Part shown: positions 1-64,000 of the stretch, piece by piece
Layout of the letters: each line of letters opens with the position of its first letter
Position numbering within the stretch: the first letter of the stretch is position 1
DNA from: Idiomarina rhizosphaerae
GTDB lineage: Bacteria > Pseudomonadota > Gammaproteobacteria > Enterobacterales > Alteromonadaceae
Direction of reading: 5' to 3'
Assembly: GCF_024159085.1 (NCBI RefSeq)
Contig: NZ_JAMZDE010000007.1
Span: 186,001 to 250,000, forward strand
Length of the DNA stretch: 64,000 bases
Notes under the pieces: generated by a model
Told to the model about the DNA's origin: nothing
The model's database searches: none
Seen by the model: the letters and a program-made list of their open reading frames with translations, nothing else
Made by a program: the position numbers and the translations under genes

Positions 1-186
1 GGAGTCTTCCGTGGTGATATTAGCTAACTGCTTAAGAGGCGTGTCTGTGCCGTAATAGTTCACCATGACACTGTCCAGTATACTAGGATGAGCACGGCCC
101 GTACGCACTTTTGACATCTGACTGCGCAGCGACTCAACACTCTTTTCCATGCGATCTTTAGCGTCTTCTATAATTTCTTTTATCAC
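1..186 (-). CDS. frr: Ribosome recycling factor, N-terminal part (cut by left edge)
   Basis: Only the first 62 codons lie in the window and the reading frame runs off the left edge. The start is GTG at 186-184, preceded by an AAGGG ribosome binding site. The visible protein has the family's N-terminal helix with the segment [13 protein letters not shown] and the basic motif [13 protein letters not shown], which are typical of Frr. The factor acts with EF-G to split post-termination ribosomes. It lies 31 bases downstream of pyrH, as in most gammaproteobacteria, so it is probably co-transcribed with it. Confidence 0.95.
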
Positions 187-217
187 TGTCTTATACCCTT
201 TTATTCAATAACTGCAG

Positions 218-955
218 TTACTCTGCGTTCTTGCTGATCAGTGTACCTTCTTCTTCACCCATTATCACGGCTCGTAAAGCACCCGGCTTATTCATATTAA
301 ACACCCGGATAGGCAAAGCATGATCGCGTGCCAGAGTAAATGCGGCTAAATCCATTACTTTTAACTGTTTTTCCAGTATATCATCGTAATTAATATGCTT
401 ATACAAAGTCGCATCCGGGTTACTCACCGGGTCATCGGAATATACTCCGTCAACCTTGGTTCCCTTAAGTACGACTTCAGCTTCAATTTCGATACCGCGC
501 AAACAAGCGGCAGAATCTGTAGTAAAGAACGGGTTACCGGTTCCCGCAGAAAATATCACCACACGTCCTGATTTTAGCAAACTGATAGCTTCAGCCCAGT
601 TGTAACTGTCACAGACACCCGTCAATTCAATAGCTGACATTAAACGTGCGTTAACAAAGGCGCGGTGTAAAGCGTCACGCATAGCCAGGCCGTTCATTAC
701 GGTTGCCAGCATGCCCATGTGGTCGCCCACAACACGATTCATACCTGCTTTTGCTAAGCCTTCTCCACGGAATAAGTTACCGCCCCCAATGACTAAACCA
801 ACCTGAACCCCAAGTTCAACTAATTCTTTAATTTCCTGCGCCATACGATCAAGTACTTTGGCGTCAATACCAAATGGCTCATCTCCCATAAGGGCTTCAC
901 CACTGAGTTTTAACAATATGCGTCGATAACTGGGTTTCGGATGGGTGCTCATCAT
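218..955 (-). CDS. pyrH: UMP kinase
   Basis: PyrH phosphorylates UMP to UDP with ATP in the cytosol, the first committed step toward UTP and CTP. The 245-residue protein has the amino acid kinase fold signatures: [13 protein letters not shown] near the N-terminus, the glycine-rich [10 protein letters not shown] around residue 54, and a late [11 protein letters not shown] segment. I chose ATG at 955 (ATG at 952 is an alternative) because the frame extended upstream to 1006 would begin inside a terminator hairpin, and this start gives the family's usual length of about 241. It follows tsf but is separated from it by that terminator, so it is fed by readthrough or its own promoter. Confidence 0.97.
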
Positions 956-980
956 TGCCTCTACTCTTTCCTTTAGTTTA

Positions 981-1016
981 AAAAAAACCGCGTCCTGAAC
1001 GCTCAAGACGCGGTTT
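981..1016 (-). terminator. Rho-independent terminator after tsf
   Basis: On the minus strand a perfect 10-bp stem (AAACCGCGTC pairing with GACGCGGTTT, at 985-994 and 1007-1016) with a 12-base loop is followed by a run of T. It sits between tsf and pyrH and should end or attenuate the rpsB-tsf transcript before pyrH-frr. Confidence 0.9.
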
Positions 1017-1055
1017 ATAATTTTCTATTTCATGGGGCTGGTCGAGACCACGCTA

Positions 1056-1934
1056 TTAGCCTTTACTCGCTGCCGCCACTTGTGCCTGAACTTCAGAAGC
1101 AAAATCTTCTTCTTTACGTTCAATACCTTCACCCACTTCAAAGCGAACGAAAGTAACAACATCAGCACCAGCTTTCTTCAGTAACTCACCAACAGTCATT
1201 GATGGATCTTTAACGAAAGGCTGACCTGTCAGGCTGATTTCGCCGGTAAACTTACGCATACGGCCTTCAACCATTTTTTCAGCAATTTCTTTCGGCTTAC
1301 CGCTTTGCATTGCGATATCAACCTGAATAGAACGCTCTTTTTCTACAACTTCAGCTGCAACGTCTTCAGGCTTAACGAATTGCGGGCTGCTTGCAGCAAC
1401 GTGCATGCACAGGTCGCGAGCCAGATCTTCGTCACCGCCGGTTAAAGCAACAGCAACACCAATGCGGGCACCGTGAGTATAAGTCGCAACAACGTCGCCA
1501 GCTTCAAGAGTTTGAACACGACGAACATTCATGTTCTCACCAATTTTAGCCACTAAGTCTTCACGAGTCTTCTCTACAGTCTGACCATCGATGTCAGTAG
1601 TTTTTAATGCTTCAACGTCATTTTCTTTGTTAGCAAATGCAGCGTTGATAACTTTATCGCCGAATGCCAGGAAGCTGTCATCGCGAGCAACAAAGTCGGT
1701 CTCACAGTTCAGTTCAACCAAAGTTGCCTGGTTACCTTCAGATTTAACTAAGATAACGCCTTCAGCCGCAACACGGCCTGCCTTTTTAGCTGCTTTTGCC
1801 TGACCGCTTTTACGCATCAGTTCAATTGCCGCTTCCATATCACCGTCGACTTCCTGCAGTGCTTTTTTGCAGTCCATCATGCCAGCGCCTGTGCGCTCGC
1901 GCAGTTCTTTAACTAGAGCTGCTGTAATAGCCAT
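1056..1934 (-). CDS. tsf: Translation elongation factor Ts
   Basis: EF-Ts is the guanine nucleotide exchange factor that recycles EF-Tu. The 292-residue protein starts with the conserved UBA-like region ([19 protein letters not shown]), followed by the [10 protein letters not shown] motif at about residue 80 that contacts EF-Tu, and a C-terminal dimerisation region. Length is slightly above the 283 residues of E. coli. The start is ATG at 1934, 15 bases downstream of the rpsB stop codon, consistent with the standard rpsB-tsf operon under the upstream S2 leader. Confidence 0.98.
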
Positions 1935-1949
1935 GATTCTATTCCTCGA

Positions 1950-2678
1950 TTATTCAGTTGCTTCGACGAAATCGTCTGAGTCTTTCGCTTCAACTTGCGC
2001 TGTACGTGCTTCTTTTACCGCTTCAGCAGCAGTGTTCAAGTATAATTGAACCGCACGGATTGCGTCATCGTTACCTGGAACAATGTAGTCCACACCGTCA
2101 GGGTTAGAGTTTGTATCCACAACAGAAACAACTGGAATGCCCAGGTTATTTGCTTCTTTAATAGAGATGTGTTCGTGATCAGCGTCGATAACAAACAGAA
2201 CGTCAGGTAAGCCGCCCATGTTTTTGATACCGCCTAAGCCTTTTTCCAGCTTTTCCATTTCACGAGTATTAACCAAAGCTTCTTTCTTGGTCAGTTTCTC
2301 GAAAGTACCGTCCTGGCTCATTGTTTCAAGGTCTTTTAGACGCTTGATTGATTGACGAACTGTTTTCCAGTTAGTCAACATGCCGCCTAACCAACGGTGG
2401 TTTACATAGTACTGACCACAGTTAATGGCTGCTTCTTTAACCGCTTCAGCTGCTGCGCGCTTAGTACCAACAAACAGGATTTTACCTTTGTTAGAAGCAA
2501 CGTGCTGCATATAGCTCAACGCATCGTTGAACATAGGCACAGTTTTTTCGAGGTTAATGATATGAATTTTGTTACGAGCACCAAAAATGTAAGGTTTCAT
2601 TTTTGGATTCCAGAAACGAGTTTGGTGACCGAAGTGGACACCCGCTTTCAGCATGTCACGCATTGACACGTTAGCCAT
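1950..2678 (-). CDS. rpsB: 30S ribosomal protein S2
   Basis: S2 binds late to the 30S subunit head-body junction and helps recruit S1. The 242-residue product shows the family segments [20 protein letters not shown] at the N-terminus, FVGTKRAA, and the GGMLTNWKT motif near residue 96. The start is ATG at 2678 with an AAAAGGAAAA ribosome binding site. The 5' leader carries a nested stem and pseudoknot (described separately) that resembles the S2-binding autoregulatory leaders known from gammaproteobacteria, so S2 and EF-Ts are probably feedback-regulated together. Confidence 0.98.
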
Positions 2679-2695
2679 AATATTTTCCTTTTTAG

Positions 2696-2769
2696 GGGGT
2701 TAAGCCTCCATACATCCCATAAGCCGACCTGTTCTTAGACAAGCACCCCGCCTTATGTGTCGATGTATG
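2696..2769 (-). promoter_or_regulatory. rpsB leader RNA: nested stem plus pseudoknot (S2 autoregulatory type)
   Basis: On the minus strand the leader contains CATACATC (2762-2769) pairing with GATGTATG (2709-2716), and inside it CATAAG (2752-2757) pairing with CTTATG (2718-2723). The enclosed loop has GGGGT (2745-2749), which is complementary to ACCCC (2696-2700) located just upstream of the rpsB ribosome binding site, giving a pseudoknot. S2-mediated control of rpsB-tsf through a conserved leader is established in gammaproteobacteria. The pairing here was read by eye and not folded. Confidence 0.75.
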
Positions 2770-2774
2770 TGTGG

Positions 2775-2780
2775 ATTATA
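2775..2780 (-). promoter_or_regulatory. Candidate -10 box of the rpsB-tsf promoter
   Basis: A consensus TATAAT on the minus strand lies about 6 bases before the first base of the leader stem, so transcription would begin at or very near the stem. I find no good -35 hexamer at 16-18 bases spacing. Confidence 0.5.
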
Positions 2781-2883
2781 ATTTACATACAAGTGTACTT
2801 TGTTGGCATAAGGCCAAAAAAGCGTGCGTTTTATACCATAAAGCCGAGCCCTGCACAACAAAAAACCTTCGCTAACTTCTGCT

Positions 2884-2913
2884 TTGACCCGCCTCAAAGA
2901 TAGCGAATTTTAT
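2884..2913 (+). promoter_or_regulatory. Candidate promoter for map-glnD-dapD
   Basis: TTGACC (2884-2889) and TTTTAT (2908-2913) are separated by 18 bases and lie about 50 bases before the map start. The -35 is close to consensus and the -10 is moderate. This is divergent from the rpsB promoter. Confidence 0.4.
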
Positions 2914-2963
2914 CAGTCACTGTTAAACTGTCGGCTTTTCCAGCAGTCATGGACAGGAAGAGA

Positions 2964-3752
2964 ATGACCATCTCAATTAAGACACCCGAAGAAATCGAAA
3001 AAATGCGCGCCGCGGGCAAGCTCGCCGCCAGTGTGCTTGAAATGATTGGTGAGTACGTCAAACCCGGCGTAACCACGGAAGAACTGGATGATATCTGCCA
3101 TAAGTACATCACGGATCATAACGCCTATCCAGCACCATTAAACTATCACGGTTTCCCTAAATCGATATGTACTTCGGTTAACCATTGTGTCTGTCATGGT
3201 ATTCCTGGCCCGAAAAAACTGAAAGACGGCGATATCATGAATATTGACGTTACCGTTAAACTGGATGGTTACCATGGCGACACCTCGAAAATGTTTGTTG
3301 TGGGTAAACCTTCAATCATGGCCGAACGGTTAATTAAGGTAACTCAGGAGTCGCTTTATAAAGCCATAGAAATGGTTAAGCCAGGTATCAAACTGGGTGA
3401 CTTTGCTGAAGTTATTCAGAAACATGCCGAAGGCCATGGCTACTCTATTGTTAGAGAATACTGTGGTCACGGTATTGGTTCTGTATTCCATGAAGACCCA
3501 CAAATTCTGCATTACGGTGAGGCCGGTACTGGCGAAGAGCTAAAAGCCGGTATGTGTTTCACTATTGAACCTATGGTCAATGTGGGTAAGCGTCACACAA
3601 AATTAATGAAAGACGGCTGGACCGTACTGACTAAAGACCGCAGCTTAAGTGCACAGTGGGAACATACATTATTAGTCACCGAAAACGGTGTTGAAGTACT
3701 GACACTGCGCAGTGACGAGCCCGACTTAGCGCGAGTTATCGAGCACAGCTAA
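2964..3752 (+). CDS. map: Type I methionine aminopeptidase
   Basis: Map removes the initiator methionine from nascent proteins. The 262-residue protein starts MTISIKTPEEIEKMRAAGKL, closely matching E. coli Map. Metal-ligand regions are visible: NIDVTVKLDGYHGDTS (two Asp), the GHGIG His motif, TIEPM (Glu) and the late QWEHTLLV (Glu). The ATG at 2964 is preceded by AGGAAGAG, so I prefer it to the in-frame ATG at 2949. It opens a map-glnD-dapD plus-strand cluster and is divergent from rpsB, an arrangement shared with E. coli. Confidence 0.97.
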   Translation: MTISIKTPEEIEKMRAAGKLAASVLEMIGEYVKPGVTTEELDDICHKYITDHNAYPAPLNYHGFPKSICTSVNHCVCHGIPGPKKLKDGDIMNIDVTVKLDGYHGDTSKMFVVGKPSIMAERLIKVTQESLYKAIEMVKPGIKLGDFAEVIQKHAEGHGYSIVREYCGHGIGSVFHEDPQILHYGEAGTGEELKAGMCFTIEPMVNVGKRHTKLMKDGWTVLTKDRSLSAQWEHTLLVTENGVEVLTLRSDEPDLARVIEHS

Positions 3753-3772
3753 CGCATTTGCAGGGAGAGCCT

Positions 3773-6412
3773 ATGGCTAACGTTCAAGAAGATAAAGACT
3801 TTCACGGGCGCTGGCCTGACCGAACCCTGCAACCTTGCCTAAAAGACTACAAAGCGCTTTTAGAAAGTTACCAGAACTGGTCTGCAGCACGTTTTGTCAC
3901 CGCCGATATCGATGAGCTGGTTCATCACCGTGCGACCTTCTTTGACCAGTTAATAAGCCAGTTGTGGCAGCAATTTCAGCTTGAGAACGAGCCCGCAAGC
4001 ATCTTAGCTGTGGGTGGCTATGGTCGTGAAACTCTGCACCCTGGTTCAGACATCGACCTGCTCATTTTAGTGGGTTCGGAAAATGCTGAAGCCGAAGCTA
4101 AGTTGTCTGAAAAGCTCGGTCAGTTCGTTACCTTTTTATGGGACTTGCACCTGGATATCGGCCATTCGGTACGTACTATCGAAGACTGCTTCGCTCAGTC
4201 AGAAAACGATATCACGATAGCCACAAACCTTATTGAAAGTAGATACCTTTCAGGGGCTGAGTCGCTTTACAATGAATTTCATCAACAGTTGTTAAATGAC
4301 TTCCCCTGGTCAAGCCGTGATTTCTATCAGGCCAAGCTGGATGAACAAAAGCAGCGCCACCAGCAATACCACAGTACATCTTATAACCTGGAACCGAATA
4401 TTAAATCGAGTCCCGGTGGGCTACGTGATATTCAGACCGTAGGCTGGATTGCTAAGCGTCATTTCCGCACACACTCGGATGAAAACCTGGTTGAATACGG
4501 TTATATGACAGCCGATGAATTCGTTGAATTGCGTGACTGCATGAACTGGCTATGGCGTATACGCTTTGCCCTTCATTTGGAAGCAGGTAAGCGCGAAGAC
4601 CGCTTACTCTTTGACTTTCAGCCAGGCGTTGCTGTTCGTCTGGGCTACGGTAACGACGGTAAGGCATCCGTTGAAACCATGATGAAAGATTACTTTAAAG
4701 TGGTTTTACGCGTCAGCGAGCTTAACCAGATGCTTCTGCAGTTTTTTCATCAAGCAATATTAGGAACACAGGACTTACAACACGCTGAACATATTAGCGA
4801 TGACTTTGCGGTTGCCAATAAACTGTTAACAGCACGCCACGATAATGTATTTGATAATCACTGCAATATTATCCGCGCTTTTGTCTGCATTGCGGAACAC
4901 CCGCAAATACAAGGCATACACTCGAATACCATACGTTTACTCAGAAATGCCCGAGCCCAACTCGGCGAGCCGCTAAGCCACGACCCCGAATGTCGTGACT
5001 TATTCAATCAGTTGATTCAGCATCCCAGAGGCTGTGGTTTGCCCTTTGCGCTGATGCATCACCACAGTGTTCTGGCAAGTTACCTGTCGCAGTGGCAACA
5101 AATTGTCGGACAAATGCAGTTTGACCTTTTTCACGCCTACACCGTGGATGAACACACCTTTCGTTTAGTGAGAAACTTATACCGCTTTAGCGACGAGGAT
5201 TATCAGGATCAGTTTCCGCTGTGCGAGAAGCTCGTGGCGCAAATGGATCGCCGTTATTGTCTGTATCTGGCGGGTATCTTCCATGACATAGCAAAAGGTC
5301 GCGGCGGTGATCACTCAGAGCTTGGCGAAATGGATGCGCGAAATTTTTGCCACCAACATGGTTACAGTGAAGATGACGCCGAATTGGTTGCCTGGCTGGT
5401 GCGGCATCATTTAACCATGTCGGTTACCGCGCAAAAGCGGGATATTCATGACCCGGAAGTTATTCAGGACTTTGCAAATCAAGTTTCGACGCTCGAGCGG
5501 CTAGATTACCTTTACTGTCTTACGGTGGCTGATATTCGGGCAACGAACCAGTCGCTGTGGAATAACTGGAAAGCAACGTTACTGGAAGAGCTTTATAACG
5601 CCACTTCGTACTTGCTGCAGCAGGACACTAATAAGCCCACTCTGGATATTCGCCAAAGAATTAATGAAAATAAAGCCAGTGCAATGGCCTTGCTGCTAAG
5701 CGCTGGCTTTGAAAAAGCTGAAATTCAGGCATTATGGGGACGTTTTACCGCAGATTATTTTTTCCGCCATACGGCAGAGCAAATCAGTTGGCATTCACAG
5801 CATATTCTGAACCTGCCAAGCGAGCAATTACCGCTCATTCTCATTGGAGACGAAAACAACTATGGCACAACCGAGTTGTTTATCTACCATCACGAAGAGG
5901 GTCATTTGTTCGCGTCGGTTGCCGGTGTTCTCGACAGTCAGCAACTAAACATTCTGGACGCCCAAATTCTGGCTACCCGCGACGGCTTTGTCATGGATAC
6001 CTTTGTGGTACTACAACGAGACGGTAAGCCGTTAACAGAGCATCATCGTATTGAAGAGGTAAAACAGCAATTGCTGGATGTTCTGCACAAGCGGATACCC
6101 GTTCCCAGCACTAAGCGGCCATTGTCGCGTCGCATGAAGAACTTTTCGGTGGCAACTGAGGTCACTTTTATACCCAGTAAACATCACGGCCGTACCACCT
6201 TCGAGCTGGTAACACTGGACAGGCCGGGGCTTATTGCTAAACTTGCCGCTATTTTACAACAACAGAACGTTATCCTGCTGGCAGCGAAAATTACGACCAT
6301 AGGCGAGCAGGCAGAAGATTTATTTATTGTCACTACCGAGCAGCAAACCGCCCTTAGCGACAAACAGAAAAAAACATTGAAAGCAAAAATTATCAAAGAC
6401 CTGGAGTTTTAA
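3773..6412 (+). CDS. glnD: PII uridylyltransferase / uridylyl-removing enzyme
   Basis: GlnD senses glutamine and uridylylates or deuridylylates PII proteins, setting nitrogen metabolism. The 879-residue protein has, in order, a nucleotidyltransferase domain with GGYGRETLHPGSDIDLLIL near residues 80-97, a helical linker, an HD domain with GIFHDIAKGRGGDHSE near residue 500, and two C-terminal ACT domains starting near residues 698 and 809 (the second with FELVTLDRPGLIAKLAAIL). All catalytic motifs look intact. The ATG at 3773 follows AGGGAGAG; an in-frame ATG at 3758 is less well placed. It sits 20 bases after map. Confidence 0.97.
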   Translation: MANVQEDKDFHGRWPDRTLQPCLKDYKALLESYQNWSAARFVTADIDELVHHRATFFDQLISQLWQQFQLENEPASILAVGGYGRETLHPGSDIDLLILVGSENAEAEAKLSEKLGQFVTFLWDLHLDIGHSVRTIEDCFAQSENDITIATNLIESRYLSGAESLYNEFHQQLLNDFPWSSRDFYQAKLDEQKQRHQQYHSTSYNLEPNIKSSPGGLRDIQTVGWIAKRHFRTHSDENLVEYGYMTADEFVELRDCMNWLWRIRFALHLEAGKREDRLLFDFQPGVAVRLGYGNDGKASVETMMKDYFKVVLRVSELNQMLLQFFHQAILGTQDLQHAEHISDDFAVANKLLTARHDNVFDNHCNIIRAFVCIAEHPQIQGIHSNTIRLLRNARAQLGEPLSHDPECRDLFNQLIQHPRGCGLPFALMHHHSVLASYLSQWQQIVGQMQFDLFHAYTVDEHTFRLVRNLYRFSDEDYQDQFPLCEKLVAQMDRRYCLYLAGIFHDIAKGRGGDHSELGEMDARNFCHQHGYSEDDAELVAWLVRHHLTMSVTAQKRDIHDPEVIQDFANQVSTLERLDYLYCLTVADIRATNQSLWNNWKATLLEELYNATSYLLQQDTNKPTLDIRQRINENKASAMALLLSAGFEKAEIQALWGRFTADYFFRHTAEQISWHSQHILNLPSEQLPLILIGDENNYGTTELFIYHHEEGHLFASVAGVLDSQQLNILDAQILATRDGFVMDTFVVLQRDGKPLTEHHRIEEVKQQLLDVLHKRIPVPSTKRPLSRRMKNFSVATEVTFIPSKHHGRTTFELVTLDRPGLIAKLAAILQQQNVILLAAKITTIGEQAEDLFIVTTEQQTALSDKQKKTLKAKIIKDLEF

Positions 6413-6421
6413 ATTCTTATC

Positions 6422-7246
6422 ATGGAAAACATAAAGCAGCGCATCATTGATGCATTTGAACAACGCGATCAAATCAATGCCCGTACAGACAACGACGACC
6501 TTCGTGAAGCCGTCCGTTACGTTATCGACGAAATTGACCGCGGCGAGTTACGGGTAGCCGAAAAAATTTCCGGTGAGTGGGTTGTTCATCAATGGCTTAA
6601 GAAAGCGGTTCTGTTGTCATTTCGCTTAAACGACAACGACCTGATTGAGGGCGGAGAAACCCGCTTCTGGGACAAAGTACCGGCCAAATTTGCTGACTAT
6701 GACAGTGCCCGTTTCCGCGCTGAAGGCATGCGCGTTGTGCCACCGGCTATGGTTCGTAAAGGTGCCTTTATCGGCCGCAACGTTGTCGTAATGCCATCGT
6801 ACGTTAATATTGGTGCTTACGTTGGTGAAGGCACTATGGTGGATACCTGGGCTACCGTGGGCTCTTGTGCGCAAATTGGAAAAAATGTTCACTTGTCCGG
6901 CGGCGTTGGCATCGGTGGTGTATTAGAACCGCTGCAGGCCAACCCAACCATTATTGAAGATAACTGCTTTATCGGCGCTCGCTCAGAGATTGTAGAAGGC
7001 GTCATTGTTGAAGAAGGCGCGGTGATTTCCATGGGCGTTTACATTGGCCAGAGCACCCGCATTTATGACCGCGAAAATGACCGTATTCTATATGGTCGCG
7101 TACCTTCAGGCTCCGTTGTTGTACCCGGTTCATTGCCTTCTGCAAATGGAACGCACAGTCTTTACGCTGCTATCATTGTTAAACGGGTTGATGCTAAAAC
7201 TCGTGCCAAAGTGGGTATCAATGCCCTGCTACGCAGCGCGGAATAA
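6422..7246 (+). CDS. dapD: 2,3,4,5-tetrahydropyridine-2,6-dicarboxylate N-succinyltransferase
   Basis: DapD succinylates tetrahydrodipicolinate in the succinylase branch of lysine and diaminopimelate synthesis. Length is 274 residues, the same as E. coli DapD. The C-terminal half is a left-handed beta-helix with hexapeptide repeats (for example [20 protein letters not shown] and [16 protein letters not shown]), preceded by the [14 protein letters not shown] segment. It begins 9 bases after glnD and is the last gene of the map-glnD-dapD cluster. It ends 3 bases before the convergent truC gene with no obvious terminator. Confidence 0.97.
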
Positions 7247-7249
7247 CTT

Positions 7250-7960
7250 TCACTTAAGAAATGGCTGGTGAAACTCATCCGGCAGTGGTATTTCCAAATT
7301 GATGGAGTCACCACTGACCGGATGTTTAAAGCTAAGCCCAGTCGCTGCCAGCAGTAAACGGTGGCAATTAAAGTGCTCGCGAAAGAAGTTATTATGCCGT
7401 CCGTCACCATGGTTAGTATCACCGACAATGGGATGCCGAATGTGCGCCATGTGTCGACGTAATTGATGCTTGCGCCCCGTTTCCGGTTGCATCTGAACCA
7501 GTGAGTAGCGCGTGGTGTCATGTTTTTTACTGACTTTATACGGCAGTTCAACCTGCTTTAAACACTGATAATGCGTAACGGCTGGCTGCTTATCTTTATC
7601 CGGATCCGCGTCTTTATCAGCAAGCTTATCCAGTTCTTCATTCAGTGCGTAATCGATAGTGCCGTTTTCTGGTACGTAACCTCTGACCACAGCATGATAA
7701 GTTTTACTCACTTCGCGCGCGGTCAGTTGCTCTGTCATGGTACGGGCAACATCGCTGTTTAAGCCAAAAATCAACAAACCGGATGTCGGGCGATCTAAAC
7801 GATGAACAGGGTAAACGTGGCAGCCAAGTTGATTACGCAGCATTTGCATTGCAAACTCACGGGCACCGCTTGCTATACGGCTTCGGTGAACCAATAAGCC
7901 ACTGGGCTTATTAATAACGGCAAGGTGCTCATCAAGGTAAACAAGGTCTAACTGACTCAC
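7250..7960 (-). CDS. truC: tRNA pseudouridine(65) synthase TruC (RluA family)
   Basis: TruC isomerises U65 of tRNA to pseudouridine. The 236-residue protein has the RluA-family catalytic motif HRLDRPTSGLLIFG with its Asp near residue 54, the entry VINKPSGLLVHRS, and the later GRKHQLRRHMAHIRHPIVGD motif. The start is GTG at 7960, two bases after the yqcC stop codon, so the two are translationally coupled, as in the yqcC-truC pair of E. coli. It is 24 residues shorter than E. coli TruC, at the variable C-terminus. Confidence 0.9.
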   Translation of the reverse strand: MSQLDLVYLDEHLAVINKPSGLLVHRSRIASGAREFAMQMLRNQLGCHVYPVHRLDRPTSGLLIFGLNSDVARTMTEQLTAREVSKTYHAVVRGYVPENGTIDYALNEELDKLADKDADPDKDKQPAVTHYQCLKQVELPYKVSKKHDTTRYSLVQMQPETGRKHQLRRHMAHIRHPIVGDTNHGDGRHNNFFREHFNCHRLLLAATGLSFKHPVSGDSINLEIPLPDEFHQPFLK

Positions 7961-7962
7961 CG

Positions 7963-8307
7963 TTAGACATCTTCCTGCAAGGGGTCAGTTCCGCTGAGCA
8001 ACACATCAAATTCACGTATCAGTGCAATAAGTTGTTCGTATTGTTCCAGCTCGCTGCGATATATATGCGCAGCCATGGGGCTAACGGCAATACCTTCAGG
8101 CAAAGGACGCTTGCTATCCACTAACGCCCACATTCGGGGAAGCATAATAAACTGCAACCACTGATGAAATTCCAGCGTGTCGACAGCAAAAGGCTGCTGA
8201 CTCTCCAACGCCTGCACCGGCGGGTGGTGAGACTGCCATAAGCCAAGACTGTTCAGTTCACGCTCTATTCTATCCAGCAATCGAGCGGCTTTCTGATACT
8301 GCTCCAT
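7963..8307 (-). CDS. yqcC: YqcC family protein (DUF446)
   Basis: This 114-residue protein belongs to the small YqcC/DUF446 family of unknown function, recognised from the LGLW motif, the VDTLEFHQWLQFIMLPRM core and the following AHIYRSELEQYEQLI helix. The ATG at 8307 has a GGAG ribosome binding site six bases before it; a GTG at 8325 is an alternative. The gene is the first of a two-gene operon with truC, an arrangement conserved in enterobacteria. No membrane segment or signal peptide is seen. Confidence 0.88.
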   Translation of the reverse strand: MEQYQKAARLLDRIERELNSLGLWQSHHPPVQALESQQPFAVDTLEFHQWLQFIMLPRMWALVDSKRPLPEGIAVSPMAAHIYRSELEQYEQLIALIREFDVLLSGTDPLQEDV

Positions 8308-8318
8308 ATCAGACTCCG

Positions 8319-8348
8319 TTACCACATCATTGTATAAACCGATATAAT
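8319..8348 (+). promoter_or_regulatory. Candidate promoter for the DUF3549-DUF3301 pair
   Basis: TTACCA (8319-8324) and a consensus TATAAT (8343-8348) are spaced by 18 bases and lie about 50 bases before the GTG start at 8401. The -35 box overlaps the 5' end of the divergent yqcC gene. Confidence 0.5.
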
Positions 8349-8400
8349 GGCGCCATAGTGATTTAATACGCCTTAAAATTCAAGCGAAAAGGGAGCGCCT

Positions 8401-9432
8401 GTGTCAGCACCGACCATCACCACCTTAGGTGAGTTTTTGCAAGCCGGCCAAGCCGAATACAAAATTTTTGATATTGGCAGATGCCTGACGGAGCTGTCTC
8501 AAGAAGAGTTTGCAGCTATTGAGCAACAACAACGTCCGTACCCCTACCCCATTGCGCGGCAGGCTCAATTGGCAATACTGTTCCAACATAAACAACATGA
8601 CCAACAGCCTTTTATCTGGTTTTTGCAATTTCCGTTAGACGAGCGCGGGCTCTTAAATATAGCCGCACGTAATCAATACCTGGAGTATGTAGTTAATGCA
8701 TTAGGCCACGAAATTACCGGAGAAATGACCGAGGAGCAGCAAAAACAACTGCAGCAAAATCCGTATTTATTGACGCCGAATGAGCAACAGCGCGCGGCTT
8801 TGCATGCCCGGGTTCAGCGCCAGCAAAAATTGTCGCCGTCCATACATTTTGAAACGGCGGAAGCCTATTTGAGGCAACCTGAAAGCGGCATAGACTGGCA
8901 ACAAATAGGCTTGCAGGGTTTACATGACTGCGCTGCCCGGTTAGAGCAATTGCCGGAACTGAGCAAAGCCATAGCAACGCATTTCTCTCATTATCCGAGT
9001 ACTGTGCGCCAGCCGTTGGCGGTTGCGCTTGAGCAACAAAGCCTGACGCCACCGGTAAGAGACGCTCTTTTGCATAACCTCGAGAGCAGCAATGCTCAAC
9101 TGTGCACTGACAGTTTGCGCGCGCTGGCCTCAGCGTCAGCTCATCCTCGGGTACAAAAAGCAATAAACAAACTGGTTCCAAATGCTAATGCCGATCAGCT
9201 CGTTGTTATTGCTGCACGTTTATGGCCGGTGCTTTGCGAAGAACAAAATTTGCTGCGCTACTTAGACGCCATCGCAGAGCTTGATAATTCATTATTTGAT
9301 GCATTATTCCAGGATATTATTGCCCTGCCAGACATACGTCCGTTACTGTTATCCATTATTGCTCAACAAAAACAGTCTGCGGCGGTTAATGAAGCATTAA
9401 ACCGATTAAAACAACAGACTCAGGGAAGCTAA
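8401..9432 (+). CDS. DUF3549 family protein
   Basis: A 343-residue protein resembling the DUF3549 family found in marine gammaproteobacteria; function unknown. The N-terminus (TLGEFLQAGQAEYKIFDIGR) is the most family-like part. The rest is Gln- and Leu-rich and predicted helical, with repeated helix pairs in the C-terminal half (for example RVQKAINKLVPNANADQLVV), which would fit a HEAT-like solenoid. The start is GTG at 8401, with GGGAG upstream. Its stop codon overlaps the next start by one base (TAATG), so it is coupled to the DUF3301 gene. No signal peptide or membrane helix is seen. Confidence 0.8.
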   Translation: MSAPTITTLGEFLQAGQAEYKIFDIGRCLTELSQEEFAAIEQQQRPYPYPIARQAQLAILFQHKQHDQQPFIWFLQFPLDERGLLNIAARNQYLEYVVNALGHEITGEMTEEQQKQLQQNPYLLTPNEQQRAALHARVQRQQKLSPSIHFETAEAYLRQPESGIDWQQIGLQGLHDCAARLEQLPELSKAIATHFSHYPSTVRQPLAVALEQQSLTPPVRDALLHNLESSNAQLCTDSLRALASASAHPRVQKAINKLVPNANADQLVVIAARLWPVLCEEQNLLRYLDAIAELDNSLFDALFQDIIALPDIRPLLLSIIAQQKQSAAVNEALNRLKQQTQGS

Positions 9433-9743
9433 TGAATTTACTCGATGTCATTGTTTTACTGATGCTGGCAACAGCAATATGGGTGTTCTGGCAACATCGC
9501 CAACAGTCAGAAAGTGCGCAAAAACATGCGGTATTTTACTGTAAGCAGCAAGGGCTTCAGTTTTTAGATATTCGTCGCGAGGAGACACGTTGGTCGTTTA
9601 AAGGCAGCCAGCCGGGCTGGCGTAGTACTTTTAAAATGGGCTTTAGTAGCGACGGCGAGACTCGTTATGAAGGCGACTTAACCCTTCATAACCAGCGTTT
9701 GGTCGGCGTAGAATTACCGCCCTTTAGAATTCCCGCGCAATAA
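9432..9743 (+). CDS. DUF3301 family membrane-anchored protein
   Basis: A 103-residue protein with one N-terminal membrane helix (about residues 3-20, LLDVIVLLMLATAIWVFW) and a soluble C-terminal domain containing FYCKQQGLQFLD and a YEGDLTLHNQRLV strand region. These match the DUF3301 family, whose function is unknown. It is coupled by a one-base overlap to the DUF3549 gene. It ends one base before the convergent acetyltransferase gene. Confidence 0.8.
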   Translation: MNLLDVIVLLMLATAIWVFWQHRQQSESAQKHAVFYCKQQGLQFLDIRREETRWSFKGSQPGWRSTFKMGFSSDGETRYEGDLTLHNQRLVGVELPPFRIPAQ

Positions 9744-9744
9744 T

Positions 9745-10425
9745 TTAACCAGGCTGCCGTTGGTAGAACAGGACTTCACCGGGCAGCTTTTCAACTTCTA
9801 TCTGAGCTTGTATGCGGTAGCCGCGCTTTTTAAAGAAAGCCTGATAATCCGAACGAGTGACATAAACGGCTATCCCTTGTGATTCCGGATCTTCTTCAAA
9901 AACCGCTTTCGCGGCTTCAACAAGTAAGTGCCCCACTCCCTGCGACTGATACTGTGGTGCTACCGCAATAAATGCCAGCATATGGTAAGGCACATCCGGC
10001 ATCGCTTCCTGAATTAAGCGTTCCTTTTCAAGTACCTGTTTAGTACTTAAAAAACCAGCCGTGAGCAACATGCTTATCCGCCAGTGCCAGAAACGCCCAG
10101 AACCAAAGCTTTTGCCAGGGCGGGTAAGACACGCGACACCTAATAGTGTGCCACCGTCTCTAATACCAATAATAGGCTGTCCGCTTTCCCAAAAAGCGTT
10201 TAAGTCTTCGCGGATAGCCGCGCGTAAACGCTTATCGTAGTCAGGTTTGTCTGACCGGAAAATCTTTTGCAGCAATTCATCATCGTAATAAGTCTGGAAC
10301 AAAAGCGAGGCCGCTAATTTCAGGTCTTCAGCAACAAGGTAAACCAGCTCGCCCTGAACATGCTCACTGCTGTTCTCACCTGCCTCATCAATTTCGCTTT
10401 CCGTTTTTTCTGTCAGACCCTGCAT
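9745..10425 (-). CDS. GNAT family N-acetyltransferase
   Basis: A 226-residue GNAT-type acetyltransferase. The acetyl-CoA binding motif A is visible near residues 155-170 (FIAVAPQYQSQGVGHLLVEA, with the Q-x-x-G-x-G/A pattern), followed by a C-terminal strand region YVTRSDYQAFFKKRGYRI typical of the fold. The N-terminal 20 residues are acidic and may not be part of the fold. The ATG at 10425 lacks an obvious ribosome binding site, so the true start could be further in. The substrate cannot be told from sequence or from neighbours. Confidence 0.82.
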   Translation of the reverse strand: MQGLTEKTESEIDEAGENSSEHVQGELVYLVAEDLKLAASLLFQTYYDDELLQKIFRSDKPDYDKRLRAAIREDLNAFWESGQPIIGIRDGGTLLGVACLTRPGKSFGSGRFWHWRISMLLTAGFLSTKQVLEKERLIQEAMPDVPYHMLAFIAVAPQYQSQGVGHLLVEAAKAVFEEDPESQGIAVYVTRSDYQAFFKKRGYRIQAQIEVEKLPGEVLFYQRQPG

Positions 10426-10519
10426 AGTGAATAGCCAATTGTTAGTTTTTCATAACACCAACTTAACCATTTTTCGGAATTCTGTCGAGAGCCATTTCTC
10501 CACTATTCCAGCAAAGCTG

Positions 10520-11074
10520 TCACCAAGAGTTTTTGCCTGCATCAATTTGAGGCTGGCAATTATCAAGCCAGTCAGCCAATGAGTCCGACAGAACTTCGTG
10601 CTGTTCTTTACCTACCCACTCAAGTCCAACCGCACCACTTTGGTTATCTAGGGTTACCAATAAGCCGTCATCCTCGCTGCCTAAACCAATAAAGACAGTT
10701 TCAGGTTGCTTCAAACGACGCTTCATTAAAATGTGACCAGTAATATTTTCTAATAAACGCTCACCGTCTTCCAAACTCTGCGTTTGTAGTAAGCTAATTG
10801 TGTGCCCCTGATAATCAAGCGCAAGGTCTCCTGCGTACCAGCGACCAAACAAAGTCTTAATACTTTCATGAAAACTCACTTCCAAAGCACTCTCAAGATC
10901 ATCAAAGTTTAACGCTTCGGGTTGCCGGCTCGGCGTCCATTCAACGGTATTCTCATCAATAACAGTTCCGTAAATTGGGCTATTCCACTCTTCTACGTAC
11001 TCTGTATAGCGCACAGGAACATTCTCCTGATAGCGCATCATTAGTGCATCGATTGATTCTTCTAACGTCTTCAT
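10520..11074 (-). CDS. syd: SecY-interacting protein Syd
   Basis: Syd is a cytosolic-face membrane-associated protein that binds SecY and is thought to monitor translocon integrity. The 184-residue protein has the family pattern: N-terminal helix EESIDALMMRYQE, the segment EEWNSPIYG, the VEWTPSR strand, a central LFGRWYAGDLALDYQG, and the C-terminal GLEWVGKEQHEVLSDSLADWL. The ATG at 11074 gives normal length; the frame continues upstream to 11167 but would overlap queF. It is divergent from queF, as in several gammaproteobacteria including E. coli, where syd, queF and yqcC are neighbours. Confidence 0.92.
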   Translation of the reverse strand: MKTLEESIDALMMRYQENVPVRYTEYVEEWNSPIYGTVIDENTVEWTPSRQPEALNFDDLESALEVSFHESIKTLFGRWYAGDLALDYQGHTISLLQTQSLEDGERLLENITGHILMKRRLKQPETVFIGLGSEDDGLLVTLDNQSGAVGLEWVGKEQHEVLSDSLADWLDNCQPQIDAGKNSW

Positions 11075-11110
11075 CTGGTACTTACACCTAAGAAAATTTA
11101 CAATACGGCC

Positions 11111-11140
11111 ATTGTACTTACGGAGCGACTTAAATGCCAA
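11111..11140 (-). promoter_or_regulatory. Candidate promoter for syd
   Basis: On the minus strand TTGGCA (11135-11140) and TACAAT (11111-11116) are spaced by 18 bases. The -35 box overlaps the start codon of the divergent queF gene. A mirror TACAAT on the plus strand (11099-11104) makes this a 6-bp inverted repeat. Confidence 0.4.
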
Positions 11141-11958
11141 AGAAGGACGCACTAGACCATTTATCACTGGGTCAGCACACCGACTACCCTAATGAATATG
11201 ATCCGAAGCAGCTGCAGCCAGTCCCCCGCTCACTGAATCGGGAACCTATAGGGCTTAAAGATAAGCTACCTTTTTCAGGTGTGGATTTATGGACCGGTTA
11301 TGAAATCTCCTGGCTAAATTCAAACGGACTGCCACAGGTTGCGGTAGGTTATTTTTCGGTGCCGGCCGAAAGCCCTAACCTGATCGAATCCAAGTCGTTT
11401 AAGCTTTATTTAAACAGCTTCAATGACTCGCGTTTTGGCACTTGGGAGCGTGTGCAACAACTGATGGAAACCGACCTGTCCGCTTGTGCCGGTGCGCCGG
11501 TTAACGTCAAGCTGAGACATTTATCTGAGCTGGAAGGTGAATCGGTGGCGACTTTCCCGGGTCATTGCATAGATGATCAGAATATTAGTATTTCGCATTA
11601 CGACTATCAGCCGTCACTACTTGCTACAGAACAAAATGAAACAGAAGAAGAACTGCACAGTCACCTGTTAAAATCGAACTGCCTGATAACCAATCAACCC
11701 GATTGGGGTTCGGTTTACATTCATTATCAGGGGCCGAAACTGGATCGCGCGGCGCTGCTGGCTTATCTGGTCTCATTCAGACGTCATAACGAATTCCACG
11801 AGCAATGCGTTGAGCGCATTTATCAGGATCTGAAGGCACTAAGAATGAAGAAGTTGACGGTTTACGCCCGTTACACACGTCGTGGTGGTCTGGACATAAA
11901 CCCATTTCGTTCCGACTTCGAGCCAGCGCTGCAAATGCAACGCATGGCCCGACAATAA
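11134..11958 (+). CDS. queF: NADPH-dependent 7-cyano-7-deazaguanine reductase
   Basis: QueF reduces preQ0 to preQ1 in queuosine biosynthesis. At 274 residues it is the long, two-lobed proteobacterial form (E. coli 282). Landmarks: [18 protein letters not shown] in the N-terminal lobe, the [12 protein letters not shown] segment with the catalytic Cys near residue 189, and the [15 protein letters not shown] motif that binds substrate. A GGAG ribosome binding site precedes ATG 11134. No preQ1-type riboswitch is seen in the short 59-base gap upstream. Confidence 0.95.
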
Positions 11959-11962
11959 TTGA

Positions 11963-13768
11963 TTAAGCGTTAGGGTGCGGAATTTGTAACCATTGCAGGA
12001 AACGAGCTTTCTGTTTAGCAGTAGGCTCGTCTAATGGTTCAATTTTTGCGTCAGTTGCAGGAGTTGGTTGCACCGTTAAGGTTTTCTTGTGCAACTGGTC
12101 GCGACGGAAGAATGTCACTTCAATTGAATCACCCGTTTTATATTCAGCAAAAGCTTCTTTAAAGCGACCATCAACTACGGTGTGTCCGTCGTAAGCAACA
12201 ATGACATCGCCCGGCGTAAAGCCCGCTTCCCAGGCGGGGCTGCCCTTACTAACCCGAGTCAACTCCATACCGCCGCTGACTTCGCTGGCACTCCAGCCAG
12301 CCCAGACTTTCTCAGCTTCGGGTTCGCCCTCGTCTTCATCCTTGTCCTGATCGTAAACCAGCTCTAAACCCACCTGCTCCAGCATGCTCTCAAACGGAAT
12401 ATCTGCGGCCGGACTTTCAACATTCTCTTGCCACCAGTCCTGCCAGGACTCACCCGTTAAATCTTTCAAAATAGTTAGCACGTCGGCTGAGGTGAAGCCC
12501 TGCTCTTCGGCATCGAAGCGCTGATACAACTCATTATGCACGTCGCGATAGCTAACTTCCCCATCAGTTGTTTTCAACAATTCGCTGTCCAGCAGCCAGG
12601 AAACCAGAGCACCTTCCGAATAAATATTCACAGAATCGTTGTGCGCGCGGTCTCCATATTGATCAATCCACGCCTCAAAAGAGGCTTCAGCCACTGACAT
12701 AACCTCCCGGCCTGGCTTTGATCGATAACGGTCAATACTGGTTGCTACTCGTTCAAAATACTCAGACGGCTCCATAATGCCCGCCTGTAATAACAAATGG
12801 TTCTGGAAGTAACTCGTTGAACCTTCCGCAATCCAGAATAAATCGGTGTAGTTTTCCTCTTGATAATCGTATGGAACCAGCCCGTCCGGACGATAAGCTT
12901 TCACGTTCCATGTATGCACAAACTCGTGTGACGCTGTGGACATAAACGACAGGTAGTCATCGCGACTGGCAAAGCTGTATCTGGGACGTTGTATAATGGT
13001 TGAGTTTTTATGCTCAGTTGCGCCACCCGCGCCAGTTGTCGCGTGGATCATGAAAACATAACGCTCAAATGGATAACTGCTCCAAATCGAGTCACCGGTA
13101 GCGACCAGCTTTTGTAAGTCCTCGACCGTTTTTTCAGCGTCGTAGTTACCCTCCCCCCAGAATACGACTTCATAATCGCGATCATCCTGAGTGAATTCAT
13201 AGTGTTTGTTAATACCCGTCTCTATGGGCGAGTCAACTAAGACATCCCAGTTTGCGGCCGAGAACTGGTGCTCGCCTTCTCTTTCCATACCGGAGTAACT
13301 CTTCCACTCGCCCGGAACATCCAGAGAAACGGACACCGGCTCATCACGCCAGGCGTCTGCATACATAAATACAGCGGATGCATCTAAGTAGGCATGAGTG
13401 TCATCGATATGCCGACTGCGACGCCCAAGTTGATTGGCGTAAATTTCGTAGTCAACGGTTACTTCGCCGCTGTCTTCAGGTAAATAAACGCGCCAAGTGC
13501 TTTTATCGACCTTTTCCCAGCGAAGTTCTTCCCCGTTGCTCTGGGCATCAAAGTCACGAACGCCATTAGCCAGGTTCAAAATGCGGTAATAACCTGTTCT
13601 CCAGGCTGGCATTTTTATATCCAGAAACTTAGCATCACTGGCCGGGAAGGTTATCGACACTTCGCCTTTGTGGTGCTCAGGTTGCGTTAAATCAATTTTA
13701 TAATCGGTATTTGCCAATACAATGGAAGGTGCCAACATAACACCAACAGCTAATAAGCTCTTGCGCAC
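11963..13768 (-). CDS. Secreted M61 family glycyl aminopeptidase-like metallopeptidase with PDZ domain
   Basis: A 601-residue exported protease. A signal peptide is clear (about residues 1-19, ending SIVLA). An N-terminal beta-rich region is followed by the M61 catalytic domain with the zinc motif HEFVHTWN near residue 281 and the downstream glutamate in WIAEGSTSYF near residue 316. A PDZ domain starts near residue 490 and contains SPAWEAGFTPGDVIVAYDG. This matches the M61 family, whose known members prefer Gly/Ala N-termini; the substrate here is not known. It is transcribed alone, convergent with queF and divergent from the diguanylate cyclase gene. Confidence 0.92.
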   Translation of the reverse strand: MRKSLLAVGVMLAPSIVLANTDYKIDLTQPEHHKGEVSITFPASDAKFLDIKMPAWRTGYYRILNLANGVRDFDAQSNGEELRWEKVDKSTWRVYLPEDSGEVTVDYEIYANQLGRRSRHIDDTHAYLDASAVFMYADAWRDEPVSVSLDVPGEWKSYSGMEREGEHQFSAANWDVLVDSPIETGINKHYEFTQDDRDYEVVFWGEGNYDAEKTVEDLQKLVATGDSIWSSYPFERYVFMIHATTGAGGATEHKNSTIIQRPRYSFASRDDYLSFMSTASHEFVHTWNVKAYRPDGLVPYDYQEENYTDLFWIAEGSTSYFQNHLLLQAGIMEPSEYFERVATSIDRYRSKPGREVMSVAEASFEAWIDQYGDRAHNDSVNIYSEGALVSWLLDSELLKTTDGEVSYRDVHNELYQRFDAEEQGFTSADVLTILKDLTGESWQDWWQENVESPAADIPFESMLEQVGLELVYDQDKDEDEGEPEAEKVWAGWSASEVSGGMELTRVSKGSPAWEAGFTPGDVIVAYDGHTVVDGRFKEAFAEYKTGDSIEVTFFRRDQLHKKTLTVQPTPATDAKIEPLDEPTAKQKARFLQWLQIPHPNA

Positions 13769-13919
13769 AGTTTATCTCCGTTAGTTTCGCTTTATTTGTT
13801 AGTTAACTTGTTCAGAGACTACCACAATTCACCAATAGAAAATAAATTCAGATAGGTTAGACTTTATGGGATTATCTTTCGTATTATGCGTATTGACTTC
13901 AAAATTTGGTAGGTGAGCA

Positions 13920-15443
13920 TTGGCAATACCGGAAACACCGCAAGAGCAGGTTCAGCACCTTAGCAAGAAGCTGCGACAAAGCATCCAGTCGCGTAAACAG
14001 ATAGAAGACGACTATCAGCGCGACTCGCAACGTTACTCAAACTTTGTGAACGACCTTTGTCTGGCATTAAATGGTGTTGATAGTGAGTTAGACGGTTTAC
14101 TGCATAAATTACGAGGTCACCTGCAACAAAATGCGTCAGCTGCGGTTCTAGAACCTATGATGCAACAAGTGGGTGAGGTAATTTCTCAGCATACCGTGCG
14201 TATGCAAACTCTGCTGAAAGAAACCAACGAAAGTATTAGCCTGGCATTACAGTCTATTAAGCCGCGCGATAGCGGCGGCAGAAGCCAACTACAAAAAATA
14301 GCAAATGAGTTCGAGCAACCAACAATGACGGTTTCTCATTATTTGCCATTGGTTAACCAATTGATGGCATTATCCTACCGGCAACAAGGTACTCAGACAG
14401 AAACTCCAGTAACCCAATATCAAAGTCAATTGCTTGATTTACTGAGTGAAGTCGAGTTTCTTGGAAGCGCAGCTGATACCTTGCAGCAAGTAAAAGTGGC
14501 TTTGCAAAAGCCGCAAACCAGCGAAACCTTGTTAGCTATCACCCTGAAAGTTATGCGGTTGCTATTTAACAACATTAATGATGAACGCCGCTCAGCGCAG
14601 CTGTTCCTGCAACAATTAAATGCTTCTTTAGAATCTGTTCAGAGTGTATTAGGTAAAACCATCAGCCACTCTGAAGACTTTGCCGACCAGCGACTGCACC
14701 TGAATCAACAACTAAAAAGTGGCGTTTCCGAAATAAAAGCTTGCGTCACTGACGCGTATGAACTGAACGATTTAAAAGAATCGGTCGGTTTGCAACTGCA
14801 CCGTTTAGGTGAAACTTTAAATCAGCACCTAAAGTTGCATGACGAAGAACGTCAAAGCTTTCATAGCAACACCCAGGCCATGGAGCAGAAACTTCGTGAA
14901 ACCGAAGAGCAGGTTTTACATTACAAGCAGGAGCTGGCTAAACAAAAGTTCCGCAGCTTACAGGACAACCTGACCAAGCTACCTAACCGCTCTGCTTTCG
15001 ACGAACGACTGAATCTTGAATTTCAACGTTGGATAAAAGATGAAACTGCACTCACCGTTGCAATCATCGACGTTGATCATTTCAAAAGTATCAACGACAA
15101 CTTCGGCCACATTGCCGGTGACAAGACCTTACAAGTCATCGCAGGCACGCTTAGCAAATCATTACGAGAATCAGCCTTTGTTTGTCGCTATGGTGGCGAA
15201 GAGTTTGCTATCATATTCTGTTCCGATGGACAAAGTGCCCATCAACATATAGAGAATACGCGGGAGAAAGTGGCTAATATCCCGTTTAAATTTAAAACCG
15301 ACGATATACGCATTACTATTTCCGCGGGAATAGCACAATTTAAATACAATGAAGATACACCGCTGGCGGTTTTTGAAAGAGCCGATAAGGCGCTCTATGA
15401 AGCAAAAAATAGCGGGCGCAACAAAGTCATCGCAGCCAAATAG
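13920..15443 (+). CDS. Diguanylate cyclase (GGDEF) with long helical N-terminal region
   Basis: A 507-residue cytosolic protein whose last 170 residues are a GGDEF domain: [13 protein letters not shown], the [15 protein letters not shown] metal/substrate motif and an intact active site GGEEF near residue 425. It should make c-di-GMP. The position of the inhibitory RxxD site, five residues before GGEEF, reads RESA, so product inhibition through that site is probably lost. The first 340 residues have no membrane helix and are Gln/Leu-rich, probably coiled coil, with a final heptad-like stretch before the catalytic domain. The start codon is TTG at 13920 with AGGTGA upstream; no alternative ATG is close by. 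The sensor input is unknown. Confidence 0.88.
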
Positions 15444-15517
15444 AAACCAACGCTGATGATCACCGCCGGCACAAGGATGACGCCGAGTCATCGTTATTAC
15501 AGGAGTATGGAAAAATA

Positions 15518-16873
15518 ATGAGAGCAAGTATTTCTCCAAGAGGCACCATGTCTCTTTTGTCACAACTGGAAATAGAACGTTTAAAGCAATCCTCAAACAG
15601 CCAACTTTATAAATTGTTTCGTAATTGCTGTCTCGCGGTTTTAAATGCCGGAAGTAATACCGACAGCAGTGCTGAAATTTACGATAAGTATAAAGATTTC
15701 GCCGTTAATATTATCCGCAAAGAGCGCGGTATTAAAATTGAGCTGATTGAACCGCCGGCAGAAGCTTTTGTTGATGGTGAACTCATTGTCGGTATTCGTG
15801 AGTTACTGGAATCTGTATTGCGCGATATCCTCTTTACCGGAGAACGATACTCAGAAGAAGAACTGAAAGACGCCGACAGCGCTACCCTAACCCACGTAGT
15901 GTTCGATATTTTACGCAACGCCCGTACTATTCAGGCCATGCAAGAGCCCGATATGGTCGTCTGCTGGGGTGGTCACTCGATTAACGAAGCTGAGTACAAA
16001 TACACTAAAGAAGTGGGTTATCAGTTGGGTTTGCGTGGCTTAAACATCTGTACCGGGTGTGGTCCGGGTGCCATGAAAGGCCCTATGAAAGGCGCGACTA
16101 TTGGTCATGCTAAACAGCGTATTAGTGGTGGTCGCTACTTAGGCCTTACTGAGCCTGGCATTATTGCTGCCGAACCACCTAACCCTATCGTTAACGAACT
16201 GGTTATTTTGCCCGATATTGAAAAACGTCTGGAAGCTTTTGTTCGCTGTGCGCACGGTATTGTTATTTTCCCGGGTGGCGCTGGTACCGCTGAAGAGCTT
16301 TTGTATCTTCTTGGCATACTGATGCACCCGAAAAACCAACAACAAAGCTTACCGGTTATATTGACAGGCCCTGAAGCGTCTAAAGACTACTTTGACGCGC
16401 TGGATACCTTTATTGTTGAAACTCTGGGTGAAGAGGCTCGAGGCTTTTACCGTATTATTATTGCTGACCCCTCAGGTGTTGCACAGCACATGCACGCCGG
16501 CATGGCAGCCGTAAAACAATACCGCCGTGATTCTGGTGACGCTTACTACTTTAACTGGACCTTGTTTATTGATGAAAACTTCCAGCGCCCGTTCTACCCG
16601 ACTCACGAAAATGTTGCGTCACTGAACCTGCACCCGGAACAACCTAAGGAAGAGTTAGCAGCAGACTTACGCCGTGCATTCTCAGCTATTGTGGCCGGTA
16701 ATGTTAAAGATGGTGGCATTCGCCAAATTAGGGAAAAAGGTGTATTTACCATTCATGGTGAAAAAGAGTTAATGAAACGACTGGACGTATTGTTAAGAGC
16801 ATTCGTCGAACAAGGACGTATGAAATTGCCAGGTTCGGTGTATCATCCTTGTTATAAGGTTGTTACTGACTGA
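15518..16873 (+). CDS. ppnN: Pyrimidine/purine nucleotide 5'-monophosphate nucleosidase (LOG family)
   Basis: PpnN (YgdH) hydrolyses nucleoside monophosphates to ribose 5-phosphate and free base, and in E. coli is controlled by (p)ppGpp. The 451-residue protein matches the E. coli enzyme (454) through its length, starting with an [14 protein letters not shown] segment and including [16 protein letters not shown] and the LOG motif PGGAGTAEE near residue 251. N- and C-terminal extensions typical of the PpnN subfamily are present. It ends 7 bases before the DUF3192 gene, which suggests one transcript. The 74-base gap upstream holds an AGGAG but no clear promoter. Confidence 0.95.
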
Positions 16874-16880
16874 AGGATTT

Positions 16881-17267
16881 ATGAAAAATAAAGTCTTTGT
16901 CATACTCTCCATTGGCGCTGTTTCTTATCTAGCTATAGTAGGAGCAGTGCTGATGCTTTATCAGGCTGATCCTGCTGATTTACAGTGGCAGGAACGAGAA
17001 ACCTACAACGCCAGACAAATTGGTCAATTTGATCTCGGTATGTCCAAAGATAGCGTTATCCGAGTTTTAGGCTCACCAGACATAACTGAAGCAAAAGCGT
17101 CATCTGAAGGCGACATGCAAGTTTTGTTTTATCGAACTCATCACGTGACTTCTGACGGAATAACGACTAAAGATGAATGTACCCCTTTGGTTTTTCGCGA
17201 TAATAAGCTTATCGCCTGGGGCAACGACTCTTATCGTGACTATCAGAATTATCAGAGGCGAGAATGA
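16881..17267 (+). CDS. DUF3192 family membrane-anchored protein
   Basis: A 128-residue protein with an N-terminal hydrophobic segment (about residues 4-26, VFVILSIGAVSYLAIVGAVL) and a soluble domain with GQFDLGMSKDSVIRVLGSPD, a SmpA/OmlA-like motif, ending in a Cys-containing strand DECTPLVFRDNKLIAWG. This is the DUF3192 pattern. It lacks a lipobox, so it is more likely an inner membrane-anchored periplasmic protein than a lipoprotein. ATG 16881 is preceded by AAGGA. It overlaps the next gene by four bases (ATGA). Confidence 0.8.
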   Translation: MKNKVFVILSIGAVSYLAIVGAVLMLYQADPADLQWQERETYNARQIGQFDLGMSKDSVIRVLGSPDITEAKASSEGDMQVLFYRTHHVTSDGITTKDECTPLVFRDNKLIAWGNDSYRDYQNYQRRE

Positions 17268-18787
17268 GAGAACTGACCGAGTGTTGTGAAAAAGCGGCAA
17301 GTTTACTGAAACAACACGACGTTCGTCAGCTTTATCGTCTGGTTCAGTTTATTGATGAAGAATATCAGCAAAACCGCTGGCCTGAACTGCTTCCCCTTTA
17401 CGCTCAGCAACACGCTCCGGCGAACAACCAGCTAGTAAGTGAGTTACTCGCGCTTTGTGTAAACGCGTTGTATTGCGGCTACCAATGGTCTTTGCACTCA
17501 CATTATCGCCGAATTCTGGCCGCTGCTTGTGTCAGTGAAAAACTTAACCCAGACCCTGTCCACTGGAAGCAGTTGCATTTAAGACAGCCTCTGTGGCTCT
17601 CTGCTTTAGAGCCTTTAACACTAAAGTCCGCTGACATTGTCGTTTTTCGCTACTGGGTTAACGCCTTAACTCAGGTTCAACTGCAACGCGGCGAATCCAC
17701 ACAGGCATTTTTTCCCTTATTAAACGGCAAATTCCGCTATCGCTTCTGGACGCTGTTAAATCAGCAGGATGCGCTTCCGGTACGGCTAACCGGGCAAAAA
17801 TTTTCACATCATAAAAACCAACAGACCGCAGTACTTTTAGGTTTTGAAGGAAAGCATCAGATTCTGGCTCTATTACATAAGCTGGACAGCCCGTTTTATG
17901 TCAGCCCGGACGAAACACAAAACTGGCAAGTTAACGACAAGCCTTTGACTCAGGAACAGATGAACGCTCTGGCTCAGCACCGTTTGCTAAAACACGAGCA
18001 GAAAAGTGCAACACAACAAACGCCCAGACAACTGTTACGCGCAATAAACCGTTACGCCAATGCCAGTGGCGCCTTAAACGCAGTAATTCAGCAAATTAAC
18101 CAACTGCCTTTTTTAGCCAGCAGTCTTCATGCCGCCGTGCATCAGAGCGAACGCATTGGCTACAGCGAAGCCAGCCGTATGGACTTGAAACAGTCTTATT
18201 TATGGCTAGGCTCTAAACGGGCTTCTGTTATTCTTGCCACCGCTTTTTTGCAGCACCAGTTTTCATTAAATACCATTCCTCTGCATAACGCATTGATGCA
18301 AAAGCTCGGCTTACTGACCACAACGCTACAGCACTTATCGGCAGAAACCGGCGTTAGCCTGCCAACCCCGGCACCACTACTTGCCCTACTTTCAGGGTCC
18401 GATCTTTTTCGTCACCCGGAGCTGCTTAAATCGGCAAAGTGGCCCCGTCCGCGCGAAATAGAGCACTGCTACAGTACAAGTTGGGTAGGCTCTGCGCTGG
18501 ATATCAGTGACTTTCGTCGCAGTCGACAATTAGTTAAACGCTGGCAATTGTCCCCGGCTACCGAAAACTTATTAAACCCGGATAAAGCCGAAGCCAGTAA
18601 ATTAAGTGCGCTATTTTTCTTAGCTCATTATTTAACACTAAGCACTTATTATCCCGATGTGTCGTTAAGCAGTTCAGTAAAATCGATGCTAAAGTCTTAT
18701 TGTCAGCAACTGCAAATAAACAATGAGCAACTGACCCGAGTTAAAGCCAAATCGGCTTTTGAAAGTCACTGTTACTCACCGTTATAA
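17264..18787 (+). CDS. HDOD-domain-like protein, degenerate
   Basis: A 507-residue cytosolic protein that I place only tentatively. Residues about 270-450 resemble an HDOD domain: QINQLPFLASSLHAAVHQSE, then MDLKQSYLWLGSKRASVILATAF, following the LPxLP...A...LG...V..L pattern of HDOD proteins, which are signal-output domains related to HD phosphohydrolases but without the metal ligands. The N-terminal 250 residues match nothing I recognise and are Leu/Gln/His-rich. Translation is coupled to the DUF3192 gene by an ATGA overlap. Confidence 0.6.
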   Translation: MRELTECCEKAASLLKQHDVRQLYRLVQFIDEEYQQNRWPELLPLYAQQHAPANNQLVSELLALCVNALYCGYQWSLHSHYRRILAAACVSEKLNPDPVHWKQLHLRQPLWLSALEPLTLKSADIVVFRYWVNALTQVQLQRGESTQAFFPLLNGKFRYRFWTLLNQQDALPVRLTGQKFSHHKNQQTAVLLGFEGKHQILALLHKLDSPFYVSPDETQNWQVNDKPLTQEQMNALAQHRLLKHEQKSATQQTPRQLLRAINRYANASGALNAVIQQINQLPFLASSLHAAVHQSERIGYSEASRMDLKQSYLWLGSKRASVILATAFLQHQFSLNTIPLHNALMQKLGLLTTTLQHLSAETGVSLPTPAPLLALLSGSDLFRHPELLKSAKWPRPREIEHCYSTSWVGSALDISDFRRSRQLVKRWQLSPATENLLNPDKAEASKLSALFFLAHYLTLSTYYPDVSLSSSVKSMLKSYCQQLQINNEQLTRVKAKSAFESHCYSPL

Positions 18788-18892
18788 CCTACATTCACTG
18801 GCTGAATAATGCTTTGCTAGTCAGTATTAGCGCGGCAATGGTAGAATTACCATTCCTGTTTTTGTTGTAACACGGTTTAAAGGAATCAATTC

Positions 18893-19897
18893 ATGAGTAG
18901 AACTATCACAGTAATTCCAGGTGACGGCATCGGTCCGGATATTGTCGAGTCTGCAACCGCTATTCTCGATAAAGCAGGTTGTGACTTTGAATATGAATAC
19001 GTCGACGCTGGTTTAACTGCTTTGGAAAAAACCGGAGAGTTATTACCTCAGAATACTCTTGATGCGATTGAACGTAACGGTGTTACATTGAAAGGTCCAC
19101 TGACCACTCCGGTTGGCGAAGGCTTCACCTCTATTAATGTCAGCCTGCGTAAACATTTTTCGTTATACGCTAACGTACGTCCTGTTTTGTCTTTTACCGG
19201 CACCCAGGCGCGCTACGAAAACATTGATATTATTACCATTCGTGAAAATACCGAAGGTATGTATTCCGGCTTAGGCCAGAAAGTGTCTGAAGACGGTAAT
19301 GAAGCCGAAGCAGTCAGCAAAATTACCCGTGAAGGCGCTGAGCGCATTGTTCGTTTCGCCTATGAAACTGCACGCCGCGAAGGCCGTAAGAAAGTCACCG
19401 CGGTGCATAAAGCCAATATTCTGAAGTCCACTTCTGGTCTATTCTTAAAAGTAGCGCGTGAAATTGCTGAAGAGTACCCAGACATTGAATCGACAGAAAT
19501 GATTGTTGACGCGGCCTGCATGCGCTTAGTTATGAACCCGGAAGAGTTTGACGTTATTGTTACCACCAACCTGTTTGGCGATATTCTGTCAGACCTGTGC
19601 GCAGGTTTGGTCGGCGGCTTAGGTATGGCACCCGGCGCTAACATTGGTAAAGACTGCGCCATTTTCGAAGCTGTACACGGCTCAGCCCCAGATATTGCCG
19701 GTAAAAACCTGGCAAACCCAACCTCAGTTATCTTAGCGTCAATTCAGATGTTGGAATACTTGGGCATGCAAGAGCAAGCCGAAAAAATCACCAAAGCACT
19801 AGAAGATGTGATTTCCAGTGGCGACCGTACCACTCGTGATTTAGGCGGTTCGCACGGTACCACTGATTTTACTCAGGCAGTTATTGAGCGTCTTTAA
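18893..19897 (+). CDS. Isocitrate dehydrogenase, NAD-type (isocitrate/isopropylmalate dehydrogenase family)
   Basis: A 334-residue beta-decarboxylating dehydrogenase. It has the family start VIPGDGIGPDIV, the substrate segment TPVGEGFTSINVSLRKHFSLYANVRP (split here as TPVGEGFTSINVSLRK then HFSLYANVRP), the Tyr motif RENTEGMYSG, the Asp motif TTNLFGDILSDLCAGLVGG, and the cofactor loop HGSAPDIAGKNLANP, whose Asp-Ile pair points to NAD rather than NADP. The serine/asparagine pair in FTSINVSLR suggests isocitrate instead of isopropylmalate. It is a single gene with its own terminator, and probably feeds the TCA cycle. Related substrates cannot be excluded by reading alone. Confidence 0.85.
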   Translation: MSRTITVIPGDGIGPDIVESATAILDKAGCDFEYEYVDAGLTALEKTGELLPQNTLDAIERNGVTLKGPLTTPVGEGFTSINVSLRKHFSLYANVRPVLSFTGTQARYENIDIITIRENTEGMYSGLGQKVSEDGNEAEAVSKITREGAERIVRFAYETARREGRKKVTAVHKANILKSTSGLFLKVAREIAEEYPDIESTEMIVDAACMRLVMNPEEFDVIVTTNLFGDILSDLCAGLVGGLGMAPGANIGKDCAIFEAVHGSAPDIAGKNLANPTSVILASIQMLEYLGMQEQAEKITKALEDVISSGDRTTRDLGGSHGTTDFTQAVIERL

Positions 19898-19934
19898 CAA
19901 GGCTCAGCTTACAAGGCCAGCCTGAATTCACAGA

Positions 19935-19966
19935 AGCCAGTTTTCCCTAATTGGGAAAGCTGGTTT
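19935..19966. terminator. Hairpin terminator between idh and the toxin-antitoxin pair
   Basis: An 11-bp stem (19937-19947 with 19953-19963, one G-T pair) and a 5-base loop is followed by TTT on the plus strand and preceded by an A-poor stretch. It lies between convergent idh and higA and may serve both directions, though the T-run is short. Confidence 0.7.
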
Positions 19967-19990
19967 AATGCCATAGTCAGACTAACTTAT

Positions 19991-20296
19991 TTACTTAAAC
20001 TGATTTATCTCAACGTCCTGACCATCTGGAAACTTAGCGTGTAACTCCAGTGTTCCCCCTAAAGCTTCAACATAATGTCTCAATGTACTTAGCAGAGCAT
20101 CAGGCCGCGTCTCAACCTGAGATATATTAGATTGAGCAAGGTTAAGCTTTTTAGCAACAACAGACTGGTTAAACCCCCGCGCTTTTCGTACTTCCGCCAG
20201 AGTCATTTCCGCAATGATACCAACCGCTTTAGCTCTCGCAGCGGCTTGTACTTCTGGCTTGATTTTCTTTTTCATCTCGTGCAATGATTTTGCCAT
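19991..20296 (-). CDS. HigA-like antitoxin, XRE-type DNA-binding protein
   Basis: A 101-residue protein with a central helix-turn-helix (TLAEVRKARGFNQSVVAKKL then NLAQSNISQVETRPD), typical of XRE/HigA antitoxins. The C-terminal VEALGGTLELHAKFPDG strand segment is common in this antitoxin group. ATG 20296 has an AAGGG ribosome binding site five bases before it; GTG at 20302 is in frame but worse placed. It follows the toxin gene by 15 bases, the toxin-first order of HigBA modules. It probably neutralises the toxin and represses the promoter through the repeats at 20680-20719. Confidence 0.88.
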   Translation of the reverse strand: MAKSLHEMKKKIKPEVQAAARAKAVGIIAEMTLAEVRKARGFNQSVVAKKLNLAQSNISQVETRPDALLSTLRHYVEALGGTLELHAKFPDGQDVEINQFK

Positions 20297-20311
20297 AACC
20301 ACCCTTAAGCT

Positions 20312-20668
20312 TTAGCTACTGTCAGTTTTCAAATAATCCAGAAACAACTTTTCAGCTAACGGGATCATTCGTTTATAAAAGTGTTTATCCCTACTTCCAT
20401 CTTTACGACCGCCACATAACAAAACTGCCTGTCTTTTAGGATCAAATGCGTAGAACACTCTATATGGCTTCCCGTCATGTTGAATCCGGAGCTCTTTCAG
20501 GTTCTTCAAGGCTTTTGTTCCTTTTAAAGTGTCAGCTTGCGGCCTTCCCAAGCCAGGACCTTTAATTTCCAGTACATCTACCATCGCCTGAACATCGACT
20601 TGCTCTGCATCATTAAGCGTAAAAAACCACTCTTCGTAGTCATCCGTAACTAAAATTACCCAATCCAT
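20312..20668 (-). CDS. HigB/RelE-like toxin (Gp49/DUF891 family)
   Basis: A 118-residue basic protein of the phage Gp49-like branch of the RelE/HigB superfamily, presumed ribosome-dependent mRNA interferases. Visible motifs: LKGTKALKNLKELRIQHDGKP (residues about 48-68) and YRVFYAFDPKRQAVLLCGGRKDG, then a C-terminal helix with IPLAEKLFLDYL. It has a GGAG ribosome binding site. It heads a two-gene module with the XRE antitoxin and carries its own AT-rich operator region. Such modules are often mobile; no integrase or transposase flanks it here. Confidence 0.88.
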   Translation of the reverse strand: MDWVILVTDDYEEWFFTLNDAEQVDVQAMVDVLEIKGPGLGRPQADTLKGTKALKNLKELRIQHDGKPYRVFYAFDPKRQAVLLCGGRKDGSRDKHFYKRMIPLAEKLFLDYLKTDSS

Positions 20669-20679
20669 GGTTTACTCCT

Positions 20680-20719
20680 AAAATATACACTTAAAAGTAT
20701 ATATTTTCAAAAGTATATT
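20680..20719 (-). promoter_or_regulatory. Operator/promoter region of the toxin-antitoxin pair
   Basis: An AT-rich block directly upstream of the toxin gene holds an inverted repeat AAAATATA (20680-20687) / TATATTTT (20700-20707) and a direct repeat AAAAGTATAT at 20693-20702 and 20709-20718, spaced 16 bases apart. This is the usual arrangement for an autoregulated antitoxin operator, and the -10 box is probably within it. Confidence 0.6.
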
Positions 20720-20897
20720 ACATATATTTATTCACTGAAACAATCATCTAGTAAGTGGCGAAGTATAGACAGTAATTTAAGAGTTGAAGGTGGGAACTTA
20801 GCTGATTCTTACATAAGACATCAGGAATTATAGGATATTATTCAATTGTACTTAAAATCTGGTGGAGCAGAGATCTTGAGAGTATGACAGGAAGTGC

Positions 20898-20930
20898 AGG
20901 CATAGCCATGAATGAACTCAGGCTATGCCT
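20898..20930. terminator. Hairpin downstream of rlmM
   Basis: A perfect 10-bp stem (20898-20907 AGGCATAGCC with 20921-20930) with a 13-base loop lies 7 bases past the rlmM stop codon. There is no strong T-run on the minus strand, so it may be an imperfect terminator or a 3'-end stabilising hairpin. Confidence 0.5.
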
Positions 20931-20936
20931 TTAAAG

Positions 20937-22046
20937 CTAGCTGCGTGGCAGCCAGCGCAAGTGTACGGTAATTTCTTCACGGTCGTGGTAAAGGTGCTTG
21001 GCCTGAATTTCAAACGGCTTAGTCCCCTCGGTTTGTAGCTGTTCTTTAATCTGATCCAGGTAGCCTTTAACAGCAGCATAGCGCTGACGCATTGGTAACT
21101 TAAGATTAAATATAGCTTCTTCACAGTCACCTTCGAGTAACCAACTGGTCATCAGCTCTCCGACACGTGCGGGTTTTTCAACCATATCGCACACCAGCCA
21201 GGTAATATTTTTGCGTTTCGGGCGAAATTTAAAGCCGTCTTCCTGAATGTGCTTAACCTGACCGGTTTCCATCAAGGATTCTGCCATTGGCCCGTTGTCC
21301 ACAGCCTGTACCATCATGCCTCGACGTACCAGCTGATAAGTCCAGCCTCCCGGCGCCGCACCAAGATCTACCGCCTTCATGCCCGAATGAACACGTTTTT
21401 CATGTTCGTTTTCAGGAACAAACACCTGAAAGGCTTCATCCAGTTTCAACGTTGAACGGCTTGGTGCCTCTTTTGGCATACGCAAACGCACAATGCCACC
21501 GTTATGTACGGTTTGGTTATAGCTGTATGAATACCCCACCAAAGCATGTGCTGCATTGACAAATAACACATGCAGCACAGGTCGTTTAGCTAGCGGTTTA
21601 TTACTTAAAAGCTCTTCTTTACGCAACGCCTGACGCAGCGGTACGCTAAACTTACGGCAAAATTTGGATAGCTGATTAGCTTCATTAGTATCTGGAGTTC
21701 CCACCCGTAACTCACCGGCTAAACCGAACGTTTCCTGATGAGGCTTTAACACTTTAATGACTTCGCTGGCACGGTCTTCAATACCGGCCACTTTAACCGG
21801 CCCCAGTAAGGCAAACATTTCGCGCGCAAAGACCAGGTCTTTCAGCGTCAGTTTACGGGCAATATGCTCTGCTTCTTCGTGCTGGCAATGATAGGTAACG
21901 TAAGCTTGCTCGGGTTGTGTCTGGCAATAACCATAAACACCCAGTTCCGCGGTTTTATCCTGAATTTCAGCCGCGCAATCACCTTCGAACCCTGCACGAC
22001 ACAGCAATACAATGCCACTACCTCTGCCGTTAACAATCTCACTCAT
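20937..22046 (-). CDS. rlmM: 23S rRNA (cytidine(2498)-2'-O)-methyltransferase RlmM
   Basis: RlmM methylates the ribose of C2498 in the peptidyl transferase region of 23S rRNA before 50S assembly. At 369 residues it matches E. coli (366). It has an N-terminal THUMP-like region (LLCRAGFEGDCAAEIQDK), and a C-terminal Rossmann methyltransferase domain with the SAM motif AVDLGAAPGGWTYQL near residue 222 and the later FNLKLPMRQRY carrying the catalytic Lys. It overlaps ygdD by one base (TAATG type) and is the last gene of the gcvA operon. Confidence 0.95.
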   Translation of the reverse strand: MSEIVNGRGSGIVLLCRAGFEGDCAAEIQDKTAELGVYGYCQTQPEQAYVTYHCQHEEAEHIARKLTLKDLVFAREMFALLGPVKVAGIEDRASEVIKVLKPHQETFGLAGELRVGTPDTNEANQLSKFCRKFSVPLRQALRKEELLSNKPLAKRPVLHVLFVNAAHALVGYSYSYNQTVHNGGIVRLRMPKEAPSRSTLKLDEAFQVFVPENEHEKRVHSGMKAVDLGAAPGGWTYQLVRRGMMVQAVDNGPMAESLMETGQVKHIQEDGFKFRPKRKNITWLVCDMVEKPARVGELMTSWLLEGDCEEAIFNLKLPMRQRYAAVKGYLDQIKEQLQTEGTKPFEIQAKHLYHDREEITVHLRWLPRS

Positions 22047-22426
22047 TAACTACCTGCTCCTAACTTCATTGCGCCAACTAATAAACTGACCCAGCCAGCA
22101 ATAAATAATACCCCGCCAATAGGCGTTATAGGTCCAAACCATTTAACACCGGTAAGTGCTAAGGCATACAAACTGCCGGAAAATAAAACCACGCCAGCCA
22201 GCCACAAATAGCCGCTGGCAACAAACCAAACCGACTGTGACTGCTTTAACCAAAGCGCTAAAGCAAACAGTGCCAATGCGTGATAAAACTGATAAGTGAC
22301 GCCGGTCTCAAAAGCACTCAGCAAACTCTCACTTAATTTCGATTTTAAACCATGCGAAGCAAAAGCCCCCAACATAACGCCGGTACCGCCTAAAATGGCG
22401 GCCACAATTAAAAATATCTGACTCAT
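22046..22426 (-). CDS. ygdD: DUF423 membrane protein (YgdD family)
   Basis: A 126-residue, four-helix integral membrane protein of the DUF423 family; function unknown. The family signature LGAFASHGLKSKLSE lies after the first helix, followed by TGVTYQFYHALALFALAL and a C-terminal FGPITPIGGVLFIAGW. It overlaps the hydrolase gene by four bases and rlmM by one base. The gcvA-ygdD-rlmM order is conserved with E. coli, with the hydrolase inserted here. Confidence 0.92.
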   Translation of the reverse strand: MSQIFLIVAAILGGTGVMLGAFASHGLKSKLSESLLSAFETGVTYQFYHALALFALALWLKQSQSVWFVASGYLWLAGVVLFSGSLYALALTGVKWFGPITPIGGVLFIAGWVSLLVGAMKLGAGS

Positions 22427-23046
22427 TGAATAAACTCCTTAATGGCATCTGCGGCCTGTTCCCAAAGCTTCGGCGTATTCGCCGCTTTGGTTTTTGTGGC
22501 GGCAAAACCGTGATCGGCACCCTCTAGCCATTGTAACTGCCAGTTGTGCGGTAGCTCCACGCATTGCCCCTGCTCCGCTCTTTTTAAAAGCGGCTTACTG
22601 AAGGGGTCACGGGTTCCCTGCAAAATAAGGCCGGGCGCCTGCGTCATCTTTAATTCTTCATGACGTGACTTCTCAGGTTTTTGCGGCGGGTGAAACGGAA
22701 AGCCCAAAGCAATTACTGCTTTCGCGCCGTATTTATCGGCTAAGCGCAACATCACCCGGCTTCCTAATGACTTACCCATCAAAACTAACGGCTTATTATC
22801 TTGCTGTAATTCGTTCAGCAGTTCATCAATCGCATCGACCAATGCCTGCATTTTATTCGGCGGCCGAGGTTTCCCGGTTTCACGAACCTTTTCCCAATAA
22901 GGAAAGTCCGGGCGCACAACCTCCGCACCAAGCGCTATGCTCTGCTCTGCAAAGAAATCCATAAAAGCTGTGTCGGGACCGCCTCCTGAGCCGTGCAAAA
23001 ACACGATGCGGAGCGCTCCTTCCGGGTTCTGTTGTTGATAACGCAT
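22423..23046 (-). CDS. Alpha/beta hydrolase of the KANL3/Tex30 type
   Basis: A 207-residue cytosolic alpha/beta hydrolase. The nucleophile elbow is GKSLGSR (Ser near residue 94), with the oxyanion region FLHGSGGGPDT near residue 15, an acid in QGTRDPFSKP, and the catalytic His in GADHGF near residue 180. The FPYWEKVRETGKPRPP segment is common in this bacterial group. The substrate is unknown. It sits between gcvA and ygdD, overlapping both (one and four bases), so it is made from the same transcript. Confidence 0.85.
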   Translation of the reverse strand: MRYQQQNPEGALRIVFLHGSGGGPDTAFMDFFAEQSIALGAEVVRPDFPYWEKVRETGKPRPPNKMQALVDAIDELLNELQQDNKPLVLMGKSLGSRVMLRLADKYGAKAVIALGFPFHPPQKPEKSRHEELKMTQAPGLILQGTRDPFSKPLLKRAEQGQCVELPHNWQLQWLEGADHGFAATKTKAANTPKLWEQAADAIKEFIQ

Positions 23047-23945
23047 TATTGGTTAAACTCTTGCTCTTCTTTTTGAACCAAGTTTAGCAGCCACTGACGG
23101 AAGGTCGCGATTTTACCTATCTCCGCCTGATTGTCACGACAAACCAGATAAAACGCTTTATTCCGCTGCAGTGCCTGAGGGAAAATACGAACCAGGTGGC
23201 CACTGTCAATTTCGGACTTCACCAGCACGTTATTGGCTAATGCAATGCCCTGCCCGTGGACTGCAGCCTGTAAAGCCAGGCTCGAATGACTAAACACCGG
23301 TCCGTTATCGCCTTTATACTGAGGTAAACCCACCAGTTGAAACCAATCCTTCCAGGCGTTACGAGTTTCATCGTGCAGCAAGGTTTGTTTGAATAAGTCT
23401 ATCGGTTCTTTGATATTCGCTTTATTTAATAACAACGGCGAACAAACCGGCCACAAATACTCTTCGTGTAGCTGGTAAGCTTTTACCCCGGGCCAGCGGC
23501 CATCGCCATAGTAAATAGCAACATCCACGTCATCGGTTAACGAACCACTAATTTCATCCACGGCTTTTATGCGTATATCCATATCAGGGTGTTCTTCGCG
23601 AAAACTACTAAGCCGCGGAACAAACCATAAAATAGCGAAACTGGGCGGAACCGACACGGTCAAAGCACCGCGTTCAGACACTAACCGAAGCTTATCCGTG
23701 GCCTGCGCCAGTTGCTCAAAAATATCGCGTAACTCTAAGTAGTATTCCTGCCCTTCTTCGGTCAGCAACAGCGAGCGGTTACGCCGGATAAAAAGCTTAA
23801 GCTCAAGGAAGTCTTCTAACGCTTTTACCTGGTGACTGACGGCCGCCTGAGTCACAAATAACTCTTCGGCTGCTTTGGTAAAACTGAGGTGACGCGCTGC
23901 CACTTCAAATGATTTAAGCGCGTTTAAGGGAGGTAATTTCCGCAT
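23046..23945 (-). CDS. gcvA: LysR-type regulator GcvA
   Basis: GcvA controls the glycine cleavage system. The 299-residue protein opens with RKLPPLNALKSFEVAARHLSF (split: RKLPPLNALKSF, EVAARHLSF) and the winged helix TKAAEELFVTQAAVSHQVKA, followed by a substrate-binding domain containing SVPPSFAILWFVPRLSSF and GQGIALANNVLV, which closely follow E. coli GcvA. No gcv genes lie in the window. The start codon at 23945 is only about 11 bases past the T-run of the upstream operon's terminator and has no obvious ribosome binding site, so its transcription start is unclear. Confidence 0.92.
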   Translation of the reverse strand: MRKLPPLNALKSFEVAARHLSFTKAAEELFVTQAAVSHQVKALEDFLELKLFIRRNRSLLLTEEGQEYYLELRDIFEQLAQATDKLRLVSERGALTVSVPPSFAILWFVPRLSSFREEHPDMDIRIKAVDEISGSLTDDVDVAIYYGDGRWPGVKAYQLHEEYLWPVCSPLLLNKANIKEPIDLFKQTLLHDETRNAWKDWFQLVGLPQYKGDNGPVFSHSSLALQAAVHGQGIALANNVLVKSEIDSGHLVRIFPQALQRNKAFYLVCRDNQAEIGKIATFRQWLLNLVQKEEQEFNQ

Positions 23946-23955
23946 GCCATTAACT

Positions 23956-24002
23956 AAAAAGCGTCTCTGTTTAGTAGATAACCACCACTATAACAGAGAC
24001 GC
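23956..24002 (-). terminator. Rho-independent terminator of the valine/isoleucine operon
   Basis: On the minus strand a perfect 11-bp stem (GCGTCTCTGTT/AACAGAGACGC at 23961-23971 and 23992-24002) is followed by TTTTT. It closes the mmsA-to-SDR operon 40 bases after its last stop codon and lies immediately before gcvA. Confidence 0.9.
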
Positions 24003-24042
24003 CCTTTGTTCGGCTATTTATCATTACTTTATCTAATGTGAC

Positions 24043-24807
24043 TTACAACCGGACGCCGCCGTCAATTTCGACCACACGGCCGCTGAAGAAGTCATTTTCA
24101 ATAATGTAGCGGGCACTGTGGGCAATTTCATTGGGCTGGCCCCAGCGTTTTAGCGGCACCATAGACAACGCGCGATCAACCGCTTCAGGTTTCATCTGTG
24201 CCGTCATTGGGGTTTCGATAAAGCCAGGCGCAATGGCACCACAGCGAATGCCGTAGCGACCCAGTTCACGAGCCCAGGTTACCGTCATGGCAACCACACC
24301 GGCTTTCGTTGCTGAGTAGTTGGTCTGCCCCATATTGCCAGCACGAGCGACACTGGAAATATTGATGATAACGCCTTTCTTACCAGCTTTTACCATCTGC
24401 GCTGCGGCTTCACGGCCACACAGGAACGTGCCGGTGAGGTTCACATCCAGTACCGATTGAAACTGCTGTAATGGCATTTTTTGTTTCAGTTCACCGTCTT
24501 TGAATTTAATCAGCAAACCGTCACGCAGTAGGCCTGCATTGTTCACCAGCACATCAATGCCATCAAACTCTTGCTGAATTTGCTCAAATACGGTTTCTAC
24601 CGACTCTTCATCGGTAATATCAACTTCATAACCAACCACTTTGGCTGCACCCAGCTTTTCACATTGCTCCTGAGCTTCACCTAATACGTCGCCGTTAATA
24701 TCGATAAGCGCAAGTTTGGCACCTTGTCTGGCGAAATCTTCCGCCATCGCAAGGCCCAGCCCCTGAGCACCACCGGTAATAACAATGACACTGTCTTTAA
24801 TTTGCAT
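24043..24807 (-). CDS. SDR family 3-hydroxyacyl-CoA dehydrogenase (IvdG-like)
   Basis: A 254-residue short-chain dehydrogenase. It has the NAD-binding TGGAQGLGLAMA, NNAG, the catalytic Ser in NISSVARAG and the YSATK motif, and ends in GGVRL. Asp in ALIDIN after the second strand favours NAD over NADP. By position after mmsB it corresponds to IvdG of Shewanella, predicted to oxidise 2-methyl-3-hydroxybutyryl-CoA in isoleucine breakdown; a general 3-ketoacyl reductase is the alternative. ATG 24807 is used; the upstream in-frame codon is TTG. It is the last gene of the operon. Confidence 0.85.
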   Translation of the reverse strand: MQIKDSVIVITGGAQGLGLAMAEDFARQGAKLALIDINGDVLGEAQEQCEKLGAAKVVGYEVDITDEESVETVFEQIQQEFDGIDVLVNNAGLLRDGLLIKFKDGELKQKMPLQQFQSVLDVNLTGTFLCGREAAAQMVKAGKKGVIINISSVARAGNMGQTNYSATKAGVVAMTVTWARELGRYGIRCGAIAPGFIETPMTAQMKPEAVDRALSMVPLKRWGQPNEIAHSARYIIENDFFSGRVVEIDGGVRL

Positions 24808-24827
24808 GTGTTTCCCCAATTCTTAGG

Positions 24828-25724
24828 TTACTTCTGTGACTTAGGTGCCACATAATTAAAAATACTGGAAAAGTCCTGACGGCCATGACCTTGTTCAGAC
24901 CAGCTGTGGTAAAGGTTGCGAGTCAGTGATCCCATAGGTGTTGCGGCACCGCTTTCTAATGCAGTTTGCTGCGCCAGGCCTAAATCTTTAGCCATTAAGT
25001 CAACCAAAAAGCCGCCCTGATAGTCATTACTTGAAGGCACGTTGTCCATTACCCCAGGGCACGGATTATATACCTGTAATGTCCAGTTGCTACCTGAGCT
25101 TGCCAGCATAATTTCGGATAAAACTTTCGGGTCCAACCCGTTAGCCTTACCTAATTGCAGTGCTTCAGAAGTCCCCACCATTAATACTGACAACAACATG
25201 TTATTACAGATTTTTGCAATCTGTCCTGCACCGACATCACCGGCGCGGAAAACATTTTTGCCCATGTCGTTAAGTACGGTGCGAGCCCGGTCAACGTTAG
25301 TTTCTGTGCCGCCACAAATAAAGGTTAAAGTACCGGCTTTCGCGCCACCAACACCACCGGAAACCGGAGCGTCGATAAAGGCAATACCGGCTTTCTCTAG
25401 TTGTTCACCCACATACATAGCGGTTTCAGAAGAAATGGTACTGCAATCAATAACGAGCTGATCTTTATTCAGCTTGTTGATTAGACCATCATCACCAAGG
25501 TAAACACCTTTTACGTGACGGTCTGCAGGCAGCATCGAAACCACAAACTCAGCTCCGTCAATGGCTTCAGCTGCTGTTTTCGCGGCCTGTGCACCGTCAG
25601 CAACTATTGCTTTAAGTGCTTCTTCCGATAAGTCAAAAGCCTTAACTGTGTGGCCTGCTTTTGCCAGGTTGCTGGCCATAGGGCCACCCATGTTTCCCAG
25701 TCCAATAAATCCTACGGTTGCCAT
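24828..25724 (-). CDS. mmsB: 3-hydroxyisobutyrate dehydrogenase
   Basis: MmsB oxidises 3-hydroxyisobutyrate to methylmalonate semialdehyde in valine breakdown. The 298-residue protein has the family's N-terminal Rossmann motif FIGLGNMGGPMASNL, the substrate motif FIDAPVSGGVGGAKAGTL, the catalytic Lys region GAGQIAKICNNM near residue 170, and the C-terminal KDLGLA motif. All are intact. It lies between the hydrolase that makes its substrate and the SDR gene, with short spacers of about 20-27 bases. Confidence 0.95.
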   Translation of the reverse strand: MATVGFIGLGNMGGPMASNLAKAGHTVKAFDLSEEALKAIVADGAQAAKTAAEAIDGAEFVVSMLPADRHVKGVYLGDDGLINKLNKDQLVIDCSTISSETAMYVGEQLEKAGIAFIDAPVSGGVGGAKAGTLTFICGGTETNVDRARTVLNDMGKNVFRAGDVGAGQIAKICNNMLLSVLMVGTSEALQLGKANGLDPKVLSEIMLASSGSNWTLQVYNPCPGVMDNVPSSNDYQGGFLVDLMAKDLGLAQQTALESGAATPMGSLTRNLYHSWSEQGHGRQDFSSIFNYVAPKSQK

Positions 25725-25751
25725 AATGGCACTCCTTCTTGTTAATTCGTT

Positions 25752-26873
25752 TTATTTATCAAGATCGGCTAATGGATGCGTTCGCTCGCCCCAGGGCGGT
25801 AAAAAGAATGCATCAACCTCTTCCGCTGGTACTTCGGCTACCGAGCTATGCTGCCATTGTGGATTCTTATCTTTATCAATCAGCAGTGCCCGAATACCTT
25901 CGGCAAAGTCACCACGAACCGCACAGTTACAGGACAAGGTTAGCTCTAAACGGAAACAGTCAGCCAACGACAAGTCAGAGCCTTGCTGCAACTGGTTCCA
26001 GACCAGGTGCGAAGTAAAAGGACAACCATTGGCCAGGTTCTTCCGCGCCCGCGCCAGCCATTTATCATCAGTTTCGTCATTGACAATACGCTTAACAATA
26101 TCGCCAATGTCGTTACCGGATGTCAGATCTGTTATTAGCTTCTGATGCGGTTCTACTTGCGGTGTTGGTAACGCTGTTGGGTCACTGCTTGCCACGTCAC
26201 TTAGTAAATCCGTCACTTTTTGTTTGTTCAGTGCCTCGGTATTGCCCCACTGAACTTCTTTCAGCTGATTCAGAATGCTTTCTTTACTTTCGTGCCCGAC
26301 AAAGTGATCGGCCAGGTTCAGATACAGTGCATCGTTCGCATTCATCGTCGCGCCGGTAATACCTAAGAACAACCCGCAACCTTGTGGCATACGATTAAGG
26401 AAGTAGGTCGCACCAACATCAGGATACAAGCCAATAGTCACTTCAGGCATGGCCAGTAATGAACGTTCGGTCACAATACGATGACTAGCCCCGTTCATTA
26501 AGCCCATACCACCGCCCATAACAATACCGTCACCCCAGCAGATAAGAGGTTTAGGGAAGGTCTGAATAAAGTAGTCCAGTTGATATTCCTGCGTGAAGAA
26601 GTTTTCGACTTCTTCCACTAATTTCCCCGGCTCTGCCTGCATAGCTTTATACATGGCGACAATGTCACCGCCGGCACAAAAGGCTTTTTCACCAGCCCCC
26701 TGTAACCAGACACAGGCGACTTTGTCATCCTCTGCCCACTTTTTCAGTTGTGGTAACAGCTTTTCAGCCATTGCCAGGCTCAGAGCGTTTAAAGATTTTT
26801 CGGAGTTTAATGTAGCAACGCCGATGACTTTCTCACCGGCGTTCAGTTCTTCAAAAAGTACAACGTCTTGCAT
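25752..26873 (-). CDS. 3-hydroxyisobutyryl-CoA hydrolase (enoyl-CoA hydratase/isomerase family)
   Basis: Releases free 3-hydroxyisobutyrate from its CoA ester, the step before MmsB. At 373 residues it is the long hydrolase form of the crotonase superfamily. Seen: AFCAGGDIVAMYKA (oxyanion loop), CWGDGIVMGGGMGLM, and the catalytic region AMPEVTIGLYPDVGATYFL with the Glu/Asp pair of HIBCH-type enzymes. ATG 26873 has an AAGGAG ribosome binding site. It starts 9 bases after the acyl-CoA dehydrogenase gene, leaving no room for the separate enoyl-CoA hydratase found here in Shewanella. Confidence 0.92.
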   Translation of the reverse strand: MQDVVLFEELNAGEKVIGVATLNSEKSLNALSLAMAEKLLPQLKKWAEDDKVACVWLQGAGEKAFCAGGDIVAMYKAMQAEPGKLVEEVENFFTQEYQLDYFIQTFPKPLICWGDGIVMGGGMGLMNGASHRIVTERSLLAMPEVTIGLYPDVGATYFLNRMPQGCGLFLGITGATMNANDALYLNLADHFVGHESKESILNQLKEVQWGNTEALNKQKVTDLLSDVASSDPTALPTPQVEPHQKLITDLTSGNDIGDIVKRIVNDETDDKWLARARKNLANGCPFTSHLVWNQLQQGSDLSLADCFRLELTLSCNCAVRGDFAEGIRALLIDKDKNPQWQHSSVAEVPAEEVDAFFLPPWGERTHPLADLDK

Positions 26874-26882
26874 GGAATCTCC

Positions 26883-28040
26883 TTACAAGATTTCGCGGTC
26901 ATTATCCGCCAACATACGGCGGCCAATAATCATACGCATTACTTCGTTCGTGCCTTCCAGAATCTGGTGCACACGAACGTCCCGCACATGGCGCTCTAAC
27001 GGATACTCTTTAATGTAGCCATAGCCACCGTGCAGCTGCAGTGCGTCATTACACACCTTAAAGCCGACATCGGTCGCAAACTGTTTCGCCATGGCACAAT
27101 AGGTAGTTTTATCAGCATCGTTGTTATCGACTTTACTGGCCGCCAAACGCACCATTTGCCGGGCTGCGACCAGTTCAGTTGCCATATCAGCTAACTTAAA
27201 CTGTAGTGCCTGGAACGCAGCCAGTGGTTTACCAAACTGCGTACGCTCCTGCATATAAGCTTTGGCAGTATTCAGTGCCGCTTGCGCTGTACCCACAGAA
27301 CACACCGCAATGTTAATACGACCACCATCTAAGCCCATCATCGCAAACTTAAAACCTTCGCCTTCTTTACCCAGCAGGTTCTCTGCCGGAATGCGAACGT
27401 CTTCAAAGGTCACTAAGCGGGTAGGCTGTGCATTCCAGCCCATTTTGTCTTCAGCTTTCCCGTAAATAATGCCTTCAGCATCAGCCGGTACGGCAAAAGC
27501 AGAAATTCCTTTAGGGCCATCTTCGCCAGTACGAGCCATAACCACCAGTACATCGGTTTCGCCGGCGCCGGATATAAACATTTTAGAGCCGTTCAAAACG
27601 TACTCGTCACCGTCTTTTTTCGCACTGGTACGTAAGCTCGCAGCGTCTGAGCCTGAACCGGGTTCAGTTAAACAGTAAGAGCCCAGCTTCTCGCCGGTAA
27701 CCAATTCTGGTACCCATTGATCGATAACTGACTGCTGGCCGAATGAGCCAATCATCCAGGTAACCATGTTATGAATGGTCATCATAGCGGTGGTTGCTGT
27801 ACAACCACCCGCCAGTTGCTCAAAAATAAGCGCAGCGTCAAGACGGCTCATACCAAAGCCACCGGCCTCTTCCGGCGTGTACATGCCCATAAAGCCCATT
27901 TCTCCGGCTTTGCGGAACACTTCAACCGGAAAGTGATGTTCTTCGTCCCACTTAGCCGCGTTAGGTGCCAGCTCTTTGTCGGCAAACGCCTTGGCAGTAT
28001 CTACAAAGGCTTGCTGGTCTTCTGTCAATTCGAAATTCAT
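26883..28040 (-). CDS. Acyl-CoA dehydrogenase, probably isobutyryl/2-methylbutyryl-CoA specific
   Basis: A 385-residue FAD enzyme that oxidises branched short-chain acyl-CoA. Family segments: CLTEPGSGSDAASLRT (FAD contact), KMFISGAGETD, GGRINIAVCSVGTAQAAL, and the C-terminal LHGGYGYIKEYPLERHVRDV and QILEGTNEVMR, whose Glu is the usual catalytic base of this group. Operon position between mmsA and the 3-hydroxyisobutyryl-CoA hydrolase points to isobutyryl-CoA and 2-methylbutyryl-CoA as substrates. Electrons would pass through ETF to the ETF-ubiquinone oxidoreductase at 42.9 kb. Confidence 0.93.
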   Translation of the reverse strand: MNFELTEDQQAFVDTAKAFADKELAPNAAKWDEEHHFPVEVFRKAGEMGFMGMYTPEEAGGFGMSRLDAALIFEQLAGGCTATTAMMTIHNMVTWMIGSFGQQSVIDQWVPELVTGEKLGSYCLTEPGSGSDAASLRTSAKKDGDEYVLNGSKMFISGAGETDVLVVMARTGEDGPKGISAFAVPADAEGIIYGKAEDKMGWNAQPTRLVTFEDVRIPAENLLGKEGEGFKFAMMGLDGGRINIAVCSVGTAQAALNTAKAYMQERTQFGKPLAAFQALQFKLADMATELVAARQMVRLAASKVDNNDADKTTYCAMAKQFATDVGFKVCNDALQLHGGYGYIKEYPLERHVRDVRVHQILEGTNEVMRMIIGRRMLADNDREIL

Positions 28041-28052
28041 CGTTATCCCCTA

Positions 28053-29552
28053 CTACCTTAGGTTAATTGACATATTTGGACCGGATACTTCTTCCAGATC
28101 ACTTTCAAACCAACGGGCCGTTACTGTCTTAGTTTCGCTGTAAAAACGAACGCCCTGCTTACCATAAGCATGAAGGTCGCCAAAGAATGAACGCTTCCAG
28201 CCAGTAAATGAGAAGAACGGCAGTGGTACCGGAATTGGAATGTTGATACCGACCTGACCCACTTCAACTTCGTGCTGATATTTACGTGCGGCGGCACCAC
28301 TTGCGGTAAAGATAGACGTACCATTACCGTAAGGGTTGTTGTTAACCAATTCCAAAGCGTCTTCAAGGCTGTCCACTTCTGTAGCGCACAATACCGGACC
28401 GAAAATTTCCGTTTTATAAATTTCCATATCCGGCGTTACGTTAGAGAAGACCGTTGGCCCAACCCAGTTGCCGTTTGGCAGACCGTCAACTTTGCAATTA
28501 CGACCATCAACCAGCAATTTAGCGCCTTCTTTTTCACCCTGAGTAATCAAAGCTTCAACGCGTTCTTTCGCTTGTGGACTAATAACCGGGCCATAAGCGG
28601 CACCTTCGTCATTCCATGCGCCCGGACGAACCTTAGCAATAGCTTCCGCTATTTCAGGGATCCACTCTTTTGCCGCGCCAACAAATACCGCGACAGAAAT
28701 AGCCATACAACGTTGACCCGCCGCACCGACAGAAGAGCCAACCATATTGTTGATGACTTGCTGTTTATTGGCGTCAGGCATAATAACGCAATGGTTTTTC
28801 GCACCGGCAAAGGCCTGTACACGCTTACCATTTTCCGTACCACGACGATAAATATATTCAGCAACCGGCACTGAGCCTACAAAAGACAAGGCACGAACGT
28901 CCGGGTGGTCTAACAGAAAGTCGACCTGTTCTTTATTGCCGTGCAATACCTGCAGTACGCCTTTAGGCGCGCCAGCTTCTTCGAACAGTTCAGCCAAACG
29001 GGTTGGCGTTAACGGATCTTGCTCGGAAGGCTTCAGAATGAAGGTGTTACCGCAAGCAATAGCCAGCGGGAACATCCACAATGGGATCATCGCCGGAAAG
29101 TTAAACGGCGTAATACCAGCGCAAACACCTAATGGCTGAGTGTAGCTATAAGAATCAATTTTACGGGCAACGTTTTCAACTGTCTCGCCCATTAATAACG
29201 AAGGAATATTCGCCGCGTGTTCAACCACTTCAATACCACGCCAGACATCACCTTTCGCATCTTCAAAAGTTTTACCGGTTTCTTGTGCCAGAGTCTCTGC
29301 AATTTCTTCCTGATGTTCTTTTAACAAGGCCTGATAACGCATCATTACGCGAGCACGCTCAGAAACAGGCACTTCTTTCCAGGTTTTAAAAGCTTCGCGG
29401 GCACTCTCAACCGCTGCGTCCATCTCGCTTTGCGTTGCAACCGGAACTTCAGCGATAACTTCCTGAGTTGCCGGATTGGTCACAGGGATCCACTGTTCTG
29501 ACTTCGAGGCGATAAATTCACCATCTATATACAGAGGCACTTTCTTAGACAT
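28053..29552 (-). CDS. mmsA: Methylmalonate-semialdehyde dehydrogenase (CoA-acylating)
   Basis: MmsA converts methylmalonate semialdehyde to propionyl-CoA with NAD and CoA, the last step specific to valine. The 499-residue aldehyde dehydrogenase has [35 protein letters not shown], the active-site [17 protein letters not shown] with Cys near residue 284, and the [10 protein letters not shown] motif. The C-terminus [20 protein letters not shown] is typical of MmsA and differs from other aldehyde dehydrogenases. It is first in the operon with an AAGGTG ribosome binding site. Confidence 0.96.
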
Positions 29553-29621
29553 AATTCACCTTCTTATTGTGTTATTTTGTCATCTATTGATGAGCTAAAT
29601 TTAGTTAAGTGAGCCTTTTAC

Positions 29622-30500
29622 GTGACCCTCTTAATTCTGATTACTTTACTTTGGGCCGCCAGCTTTTCGCTAATTGGCGTTTACCTTGCCGGCCAGGTTG
29701 ACGGTTATCTGGTTGTCTTTATTCGCATGATTTTAGCACTGATAACAGTGTTGCCCTTATTCCGCTGGCGTCATCTGTCGCCCCAAAATGGGCAATTGCC
29801 TCAACTGGCTAAACTGGCCGTTATCGGCGCTGTACAAATTGGCGCCATGTATTTGTTTCTTTATCATGCGTTTTTGTATTTGAGCGTTGCCGAAGTGCTT
29901 TTGTTCACTATCTTTACACCACTCTACATAACGCTAATTGATGAGCTGATACTTAACCGCAAGCATCTGCCGCTGTTATGGTGGATAGCCGCAGCGGTAT
30001 CGGTATGCGGCGCCGCCATTATTCGCTATCAACCCTTGTCCGATGACTTCATCACCGGCTTCTTTTTAATTCAGGCAGCCAATGCCTGCTTTGCCGCCGG
30101 CCAGGTTGCTTATAAACGCTTACCCACGGGTAAAACCTTAGAACAAAGCCAACAATTTGCCGCTTTTTTCTTTGGCGCCAGTGTTATCGCCGGCCTTGGT
30201 GTTCTATTCTTTGGCGACTTAACCAAAATGCCGACCACCAATCTTCAATGGGGCATTTTATTGTGGCTCGGTATTGTTGCCTCCGGGCTTGGTTACCTTG
30301 GTTGGAACCTTTCCGGAAAACGAGTCAATACCGGGCAACTGGCCACCATGAACAATGCGTTAATTCCCGCGGGCATTTTGGTTAATGTCGTGTTTTGGGA
30401 GCAGCCTTTCGACTATACCCGGTTAAGCATTGGCGCTCTTGTTATTATTCTTGCCGTATGGCTGGCAGGACGGGTTAACAAACTTAAACCCGCCCGCTAA
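29622..30500 (+). CDS. EamA/DMT-superfamily transporter
   Basis: A 292-residue inner membrane protein with ten hydrophobic segments in two EamA repeats, for example LLILITLLWAASFSLIGVYL at the start and GLGYLGWNLSGKRVN before the last repeat helices. It resembles carboxylate/amino acid exporters of the drug/metabolite transporter superfamily. The start is GTG at 29622. It lies between the divergent mmsA operon and the convergent thiolase, so export or uptake of a branched-chain intermediate is possible but only inferred from position. No ribosome binding site is convincing. Confidence 0.85.
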   Translation: MTLLILITLLWAASFSLIGVYLAGQVDGYLVVFIRMILALITVLPLFRWRHLSPQNGQLPQLAKLAVIGAVQIGAMYLFLYHAFLYLSVAEVLLFTIFTPLYITLIDELILNRKHLPLLWWIAAAVSVCGAAIIRYQPLSDDFITGFFLIQAANACFAAGQVAYKRLPTGKTLEQSQQFAAFFFGASVIAGLGVLFFGDLTKMPTTNLQWGILLWLGIVASGLGYLGWNLSGKRVNTGQLATMNNALIPAGILVNVVFWEQPFDYTRLSIGALVIILAVWLAGRVNKLKPAR

Positions 30501-30509
30501 CCAGCGGTT

Positions 30510-31691
30510 TTAGATCATTTCTACGGCCAGAGCAACGGCTTCACCACCACCAATACACAGTGAGGTGATGCCTCGTTTCTGGCCTTTTTGTTTCAGTGCA
30601 TGCAGCAAAGTAACCAATAACCGTGCTCCACTTGCGCCAATAGGGTGCCCTAAAGCACAGGCGCCGCCATGGACATTCACTTTAGCCGGATCCAGTTTCA
30701 TTTGCTGAATAGCCAGCATGGTGACCATGGCAAAGGCTTCGTTAATTTCCCATAAATCGACATCGTCTTTGGTCCAGTCCAGCTTACTCAGCAAGGAGTT
30801 CATTGCTCCAATTGGGGCAACGGTAAATTCAGACGGAGCCTGAGAATGCGTGGTATGACCCATAACACGTGCCAGTGGCTGCAGGCCTTTGGCCTTTGCA
30901 TCGCTCTCACGCATTAAAATAAGCGCTGCTGCACCGTCAGAAATGGAACTGGAATTAGCCGCAGTAATGGTGCCGTCTTTTTTGAATGCCGCACGCAACT
31001 GAGGAATTTTATCCAGACGCGCTTTACCCGGTTGCTCATCAGTATCGACAGTGACATCGCCTTTACGGGTAGAATATGTCACTGGGGTAATTTCATCTTT
31101 GAAAAAGCCATCTTTAATAGCGGCCTGAGCTTTGGTCAGTGAGTGAATGGCAAACTCATCCATTGCTTCACGACCCAAACCGTATTCGTCAGCAGTGTCC
31201 TGTGCGTAACACCCCATAGCTTTATGTTCGTAGGCGTCTTCCAGACCGTCCAGCATCATATGATCCAGCACTTGTCCGTGCCCCATACGATAACCGCTGC
31301 GGCCTTTTGGCAGCATGTAAGGTGCATTCGACATGCTTTCCATGCCACCGGCCAGCACAACGTCTGCTGAGCCCGCTTTAATTAAATCGTGCGCCATCAT
31401 TGCAGCTTTCAAGCCAGAGCCGCATACTTTATTAATGGTTGTGGCGCCCGTTGAGCGAGGTAAATCGGCATGCAGCATTGCCTGACGCGCTGGCGCCTGA
31501 CCCAAGCCCGCAGGTAACACATTGCCCATGATAACTTCTGAAATATCATCGGCTGTTAAACCGCTGTTACTCAGCGCTGCTTTTATAGCTGTTGCTCCCA
31601 AATCAGGAGCAGTAACTTCACTTAAGCTGCCCTGAAAACCGCCCATTGGCGTACGGTTGGCCGCTACTATAACGATTGAATCGCTCGACAT
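30510..31691 (-). CDS. Acetyl-CoA C-acyltransferase (thiolase)
   Basis: A 393-residue thiolase that cleaves beta-ketoacyl-CoA. The nucleophilic Cys is in NKVCGSGLKAAMMA near residue 90, the His in NEAFAMV, and the second Cys in the C-terminal LCIGGGEAVAL, with GGACALGHPIGASGAR. It is divergent from liuR and shares the palindromic operator at 31709-31724, so it likely belongs to the LiuR regulon. It could act on acetoacetyl-CoA (end of leucine breakdown, via acetoacetyl-CoA synthetase) and on 2-methylacetoacetyl-CoA from isoleucine. Confidence 0.94.
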   Translation of the reverse strand: MSSDSIVIVAANRTPMGGFQGSLSEVTAPDLGATAIKAALSNSGLTADDISEVIMGNVLPAGLGQAPARQAMLHADLPRSTGATTINKVCGSGLKAAMMAHDLIKAGSADVVLAGGMESMSNAPYMLPKGRSGYRMGHGQVLDHMMLDGLEDAYEHKAMGCYAQDTADEYGLGREAMDEFAIHSLTKAQAAIKDGFFKDEITPVTYSTRKGDVTVDTDEQPGKARLDKIPQLRAAFKKDGTITAANSSSISDGAAALILMRESDAKAKGLQPLARVMGHTTHSQAPSEFTVAPIGAMNSLLSKLDWTKDDVDLWEINEAFAMVTMLAIQQMKLDPAKVNVHGGACALGHPIGASGARLLVTLLHALKQKGQKRGITSLCIGGGEAVALAVEMI

Positions 31692-31708
31692 TTTTCCTCC
31701 AAATGCAC

Positions 31709-31724
31709 TTTACGTTAACGTAAA
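31709..31724. promoter_or_regulatory. Predicted LiuR operator
   Basis: TTTACGTTAACGTAAA is a perfect 16-bp palindrome 17 bases upstream of the thiolase start and 45 bases upstream of liuR. It fits the palindromic operators described for LiuR-type MerR regulators of branched-chain acyl-CoA genes, and its position suits control of both divergent transcripts. Confidence 0.75.
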
Positions 31725-31769
31725 CTTCCTCTAAGCTTAGATCTTAGGACAACCAAAAAGCAAGTACCG

Positions 31770-32189
31770 ATGAACAATAAAGTGACCTACAGTATTGGCG
31801 AACTGGCAAAAGAATTTGACATTACCACCCGCAGCATTCGTTTTTATGAGGACGAAGGCTTGCTTTCCCCCAGACGCCAGGGGCAACAGCGCATATATAC
31901 CAACAAAGACCGGGTTCGTTTAAAGCTGATTCTACGCGGCAAACGACTCGGTTTTTCACTGGCCGAAACCCGCCGTTTGTTCGAACTTTACGACGCGGAT
32001 AATAGCAGTGCGGCCCAGCTCGAAAAGGTACTTGAGCTGGTCAGTGAGAAAAAACACTCACTCAAACAACAAATGGAAGATATTAATGTGTTACTGACCG
32101 AACTCAGTGGTCTGGAGCAACGTTGTCAGGACGAGCTCGAGAGCATTCAGTCGTCAGTTTCAGAAGTTCATTCTCAGGAGTCGTTATGA
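31770..32189 (+). CDS. liuR: MerR-family regulator of leucine/isovalerate degradation
   Basis: A 139-residue MerR-type activator/repressor. The N-terminal winged helix reads [20 protein letters not shown] followed by [20 protein letters not shown], and the dimerisation coiled coil covers residues 75-120. No metal-binding cysteine pattern is present at the C-terminus, in line with an acyl-CoA-responsive member. It is the first gene of the leucine operon and overlaps liuA by four bases. Its likely operator is the palindrome 45 bases upstream. Confidence 0.93.
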
Positions 32190-33355
32190 TCAGTCAATAT
32201 ACCACCTTTAACTTCGGTCTCGGCGAAACAGCCGACATGATCCGTGAACAAGTTAATGCTTTCGCGCGTGACGAAATAGCCCCACGCGCCGCCGAAATTG
32301 ATGAAAAAAATGAATTTCCCGGCGATTTATGGCAAAAGCTTGGCGACATGGGTCTGCTTGGCTTAACCGTTGCTGAAGAATATGGTGGTTCCGGTATGGG
32401 CTACCTTGAACATGTTATTGCTATGGAAGAAATTAGCCGCGCTTCTGCCTCTGTTGGCTTAAGCTATGGTGCTCATTCAAACCTCTGTGTGAACCAAATT
32501 CATCGCAACGGTAACGAAGAACAAAAACAAAAGTATTTGCCTAAACTATGCACCGGTGAGCACGTTGGTGCTTTAGCTATGAGTGAACCTAATGCCGGTT
32601 CTGATGTAGTCAGCATGAAATTACGTGCAGAGAAGAAAGGCGACAAGTACATTCTGAACGGCAATAAAATGTGGATCACTAATGGGCCGGAAGCCAATGT
32701 CTTCGTAATTTACGCTAAAACCGAACCCGAGAAGAACTCACGGGGCATTACGGCCTTTATCGTTGAAAAAGACACACCAGGATTCAGCCAGGCGCAAAAA
32801 CTCGACAAACTGGGCATGCGCGGCTCAAACACCTGTGAACTGGTCTTCGAAGACGTCGAAGTCCCCGAAGAAAACATTCTGGGAGAGCTAAACGAAGGTG
32901 TTAAAGTGTTGATGAGTGGTCTTGATTACGAGCGCGCTGTTCTTGCTGCGGGCCCTTTAGGTATTATGCAGGCCTGCCTTGATACTTGCGTACCTTATAT
33001 TCATGATCGTAAACAGTTCGGTAAAGAGATCGGCGAATTCCAGCTAATTCAGGGCAAAGTTGCTGATATGTACACTCGCACTAATGCGGCGCGTGCCTAT
33101 GTTTACGCAGTGGCTCAATCTTGCGATCGTGGCGAAACTACACGTAAAGATGCCGCCGGAGCGATTCTATACGCAGCAGAATTGGCGACTCAACTGGCAC
33201 TGGATGCTATTCAGTTATTAGGCGGTAACGGCTACATTAACGAATACCCTACAGGACGTCTGCTACGTGACGCTAAGCTTTACGAAATTGGCGCTGGTAC
33301 GTCGGAAATTCGCCGTATGCTCATTGGTCGCGAACTGTTCACTGAATCCAAATAA
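32186..33355 (+). CDS. liuA: Isovaleryl-CoA dehydrogenase
   Basis: Oxidises isovaleryl-CoA to 3-methylcrotonyl-CoA in leucine breakdown. The 389-residue FAD enzyme carries [39 protein letters not shown], the [20 protein letters not shown] segment in which the Glu matches the unusual catalytic base of isovaleryl-CoA dehydrogenases, and [23 protein letters not shown] 32186 overlaps the liuR stop codon (ATGA) and has CAGGAG upstream; an earlier in-frame start would sit inside liuR. Electrons go to ETF. Confidence 0.95.
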
Positions 33356-33370
33356 TAAGGAGGCAACGCC

Positions 33371-34978
33371 GTGGCGATTTTATCCAGTAAAATCAACACC
33401 CGCGATGCACAATTTGCGGCTAATAGCGAGTCTATGCAGGGCGTAGTTAATGACCTGCAGGAAAAAGCGGCGAAGATTCATCAAGGTGGCGGCCCTAAGT
33501 ATCAGGAGCGCCATTTGTCCCGGGGTAAATTATTGCCCCGCGACCGTATTAACAAACTGCTGGACGCGGGTTCGCCGTTTCTGGAAATAGGTCAATTTGC
33601 GGCCTGGGAATGTTACGAAGACTACGTTCCCTCAGCTGGTGTGGTTGCCGGTATTGGTCAAGTTGAAGGCACCGAGTGCATGATCATCGCCAACGACGCC
33701 ACAGTGAAAGGCGGCACTTATTACCCATTGACCGTTAAAAAACACCTGCGCGCTCAGGAAATTGCCGAGCGTTGCCACCTGCCCTGTATTTACCTGGTGG
33801 ACTCCGGCGGCGCTAACCTGCCCCGTCAGGATGAAGTCTTCCCGGACAAGGAACACTTTGGTCGCATCTTTTTCAATCAGGCAAATATGTCAGCCAAAGG
33901 CATTCCACAAATTGCGGTGGTTATGGGCCTGTGTACCGCAGGCGGTGCTTACGTACCGGCTATGGCCGATGAAAGCGTCATTGTAAAAGATCAAGGCACT
34001 ATTTTCCTTGCGGGTCCGCCATTAGTTAAAGCGGCAACGGGCGAAGAAGTTTCAGCCGAAGAGCTTGGCGGTGCCGACGTGCATACACGCATTTCCGGTG
34101 TTGCAGATCATTTTGCTCACAACGACGAACACGCTTTAGCCTTAGCGCGTCGCTCAGTAGCCCGCCTTAACCGCGGTGAACCAACTAAGCTCGACCGCCA
34201 ACCAGCCAAACCACCGCGTTACGATGCAAAAGAGCTGTACGGCATTGTCGGTACCGACCTGCGTAAACCTTATGACGTTCATGAAGTCATTGCGCGCATT
34301 GTTGATGACTCAGACTTTGACGAATTTAAAGCTAACTATGGTAATACACTGGTGACTGGATTTGCCCGCATTGACGGTTATCCGGTTGGCATTGTGGCCA
34401 ACAACGGCATTCTATTTTCTGAGTCTGCGCAAAAAGGCGCTCACTTTATTGAGCTTTGTGCCCAGCGCAAGATTCCACTGGTGTTTCTGCAAAACATTAC
34501 CGGCTTTATGGTCGGTAAAAAATACGAGGCCGAAGGTATTGCTAAGCACGGTGCGAAAATGGTTATGGCCGTTTCCTGTGCCAAAGTACCTAAGTTTACC
34601 GTATTAATTGGCGGTAGCTACGGCGCCGGTAACTACGGCATGTGTGGCCGTGCGTATGATCCAACTATGATGTTCATGTGGCCGAATGCCCGTATCTCGG
34701 TCATGGGTGGCGAGCAGGCAGCCGGTGTTATGGCACAGGTAACTAAAGACAATTTAGCGCGCAAAGGCGAAAGCTTAAGTGAAAAGAAAGAACAAGAACT
34801 GAAAAAGCCTATTGTTGAGCAGTACGATAAACAGGGGCACCCCTATTATGCCTCAGCCCGCTTATGGGACGATGGCATTATTGACCCGGCACAAACGCGC
34901 GAAGTTCTGGCATTAAGCCTTGCCGCTTCATTGAATGCACCGATTGAAGACAGCCGCTTCGGCGTCTTCCGCATGTAA
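33371..34978 (+). CDS. liuB: 3-methylcrotonyl-CoA carboxylase, carboxyltransferase (beta) subunit
   Basis: Transfers CO2 from biotin to 3-methylcrotonyl-CoA. The 535-residue protein belongs to the acyl-CoA carboxyltransferase family: [20 protein letters not shown], the N-lobe [14 protein letters not shown] with [13 protein letters not shown], and the C-lobe [16 protein letters not shown] and [18 protein letters not shown] that distinguish methylcrotonyl from propionyl substrates. The start is GTG at 33371 with AAGGAGG upstream. It pairs with the biotin carboxylase liuD, with liuC between them. Confidence 0.96.
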
Positions 34979-34994
34979 TCGGAGGTTATTAATA

Positions 34995-35780
34995 ATGGCG
35001 AAATACACAAAGCTTGATATTAACGACCAGGGCGTTGCCACGCTGACATTAAACCGGCCTGACGTTCACAACGCGTTTGATGACGTGATGATTGCAGAAC
35101 TGCTACAGGCGTTAAAAGAAGTCGAAGAGAATACGAAAGCGAGAGTGTTGGTGCTTCGTTCAGAGGGTAAAAACTTCTCTGCCGGTGCGGATCTTAACTG
35201 GATGCGCTCCATGGCCGATAAAAACTACCAACAAAACGTTGATGATGCTGGTGAGCTTGGTTTGCTAATGGAGCGTCTGGATTTGCTCAGCAAGCCCAGC
35301 ATAGCCTTGGTACAAGGTGCAGCTTTTGGCGGTGCTGTAGGCCTTGCCGCTTGCTGTGACATTGTCCTGGCGCAGCCGCGTAGCAGCTTCTGCCTGAGTG
35401 AAGTCAAAATTGGGCTTATTCCTGCGGTTATCAGCCCTTATGTTGTGCGTACTATTGGCGAGCGTCAGTCGCGTCGCTATATGCTCACCGCCGAGCGTTT
35501 TTTTGCCGATAAAGCACTGGAGCTAGGCCTGGTCAACGAGGTTGTTGAAGACTTTGAAGAGCCCTTGAGCAAATTACTAGAAGCTCTTTTAGCGAATAGT
35601 CCACAAGCGGTAGACGCCTGTAAGCAACTGATTCGCAACGTGGGTTCACGTCCAATTGATAAAAACGTCCGTGAACACACTATTAAAGCCATTGCCGAAA
35701 TTCGCGTGTCGGAAGAAGGTCAGGAAGGACTCAGTGCGTTTCTTGAAAAACGCCCCGCCGCCTGGCTTAAACAGAGTTAA
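34995..35780 (+). CDS. liuC: 3-methylglutaconyl-CoA hydratase
   Basis: Hydrates 3-methylglutaconyl-CoA to HMG-CoA. A 261-residue crotonase-family enzyme with NRPDVHNAFDDVM, the oxyanion loop FSAGADLNWMRSMA, AAFGGAVGLAACCDIVLA and FCLSEVKIGLIPAVISPYVV carrying the catalytic Glu. The ATG at 34995 follows GGAGG and avoids the overlap with liuB that an upstream ATG would create. It is also a candidate to supply hydratase activity missing from the valine/isoleucine operon, but that is inference. Confidence 0.93.
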   Translation: MAKYTKLDINDQGVATLTLNRPDVHNAFDDVMIAELLQALKEVEENTKARVLVLRSEGKNFSAGADLNWMRSMADKNYQQNVDDAGELGLLMERLDLLSKPSIALVQGAAFGGAVGLAACCDIVLAQPRSSFCLSEVKIGLIPAVISPYVVRTIGERQSRRYMLTAERFFADKALELGLVNEVVEDFEEPLSKLLEALLANSPQAVDACKQLIRNVGSRPIDKNVREHTIKAIAEIRVSEEGQEGLSAFLEKRPAAWLKQS

Positions 35781-35794
35781 CAACAGGTCTCATT

Positions 35795-37765
35795 ATGATC
35801 AAAACATTATTGATTGCGAACCGTGGTGAAATTGCCTGTCGTATCATTGCCACAGCTAAAAAAATTGGAATTCGCACCGTAGCGGTATTCTCCGATGCCG
35901 ACCGTAATTCACGCCACGTTAAGCTGGCAGATCAGGCTGTACATATTGGCCCTGCAGCGAGCACGGACAGTTACCTGCGTGCGGATAAAATTATCGCCGC
36001 CGCTAAACAAACCGGTGCCGAAGCCATTCATCCCGGTTATGGTTTTCTTTCAGAGAACGAAGATTTTGCCGACCAATGTCAGGCTAACAATATTATCTTT
36101 GTTGGCCCGCCGGTATCGTCCATTGCCGCTATGGGCTCTAAGAGCGCGGCGAAATCTATTATGCAGGACGCCGGCGTACCATTGGTTCCGGGTTACCATG
36201 GTAGCGAACAGGATATTGAAACGCTAAAAGCAGAAGCCGAAAAAGTTGGCTTCCCATTACTGCTGAAAGCCGCGTACGGCGGTGGTGGTAAAGGTATGCG
36301 CGTAGTTGAAAATATGGGCGAATTTAATGAAGCTCTGAATTCGGCGAAACGCGAAGCTAAGTCCTCTTTCGGTAACGATAAAATGCTGATGGAGCGTTTT
36401 ATTCGTAACCCCCGTCACGTGGAAATTCAGGTGTTTACCGATGAACACGGTAACGCCGTTTATCTGGCAGAACGGGACTGTTCGGTGCAGCGCCGTCACC
36501 AGAAGGTGCTTGAAGAGGCCCCTGCTCCGGCATTGACTGAAAAGACTCGCACAGAAATGGGCGAAGCTGCCATTCGTGCCGCCCAGGCGATAGATTACGT
36601 TGGTGCAGGCACGGTTGAGTTTCTGTTTGACCAAAGTGGCGAATTCTATTTCATGGAAATGAACACCCGCTTACAGGTTGAGCATCCGGTTACGGAAATG
36701 ATCACAGGTCAGGATTTAGTCGAATGGCAGTTACTTGTCGCTTCCGGTCAGCCGCTTCCTCTGGCACAGAATGACATTCAGGTAAACGGTCACGCATTCG
36801 AAGCACGGATTTACGCCGAAGACCCGGACAACGATTTCTTACCTTGCACTGGTACCATTAAGCATTTACGTACGCCTGCAGAAGAAAACGGCATCCGCAT
36901 TGACACTGGTATTGAAGAAGGCGACGAGATATCTGCTTTCTATGACCCAATGATAGCGAAGCTGATTGTCTGGGATACCGACCGTACCCGTGCTCTGCTG
37001 CGTCTGCAAAAGGCTTTGCGTGAATACCGTTTAACCGGGTTAACAACTAACGTCGACTTTTTGCATCGTTTGGCTTCGCATCCTGAGTTTGTGAAAACTA
37101 ACCTGACAACCGAATTTATCCAGCAACATCAGGAGGAGCTGCAACCAGATAGCTCGGTAAATTATCAGCAAATTGCGACTGAAGCGGCTTTGTTTGATAT
37201 TTGTCAGCGCCAACAGCAACGTGGCAGTTCACCATGGCAAAGTGGTAATGCGTTTAGAATGAACTCAGCGGCAACACATACGGTTCCACTGCAATTTGGC
37301 GAAGAAACCTACTCTATTTCACTAATAGAAACCGCTAACGGAGAGTTCCTGCAGCAAGTTGATGAAGAAAGCATACAATGGCAGACGTCTTTAACCGACG
37401 ACAAACTCACGTTGACTGCCGGCAGTATGCGTTATCATCGTTATGTCAGTGCCGACGACCAGCAAATTACGGTATTCACCGATAACGGCCCTATGACTTT
37501 CCATCGACACCGCGTGGCTGATACGCTGTCGGATGAAGCGGCCCACGGTGGTCACGTTGCGCCAATGAACGGTACCATTATGGAAGTGCTGGTTAAAAAA
37601 GGCGATACAGTCAAAAAAGATCAGCCGCTTGTCATTATGGAAGCCATGAAAATGGAATACACCATTAAAGCAGGCCATGAAGGTGAAGTCACCGACGTCT
37701 TTTTCGCCGCAGGAGATTTGGTCAGCGACGGCGATGAACTGCTTGCAGTGAGCGAAGACGAATAA
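35795..37765 (+). CDS. liuD: 3-methylcrotonyl-CoA carboxylase, biotin-containing (alpha) subunit
   Basis: A 656-residue biotin-dependent enzyme: biotin carboxylase domain (IANRGEIACRIIATAKKIGI, ATP loop KAAYGGGGKGMRVV near residue 160, EMNTRLQVEHPVTE near residue 286), a linker, and a C-terminal biotinyl domain with the attachment motif EAMKMEY around residue 617. It charges biotin with CO2 for liuB. All key motifs are intact. It follows liuC by 14 bases. The middle BT-like linker (residues 450-570) is the most divergent part. Confidence 0.96.
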   Translation: MIKTLLIANRGEIACRIIATAKKIGIRTVAVFSDADRNSRHVKLADQAVHIGPAASTDSYLRADKIIAAAKQTGAEAIHPGYGFLSENEDFADQCQANNIIFVGPPVSSIAAMGSKSAAKSIMQDAGVPLVPGYHGSEQDIETLKAEAEKVGFPLLLKAAYGGGGKGMRVVENMGEFNEALNSAKREAKSSFGNDKMLMERFIRNPRHVEIQVFTDEHGNAVYLAERDCSVQRRHQKVLEEAPAPALTEKTRTEMGEAAIRAAQAIDYVGAGTVEFLFDQSGEFYFMEMNTRLQVEHPVTEMITGQDLVEWQLLVASGQPLPLAQNDIQVNGHAFEARIYAEDPDNDFLPCTGTIKHLRTPAEENGIRIDTGIEEGDEISAFYDPMIAKLIVWDTDRTRALLRLQKALREYRLTGLTTNVDFLHRLASHPEFVKTNLTTEFIQQHQEELQPDSSVNYQQIATEAALFDICQRQQQRGSSPWQSGNAFRMNSAATHTVPLQFGEETYSISLIETANGEFLQQVDEESIQWQTSLTDDKLTLTAGSMRYHRYVSADDQQITVFTDNGPMTFHRHRVADTLSDEAAHGGHVAPMNGTIMEVLVKKGDTVKKDQPLVIMEAMKMEYTIKAGHEGEVTDVFFAAGDLVSDGDELLAVSEDE

Positions 37766-37797
37766 TAAAAAATAATCAGAAGTGATCAGGAGTGACT

Positions 37798-38697
37798 ATG
37801 GCAATTGCAGAACAGATAAAAATCGTCGAAGTTGGCCCTCGTGACGGCTTACAAAATGAAACAGCTGTTTCTGTTGACGCCAAAGTTGCCTTAATAGAAG
37901 CGCTGGCAGAAGCCGGCGTTTCTTACATTGAAAGTGCCAGCTTTGTCAGCCCCAAATGGGTGCCACAAATGGCCGACAGCACTGCTGTTATGGAACAGAT
38001 TAAACGTCGTCCAGGAGTTACTTACGCCGGTCTAACGCCAAATTTGAAAGGTTTTGAAGCTGCAGTTGCAGCCAATATGGACGAAGTAGCAGTGTTCGGT
38101 GCGGCATCGGAAGCTTTTGCCCAAAAGAATATTAACTGCAGTATCGACGAGTCGCTGGAGCGTTTTAAACCAGTTATTGCCGCAGCTAAAGAAAAAGGCA
38201 TTCCCGTCAGAGGCTATGTTTCCTGCGTTTTGGGTTGCCCGTATCAGGGTGAGGTTCCGGTAGAAAATGTTGTTAAAGTTGCAGAAGCCTTGTATCAAAT
38301 GGGCTGTTATGAAATATCACTGGGTGACACCATAGGCGTCGGTACGCCTTTAAAAGCTCAGGAAATGCTTGCCGCCGTTGCAGAGAAAGTCCCCATGGAC
38401 AAACTGGCGCTGCATTTTCACAATACATACGGACAAGCTTTGGCCAATATCATAGCCTGCCTTCCACTGGGTGTTGCTACCATTGATTCAGCCGTAGCTG
38501 GCCTGGGTGGCTGCCCATACGCTAAAGGCGCCAGTGGCAATGTCGCCACCGAAGATGTGGTTTACATGTTAAATGGTATGGGCATAAAAACCGGTATTGA
38601 CCTGAACAAGTTAATCGCAGCCGGAGCCGATATTTGTCAGCATTTAGCGCATGGCCCTCGCTCTCAGGTCGCAATAGCAGAATTGGCAAAAGCTTAA
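37798..38697 (+). CDS. liuE: Hydroxymethylglutaryl-CoA lyase
   Basis: Splits HMG-CoA into acetyl-CoA and acetoacetate, the final step of the leucine branch. The 299-residue TIM-barrel enzyme has [64 protein letters not shown] and the C-terminal [19 protein letters not shown], where the Cys is the conserved active-site residue. ATG 37798 has CAGGAG upstream and is preferred over the GTG two codons earlier. The product acetoacetate is activated by the next gene. Confidence 0.96.
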
Positions 38698-38719
38698 TTA
38701 GCAAAATAAGGGGATTAAA

Positions 38720-40663
<1,944 letters not shown>

Positions 40664-40666
40664 TCC

Positions 40667-42883
40667 ATGATGTTCCTGCACGGATCACGGCAGGCTGTTA
40701 TAGCAGCCCTTGTTGGTTTGGTCATTACTGTTACCGCTTTTAGCTATTTGCGTTATCAGGAAAATCAAGTTGTCCACGATGCCCTGGAAGCCGAAACTTA
40801 TAACTTGCAACGCGACATTCGACAAAGCCTGGTCTCCCATTTATTTGTCGCTGAATTGTTAGCTCGCGAGTGGGAACGTAGTGATCTTTCAATAGAGGAA
40901 CGCTGGCAGGAAAATGCGGATATCGTCACTTTGTACTATCAGAATGTACAAGGCATCACCTGGCTCAATGATGAGCTGGATATTGAGCTTATCTACCCTC
41001 AAAACGAACAACCCGAACTACTGGGAACCCCTTTTGCTAAAACTCCATTATTAGAAAAACTGAAGACTTCTGAAGGCAACCGTCACGCAATGATGGGAGC
41101 CGCCGGAAATTTGGGGCGTATTAGCAGCGACATAGCTATTTTTGTCCGCGTAGAGCAAGAACAAACCCACGGCTTTCTGGGTTTTGTGATAAGCCTGCAA
41201 AGCCTGTTTAATAATGTCGTACGCAGTAACATCAGTGAAGGTTTCCAGCTCAGTGTACGCAGTGACAACGACATACTGTATCAATTTGCCGGCGATACTT
41301 CATTACGCAAAGAATGGTCACATTTTCATTCACTACAATTGGTAGGAAATAGCTGGGAGCTTTCGGTCTGGCCAACCGCTGGTCATCTGGAACAACTCCG
41401 TGGTGGAATTTCAGTAGCCGCTTTAATCGCCGGTTTACTCGTAACCGGTATGCTGACTTTTGTCCTTTATATTTTAGGCCAAAGTCGTTTTAAAGCACAG
41501 CAACTGGCTGACTCCAATATTGAGCTTTATAGTGAAATTGATGAACGCGAGCGCATTGAAAAACAGATGGCTTACCTTGCAGAACATGATTCTCTCACCG
41601 GCCTTGTAAACCGAAATGCGCTAAAACGTATTCTGGGTGAGTGGCTGGAAACCGAATCACCGCATAAAAAAGCCGCTTTGTTGTTTATCGATTTAGATAG
41701 GTTTAAAGAAGTCAATGATGCGCTGGGTCATACGGTTGGTGACGAATTGCTACGCCGGGTTGCGCGACGCATTACAAAATTAGCACCTAAAGGTAGCGTT
41801 CTGGCAAGAGCCGGCGGTGATGAGTTTTTGCTGGCAATAGCAAAGCCTGATAGTCGTGAAAGTGTTATCAAACTGTCGGAACAACTTCTCCAGGCGCTCG
41901 ATACGCACTTTTTCGTGGACGTCTATGAGCTCTTTATTAGCGCCTCTATTGGGGTCACTTTTGCGGATGATGCCGATTTTAACGCTGAGTACTTTATTCG
42001 TAACGCAGACACAGCGCTATATCAGGCAAAAGAACATGGTCGCAATACCTATAAAGTTTACGATAAAGCCATTCACCGCGATTTGACCAAAAAACTGGAG
42101 CTCGTTAAACGGCTGCGCCACGCGGTTTCTAAGCAGCAACTAACGGTTTATTACCAACCTAAAGTTGAGCTCGGTAGCCGCCGTATCAGTGGTTTAGAGG
42201 CTCTGGTTCGCTGGGTTGATGACGATGGCAGTATCATTCCTCCGGATGAGTTTATTCCACTGGCTGAAGATACCGGTCTCATTATTCCAATATCGGAATA
42301 CGTGATGGAAGAAGCCTTCCTACAATTAAAGCAATGGCACGAACTTGGCTTCGAAGAATTGAGCATTGCCATCAATATCTCAGGAAAGCAGCTACACTTA
42401 GCTGATTTGGTCGATGACATTATGGAGCGGGTGAACGAAGCGCAGATACCGCCAAACAAAGTAGAACTCGAGCTAACTGAACAAGTGTTTATTGAAAACA
42501 TTCAGTCCCATACCCGTTTTATGCATTCGGTGCGTGAACAGGGAATGTCACTGGCTATAGACGACTTTGGTGTGGGCTATTCGTCATTGTCATATTTGAA
42601 GAATTTTCCGGTTACTTCGTTAAAAATAGATCGCTCTTTTGTCAGAGATTTACCACACAACGAAGACGACGCAACCATTACCCAGACCATTATTAGTCTG
42701 GCGCGCAATTTAAATCTGCAACTGGTTGCCGAGGGTATTGAAACCGAAGAACAAGTCGAATTTTTATTACAACGTGAATGCAGTACCGGACAAGGCTTTC
42801 TTTTCAGTAAACCGGTTCCGGCGCGGCAAATCACTGAACTATTACAGCAGTATAAAGGGCTTATCCCTATCCAGATAGCCTGA
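40667..42883 (+). CDS. Membrane-bound GGDEF-EAL c-di-GMP enzyme with CHASE-like sensor
   Basis: A 738-residue protein: transmembrane helix at about residues 8-26, a periplasmic sensor region (about 30-245, CHASE-like, with VQGITWLNDELDIELIYPQN), a second helix near 246-270, a GGDEF domain (active site GGDEF near residue 384) and an EAL domain (LEALVRW near 509, DDFGVGYSSLSYL near 632, AEGIETEEQ). The cyclase motif is intact but has no RxxD inhibitory site; all EAL metal and catalytic residues I can locate are present, so phosphodiesterase activity is likely. It starts 3 bases after aacS and ends 17 bases before the ETF-QO gene, so it appears to be part of the leucine operon. Confidence 0.93.
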   Translation: MMFLHGSRQAVIAALVGLVITVTAFSYLRYQENQVVHDALEAETYNLQRDIRQSLVSHLFVAELLAREWERSDLSIEERWQENADIVTLYYQNVQGITWLNDELDIELIYPQNEQPELLGTPFAKTPLLEKLKTSEGNRHAMMGAAGNLGRISSDIAIFVRVEQEQTHGFLGFVISLQSLFNNVVRSNISEGFQLSVRSDNDILYQFAGDTSLRKEWSHFHSLQLVGNSWELSVWPTAGHLEQLRGGISVAALIAGLLVTGMLTFVLYILGQSRFKAQQLADSNIELYSEIDERERIEKQMAYLAEHDSLTGLVNRNALKRILGEWLETESPHKKAALLFIDLDRFKEVNDALGHTVGDELLRRVARRITKLAPKGSVLARAGGDEFLLAIAKPDSRESVIKLSEQLLQALDTHFFVDVYELFISASIGVTFADDADFNAEYFIRNADTALYQAKEHGRNTYKVYDKAIHRDLTKKLELVKRLRHAVSKQQLTVYYQPKVELGSRRISGLEALVRWVDDDGSIIPPDEFIPLAEDTGLIIPISEYVMEEAFLQLKQWHELGFEELSIAINISGKQLHLADLVDDIMERVNEAQIPPNKVELELTEQVFIENIQSHTRFMHSVREQGMSLAIDDFGVGYSSLSYLKNFPVTSLKIDRSFVRDLPHNEDDATITQTIISLARNLNLQLVAEGIETEEQVEFLLQRECSTGQGFLFSKPVPARQITELLQQYKGLIPIQIA

Positions 42884-42900
42884 ATATAGCGGAGGTTAAC

Positions 42901-44550
42901 GTGGAACGCGAAAGCATGGAATTTGATGTCGTCATAGTTGGTGCAGGCCCGTCAGGGCTGGCAACCGCCTGTCGACTCGGCCAACTCGCACAGGAAAATG
43001 AGCAAGAACTCATGATATGCGTGGTTGAAAAAGGCGCTGATATTGGCGCTCATATTTTATCCGGCGCGGTGTTCGAACCACGAGCCCTGAATGAGCTTTT
43101 CCCTGACTGGAAAGATCGCGGCGCTCCGCTCAATACCGAAGTTACCGGCGATGATGTTTTATTGCTAAAAGACGAGAATAACCACAGTCGCCTGCCGGAC
43201 TTTAGTGTCCCTAAAACCTTCCATAATAAAGGCAACTACATTGCCAGTATGGGTAACCTGTGCCGCTGGATGGCAGAACAGGCTGAGCAACTGGGCATCG
43301 AAATATTCCCTGGCTTTGCGGCCTCTGAAATTCTGTATAACGACGATGGCAGTGTTGCTGGCATTCAAACCGGTGACATGGGCGTTGCTAAAGATGGTAG
43401 CGAAAAAGACGGCTATATGCCGGGAATGGAACTGCGTGCTAAATACACCTTATTCGCAGAAGGTTGTCGCGGTCATTTAGGCAAAGAGCTGATTAGCAAG
43501 TTTGAACTGGATAAAGACAGCACCCCGCAACATTACGGTTTAGGCTTTAAAGAAATTTGGGATGTACCGGAAGACATGCACGAGCCCGGAAAAGTGGTTC
43601 ATACCGCGGGCTGGCCACTAACCGACAGTGACGCCACTGGCGGCGGTTATCTTTATCATGCCGAAGACGGGCAAGTGTACTTAGGCCTTATTGTGGATCT
43701 TAACTACGCTAACCCTTACCTGAATCCATTTCAGGAGTTTCAGCGGTTCAAAACCCACCCGGCTATTAAGCAAGTTATAGAAAATGGTAAACGGGTGTCC
43801 TACGGCGCGCGTGCTATAGCTAAAGGTGGCTATTATTCGCTACCGAAAATGACCTTCCCCGGCGGTTTGTTGGTTGGCTGTAACGCAGGCACCTTAAACT
43901 TTGCCAAAATTAAAGGAAACCATACCGCTATGAAATCGGGTATGGTTGCTGCTGAATGTGTATTTGAACAGCTAAAAAATGGTAAAGCCAACGACGACAT
44001 TACCAGCTACAAAGAGGCGTTTGAAAAGTCCTGGGTATTTGATGAATTGTATCGCTCACGCAATTTCGGTGGTGCTGTGCATAAATTAGGCACAATACTC
44101 GGCGGCGCTTACAATATGGTCGATCAAAATTGGTTTGGCGGTAAATTACCTTTTAAATTTAAAGAGTGGACGCCAGACTATAAAGCAACAGGTAAAGCCG
44201 AAAACTATACGGAAATCGACTATCCAAAAGCTGATAATAAACTGACATTTGACCGTCTGTCATCGGTATTTTTGTCGAATACTAATCACGCAGAAGATCA
44301 ACCCTGCCATTTAAAACTCAGTGACGCTAATATTCCATTAGAAGTCAATTTACCGAAGTTTGCAGAACCTGCACAACGTTATTGCCCCGCCGGGGTTTAT
44401 GAGGTTATAGAAGAAGACGGCAAACAAGTTTTTCAAATTAACGCGCAAAACTGCATACATTGTAAAACTTGTGATATTAAAGATCCCAGCCAAAATATTA
44501 CCTGGGTTGTACCTGAAGGTGGCGGCGGACCTACCTACCCTAATATGTAA
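42901..44550 (+). CDS. Electron transfer flavoprotein-ubiquinone oxidoreductase
   Basis: ETF-QO is a membrane-associated FAD/4Fe-4S enzyme that moves electrons from ETF, reduced by acyl-CoA dehydrogenases, to ubiquinone. The 549-residue protein has the FAD motif VIVGAGPSGLATACRLG, GAHILSGAVFEPRAL, the ubiquinone-site segments KGGYYSLPKM and GGLLVGCNAGTLN, and a C-terminal 4Fe-4S cluster binding region with CPAGVYEV, QNCIHCKTCDIKDPSQNI. The start is GTG at 42901 with GGAGG; ATG 42916 is possible. It ends the leucine operon and would serve liuA and the valine acyl-CoA dehydrogenase. Confidence 0.96.
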   Translation: MERESMEFDVVIVGAGPSGLATACRLGQLAQENEQELMICVVEKGADIGAHILSGAVFEPRALNELFPDWKDRGAPLNTEVTGDDVLLLKDENNHSRLPDFSVPKTFHNKGNYIASMGNLCRWMAEQAEQLGIEIFPGFAASEILYNDDGSVAGIQTGDMGVAKDGSEKDGYMPGMELRAKYTLFAEGCRGHLGKELISKFELDKDSTPQHYGLGFKEIWDVPEDMHEPGKVVHTAGWPLTDSDATGGGYLYHAEDGQVYLGLIVDLNYANPYLNPFQEFQRFKTHPAIKQVIENGKRVSYGARAIAKGGYYSLPKMTFPGGLLVGCNAGTLNFAKIKGNHTAMKSGMVAAECVFEQLKNGKANDDITSYKEAFEKSWVFDELYRSRNFGGAVHKLGTILGGAYNMVDQNWFGGKLPFKFKEWTPDYKATGKAENYTEIDYPKADNKLTFDRLSSVFLSNTNHAEDQPCHLKLSDANIPLEVNLPKFAEPAQRYCPAGVYEVIEEDGKQVFQINAQNCIHCKTCDIKDPSQNITWVVPEGGGGPTYPNM

Positions 44551-44571
44551 ACACTTCGTAAAATTAATAAC

Positions 44572-44610
44572 AAAAAACACCAAAGCATGTTAAATGTTTT
44601 GGTGTTTTTT
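44572..44610 (+). terminator. Rho-independent terminator of the leucine operon
   Basis: A long stem (AAAACACCAAA-G-CAT pairing with ATG-TTTTGGTGTTTT, one bulged base) followed by TTTTTT lies 21 bases after the ETF-QO stop codon. It closes the transcript that starts at liuR. Confidence 0.9.
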
Positions 44611-44876
44611 CGTTTTAGGAACTGAAAATTATAAATTTTTAGAATTATCAAGTCGTAAAATGCACTTTTAAACGAGACCTATAAAAGCAGTAAAAAGAAA
44701 GCAGCATTGATAGTAATTATAAATAATTGTTAATAAATAACGCTAGACGGTGGATTTAATCCACCATTTCTATTTCTATGCACTTATTTAATAGAAAGAA
44801 GTTTCAACTTAAACTGTAATAACAGCTATAATGAAAACAAACCAATATTTAAGCAATCAAATAAGGTAAGCAAAAA
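44611..44876. other. AT-rich intergenic region upstream of hns
   Basis: Together with the terminator this makes a 326-base gene-free gap. It is strongly AT-rich and holds a near-perfect hairpin, GGTGGATTTAATCCACC at 44749-44765, followed by a pyrimidine stretch but not a clean T-run, and the hns promoter candidate near its right end. I see no open reading frame and no recognisable RNA family. AT-rich curved DNA upstream of hns is a common site of H-NS autoregulation. Confidence 0.6.
44827..44832 (+). promoter_or_regulatory. Candidate -10 box of hns
   Basis: A consensus TATAAT lies 44 bases before the hns start codon. The best -35 candidates (TTTCAA at 44802, TTCAAC at 44803) are weak with 18-19 base spacing. 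Confidence 0.5.
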
Positions 44877-45293
44877 ATGAGTGAATTCATTAACATTCTT
44901 CGTCACGAACGCCGTTTAAAAGCAGCATTAAAAGAACTGGATTTAAATGAACTGGAAAGTGTTAAAGCTAAATTTGATTCGGTAATTTCTCAGCGTCGTG
45001 AAGAGGAAGCTGAAAAGCAACGTCAGAACGAAGCAAAGCAGAAAAAAATTGAAGAATTTAAAAGCGCGATGGCCGATGCCGGCATTGAATTGTCCGATAT
45101 ATTAGAGCAAGAGCTGGGTGGCGAACCTATCGCTAAAACCACTCGTAAAAAACGAGCGCCTAAGCCTCCTAAGTACGAATACACCGACGAAAACGGCGAA
45201 AAACAAACCTGGACCGGCCAGGGCCGCATGCCTAAAGCCATGAAAACAGCTGTCGATAATGGCAAATCATTAGAAGCATTTCTAATTAAATAG
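44877..45293 (+). CDS. hns: H-NS family nucleoid protein
   Basis: A 138-residue H-NS homologue that binds AT-rich DNA and silences genes. The N-terminal half is a coiled-coil oligomerisation region (residues about 1-65, with a highly charged QRREEEAEKQRQNEAKQKK stretch), followed by a basic linker (TTRKKRAPKPPKYEY) and the DNA-binding core TWTGQGRMPKAM, a variant of the TWTGxGRxP motif. AAGGTAAG precedes ATG 44877. It is a single gene between two terminators, and the AT-rich upstream region may allow autoregulation. Confidence 0.95.
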   Translation: MSEFINILRHERRLKAALKELDLNELESVKAKFDSVISQRREEEAEKQRQNEAKQKKIEEFKSAMADAGIELSDILEQELGGEPIAKTTRKKRAPKPPKYEYTDENGEKQTWTGQGRMPKAMKTAVDNGKSLEAFLIK

Positions 45294-45301
45294 CGTTAAT
45301 C

Positions 45302-45346
45302 AAGCGTAATCTCTGCCAATAATAAAGAGTAGAGATTACGCTTTTT
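45302..45346 (+). terminator. Rho-independent terminator of hns
   Basis: A perfect 13-bp stem (AAGCGTAATCTCT with AGAGATTACGCTT) with a 16-base loop and a following T-run lies 8 bases after the hns stop codon. Confidence 0.93.
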
Positions 45347-45406
45347 GTTGAACAATAGGCTCAGCTTGATTAGGCTATAGAAAATTCAAACTGGCAAGGA
45401 TCGACA

Positions 45407-45775
45407 TTGCGCTATCGTTTCATAGCATTCGTATTAACGCCATTATTCGGCCTTTCTGCCTGTAGCATCTTACCTCAGATGTCAGGAGGCTTTAATCAGA
45501 TCGACTCAGGTGATGTTGAAGTTTATCGTGGTGACAACAAGCCCTCGCGTGCATACGAGTTGATAAGTATTGTAAATGGTGAAAGCTGCCAGCGAAAATT
45601 TAGAGGCGCAGAAGCGTCGGCGAACGATGCCGTTCAAGCTCTGCGGGAAGACGCTGCCCGGTTTAAAGCTCATGCCATTATCGGCGCTCAGTGCTTTTCT
45701 TTTAAACCCGAAGCCGACTCCATCTGTTACAGTGAAGTCAGCTGCGTGGGTCGTGCTATTCAATGGCGTGATTAA
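45407..45775 (+). CDS. RcsF-like outer membrane lipoprotein
   Basis: A 122-residue protein with a lipoprotein signal peptide (lipobox LSAC, Cys near residue 19) and a C-terminal domain matching RcsF: four cysteines in the pattern GESCQ, GAQCF, ICYSEVSCVG, which in E. coli RcsF form two disulfides, and the AHAIIGAQC strand. RcsF senses envelope stress and signals to the Rcs phosphorelay. The start codon is TTG at 45407 with AAGGA six bases before it. No rcs kinase or regulator is in this window, so the role here may differ. It overlaps the convergent DUF4097 gene by four bases. Confidence 0.8.
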   Translation: MRYRFIAFVLTPLFGLSACSILPQMSGGFNQIDSGDVEVYRGDNKPSRAYELISIVNGESCQRKFRGAEASANDAVQALREDAARFKAHAIIGAQCFSFKPEADSICYSEVSCVGRAIQWRD

Positions 45776-46413
45776 TGACCCTGTTTTAAGGTAACGTCAC
45801 CAACGCCAACTTCAACCTTGATTCTGACAGAGCCGTTACCCCGATAACTTGACTCAGATGTCACAATCATTCTGTCTTCCTGAGTATTGCCGAAGTTCTT
45901 TAAACTGGTATCGCCAACTCCTACCGATGCTTCTACTTGCTTGTAGTCGCCCTTCGCCAAATTCAAGGATACATCACCAACACCTAAATCAACTTTTAAG
46001 TCGTTGAATGGTACGTCACCTTCAATCTGCCCAACACCCAGATCAATCTCCAACAACTTGCTACGCGGCACGGACACTATCCAATGTTGTGACATATCGT
46101 CATCGGGTGTTGCCGAAATTTCCAGACGATTCCCTTCCCGCTCGCCTTTTATAATCACTTTATCGAGCTCACCGCCACTGGCAAACCAGCCGTCATCATC
46201 CGACTCTACACGAAGCTCAATTCCGACAGTATCACCGTCGGTTACACTTAACTCAACCGTTCCCACCGTTGCGTCTAAATGAATTTCTGTATCACTGCTA
46301 ACGATATAGCTACTGCTTAACGTGCGTTCACTTTCGGCAGAAAACGCGGCTGTACTTACTGTAACTAAACCAATAAAACCTAAAGTTAAAGGCCAAATTT
46401 TGTGTTTCATCAT
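45772..46413 (-). CDS. Exported DUF4097-like beta-repeat protein
   Basis: A 213-residue exported protein. A signal peptide spans about the first 24 residues (ending AAFSAES). The mature part looks like the DUF4097/adhesin-like beta-solenoid type, with a recurring GVG(D/Q) motif: DLGVGQIEG, DLGVGDVSL, SVGVGDTSL and EVGVGDVTL. Such proteins are seen in the bacterial periplasm or cell surface but have no established function. ATG 46413 (or 46410) follows AGGAAAAG. Convergent with, and overlapping by four bases, the RcsF-like gene. Confidence 0.75.
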   Translation of the reverse strand: MMKHKIWPLTLGFIGLVTVSTAAFSAESERTLSSSYIVSSDTEIHLDATVGTVELSVTDGDTVGIELRVESDDDGWFASGGELDKVIIKGEREGNRLEISATPDDDMSQHWIVSVPRSKLLEIDLGVGQIEGDVPFNDLKVDLGVGDVSLNLAKGDYKQVEASVGVGDTSLKNFGNTQEDRMIVTSESSYRGNGSVRIKVEVGVGDVTLKQGH

Positions 46414-46626
46414 TTTTCTTTTCCTATTGTTATTAAAACGATTCATGCCAACCCCTAAAGAACTAAAAGTTGCTTATGCCTAGCTTTTGCAACGCTTGTG
46501 CCAAAAATAAAAAATCATTAATAATCAATTATTTAAATAAAAATCTTTTTTAGAGGTTAGTGAATTCACAAACAATGTGGTCAAATTGGCTACCACAGTT
46601 CTGTGGTATTCACTAACGGAGTCAGA

Positions 46627-47334
46627 ATGAGAAGCCAGCAACAACTAACCCCCATCGCTATCATTCGTACGCCTTTTCCCGAAAAGTTTAGTGTTCCCCG
46701 GCAACCCGGTCTGGCTCCCTCTGCATTAGCTCAGGTTGAGTTAGTTGGAAATTACCAGCACACGCAAGCCATAGAGGGTATAGAGCAGTTCTCTCATCTT
46801 TGGCTAACCTTCGAGTTTCATCAGCACAGTTCGTGGCAGGAGCGCGTTCGTCCGCCACGGCTTGGCGGTAATGAACAGCTGGGCGTCTTTGCCACACGCT
46901 CACCCTTCCGGCCGAACCAACTAGGCTTATCTGTGGTTGAGTTAGTTGCAGTAGAAACCGAACCTAAGGTGGTGTTGACGGTGCGCGGAGCGGACTTAGT
47001 GGATAACACCCCTATTGTTGATATAAAGCCTTATATTCCCTACGTCGACGCCATTAGTGACGCTCGTGCGGGATTTGCTCAGCAGAAGCCGGAAGAAAAC
47101 TTAAAGGTGCAATTTTTGGAAGCTGCGGAGTCGACTCTTAACATGGAGTCAGAGCGTACTCCTGAGCTTAAAATATTGATTACTGAGGTACTCAGACAGG
47201 ATCCCAGACCGGCTTACCACAAGTCACAGGAAAACCAGAGAAATTACGGCACAGCACTTTTGAACTACAATATTCGCTGGTATGTACAACAAAACACCGT
47301 TTTTGTTGAAGAAATCTCGTTAAAACAGCTGTAA
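46627..47334 (+). CDS. trmO: tRNA (N6-threonylcarbamoyladenosine(37)-N6)-methyltransferase
   Basis: TrmO (TsaA/YaeB) methylates t6A37 of some tRNAs. The 235-residue beta-barrel SAM enzyme has IAIIRTPFPEKFSVPRQPGL, a FEFHQHSSWQERVRPPRLGG segment, LGVFATRSPFRPNQLGLSVV and VDIKPYIPYVD, all typical. The ATG at 46627 has CGGAGTC upstream; an in-frame ATG at 46603 is less well supported. It is upstream of proS in the same direction, a pairing also found in E. coli. Confidence 0.94.
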   Translation: MRSQQQLTPIAIIRTPFPEKFSVPRQPGLAPSALAQVELVGNYQHTQAIEGIEQFSHLWLTFEFHQHSSWQERVRPPRLGGNEQLGVFATRSPFRPNQLGLSVVELVAVETEPKVVLTVRGADLVDNTPIVDIKPYIPYVDAISDARAGFAQQKPEENLKVQFLEAAESTLNMESERTPELKILITEVLRQDPRPAYHKSQENQRNYGTALLNYNIRWYVQQNTVFVEEISLKQL

Positions 47335-47412
47335 AAGGCTTTTGGGCTGAGTCAGACACTGCTAAACTTCGCTCTAATTTTTGACTACTATAACTTGCAG
47401 AGATGCCGGACT

Positions 47413-49116
47413 ATGCGCAGCAGCAAATATTTATTATCAACGCTTAAAGAGACACCTTCTGATGCTGAGATCGTGAGTCATCAGCTGATGTTGCGGGCAG
47501 GTATGATCCGTAAAGTCGCCGCCGGGTTATACACCTGGACGCCAACCGGTTTGCGTGTACTGCGCAAAGTTGAAAACGTTGTGCGCGAGGAAATGGAAGC
47601 CATTAACGCATTGGAAATTTTAATGCCAATGGTACAACCCGCCGATCTTTGGCAGGAATCAGGACGCTGGGACGACTACGGCCCGGAATTACTGCGTATT
47701 AAAGACCGTAACCAACGTGACTTTTTACTGGGGCCAACCCACGAAGAAATTATCAGTGAACTGATGCGCAAAGAAGTCAGCAGTTATAAACAACTGCCAT
47801 TAACTTTGTTCCAAATCCAGACTAAGTTCCGTGACGAGATCCGCCCTCGTTTTGGTGTTATGCGTGCGCGCGAATTTATGATGAAAGACGCCTATTCTTT
47901 CCATTTGACCGACGAGTCTCTGCAGAAAACGTACGACGATATGTATCAGGCCTACTGCCGTATTTTCGAGCGTCTTGGTTTAGATTATCGTCCGGTTATA
48001 GCCGATACAGGCTCAATTGGCGGAAGTCATTCGCATGAGTTTCATGTGCTGGCAAGCTCCGGTGAGGACGCCATAGCGTTTTCTGACTCTTCAGATTACG
48101 CCGCGAACGTGGAAATGGCAGAAGCACTACCTCCTGTCGGTGAACGCCCTGCTCCGAATCAGAAAGTAGAAAAGCATAAAGTACAGGGCGACGAACTGGC
48201 CTCTGTATTACAGCCTTTATCCGTAGAAAGCCAGCAGGCAACCAAGTCGGTCATTGTTAAAGCAGCGGACGACATTGATTCAGAATACGTTCAGCTTGTG
48301 CTTCGCGCTGACCATGAACTGAACACAGTAAAAGCCGAGAAACTGGCTCAGGTTGCGGCTCCACTGGAAATACTGACTGAAACAGAGAAAGCCACCGGCG
48401 TAGAAGCCCCTTACATTGGCGTTGTAAACGCGAAATTGCCTTTGTTAGTTGACAGCAGTGCAGCGCACCTTGCCGATTTTGCCTGTGGTGCCAATGAAAA
48501 TGGTCAGTGGCTAACCGGTGTTAATTGGAAACGTGACACGGGTGATTTCAGCATCGTGGATATTCGCAACGTGGTTGCCGGTGACCCAAGCCCTTGTGGT
48601 CAGGGCAAAGTCAAAATTGCTCGCGGTATTGAAGTTGGTCATATTTTCCAGCTGGGCAAAAAGTACAGCGACGCGATGAAAGTTGGTGTGTTGTCTGAAA
48701 GCGGTAAACACGAAACTTTAACCATGGGCTGCTATGGTATAGGTGTTTCGCGCATAGTCGCTGCTGCCATAGAGCAAAATAACGACGAGCGCGGTATTTG
48801 CTGGCCGGAAGCTTTAGCACCTTTCCAGGTTGTTATTGTACCAATGAATATGCACAAGTCAGCACGGGTACAGGAAGCCGCTGAGAAGCTTTATACCGAC
48901 TTGAAGGCTCAAGGTATCGATGTGCTGTTTGATGACCGTAAGGAACGCCCTGGGGTGATGTTTACCGACATGGAGCTCATAGGCATTCCTCATCAAGTCG
49001 TGGTTGGTGAGCGTAACCTTGATGAAAACCAGGTTGAGTACCAAAGCCGTAAAGGTGGAGAAAAGCAGAAAATTAACTTAGATGACTGCATTAGCTTCAT
49101 ACAGCAACAACTCTAA
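47413..49116 (+). CDS. proS: Prolyl-tRNA synthetase (bacterial type with editing domain)
   Basis: Charges tRNA-Pro. The 567-residue class II synthetase starts [19 protein letters not shown], as in E. coli, and has motif 2 ([20 protein letters not shown]), a full editing (INS) domain at about residues 220-400 ([18 protein letters not shown] within it), motif 3 ([15 protein letters not shown]) and an anticodon-binding domain (VVIVPMN... [10 protein letters not shown]). I chose ATG 47413; an in-frame ATG lies at 47395. A bidirectional terminator follows. Confidence 0.97.
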
Positions 49117-49130
49117 CTGACGCTATTAAT

Positions 49131-49167
49131 AAAAAGGCCTGACAGCAAAAACTGTCAGGCCTTTTTT
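49131..49167. terminator. Bidirectional terminator between proS and gpt
   Basis: A perfect stem AAAAAGGCCTGACAG / CTGTCAGGCCTTTTT with a 6-base loop, flanked by A-runs and T-runs on both sides, suits both convergent genes. Confidence 0.95.
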
Positions 49168-49195
49168 GTCTTGAACCGTTTGAACAGAAAAAAGC

Positions 49196-49681
49196 TTAAG
49201 ACTCCTGACCCGCCAAAGGCTCAATGTAGTGTAAATGCATATCCCATGGGAAATGGATCCAGGTGTCCTGATCTAAATCAGCGACATAGTCATCGACCAT
49301 TTCCATACCACTGGGTTTTGCGTACACCGTTACAAACTTAGCTTTCGGCAATCTCTCCCGCAGAAACTTCAGAGTATTGCCGGTATCCACTAAATCATCA
49401 ACGACCAGGAAACCTTCGCCGTCTTCCGTTGCCGTTACGTCTTTCATTACCTGCAAGTCGTCACGCTGTTCGGTGTGATCATATGAACTGACAGCAACAC
49501 AGTCGACAACTCGGATATTAAGCTCGCGTGACACAATTGCCGCCGGAACCAAACCACCACGGCTAACCGCAATAATACCTTTATACTGCTCCGCCGGTAA
49601 TTGGCGACGCGCTAGTTCACGCGTTGCACGGTGCAACTCTTCCCATGATACAAAAAACTCGCGGTTTGAATGCCATCCCAT
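49196..49681 (-). CDS. gpt: Xanthine-guanine phosphoribosyltransferase
   Basis: Converts xanthine, guanine and hypoxanthine to nucleotides with PRPP. The 161-residue type I phosphoribosyltransferase has the PRPP motif [20 protein letters not shown] near residue 95 and an entry ISRGGLVPA-type loop ([18 protein letters not shown]) near residue 39, with the aromatic-rich tail [14 protein letters not shown]. It lies 7 bases downstream of the purine permease, so uptake and salvage are coupled in one transcript. Confidence 0.96.
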
Positions 49682-49688
49682 AATTTCG

Positions 49689-50981
49689 TTACCCTAACCA
49701 AATAAATTTAGCGACAAAAAGTGCGCCCAAGAAAACGACGCTTGGTGTTAAATCCTGATAGCGTCCGCCCAGTAATTTCACCACAACGTAACTAATAAAA
49801 CCTAGTGCAATGCCGTCGGCTATCGAAAATGTCAGTGGCGTCATCAATAAAACCACTGTTACCGGCGCAGCCTCAGTAATGTCGTCCCATTCTACGTCTT
49901 TCAGCGTAAACAGCATTAACACCGCAACGTAAATAATTGCACCTGCGGTTGCGTAAGCAGGGATCATACCAGCCAACGGTGCAAAGAACATGGCCAATAA
50001 AAATAAAATACCAACAACCACCGCGGCAAGCCCGGTTTTACCACCTGATGCAACTCCTGCGGCTGACTCAATATAGCTGGTGGTGGTTGAGGTGCCCAGC
50101 ATAGACCCGGCAACGGTTGCCGTGCTGTCTGCCATTAATGCTTTATTCAAGCGAGGCATTTCTCCATTGGCTTTTGCCAGCCCGGCTTTTTGCGCCACCG
50201 CCAGTAAAGTGCCGGACGTATCAAACAGGTCCACAAACAAGAAAGCAAAAATAACCGACAACATGCCTATATCAAAAGCCGCCGCTAAATCCATTTGCAT
50301 AAAGGTTGGCAGCAAGCTCGGTGGTGCAGACACAATACCATTGTATTCAACCAGTCCGGTTGCCCAGGCAATAACGGTTACCAACAAAATACTGATTAAA
50401 GCCGCGCCCTGCACTTGTCGCGCAACTAACCCAATAATGAGAAAGAAGCCCGCTGCTGCGAGCAATACTGAAGGCTCAGACAAAGAGCCTAAAGTCACCA
50501 TGGTGTCGTCGTTTGCCACAATAATATTCGCATTCTGCAAACCAATTAACGCCAGAAAAGCCCCAATACCCGCGGCAATAGCCAAACGCAATGTGGTTGG
50601 AATGGACTTTATTATCCATTCACGAACACGCAAAGCCGACAGCAGGAAAAACAAACAACCGGAAAAGAACACCGCTCCAAGAGCCGTCTGCCAGGTGTAG
50701 CCCATGCTAAAAACAACGGTGTAGGTAAAAAAAGCGTTTAGCCCCATACCCGGCGCCAATGCCACCGGATAGTTTGCCCACAGCCCCATGACCAGACAGC
50801 CAATAGCTGCAGCCAGACAGGTAGCGACAAATACGGCGCCGTAATCCATACCGGTTTCACTTAAAATGGACGGATTAACGAAGATAATGTAAGCCATAGT
50901 TAAAAAGGTTGTGAGCCCGCCAATAACCTCTGACTTAACCGAACTACCACTAGCTTTAATTGAAAACAGCTTTTCCAGCAT
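49689..50981 (-). CDS. NCS2-family purine/guanine-hypoxanthine permease
   Basis: A 430-residue inner membrane protein of the AzgA-like branch of NCS2 (adenine or guanine/hypoxanthine permeases). Signatures: [20 protein letters not shown] at the start, [40 protein letters not shown] and [20 protein letters not shown], where the last two form the substrate and proton site. About 12-14 hydrophobic segments are seen. Operon with gpt suggests guanine, hypoxanthine or xanthine as substrate. No PurR-like operator is recognisable upstream. Confidence 0.92.
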
Positions 50982-51089
50982 GAGAAACCTTGAAAGTTTG
51001 GCGTTGTGGTTAAAGGGCAGGTATTTTATCCTAACCGCCGTAGAATTTGTTGCTCACTTTTTATTTTTTAACAGGACACTAAATTTATC

Positions 51090-51410
51090 ATGCCAACCGT
51101 TTACTTTGTTGATGCCGATGGTAACCAATTTGAAGCTACTGTCGATGCAGGAACCAACGTTATGGAAGCCGCTGTCGAAAACTTTATTGACGGCATTATT
51201 GGCGAATGCGGCGGCGTTATGTCGTGCGCAACCTGCCATTGTTACGTACCACCTGAGTGGCAAAGCAAGATTCCTGCTCCTTCAGAGCAGGAAGAAGACA
51301 TGATAGATATGGTTTTAGACCCGCAGGACAATAGCCGCTTAAGCTGTCAGATAGAAATAACTGACGAATTAGACGGCCTGGTTGTGCACATGCCAAAAAC
51401 TCAGTTCTAA
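51090..51410 (+). CDS. [2Fe-2S] ferredoxin, adrenodoxin/putidaredoxin type
   Basis: A 106-residue soluble electron carrier. Cluster ligands follow the C-x5-C-x2-C...C pattern of this type: Cys40, Cys46, Cys49 and Cys86, within GECGGVMSCATCHCYVP and RLSCQIE. Members typically serve P450s, Rieske or Fe-S assembly enzymes; neither is nearby. It is a single gene, divergent from the purine permease and convergent with the NAD kinase-like gene. There is no isc context, so it is not the Fdx of that operon. Confidence 0.92.
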   Translation: MPTVYFVDADGNQFEATVDAGTNVMEAAVENFIDGIIGECGGVMSCATCHCYVPPEWQSKIPAPSEQEEDMIDMVLDPQDNSRLSCQIEITDELDGLVVHMPKTQF

Positions 51411-51422
51411 ATAAGCCTGAAA

Positions 51423-52565
51423 TTAATTTACGGCTGCCACCGGCATAAGAACTTCGTCGTGGTAGCCGGTAATAACCCGAATAGTGCCTGAGAGTTCTCG
51501 GTCTAGTTCCGAATCGCCGGTATCGACTCGTAGTGGTTTGTTATTCAGTGCCTGCAACTTAGTTTTAGTGGCAACCACCCAAATGTTCTCTTTACCAATA
51601 TGCCGAATAACCCGTGGACTTAATTGCTGATTTCCACGACCAAATAAATGCCCCTGCCCGCCAATTAAGGTTATCACCAGTTTAATGGTTCCGGTTTCGT
51701 GCTGAGCCACTGCTTCATATAAACGGCTCTCGGTTACGTCGCTGGCTAGCAGGTTATTCTGCTGGACTAAATCGACACCGAGCAAGGTGTTCTCATGCCC
51801 CATGGACTGCATAATAGCTTCTACTGTAGAGCCAGACCCCATGACTAAAAGTTCGTCGTCAGTGCGCTCTGTTACTTCAGCAGCAATATCATCCAGTACC
51901 ATCTCGTCACTTTCTTTGCCGCCCATTTTTACCGCCTGAACATATTCAAGTTCGGCCGGTACCGACATTTCACCAAAACGCCGGGCTTTTACTGTACCTT
52001 TTCTGAAAGCTTCTTCATCAATATCCATTACGTCGGCATTGTGAATGCTGGATAACTCGCCCTGCAGGATCTTCTCAATAACCCGCCCGGCACCGGTTGG
52101 ACTAATAGCATAAACACCCGAATGAATTTTAACGCCGGCCGGTATACCCAAAACTAACTGTTGTTCGGGAACTACCTGATAAATATCGCGCGCAGTACCG
52201 TCACCGCCGGCGAATAAAAGAATATCGACCTTATGAGTCACAATTTCAGATACGGCTTTTTTTGTGTCTTCTGGTGAGGATGGGGTTTCAGCAGCTTTGT
52301 AGACCGAGTCAAATGAAAAACCCAGAGCTTTGAGGCTATCAGCCCCCATTTCATTGTCGGCAGTTACAAAATGAAGTTGCTGCTTGTATGGTTGCAAAAG
52401 TTCTAATGCGGTTTCAGCTCGTTTGGCGGCTTTTCTCTCAGCCCCGGCCGCTAATGCTTTTTCCCGAATATCGGCGCCATCGCTTCCCTTTAAAGCTAAG
52501 GCGCCGCCAATACCCGCATACGGGTTAATAATAAAACCAACGGTTAATCTACTACTCGTTTCCAT
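51423..52565 (-). CDS. ATP-NAD kinase family protein (AcoX-like)
   Basis: A 380-residue protein in the ATP-NAD kinase/diacylglycerol kinase superfamily with GFIINPYAGIGGALALKGSD at the N-terminus and the nucleotide-binding GGDGTARDI near residue 125. The AcoX-like subgroup carries a C-terminal extension not found in NadK, with VMGSGSTVEAIMQSMGHENT and VVATKTKLQALNN. Its function is not established; this is not the housekeeping NadK. It is the last gene of the prmB-aroC-epmC-entericidin operon, two bases after the entericidin stop codon. Confidence 0.85.
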   Translation of the reverse strand: METSSRLTVGFIINPYAGIGGALALKGSDGADIREKALAAGAERKAAKRAETALELLQPYKQQLHFVTADNEMGADSLKALGFSFDSVYKAAETPSSPEDTKKAVSEIVTHKVDILLFAGGDGTARDIYQVVPEQQLVLGIPAGVKIHSGVYAISPTGAGRVIEKILQGELSSIHNADVMDIDEEAFRKGTVKARRFGEMSVPAELEYVQAVKMGGKESDEMVLDDIAAEVTERTDDELLVMGSGSTVEAIMQSMGHENTLLGVDLVQQNNLLASDVTESRLYEAVAQHETGTIKLVITLIGGQGHLFGRGNQQLSPRVIRHIGKENIWVVATKTKLQALNNKPLRVDTGDSELDRELSGTIRVITGYHDEVLMPVAAVN

Positions 52566-52567
52566 TA

Positions 52568-52696
52568 CTACTCGTCATCAGCCTCATCTTCTATTGCTTC
52601 ACCGGCATTTTGCAAGTCGCGGCCAGCGCCTTCTATTGTTTCACAAGCGCTTAACCCCAGTATTGCAACGGTTACTAACAATGCTCTTAAAAACAT
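52568..52696 (-). CDS. Entericidin-type small lipoprotein
   Basis: A 42-residue lipoprotein precursor: MFLRALLVTVAILGLSACET, with lipobox LSAC, then a short mature part GAGRDLQNAGEAIEDEADDE, which fits the entericidin EcnA/EcnB family (antidote/bacteriolysis lipoprotein pair in E. coli). ATG 52696 has AAGGAG at proper spacing, while the frame extended upstream has no such signal. It lies inside the epmC-to-NAD kinase-like operon. Only one entericidin-like gene is present here. Confidence 0.85.
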   Translation of the reverse strand: MFLRALLVTVAILGLSACETIEGAGRDLQNAGEAIEDEADDE

Positions 52697-52709
52697 AGAT
52701 AACTCCTTA

Positions 52710-53255
52710 TCAAAGACTACAATTAACTGACTGACCATTTGGCCAGCTACAATTAAAGTCGTGACAGAGTGCTTTTGCAAACTTTGCAGCGCGTGGAGGT
52801 ATTGTATTTTCTTCCAGTAAACGGTTTAACTGCGCAGCCACTTTCGCAGTAAATGCCTGCCTGTCTACCTCAACACCATTTAAATTATCCACACTTACCT
52901 GAAATGGAAAACCACAACATAAAGAAAATAGCCACTCCAACGCCTGTGGTTTTTCCTCAACCTGCTCAAAGGACTTTTGCTGGGCTTCGTTGCGCCCGTC
53001 CGGTTCGTACCAATAACCATAATCAAACTGCTTTCTGCGCGCTTCACCCGCTATACACCAATGCGCGGTTTCATGAAGTGCTGAGGCAAAAAAGCCATGA
53101 GCAAACACCACTTTATGCGGTTCATCGGCTTTTGTTGCTGGCTGATAATAAGGTTCATCGTCACCAGCAACCAATATTGTGTTGTAATCTTCGCTGAAAC
53201 AGCGCTTAAAAATCTCAATTAAGCGTTCATAATGGTGTTTTGACGTCTGACTCAT
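52710..53255 (-). CDS. epmC: Elongation factor P hydroxylase
   Basis: EpmC (YfcM) hydroxylates the beta-lysylated lysine of EF-P. The 181-residue protein has the iron-binding HETAHW motif near residue 61, followed by EARRKQFDYGYWYEPDGRN and the C-terminal helical part with ALCHDFN. It follows aroC by 6 bases, as in E. coli where prmB, aroC and yfcM lie close together. The EF-P gene efp and epmA/B are not in the window. Confidence 0.92.
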   Translation of the reverse strand: MSQTSKHHYERLIEIFKRCFSEDYNTILVAGDDEPYYQPATKADEPHKVVFAHGFFASALHETAHWCIAGEARRKQFDYGYWYEPDGRNEAQQKSFEQVEEKPQALEWLFSLCCGFPFQVSVDNLNGVEVDRQAFTAKVAAQLNRLLEENTIPPRAAKFAKALCHDFNCSWPNGQSVNCSL

Positions 53256-53261
53256 ATTCGC

Positions 53262-54350
53262 TTAGCGACTAATATCCGGTGTTTCAGTTTGCGCTGTTAA
53301 ATTATGCGCACGCTGGCGTAACCAATGGTCGGCTAAAACCAGGCTGGTCATAGCTTCAACAATAGGTACCGCACGTATACCAACACAAGGATCATGGCGG
53401 CCTTTGGTCACTATAGCCTGCTCATTGCCCCAGCGGTCAATTGTACGTCCGCTAATGGCAATACTTGAGGTTGGTTTCAGTGCGATATCGGCAAAAATCG
53501 GCTGGCCACTGCTAATGCCACCTAAGACTCCGCCCGCATGGTTCGATAAGAAACCGTCCGGCGTCATTTCATCACGGTGTTCGCTGCCACGCTGGCTTAC
53601 CACCTCGAAACCATCGCCAACACTCACCGCTTTTACCGCATTAATGCTCATCAGTGCTTTGGCTAAATCAGCATCCAGCCTGTCAAAGACAGGTTCGCCC
53701 CAGCCCGGTGGCACACCGGTAGCCTGCACCCGAATTTTAGCGCCAATTGAATCGCCCTCTTTTTTCAACTGACGAATAAGCTCCTGCATATCTTCAACGG
53801 CATTGGCGTCACCGCAGAACAATTCATTCTCGCGTACCTGCTGCCAGTCAATGTTACTAGCCACAACATGGCCCATTTGCGTTAATGCTGCCTGAACCTG
53901 TATGCCCTGCTGCCGCAACAACTTGTCGGCTATAGCGCCAGCGGCTACCCGCATTGCGGTTTCACGCGCTGAAGAGCGCCCACCACCGCGATAATCACGT
54001 ACACCGTACTTGTGTTGGTAGGTGTAATCGGCATGGCCAGGCCGGAAAGTATCTTTTATGTCAGAGTAATCCTGACTGCGCTGATCGGTGTTTTCAATCA
54101 GCAAACCAATGGAAGTACCGGTTGTGACGCCTTCAAATACCCCAGAGAGGATCTTAACTTGATCGGCCTCACGACGTGCCGTGGTATAGCGATTTTGCCC
54201 CGGTTTGCGCCGGTCTAAGGCTTGTTGTAAATCGGCTTCGGTTAACTCTAAACCTGCAGGACAACCGTCAACAACGGCACCCAACGAAGGTCCGTGGCTT
54301 TCACCAAAGGTGGTGACTTTGAATAACTGCCCAAAACTGTTTCCTGGCAT
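53262..54350 (-). CDS. aroC: Chorismate synthase
   Basis: Last step of the shikimate pathway, converting EPSP to chorismate with reduced FMN. The 362-residue protein shows [20 protein letters not shown] at the start (with the conserved SHG), the [20 protein letters not shown] segment, [18 protein letters not shown], and the C-terminal [18 protein letters not shown]. All look intact. It overlaps prmB by one base, so the two are coupled, as is usual in gammaproteobacteria. Confidence 0.97.
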
Positions 54351-55279
54351 TAGCTGGCCTTAGTTTCCCGTTGTTTATGTTCAATTAGTTGTTGTTTTGT
54401 CAGTAAGAATACCCCGTCGCCGCCATTAGCAAACTCAAGCCAGATAAAAGGCGTTTGCGGGTATTTCTGAGCCAGCGCCGGCATGGAATTACCCACCTCA
54501 CAGACCAACAGACCGCCTTCGTTTAATAAATCCGGCGCCTGCAACAGCATTTTATCCACCAAAACTAAGCCATCATCACCGGCGGCTAACCCCAGTTCCG
54601 GCTCGTGAAGATATTCCGGAGGTAAATCAGCCATGTCCTCAAAGTCCACATACGGCGGGTTGCTGACAATTAAGTCGTATTTTTCAGCTTTTACGGCGTC
54701 GAATAAGTCTGACTGAATAGGCGTAACCTGATGCGTTAAGCCGTGTTGCTCAATATTAAACTCTGCAACTTCCAGCGCTTCAGTCGAGATATCCAGCGCG
54801 TCGACTTCAGATTCAGGGAAAGCGTAAGCACAGGCTATGGCAATGCAGCCACCGCCGGTGCATAAATCTAAAATGCGTTTGGGTTGTTCTGCCAGCCAGG
54901 GCTGAAAGTCATTTTCAATAAGTTCAGCTATTGGTGAGCGCGGTACCAACACCCGTTCATCAACATAAAAAGGCAAACCAGCAAACCACGCCTGATGAGT
55001 CAAATACGCAGCCGGAATACGCTTTTCCACTCTCTGCTTGAGGAGTTCAGCAAACTCTTGCTTTTCCGAACTCAGCATCCGGCAGTGGCCCATATCGGCC
55101 AGCTGAGCGGTATTTAGCCGTAAGACATAACTTAATAACGCCCGTGTTTCATCAACCGGGTTGTTCGTGCCGTGACCATAATACACCTCCGCCTGGTTGA
55201 GCTGAGTTACGCTCCAGCGAGTAATGTCATCAATGCTAACTAACTCCTGAATGGCTTGTTCCAGATTACGCACTTGCAA
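54350..55279 (-). CDS. prmB: 50S ribosomal protein L3 glutamine methyltransferase
   Basis: PrmB N5-methylates a glutamine of ribosomal protein L3. The protein has the SAM motif [20 protein letters not shown] and the NPPY motif ([19 protein letters not shown]) characteristic of N-glutamine/adenine methyltransferases. The start is not certain: I prefer TTG at 55279, which has GGGAGA six bases before it; GTG 55297 and GTG 55273 are alternatives (309 residues with the TTG). It is the first gene of the aroC operon and divergent from smrB. Confidence 0.92.
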
Positions 55280-55310
55280 AGGCTGTCTCCCGACCACTGA
55301 ATGTTTTATA

Positions 55311-55348
55311 CTGAATTAACTTAATGCCTTAAAGATACCTTAATTCAG
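55311..55348. repeat. Inverted repeat between prmB and smrB
   Basis: CTGAATTAA (55311-55319) and its reverse complement TTAATTCAG (55340-55348) flank a 20-base spacer in the 86-base divergent gap. It could be an operator or a shared promoter element; no known regulator site is recognised. Confidence 0.4.
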
Positions 55349-55365
55349 CGCGGTTTTCATCAATC

Positions 55366-55929
55366 ATGGTCGCAAACAAACGTAAGTCATCATCACTTTC
55401 TGAAGACGATATCGAGCTTTTTCGCGAAGCCGCAAAAGGTGCTGCCCGTATAAAGCAGGACAAACTTCCGCCGGAGCCGCCGAAAATTGCTGAATTACGG
55501 AAGCGCCGACAGTTATCGCAACACCCCAGTGCACAGCAAATTGCCGACGCCAGCCGCTCGGCCAGTCATTATTTTTCCGATGATTTTGAAGCCCATTTTG
55601 CTGATAGCCCGGTACGTTTTGCTGCGGAGGGTGAGTCTGGGTATTTGGTTAAGCAATTACGCCGGGGAGACTACACGCCCGAGTTGCTACTGGACTTACA
55701 TGGTATGACATTAGCCACGGCACGTCAGGAGTTAGCGGCGTTATTACTGGCATGTGAGCGCGAACACATAGACTGTTGCTGCATTATGCACGGGCACGGC
55801 AGTGGTAAGTTAAAGCAGCAATTGCCCCACTGGTTAGTACAGCATCCGCATGTTCGGGCCTTTCATCAGGCCCCGCTGGAATGGGGCGGCGCAGCGTCGT
55901 TATTGGTACTGTTAAAAGTTGCGAGCTAG
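55366..55929 (+). CDS. smrB: Ribosome rescue endonuclease SmrB
   Basis: SmrB (YfcN) cuts mRNA at collided ribosomes. The 187-residue protein has a charged N-terminal region (SSSLSEDDIELFREAAKGA) and a C-terminal Smr domain with LLLDLHGMTLATARQELAALL near residue 108 (the DLHG motif is replaced by LDLHGMT as in E. coli), CCIMHGHGSGKLKQQLPHWL and the final ASLLVLLK. The pairing of smrB with prmB in divergent orientation is conserved in E. coli. Confidence 0.95.
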   Translation: MVANKRKSSSLSEDDIELFREAAKGAARIKQDKLPPEPPKIAELRKRRQLSQHPSAQQIADASRSASHYFSDDFEAHFADSPVRFAAEGESGYLVKQLRRGDYTPELLLDLHGMTLATARQELAALLLACEREHIDCCCIMHGHGSGKLKQQLPHWLVQHPHVRAFHQAPLEWGGAASLLVLLKVAS

Positions 55930-55932
55930 CAA

Positions 55933-56415
55933 TTAGCCCGCACACCGTTCTGCTATTAACAGCTGCTGAAATTTACCGCGTAAGGTTTCCGGCGAAAAGT
56001 CGACAACCGCAATACCCGCTGTCGGAAAAATAGGAGGCTGCACGCTGGCATCCAGTTCATGCACTAAATAACTCACCAATGGCATGTGCGACACCAACAC
56101 CACACTTTCATAGCCATGCTGCTGTATTTCTGCAGCAAGCCAACTGACAACCGAACCGGCATGACCATCGGGCGTAATGTCATCGCAATTTTGCTTCTGC
56201 CCGGTTTTCAGATGCGACAATAAGATAGAAGCCGTTTGCTGAGCCCGTATATATGGGCTGACATAAACACAGTCAACTTTCGGCTGTTTATCTATCAACC
56301 ATTTCGCCGTGGTTGTAACTTCGTGTTCACCGTTAGTGGTTAAACGGCGCTCGCGATCGGAATAACTGCCCTGTGGGTAGTTTGCTTCACCATGACGCAT
56401 GATATACAGCTTCAT
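55933..56415 (-). CDS. sixA: Phosphohistidine phosphatase SixA
   Basis: A 160-residue histidine phosphatase. The catalytic RHG motif is at the very start (LYIMRHGEANYPQGSYSDRE), and a second catalytic His is in VVLVSHMPLVSYLVHEL near residue 107. SixA removes phosphate from phosphohistidine on phosphotransferase components such as NPr. It overlaps rnfH by four bases and ends four bases from the convergent smrB. Confidence 0.92.
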   Translation of the reverse strand: MKLYIMRHGEANYPQGSYSDRERRLTTNGEHEVTTTAKWLIDKQPKVDCVYVSPYIRAQQTASILLSHLKTGQKQNCDDITPDGHAGSVVSWLAAEIQQHGYESVVLVSHMPLVSYLVHELDASVQPPIFPTAGIAVVDFSPETLRGKFQQLLIAERCAG

Positions 56416-56789
56416 TCTGGCTTAGACTCCTCGGCCTGCGTTCGGCGATTTGTGTCAGGCCGGCCACCGGTAACCCGATTAGCCCGGCCAGACTCTTTAG
56501 CTTCTTCCGCACGACGTTTGCGTACGGCTTTTGGATCGGCAATTAGCGGACGATAAATCTCAATACGGTCACCGTCTCGCGGCTGTGCATCTAATTTCAC
56601 CGTCTTATTCCAGATACCCACTTTTTGCTGTTCAAGATCAATTTCTGGAAACTGTTCGAATACGTCCGACATGCGTATGCACTCTTCCACCGTTGCGCCC
56701 TCTTGCGGATGCACCGTTAGCAGCACTTGCTTGTCAGGAGTAGCGTAAGCCACTTCAATAGTTAGTTTATTGCCCATGCTGGTTTCCAT
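56412..56789 (-). CDS. rnfH: RnfH family protein
   Basis: A 125-residue ubiquitin-fold protein of the RnfH/YfjF family; function unknown despite the name. Family core: VAYATPDKQVLLTVHPQEGA, KVGIWNKTVKLDAQPRDGDR, IEIYRPLIADPKAVRKRRAE, followed by a charged tail. ATG 56789 has a good GGAG site seven bases upstream and is preferred over the ATG four codons later. It overlaps the end of ratA by 23 bases. The ratA-rnfH pair next to smpB is conserved in gammaproteobacteria. Confidence 0.92.
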   Translation of the reverse strand: METSMGNKLTIEVAYATPDKQVLLTVHPQEGATVEECIRMSDVFEQFPEIDLEQQKVGIWNKTVKLDAQPRDGDRIEIYRPLIADPKAVRKRRAEEAKESGRANRVTGGRPDTNRRTQAEESKPE

Positions 56790-57213
56790 ACACCTGCTCC
56801 GCCCTTTTTACAAAGGCATCGACCATACGGGAAGTCACTTCTCTAAATATTTTACCAAAGGCCATACCCAGCAAGCGACTGGAAAACTCAAAGTCCAGCT
56901 TAAGCTCAACTTTACAGGCGTCGTCGGCCAGTGGCGTAAATATCCAGCCACCGGTTAATTTTTTAAATGGCCCGTCTACCAGATCCATGTCTATACGTTC
57001 GGGTTCGTGCAACGTATTTCGGGTAGTAAAGGTTTTGCTGATACCCGCCTTGCTTATGTCTAACGCAGCCACTTTTTGTTGGCTGGACGACTCCAGTACC
57101 CGCGCATCAGCACATCCGGGCACAAACTCCGGGTAAGCTTCAACGTGGTTAACGAGGTCGAACATTTGTTTGGCGCTGTACGAAACTAAAGCACTTTTCT
57201 CGATACTCGGCAT
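56767..57213 (-). CDS. ratA: RatA/COQ10-type START-domain protein
   Basis: A 148-residue protein of the polyketide cyclase/COQ10 START-like family, named RatA in E. coli where it was described as a toxin that blocks ribosome subunit joining. Segments: VSYSAKQMFDLVNHVEAYPE, SKAGISKTFTTRN, MDLVDGPFKKLTGGWIFTPL and LDFEFSSRLLGMAFGKIFRE. ATG 57213 is chosen for family length. A ubiquinone-related role like COQ10 is also possible. Divergent from smpB. Confidence 0.92.
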   Translation of the reverse strand: MPSIEKSALVSYSAKQMFDLVNHVEAYPEFVPGCADARVLESSSQQKVAALDISKAGISKTFTTRNTLHEPERIDMDLVDGPFKKLTGGWIFTPLADDACKVELKLDFEFSSRLLGMAFGKIFREVTSRMVDAFVKRAEQVYGNQHGQ

Positions 57214-57311
57214 TTTTTTACCTACGACTAAAATCAACTGCGCAATAATAACGCAACCAGAAACGCTTTGAAGCCCTTAAAGCAATTTTCTTTTCAGTGC
57301 GCATAGGTATA

Positions 57312-57800
57312 ATGGCTGTCATGAGTAAAAAGAAACCACAACAATCATCCAATACCATAGCTCGTAATAAAAAAGCGCGGCATGAATACTTCCTTGAAGA
57401 CAAGTTCGAGGCGGGTGTCAGTTTGCAGGGCTGGGAAATTAAGAGCATACGGGCTGGCAAGGTCAACATAAGCGACAGCTACGTCATTATTAAAAATGGC
57501 GAGGCTTACCTTTTGGGTGCCGAAATTCAGCCACTTAACCAAGCCTCAAGCCACGTTTACTGCGAGCCGGACCGTAGCCGTAAACTGCTGCTGAAGCGCC
57601 GCGAGCTGGATAAGCTTATTGGCGCCTCAGAGCGTGAGGGCTATTCCATAGTTGCCACAACCATGTACTGGAAAGGCCCGTGGGCAAAACTGGAAATATT
57701 TTTAGCCCAGGGTAAAAAGTCACACGACAAACGCGACACCATTAAAGAGCGCGACTGGCAACGCCAGAAGGCTCGGATAATGAAGCATTCGGTGCGTTAA
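57312..57800 (+). CDS. smpB: SsrA (tmRNA)-binding protein
   Basis: SmpB carries tmRNA to stalled ribosomes. The 162-residue protein has [20 protein letters not shown], the [17 protein letters not shown] stretch, [20 protein letters not shown] and the basic tail [20 protein letters not shown] needed for tmRNA function. ATG 57312 has AGGT before it; ATG 57321 (159 residues) is a close alternative. Its 3' end overlaps the convergent TadD-like gene by 59 bases, and the usual neighbour ssrA does not follow. Confidence 0.95.
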
Positions 57801-58254
57801 TTGGAACTTCAGGTGCGTCACTCAGGCGTGCCTGCTGAAGTTTCAAGAGTTCATTAAGCAGTCTTTCAAGCTCTCCATCAAATGTTTTCAACTCAACACG
57901 AGCATCCATCAAAATGTTGGTGGTCTGACGTAAATTAAGTAATGCCAGATTAAACCACACATTCCGGTCAGAAGAGTTAAATCTCAGGGATTGCCCGTAA
58001 GCTGATTCACTAGCTTCAAAACGATACTGTCTAAAGTAAATGTTACCGAGTAAAGCCCAACTCTTATCCGTTCCTAACCCCTTACGATGCAACCATTGCA
58101 AGTGCTGTTCTGCTGATAAGAGGTCTCCATTCTTATACCAGTTAATGGCGCTCTCCAGACTCTGTTCTCTGACTTGCCTCTCTTCTACTGTCGCACTGCA
58201 GCCTTGGCTAATTAAGCTCAATAGCAATACAGCAATCAAAATGCTTGTTTTCAT
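57742..58254 (-). CDS. TadD-like TPR lipoprotein
   Basis: A 170-residue lipoprotein precursor ([20 protein letters not shown], lipobox ISQGC) with two to three TPR-like repeats (for example [20 protein letters not shown] and [20 protein letters not shown]). This fits TadD, the outer membrane-side lipoprotein of Tad/Flp pilus systems. It is the last gene of the pilus cluster, overlapping the DUF192 gene by 47 bases and running 59 bases antisense into the end of smpB. Confidence 0.78.
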
Positions 58255-58600
58255 TTAGCTCTCCATGCTTATTAATAAACTTTAGTTTCTTCCCAACCCA
58301 CTTTTCTAAAGGCCAAAAGTTTCCAGCGGCCATTTCAATTAATCCGTGAGCTCCTTTAAAACGAGCTATTTCGTTGGGACAAATGAATCGACGAACCTCT
58401 ATAATTTTGTTTCCTTTGTCGAAGGCCACAACATCAATTGGCTCTTTCATTCCCCAAGTGTGTATTGATTTACAAAATGGAAACCAAAAAGCCATCTCTG
58501 TCGTTGGTTGCTGCTCGCCCAACATGCCAATCAACCTTTGATGAAACTTTTTCATGGCTTTTACTTTGGGCCATAAAATAATTTCTTTCTCGCTTGTCAT
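58208..58600 (-). CDS. DUF192 family protein within the pilus cluster
   Basis: A 130-residue cytosolic protein with the DUF192 pattern: RLIGMLGEQQ, MAFWFPFCKSIHTWGMKEPI, DVVAFDKGNKIIEVRRFI and GLIEMAAG. No signal peptide is seen, unlike many DUF192 proteins. It overlaps tadC by four bases (ATGA) and the TadD-like gene by 47 bases, so it is an integral part of the operon. DUF192 proteins have no settled function. Its role in pilus assembly here is unknown. Confidence 0.8.
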   Translation of the reverse strand: MTSEKEIILWPKVKAMKKFHQRLIGMLGEQQPTTEMAFWFPFCKSIHTWGMKEPIDVVAFDKGNKIIEVRRFICPNEIARFKGAHGLIEMAAGNFWPLEKWVGKKLKFINKHGELNENKHFDCCIAIELN

Positions 58601-59385
58601 CCAAACCCTCCTTGGCTTATTTGAACAATTACTGGACCCAGAATAACCAGAAAATTTACCGGGAAAAAACAGGTTACTAGTGGAAAAAGAAGCTTTACTG
58701 GCGCTTCTTGCGCTCTCTTCTCCGCTGAGTTGAGTAGATCCTGTCTTAATTGATTGGCATAAAACCTTAACGATTTGGTCAAGCTAGTTCCTTGCTGATA
58801 TCCTTTTATTAGCATCGAACACCACTCATGGAGCTGCTTTACGTTATACCGTTCAGAAAGTTCATCCATTGACTGAGCAAAACTTCCCCCTCTCCGAAGC
58901 CGACTGAGCATCGATGTAATCTCCCGCGCCAGCAGAAGATCACTGCACGACGCAGATACCTTTTCTAAAGCGGAAATTAACGGAATACCTGAAGCAATCA
59001 TCATAGAAATTAGATCACAGAAATCAGGAAGTTGGCGAACTATCGCTTTGTTATTTTTTAGAACTAACTGTCTTCTCTTATTTATGATCATTAGTAGTAA
59101 GAGAGCATAGGCAACGCTTAAAAGCCAAACCCCAGAAAGTAGAGAGACAGAGACTGATACACATGCCATAAAAACCCAGAAGCAAAATGATCGAGCGGCT
59201 CCTTTTAGAAAATCTACTTCCAGGTAACGAACAGTCCATCTTTTGACATTTTCCGGTAAAACGGACCAAATTTTTGATATTGCATAATCAAGCTTTTGCC
59301 CAAGCGCCAATATTTGCCAGACCGCGAGAGCTAAGAACGAAAAACAAAGAGTAGCGAGAAATATTAAGACGGCAACTATAATCAT
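58597..59385 (-). CDS. Tad pilus inner membrane platform protein TadC
   Basis: A 262-residue type II secretion F-domain protein. It has an N-terminal hydrophobic segment (VAVLIFLATLCFSFLALAVW), a central pair of helices, and the platform core KAIVRQLPDFCDLISMMIAS followed by GIPLISALEKVS and a C-terminal LLFPLVTCFFPVNFLVILGP. These identify TadC, which with TadB forms the pilus assembly platform. It overlaps tadB by four bases. Confidence 0.88.
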   Translation of the reverse strand: MIIVAVLIFLATLCFSFLALAVWQILALGQKLDYAISKIWSVLPENVKRWTVRYLEVDFLKGAARSFCFWVFMACVSVSVSLLSGVWLLSVAYALLLLMIINKRRQLVLKNNKAIVRQLPDFCDLISMMIASGIPLISALEKVSASCSDLLLAREITSMLSRLRRGGSFAQSMDELSERYNVKQLHEWCSMLIKGYQQGTSLTKSLRFYANQLRQDLLNSAEKRAQEAPVKLLFPLVTCFFPVNFLVILGPVIVQISQGGFG

Positions 59386-60233
59386 TTCTCATCTTCCGGA
59401 TTCATAATTCTCTTAACCATCCATCCACCAATAACCATCAATATAAGAGCCACTATAAGCATAAAAATACCAACGCGTGACTCAGTGAAAAGCGCTGTAT
59501 GTTCTGGTTTCATCCAACTTAAAAGAAAATACAATCCAACTGGCATCATAACGAGAATTTTAGCCTGCATTCTGGCTTGTGAAGTCAGCGTTATCTGCCG
59601 CTCTTTAATGTGCTGCTGTTGTTGGAGGTTGTCAGCCAACCTTAGAAATAAGTCTGATTGTTGTCCTCCACTTTTCAAACCTAAAACTAAAGATTGAACC
59701 ACCAGTTTAATGGAGAAAACAGGAACTCTCCGCTGCCAGTCTTCCAGGCAATCCGTTAAGGGTTTACCCACTTTTTCCTGCCTCAATAGCTCGTCAACCT
59801 CTTGTCCTAAAGGAGCTAATAACGTTCCTTTTAAATTTTTCAAAGCGGATCCGACACTTGTACCACTTCTTAACTGGTTACTGAGCCCAATCAACATTCC
59901 GGGCAACTGTTTTTCAATTTTTATGTAACGTTGCTTTTTAAGTTGACGATAAACAAATGGCGGAGCCAACAAAGTAAGAATAAACGTCGCTACTGCCCAG
60001 GTTCTATTAACATAAAACCATACGATTAAGGGCGATAAGAGCGTGACTACCAGATAACTTCTGACCAAAATTATTACCGGCATTCTCAAGAAAAACTCTT
60101 CTAAAGAGCGTACTGTTGATAGCGTCAGTTTCTCTTCAAGTTGCTGATATCGTTTTGGTGTTAAATGCGAAAAGATCCATAGCCAGCAAAGCCCGCTGCA
60201 AACGATTAAGAACGCTAATCCGAAGATGAACAT
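59382..60233 (-). CDS. Tad pilus inner membrane platform protein TadB
   Basis: A 283-residue F-domain membrane protein with a start helix (MFIFGLAFLIVCSGLCWLWI), a middle pair of membrane segments, and the platform motif QLPGMLIGLSNQLRSGTSVG followed by SALKNLKGTLLAPLG. The C-terminal half ends with two hydrophobic helices. It is the TadB paralogue of TadC. It overlaps tadA by 19 bases. Confidence 0.87.
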   Translation of the reverse strand: MFIFGLAFLIVCSGLCWLWIFSHLTPKRYQQLEEKLTLSTVRSLEEFFLRMPVIILVRSYLVVTLLSPLIVWFYVNRTWAVATFILTLLAPPFVYRQLKKQRYIKIEKQLPGMLIGLSNQLRSGTSVGSALKNLKGTLLAPLGQEVDELLRQEKVGKPLTDCLEDWQRRVPVFSIKLVVQSLVLGLKSGGQQSDLFLRLADNLQQQQHIKERQITLTSQARMQAKILVMMPVGLYFLLSWMKPEHTALFTESRVGIFMLIVALILMVIGGWMVKRIMNPEDEK

Positions 60234-61438
60234 AACCCATCTCCCATAAGTGACTCCCAGACCTCCTGGCGAATGTCGTCCCCTTGCTCATCAGCGAACT
60301 TACATAACGTCTTATTACTTATTAATGACTGAGTCGTATTGCGTCTTTCAAATAGTGGTGACAGCTGTAAAACATTATCGTCTATGCCCGTAACTTCACT
60401 GATACTAAGCACGGATCTTCTGCCATCAGAAAGACGCGCTATCTGAATCACAATATTAACGGCACTGGCTATTTGTTGTCGTAACGCAGAAATAGGAAGT
60501 TCTATTCCGCCCATCAAGACCATAATTTCCAAACGTCTTAAAGCATCGCGAGCGCTATTCGCATGAACCGTGCTCAGAGATCCCGCGTGACCAGTATTCA
60601 TAGCCTGTAACATGTCCAAAGCTTCCGACCCACGGCACTCACCTACAATAAGTCGATCAGGACGCATTCGCAGTGCATTGATAACGAGCTCGCGAATATT
60701 TATAGCGCCTGTTCCCTCCTGGTTTTTGGGTCTGGCCTCAAGACTTATCAAATTATTATGATCTAATTGCAGTTCAGCCGCATCTTCGATACTGATAATT
60801 CTTTCATCTTCAGGGATTTCCTGAGATAGAATATTTAATAAGGTTGTTTTTCCCGTTCCTGTTCCACCAGAAACAATGATATTTTGGCGACAACGAACAG
60901 CAAGTCTTAAGAATTCAGCAGCTTGCTCCGTTAATGAGCCACTATCTACTAAGTCCTCGATCGTTAGCGATTTCTTGGTGAACTTTCGAATAGTGAGACA
61001 CGATCCTTTGGTCGCTAAAGGTGCTAAAACAGCGTTTACGCGAGAACCGTCCGGTAAACGAGCATCGACCATCGGCGAGGCATCATCAACGTGACGACCT
61101 AAAGGCAGAACGATCTTATCGATAGTCCGCCGCAGAGAGAATTCGTTACTGAATTGTTCATCCGCTTTTTTCAACTTACCTGAGCGTTCAACATAGATCT
61201 GATCATAGCTATTAACCATAATTTCAGTTACTGAGTCATCTTCTAAAAGGCGCTCAATAGGGCCCAGACCAATGACTTCAGCCACTACATCTGCTATATC
61301 TTTTCCAGACTCACCTGTAGTTTTCTTTAAATAGGATTCAGCATAGCGTCTCAACTCACATTCACTCATAGCCTCAAAACGTGGATCTCTGGTATCTAAA
61401 TGCTCTTTAAGGCTATTGATCAAATTTACTGATGTCAT
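60215..61438 (-). CDS. tadA: Tad pilus assembly ATPase TadA/CpaF
   Basis: The 407-residue secretion ATPase that powers pilus assembly. It has the CpaF-type N-terminal region (IGLGPIERLLEDDSVTEIMV, RHVDDASPMVDARLPDGSRV), Walker A GGTGTGKTT near residue 195, the Asp box, Walker B-like RPDRLIVGECRGSEALDMLQ and the His box TGHAGSLSTVHANS. All key residues are present. It lacks a visible long N-terminal extension and overlaps both neighbours (rcpA by 4 bases, tadB by 19). Confidence 0.95.
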   Translation of the reverse strand: MTSVNLINSLKEHLDTRDPRFEAMSECELRRYAESYLKKTTGESGKDIADVVAEVIGLGPIERLLEDDSVTEIMVNSYDQIYVERSGKLKKADEQFSNEFSLRRTIDKIVLPLGRHVDDASPMVDARLPDGSRVNAVLAPLATKGSCLTIRKFTKKSLTIEDLVDSGSLTEQAAEFLRLAVRCRQNIIVSGGTGTGKTTLLNILSQEIPEDERIISIEDAAELQLDHNNLISLEARPKNQEGTGAINIRELVINALRMRPDRLIVGECRGSEALDMLQAMNTGHAGSLSTVHANSARDALRRLEIMVLMGGIELPISALRQQIASAVNIVIQIARLSDGRRSVLSISEVTGIDDNVLQLSPLFERRNTTQSLISNKTLCKFADEQGDDIRQEVWESLMGDGLCSSSD

Positions 61439-62649
61439 CGAAATGTCTCCCTTAGCTGTAAAACGGAGTCTTTCTGATACCAGTCGTGTTTTTGCGCTAA
61501 CCGTTTCTGCTTATCATTCAACCGCTCTTTAGCCGTATCCATACGCTCAGCGGTAACCATAATAATTAATTCCGTGGTTTGCTCTCTGTTCTGCTGGCTT
61601 CGGAAAGCATTTTCCAGAATCGGCAATGAACCTAAGCCCGGTATCTCGTCATCCTGAGCTGACTCATCTGTACTTAAAAGACCAGACAAAACCAAAGTGT
61701 CTCCGTCATTTGAAAGAAACACCGACTCCGTACGACGACTAAGTATGCCGGGGACACCTGAAACAGAAACAGCAGGATCAATATTGCTTAATTCGGCGTG
61801 GAGCTGCGTTTTAATTCTATTGTCATCTAAAACCACCGGCTGAATAACAAGTCTGATACCGTATTCGCGGAAAGTGACGTCCTGCATGCCCTGCGCAACA
61901 ACTTGAGGGATAGGCAGTTCACCTCCCGCAAGAAAAGTCGCCTTCTCGCCACTTTGGGTAGATAAAACGGGATTTGCCAATAATTTCGCTAGACCACGAC
62001 GCTGCATAAGCATCAGTTGGGAATTAATTTCCGCGTCCCACTCGAACAAACCAGATAGTGAGCTCGAAAATGTAGGGCCGCTCGTTGTCCCTTGCCATCT
62101 AATTCCAAGATCTTCGAGATACTGGTGCTTGGTTTCCAGAATATTGACTCGTAAGGTCAACATAGGAGGCTCTTCCTGAAAAGATTCTGTTAAATTTAAA
62201 ATCTCTTCATGATTCTCAGAAATTTTCTCGAGTTCGTCGTAATTTCTTTTGGATACCTTGCCCGATAAAACTGTAAGCCCTGACTTTTCTGTTTTATTAA
62301 GAGCCTGTTCTGCTTCAGATATAGCTTCTAAACGCCCCTCCAGAGAGAGTTCCAGGCTAGCCGTTACCATAACCTTTAATTCTTTTAATACCTCTTCGGA
62401 TTTGAGCCAGATATCAGCTTTGCCAACTCCCACCCCTCTTAGAATTGCCCTGCTATTATCGAGCACATGAACATCTACAACACTCTCATCACTGATAAGA
62501 ATATCGCTTCCAGGTTCTATACTGATAATTCGAGTCTCACCTTCTTCAAGATAGTAGGAGCTATGATTAACCTCGGCCCTAACACTAAGGGCGACGAAAA
62601 ATAACAAAGTCACGACTAAGTAATATTTGAACTTTACTGAACCTTCCAT
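61435..62649 (-). CDS. Tad pilus secretin RcpA/CpaC
   Basis: A 404-residue outer membrane secretin. It has a signal peptide (about residues 7-25, ending SVRAE), a pilus N-terminal domain (YYLEEGETRIISIEPGSDIL, DIWLKSEEVL), a BON-like region, and the secretin core with LANPVLSTQSGEKATFLAGG, ELPIPQVVAQG and the ending motif GILSRRTESVFLSNDGDTLV followed by LSGLLSTDES. It is somewhat shorter than typical RcpA (about 450-500). It overlaps the CpaB-like gene by 16 bases and has an AAGGTG ribosome binding site inside that gene. Confidence 0.92.
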   Translation of the reverse strand: MEGSVKFKYYLVVTLLFFVALSVRAEVNHSSYYLEEGETRIISIEPGSDILISDESVVDVHVLDNSRAILRGVGVGKADIWLKSEEVLKELKVMVTASLELSLEGRLEAISEAEQALNKTEKSGLTVLSGKVSKRNYDELEKISENHEEILNLTESFQEEPPMLTLRVNILETKHQYLEDLGIRWQGTTSGPTFSSSLSGLFEWDAEINSQLMLMQRRGLAKLLANPVLSTQSGEKATFLAGGELPIPQVVAQGMQDVTFREYGIRLVIQPVVLDDNRIKTQLHAELSNIDPAVSVSGVPGILSRRTESVFLSNDGDTLVLSGLLSTDESAQDDEIPGLGSLPILENAFRSQQNREQTTELIIMVTAERMDTAKERLNDKQKRLAQKHDWYQKDSVLQLRETFR

Positions 62650-63341
62650 GGTTGCACCTTGCTTTGTTTAGAATCTTGATTCCAAATACTTGCTTGATCC
62701 AAATGGCGGCCTCTCGCCCAGACCAACATTGGATTTCCAATAGCTTTCGTAAATGCCGCTACCTTCTCAGGCTCCACCAACAATGTCAGCGAATATGAAC
62801 CATATCCTTCCTGCAATCCGTGGATATCGAAAATCTCAATCTCTTCAAACGAAACGTATTCTCGCGAACTTTCAAAAGAGTCCCCGGCAAATACAATATC
62901 GACCAGATCACCGACTTTCAGTAGCGCATTATGGTGGCCTAAATTGTCCGTAGTCACCGTAATAGCGTAGTAACCACTAGGCAAAACTTCCGACAAACCA
63001 CTGTTCTGATTATTTGATAAAACACGTTCAGAAACGGGTTCACCAGATTTAACAGAACTTCGTAGTTTCCTACCGATAATCAAACTCGCGGAACTCTCCA
63101 AGTACCAATGCTCATTGATGAGTTCGTGCGGATATTTTCGAACCAATAAGTCGTTTACCTCAAGAGTATCTCCGACATTAAGGTCTTTGGAAAAAACAAC
63201 AACACTACCAGCACTTCCTGAAGCCTCTTGAAGTCGTCGGGAAGTTTCTTGCTGTAGATATTGATGAATTAAAAAAACCGTCACCATCGAAATTATTGAG
63301 CTAAAAATTACGGCAAAAATCCATTTCGCCTTTTTTGTCAT
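62634..63341 (-). CDS. Tad pilus assembly protein CpaB/RcpC
   Basis: A 235-residue protein with an N-terminal membrane anchor (AKWIFAVIFSSIISMVTVFL) and a SAF domain (VVVFSKDLNVGDTLEVNDLL, then LRSSVKSGEPVSERVLSN), followed by the CpaB core NALLKVGDLVDIVFAGD. RcpC/CpaB stabilises the secretin complex. ATG 63341 sits on the stop codon of the upstream gene (ATGA) with GGAGGAGG three bases before it, so it is strongly coupled; the frame runs further upstream but without that support. Confidence 0.88.
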   Translation of the reverse strand: MTKKAKWIFAVIFSSIISMVTVFLIHQYLQQETSRRLQEASGSAGSVVVFSKDLNVGDTLEVNDLLVRKYPHELINEHWYLESSASLIIGRKLRSSVKSGEPVSERVLSNNQNSGLSEVLPSGYYAITVTTDNLGHHNALLKVGDLVDIVFAGDSFESSREYVSFEEIEIFDIHGLQEGYGSYSLTLLVEPEKVAAFTKAIGNPMLVWARGRHLDQASIWNQDSKQSKVQPWKVQ

Positions 63342-63529
63342 GAGCCTCCTCCTGGAATTAGTACTAAATAGCGCCAAATAAAATAATAAAACTCTTTCGC
63401 CTTACGGCCGGTCTCAACTAGGTAGTCAATCAGTGAAAATTGCTCTTCAACAATAAATAAAGTGGTCATTATTAAGAGAGAGATCAATAACCACTCTGTC
63501 GATGTCTGGCCACTCTGCTTTCTTCTCAT
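63338..63529 (-). CDS. Short class IVb prepilin-like protein
   Basis: A 63-residue protein with a basic start (MRRKQSG), then QTSTEWLLISLLIMTTLFIV. The G-QTSTEW junction matches the Flp prepilin cleavage motif G/XXXXEY with Trp for Tyr: Gly at -1, Glu at +5, aromatic at +6, then a hydrophobic stretch. The mature tail is rich in aromatics (YYFIWRYLV) and ends in PGGGS, which is partly encoded by the ribosome binding site of cpaB. It could be the pilin, a TadE-like pseudopilin, or a TadV-independent minor subunit. It overlaps both neighbours by four bases. Confidence 0.7.
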   Translation of the reverse strand: MRRKQSGQTSTEWLLISLLIMTTLFIVEEQFSLIDYLVETGRKAKEFYYFIWRYLVLIPGGGS

Positions 63530-63999
63530 AGGACATGAACCAAAATCACATACTCACCTTGTTCAGAGAACATTAGGCGCCCCATATCTTCTTTAAAGAC
63601 CCAAAAATCATGTTTTTTTTCAATCGATTGAAAGGAATCGATTTTTTGACTGTAAGTTAATTTCAATACGTTTTTTATATCTTTGAATTTGAATGTTGAT
63701 AAATAAACCCAGACCTCTTTTCCATTTTTCTGGGTTTTTGAAATGGCATGAAAAGGCCCGTCAAGCTTAGGCCTTTCCATATACGGAAGAATTATTTTAC
63801 TTAAAATCCATGAACCATCATTTCCTTTGAAGAAAGTCCAGTTATCTTTTCCAATAGGACAGATCCAAAAATCTCCATGAGGAGCTGGACAGTAGGAATA
63901 GAAATCTTCAATAACACTCCAGTCTGGAACATTAGGACTTTGTAAAAAATAAGCAGTAGCCGTCGCATTCTGAGAAATTGGTATTTCAGACCATTCCCA
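63526..63999 (-). CDS. Unplaced Trp-rich protein, C-terminal part (cut by right edge)
   Basis: The frame is open without a stop from the window edge to the stop codon at 63526, giving 157 visible residues. An in-frame ATG at 63780 exists but the coding-like, Trp-rich sequence continues upstream of it (WEWSEIPIS at the edge, then PDWSVIEDFYSYCPAPHGDF), so it is probably internal. Eight Trp and many Phe/Tyr in 157 residues suggest an extracellular beta-rich domain, but I recognise no family. It overlaps the prepilin-like gene by four bases, so it is in the pilus operon. The start lies outside the window. Confidence 0.65.
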   Translation of the reverse strand, partial: WEWSEIPISQNATATAYFLQSPNVPDWSVIEDFYSYCPAPHGDFWICPIGKDNWTFFKGNDGSWILSKIILPYMERPKLDGPFHAISKTQKNGKEVWVYLSTFKFKDIKNVLKLTYSQKIDSFQSIEKKHDFWVFKEDMGRLMFSEQGEYVILVHVL

Positions 64000-64000
64000 T

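Follow-up and report, generated by a model that had tools for sequence, protein, structure and literature searches.

Why does a gene of c-di-GMP metabolism lie inside an operon for leucine degradation, and what does it do there? The question is raised by a GGDEF-EAL gene of Idiomarina rhizosphaerae (contig NZ_JAMZDE010000007.1), at 40667..42883 on the + strand of the window, the stretch of 64,000 nucleotides that was analysed. It is one c-di-GMP gene among many in this genome, which has 20 EAL matches (two of them partial), and the unusual thing about it is its address. The initial annotation had proposed that leucine-type nutrient supply acts through the regulator LiuR on c-di-GMP levels and thus on the choice between motile and sessile life. 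The reading we favour, which we consider about evenly balanced between right and wrong, is that a c-di-GMP phosphodiesterase with a CHASE/dCache sensor was captured by the leucine operon and later became a non-catalytic sensor in one genus.

The operon reads liuR-liuA-liuB-liuC-liuD-liuE-aacS-GGDEF-EAL-etfQO on one strand, which makes the GGDEF-EAL gene the eighth. All genes are on the + strand: liuR (31770..32189) for a MerR-family regulator whose homologue heads the liu genes in relatives, liuA (acyl-CoA dehydrogenase, 32186..33355, its ATG overlapping the liuR stop codon), liuB (carboxyltransferase, 33371..34978), liuC (enoyl-CoA hydratase, 34935..35780, start uncertain), liuD (biotin carboxylase with BT_MCC_alpha and biotinyl domains, 35795..37765), liuE (hydroxymethylglutaryl-CoA lyase by domain/profile match, 37792..38697), aacS (acetoacetate-CoA ligase, 38720..40663; TIGR01217, 930.7 bits, cut-off 520.9) and, after the GGDEF-EAL gene, etfQO (ETF-ubiquinone oxidoreductase by domain match, 42901..44550). 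The names liuR, liuA, liuB and liuC follow from operon context, and no profile model gives them. A thiolase gene of the acetyl-CoA acetyltransferase type (30510..31691, - strand) is divergent from liuR, and between the two lies a perfect 16-bp palindrome, TTTACGTTAACGTAAA (31709..31724), the putative LiuR operator. A MerR-family gene thus heads liuABCDE with a conserved palindrome upstream.

The GGDEF-EAL gene is tightly packed into this order. The aacS stop codon at 40663 is followed after 3 bp by its ATG at 40667, and its own stop codon, ending at 42883, is followed after 17 bp by the GTG of etfQO at 42901; the coordinates and both gaps are exactly those first reported. Downstream of etfQO, a strong hairpin followed by a T run (44572..44610, + strand; -25 kcal/mol for 44551-44625, z -5.9) bears out the intrinsic terminator proposed there. 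Elsewhere in the window, about 15.7 kb from the gene, the segment 58597-62649 contains two T2SSF genes, T2SSE and secretin genes, in keeping with the Tad-type pilus locus that had been placed 15 kb away.

The encoded protein (738 amino acids) begins with a transmembrane helix, followed by a sensor of the CHASE/dCache-like kind (residues ~30-248, predicted to be periplasmic), a second helix (248-291) and cytoplasmic GGDEF (305-460) and EAL (481-716) domains. Both cytoplasmic domains are well above the Pfam cut-offs (GGDEF: E 2e-41, 141.9 bits, cut-off 23.8; EAL: 1.9e-74, 250.4 bits, cut-off 31.3). No RxxD motif of an inhibitory I-site is seen by eye before the GGDEF domain.

The structure model of residues 1-292 (pLDDT 84.5, from 10 alignment rows) resembles the sensor domains of KinD (4jgp; Z 17.9, rmsd 2.9, 201 aligned), the cytokinin receptor AHK4 (CHASE domain; Z 16.1, rmsd 3.4, 205 aligned), a Vibrio sensory-box/GGDEF protein (Z 15.8, rmsd 3.2, 201 aligned) and DctB and amino-acid chemoreceptors (Z 13-14), with the proviso that the long helices in these matches may inflate Z. 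The matches to these CHASE/dCache sensors thus span Z 13-18, although the N-terminus of the window protein has no match near significance to Pfam CHASE (PF03924) or dCACHE, and a 40% identical homologue (L188) reaches 20.8 bits for CHASE, below the cut-off of 25. As modelled, the N-terminus is a CHASE/dCache-type alpha/beta sensor between two long, putatively membrane-spanning helices. The CHASE-like domain of the initial annotation is hence recovered at the level of fold, and its location would be periplasmic. Because of the ligands named in the matching structure entries, an organic or amino acid is a plausible ligand by analogy.

The catalytic residues suggest an active enzyme in Idiomarina. 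We take the EAL catalytic set from work on RocR-type EAL domains. All ten EAL positions (E, R, N, E, E, D, D, K, E, Q) are intact in the window, as had been noted, and so are the GGDEF residues. The ten positions are intact in 36/36 copies from Idiomarina and a sister genus, g11, and the three metal and guanine positions of GGDEF in 19/19 Idiomarina and 17/17 g11 copies. Four g11 copies have the pentapeptide GGDEY, and two read EVL for EAL. Identity within Idiomarina falls from the EAL (80.2%) through the GGDEF domain (77.5%) to the sensor (59.6%), and between Idiomarina and g11 from 64.5% through 51.1% to 27.1%. The EAL domain is the best conserved, which favours a phosphodiesterase output, while the intact GGDEF domain leaves bifunctionality, and either net direction, possible. 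The Idiomarina pair thus probably acts mainly as a c-di-GMP phosphodiesterase.

The solved chains nearest in sequence belong to GGDEF-EAL enzymes, 4rnh (a 'Motility regulator', 335 bits) and 5m3c (332 bits), which we take to be MorA and MucR of Pseudomonas. They share with the window protein the tandem GGDEF-EAL arrangement and intact motifs. However, only residues 302-723 of the window protein align to them, and its sensor is left uncovered. We know of no leucine operon that contains MorA or MucR.

The position of the gene is conserved beyond Idiomarina. The slot between aacS and etfQO is occupied in 60/62 genomes of three genera, more than chance would give: Idiomarina (19/19), g11 (17/17) and a third genus, g27 (24/26), with open frames of 723-786 codons in g11 and g27. 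Two g27 genomes (G044 and G179, the latter an assembly 86% complete) lack the gene cleanly, with an empty gap of 47-48 bp from aacS to etfQO. Together with the order on one strand, this agrees with the operon membership claimed at the outset. That the gene might be absent from the operon in most relatives had been named as the case against that claim, and the wider family divides on this point. A liuE match was found in 134/147 sampled genomes. Regions were read from 60 genomes, four of them picked for a full-length homologue without a liuE match; the remaining 56 represent 45 genera, with one genome per genus and sometimes two to four. All 56 contain liu genes (a contig end cuts L139, and L148 is without a liuC match), and the tail of aacS, GGDEF-EAL gene and etfQO is present only in g11 (3/3) and g27 (3/4); in the other 43 genera, the 6.5-10.5 kb inspected beyond liuE did not show it. 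Hence the arrangement is the rule in three genera and was not encountered outside them. Some other liu operons have GGDEF-containing frames several kb downstream, without aacS or etfQO.

Outside these genera, one genome (G052, the sole one examined of its genus) has no liuE match but an aacS gene (50% identical) that is followed after 12 bp by a homologue of 40% identity. Full-length homologues also occur in five more genomes from outside, with no aacS match next to them in the 19 kb read for three and the roughly 1.5 kb read on each side for two.

In g27, the same slot apparently has a selected function without c-di-GMP turnover, as far as sequence comparison can tell. The second metal Asp of EAL and the metal Asp of GGDEF are lost in 23/24 g27 copies. 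Among these 23 degenerate copies, the catalytic Glu is replaced by Val in 22, and the GGDEF letters persist in 11. The Glu of the EAL motif, the following Arg, the Lys and the Gln are kept in 22/23 and the Asn in 21/23; a single copy, L213, has nine of the ten EAL positions changed. All 24 g27 frames are open and of full length, and those of the 23 degenerate copies have 723-774 codons. The one g27-classed copy with intact catalytic positions, L192, falls outside the crown of the genus: in an aacS+etfQO tree, a quick LG+G4 reconstruction without bootstrap and from partly truncated genes, the 25 crown g27 genomes form one clade (SH-aLRT 100), and L192 is tentatively placed between Idiomarina and crown g27. 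Two state changes suffice on this tree, so that one conversion and one or two deletions in crown g27 would account for the pattern.

The degenerate copies look unlike pseudogenes. For dN/dS, a simple pairwise NG86 count was tried on eight degenerate pairs, of which one was saturated, four had dS >2 and three dS 0.1-2. The seven usable values are 0.022-0.078, and the three pairs with dS <2 give 0.031-0.063 for the whole gene. The same pairs give 0.025-0.045 for aacS (5/8 computable) and 0.011-0.024 for etfQO (8/8), and intact copies give 0.015-0.048 (6/9 pairs). For the EAL domain by itself, the values of the three usable degenerate pairs (0.019-0.090) extend beyond the intact range (0.005-0.032), which leaves room for some relaxation in g27. 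Nevertheless, the gene looks to be kept by purifying selection without the residues required for c-di-GMP turnover.

Two further accounts of the g27 copies were rejected. The slot does not hold a different paralogue: compared with the genome of the window, the g27 copy L159 matches this gene best (454 bits; next 227), and no other match there covers the N-terminus. Elsewhere in the g27 genomes, no full-length match to the intact enzyme appears among the matches listed, the nearest of which is on G182:C6 (residues 45-716, 30%); the G181 operon copy, 24% identical to L159, is itself absent among the matches listed. Nor has c-di-GMP signalling been lost in the genus, since 25/26 genomes have 6-21 EAL matches, counts that may include the operon copy. 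G179, one of the two genomes without the gene, has no EAL matches in its 86% complete assembly.

Degenerate GGDEF-EAL proteins of the membrane are known. According to the part of the source considered here, LapD and CsrD belong to this class; LapD is non-catalytic and, with degraded sites, still binds c-di-GMP and signals, and CsrD acts on RNA decay (PMC3032553). The g27 orthologues resemble them in being kept with both active sites degraded. They score far below the models of both, in the three of the 23 degenerate copies that were scanned: 81-125 bits for LapD (cut-off 1020) and 79-91 bits for CsrD (cut-off 663). Two other differences from LapD and CsrD are that Pfam scans found no HAMP domain and that intact orthologues hold the same operon slot in sister genera. 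A general role of the slot in c-di-GMP turnover is thus not supported. Catalysis looks gone in g27 while selection continues, so that catalysis may not be the core function, and the path from leucine through LiuR and c-di-GMP to the motile or sessile state is not the whole story of the slot. Either the g27 protein would be a LapD-like receptor of c-di-GMP or another ligand, or the job of the slot would always have been contact with neighbouring metabolism.

The second option leads to the rival reading that survives best, albeit as an unlikely one in our estimate. The function of the slot would be non-catalytic throughout, with the protein serving as a membrane sensor or scaffold, a 'trigger' GGDEF-EAL protein, that acts on the acetoacetate or electron-transfer enzymes encoded next to it or on other partners, and with turnover in Idiomarina and g11 only tuning the contact. 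If turnover merely tunes contact, g27 could lose catalysis and keep the gene, which is what the lost Asp residues, the open frames and the low dN/dS of its copies look like. The pairing of a homologue with aacS in G052, without a liuE match, also fits. However, the partner is hypothetical, the operon persists without the gene in two g27 genomes, and the strict catalytic conservation in the 36 other copies shows that catalysis matters there. Furthermore, a degenerate EAL domain can still bind c-di-GMP, as the part of the LapD study considered here describes (PMC3032553), and the g27 protein could hence be a receptor. A stronger form, which we think quite doubtful, holds that the operon sensor was ancestrally non-catalytic and controls ketone-body and leucine catabolism or a partner, c-di-GMP being its input and not its output. 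If this were true, crown g27 would have that non-catalytic function stripped to its core as a genus-wide pseudoenzyme, fixed by one event of Glu-to-Val replacement and Asp loss, and the two genomes without the gene would be natural knock-outs.

Whether leucine supply can reach the captured enzyme that we favour depends on its transcription. Repression of liuRABCDE by LiuR is described in Pseudomonas aeruginosa, where leucine promotes the expression of these genes (PMC8871633). LiuR regulons for branched-chain amino acid use are predicted in 103-104 proteobacterial genomes, with an average of 13.7 genes (PMC5343134), and the Shewanella regulon has expanded to gltBD, thrABC and aceBA (PMC3223726); these statements follow the parts of the three papers considered here. 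The window resembles such regulons in its liuRABCDE genes and the palindrome before liuR. A LiuR-type palindrome with 0-1 mismatch precedes liuR in 16/16 loci with upstream sequence. No second LiuR-type site with up to 3 mismatches was found near the GGDEF-EAL gene, either in the operon region of the window or in 52 loci (16 that include the upstream region and 36 that begin about 3 kb ahead of aacS); 19 short Idiomarina loci were left out of the scan, and eight of those genomes are covered by L031-L038. The one 3-mismatch match in the scanned loci is inside a liuR gene (L142). The other exact copy of the palindrome in the genome (G000:C1:51546) was not counted as a LiuR site because of its look of a LacI-type operator; by eye, the genes on its two sides are MFS-like and GH43-like. 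The sole LiuR-type site is about 9 kb upstream, and thus LiuR control of the GGDEF-EAL gene would need read-through.

Read-through is consistent with the short gaps of 3 and 17 bp and with the lack of a promoter-like match before the gene, which we count for the operon. On the + strand, a pattern scan gives no promoter-like match between 38424 and 41186. Weak terminator-like matches inside the operon, including 40385-40403 in aacS and 40693-40708 at the start of the GGDEF-EAL gene, count against it. The scan is weak evidence either way, as it yields no more matches than shuffled sequence (promoters 15 vs 18.9, terminators 21 vs 18.3); it gives a weak terminator at 44749-44765, and the strong hairpin 3' of etfQO is absent from its terminator list.

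The gap between aacS and the gene varies among lineages. It is short in 17/19 Idiomarina genomes (3-45 bp) and in 23/24 from g27 (up to 34 bp), and longer in 17/17 g11 genomes (77-259 bp) and in three basal lineages (81-158 bp), namely L026 and L027 of Idiomarina and L192, classed in g27. A promoter-like element (TTGC, 18-20 nt, [AG]ATNAT[CG]) lies in the gap of 12/17 g11 genomes, L192 and L027; it is missing in the other 5/17 g11 genomes, in basal L026 and in the gaps of crown Idiomarina (including the window) and crown g27. The pattern was defined after viewing the gaps, and its shuffle rates of 0-1.2% are therefore post hoc; it occurs 25 times in 19 loci (479,862 nt, both strands), 14 times in aacS-gene gaps and 11 times elsewhere. 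The long gaps, mostly with the element, in g11 and the three basal lineages make operon-only control look derived. The gene probably once had its own promoter, and the simplest reading of these gaps is that the promoter was lost twice, in crown Idiomarina and in crown g27, leaving a pure operon gene. A separate promoter, which had been named as evidence against the operon, is thus unsupported before the window gene, while in g11 the gene may be transcribed alone.

These gaps also bear on a quite unlikely alternative, in which an ordinary, independently transcribed c-di-GMP enzyme hitch-hikes in the operon and is functionally unconnected with leucine catabolism. The promoter-like elements of g11, L192 and L027 are what it would expect, the regions read from the other 43 genera showed no such tail, and such genes are common in the genome. 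However, a slot filled in nearly every genome of three genera does not fit a chance passenger, and the short gaps without the element in most Idiomarina and g27 genomes are the opposite of an independent unit. That the g27 copies are instead genes decaying towards loss, and hence uninformative on function, is highly improbable: the two genomes without the gene, the single retained EAL position of L213, the low identity within g27 (33-48% by domain) and EAL-domain dN/dS values that extend above those of intact pairs would fit, but this is largely contradicted by the shared Glu-to-Val replacement with retention of the Glu of EAL, the Arg, the Lys, the Gln and mostly the Asn, by the uniformly open, full-length frames and by a whole-gene dN/dS far below 1.

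We return to the operon-captured enzyme, for which the filled slot in three genera, the palindrome before liuR and the catalytic conservation in Idiomarina and g11 all count. An insertion older than the split of the three genera would have brought the gene, together with a promoter of its own, into the place between aacS and etfQO. Loss of that promoter in crown Idiomarina and crown g27 would have locked it into the operon. In Idiomarina, the protein would be an inner-membrane sensor enzyme whose periplasmic CHASE/dCache domain binds a ligand and drives the cytoplasmic GGDEF-EAL pair. Its gene would share the LiuR-controlled promoter with the leucine-degradation genes, so that the amount of the protein would track leucine and isovalerate catabolism, and its activity would track a small periplasmic ligand. 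It is thus possible that leucine supply controls c-di-GMP through LiuR in Idiomarina, and motility may respond in turn. In crown g27, the protein would have been converted once to a non-catalytic, selected sensor, now missing from two genomes.

A search of the open-licence PMC literature by title and start of abstract found no c-di-GMP gene in a liu operon. Neither 'GGDEF' nor 'aacS' occurs in the main text of PMC5343134 or in that of PMC3223726. PMC8871633 and PMC10383645 contain both kinds of term, and the parts of them considered here describe no such gene. This absence is weak evidence of novelty.

The locus ties a c-di-GMP module to a named catabolic pathway through a fixed place in the genome. 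It also offers a built-in comparison within one slot, in which the enzyme is intact in Idiomarina and g11, apparently dead but selected in crown g27, and absent in two g27 genomes. Two questions thereby become directly testable: does nutrient catabolism set c-di-GMP, and by what route do GGDEF-EAL enzymes become non-catalytic signalling proteins?

The GGDEF-EAL gene (window 40667-42883, plus strand), located between aacS and etfQO at the tail of the liuRABCDE operon, has counterparts that, in two pairs of loci, exhibit a synonymous divergence several times that of adjacent aacS: dS of the gene is about 2.1 (L195/L197) and about 1.9 (L012/L013), compared with 0.27 and 0.30, respectively, for aacS. 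This excess may mean that recombination has replaced alleles of the GGDEF-EAL gene. At three loci of the sister genus g11 (L143, L221, and L222), the gap between aacS and the gene is devoid of the common promoter-like element (TTGC, 18-20 nt, [AG]ATNAT[CG]). By eye, these gaps have in common a different AT-rich stretch around AAACGTGTAA, which is perhaps a replacement promoter.

A second exact copy of the perfect 16-bp palindrome that forms the putative LiuR operator (window 31709-31724, between the thiolase gene and liuR) lies elsewhere in the genome (G000:C1:51546-51561, locus L028), flanked by genes that appear MFS-like and GH43-like by eye. Because this copy looks like a LacI-type operator, LiuR and LacI operators can be mistaken for each other from sequence alone. 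Downstream of the operon terminator (44572-44610), an H-NS-like gene (44877-45293) carries both H-NS Pfam domains. The Tad-type pilus locus that the initial annotation placed 15 kb away consists of genes at 58597-62649 for a secretin, a T2SSE ATPase and two T2SSF proteins; its distance from the GGDEF-EAL gene is about 15.7 kb.

In genome G052, which has no liuE match, aacS and an intact GGDEF-EAL homolog (40% identical) are separated by 12 bp (L188 8693-12889); type I restriction genes adjoin this pair. Two genomes of the sister genus g27, G044 (L161) and G179 (L212), do not contain the gene, leaving an aacS-etfQO gap of 47-48 bp, and the G179 assembly (86% complete) yields zero EAL matches throughout. 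G044 and G179 are natural knock-outs of the GGDEF-EAL gene.
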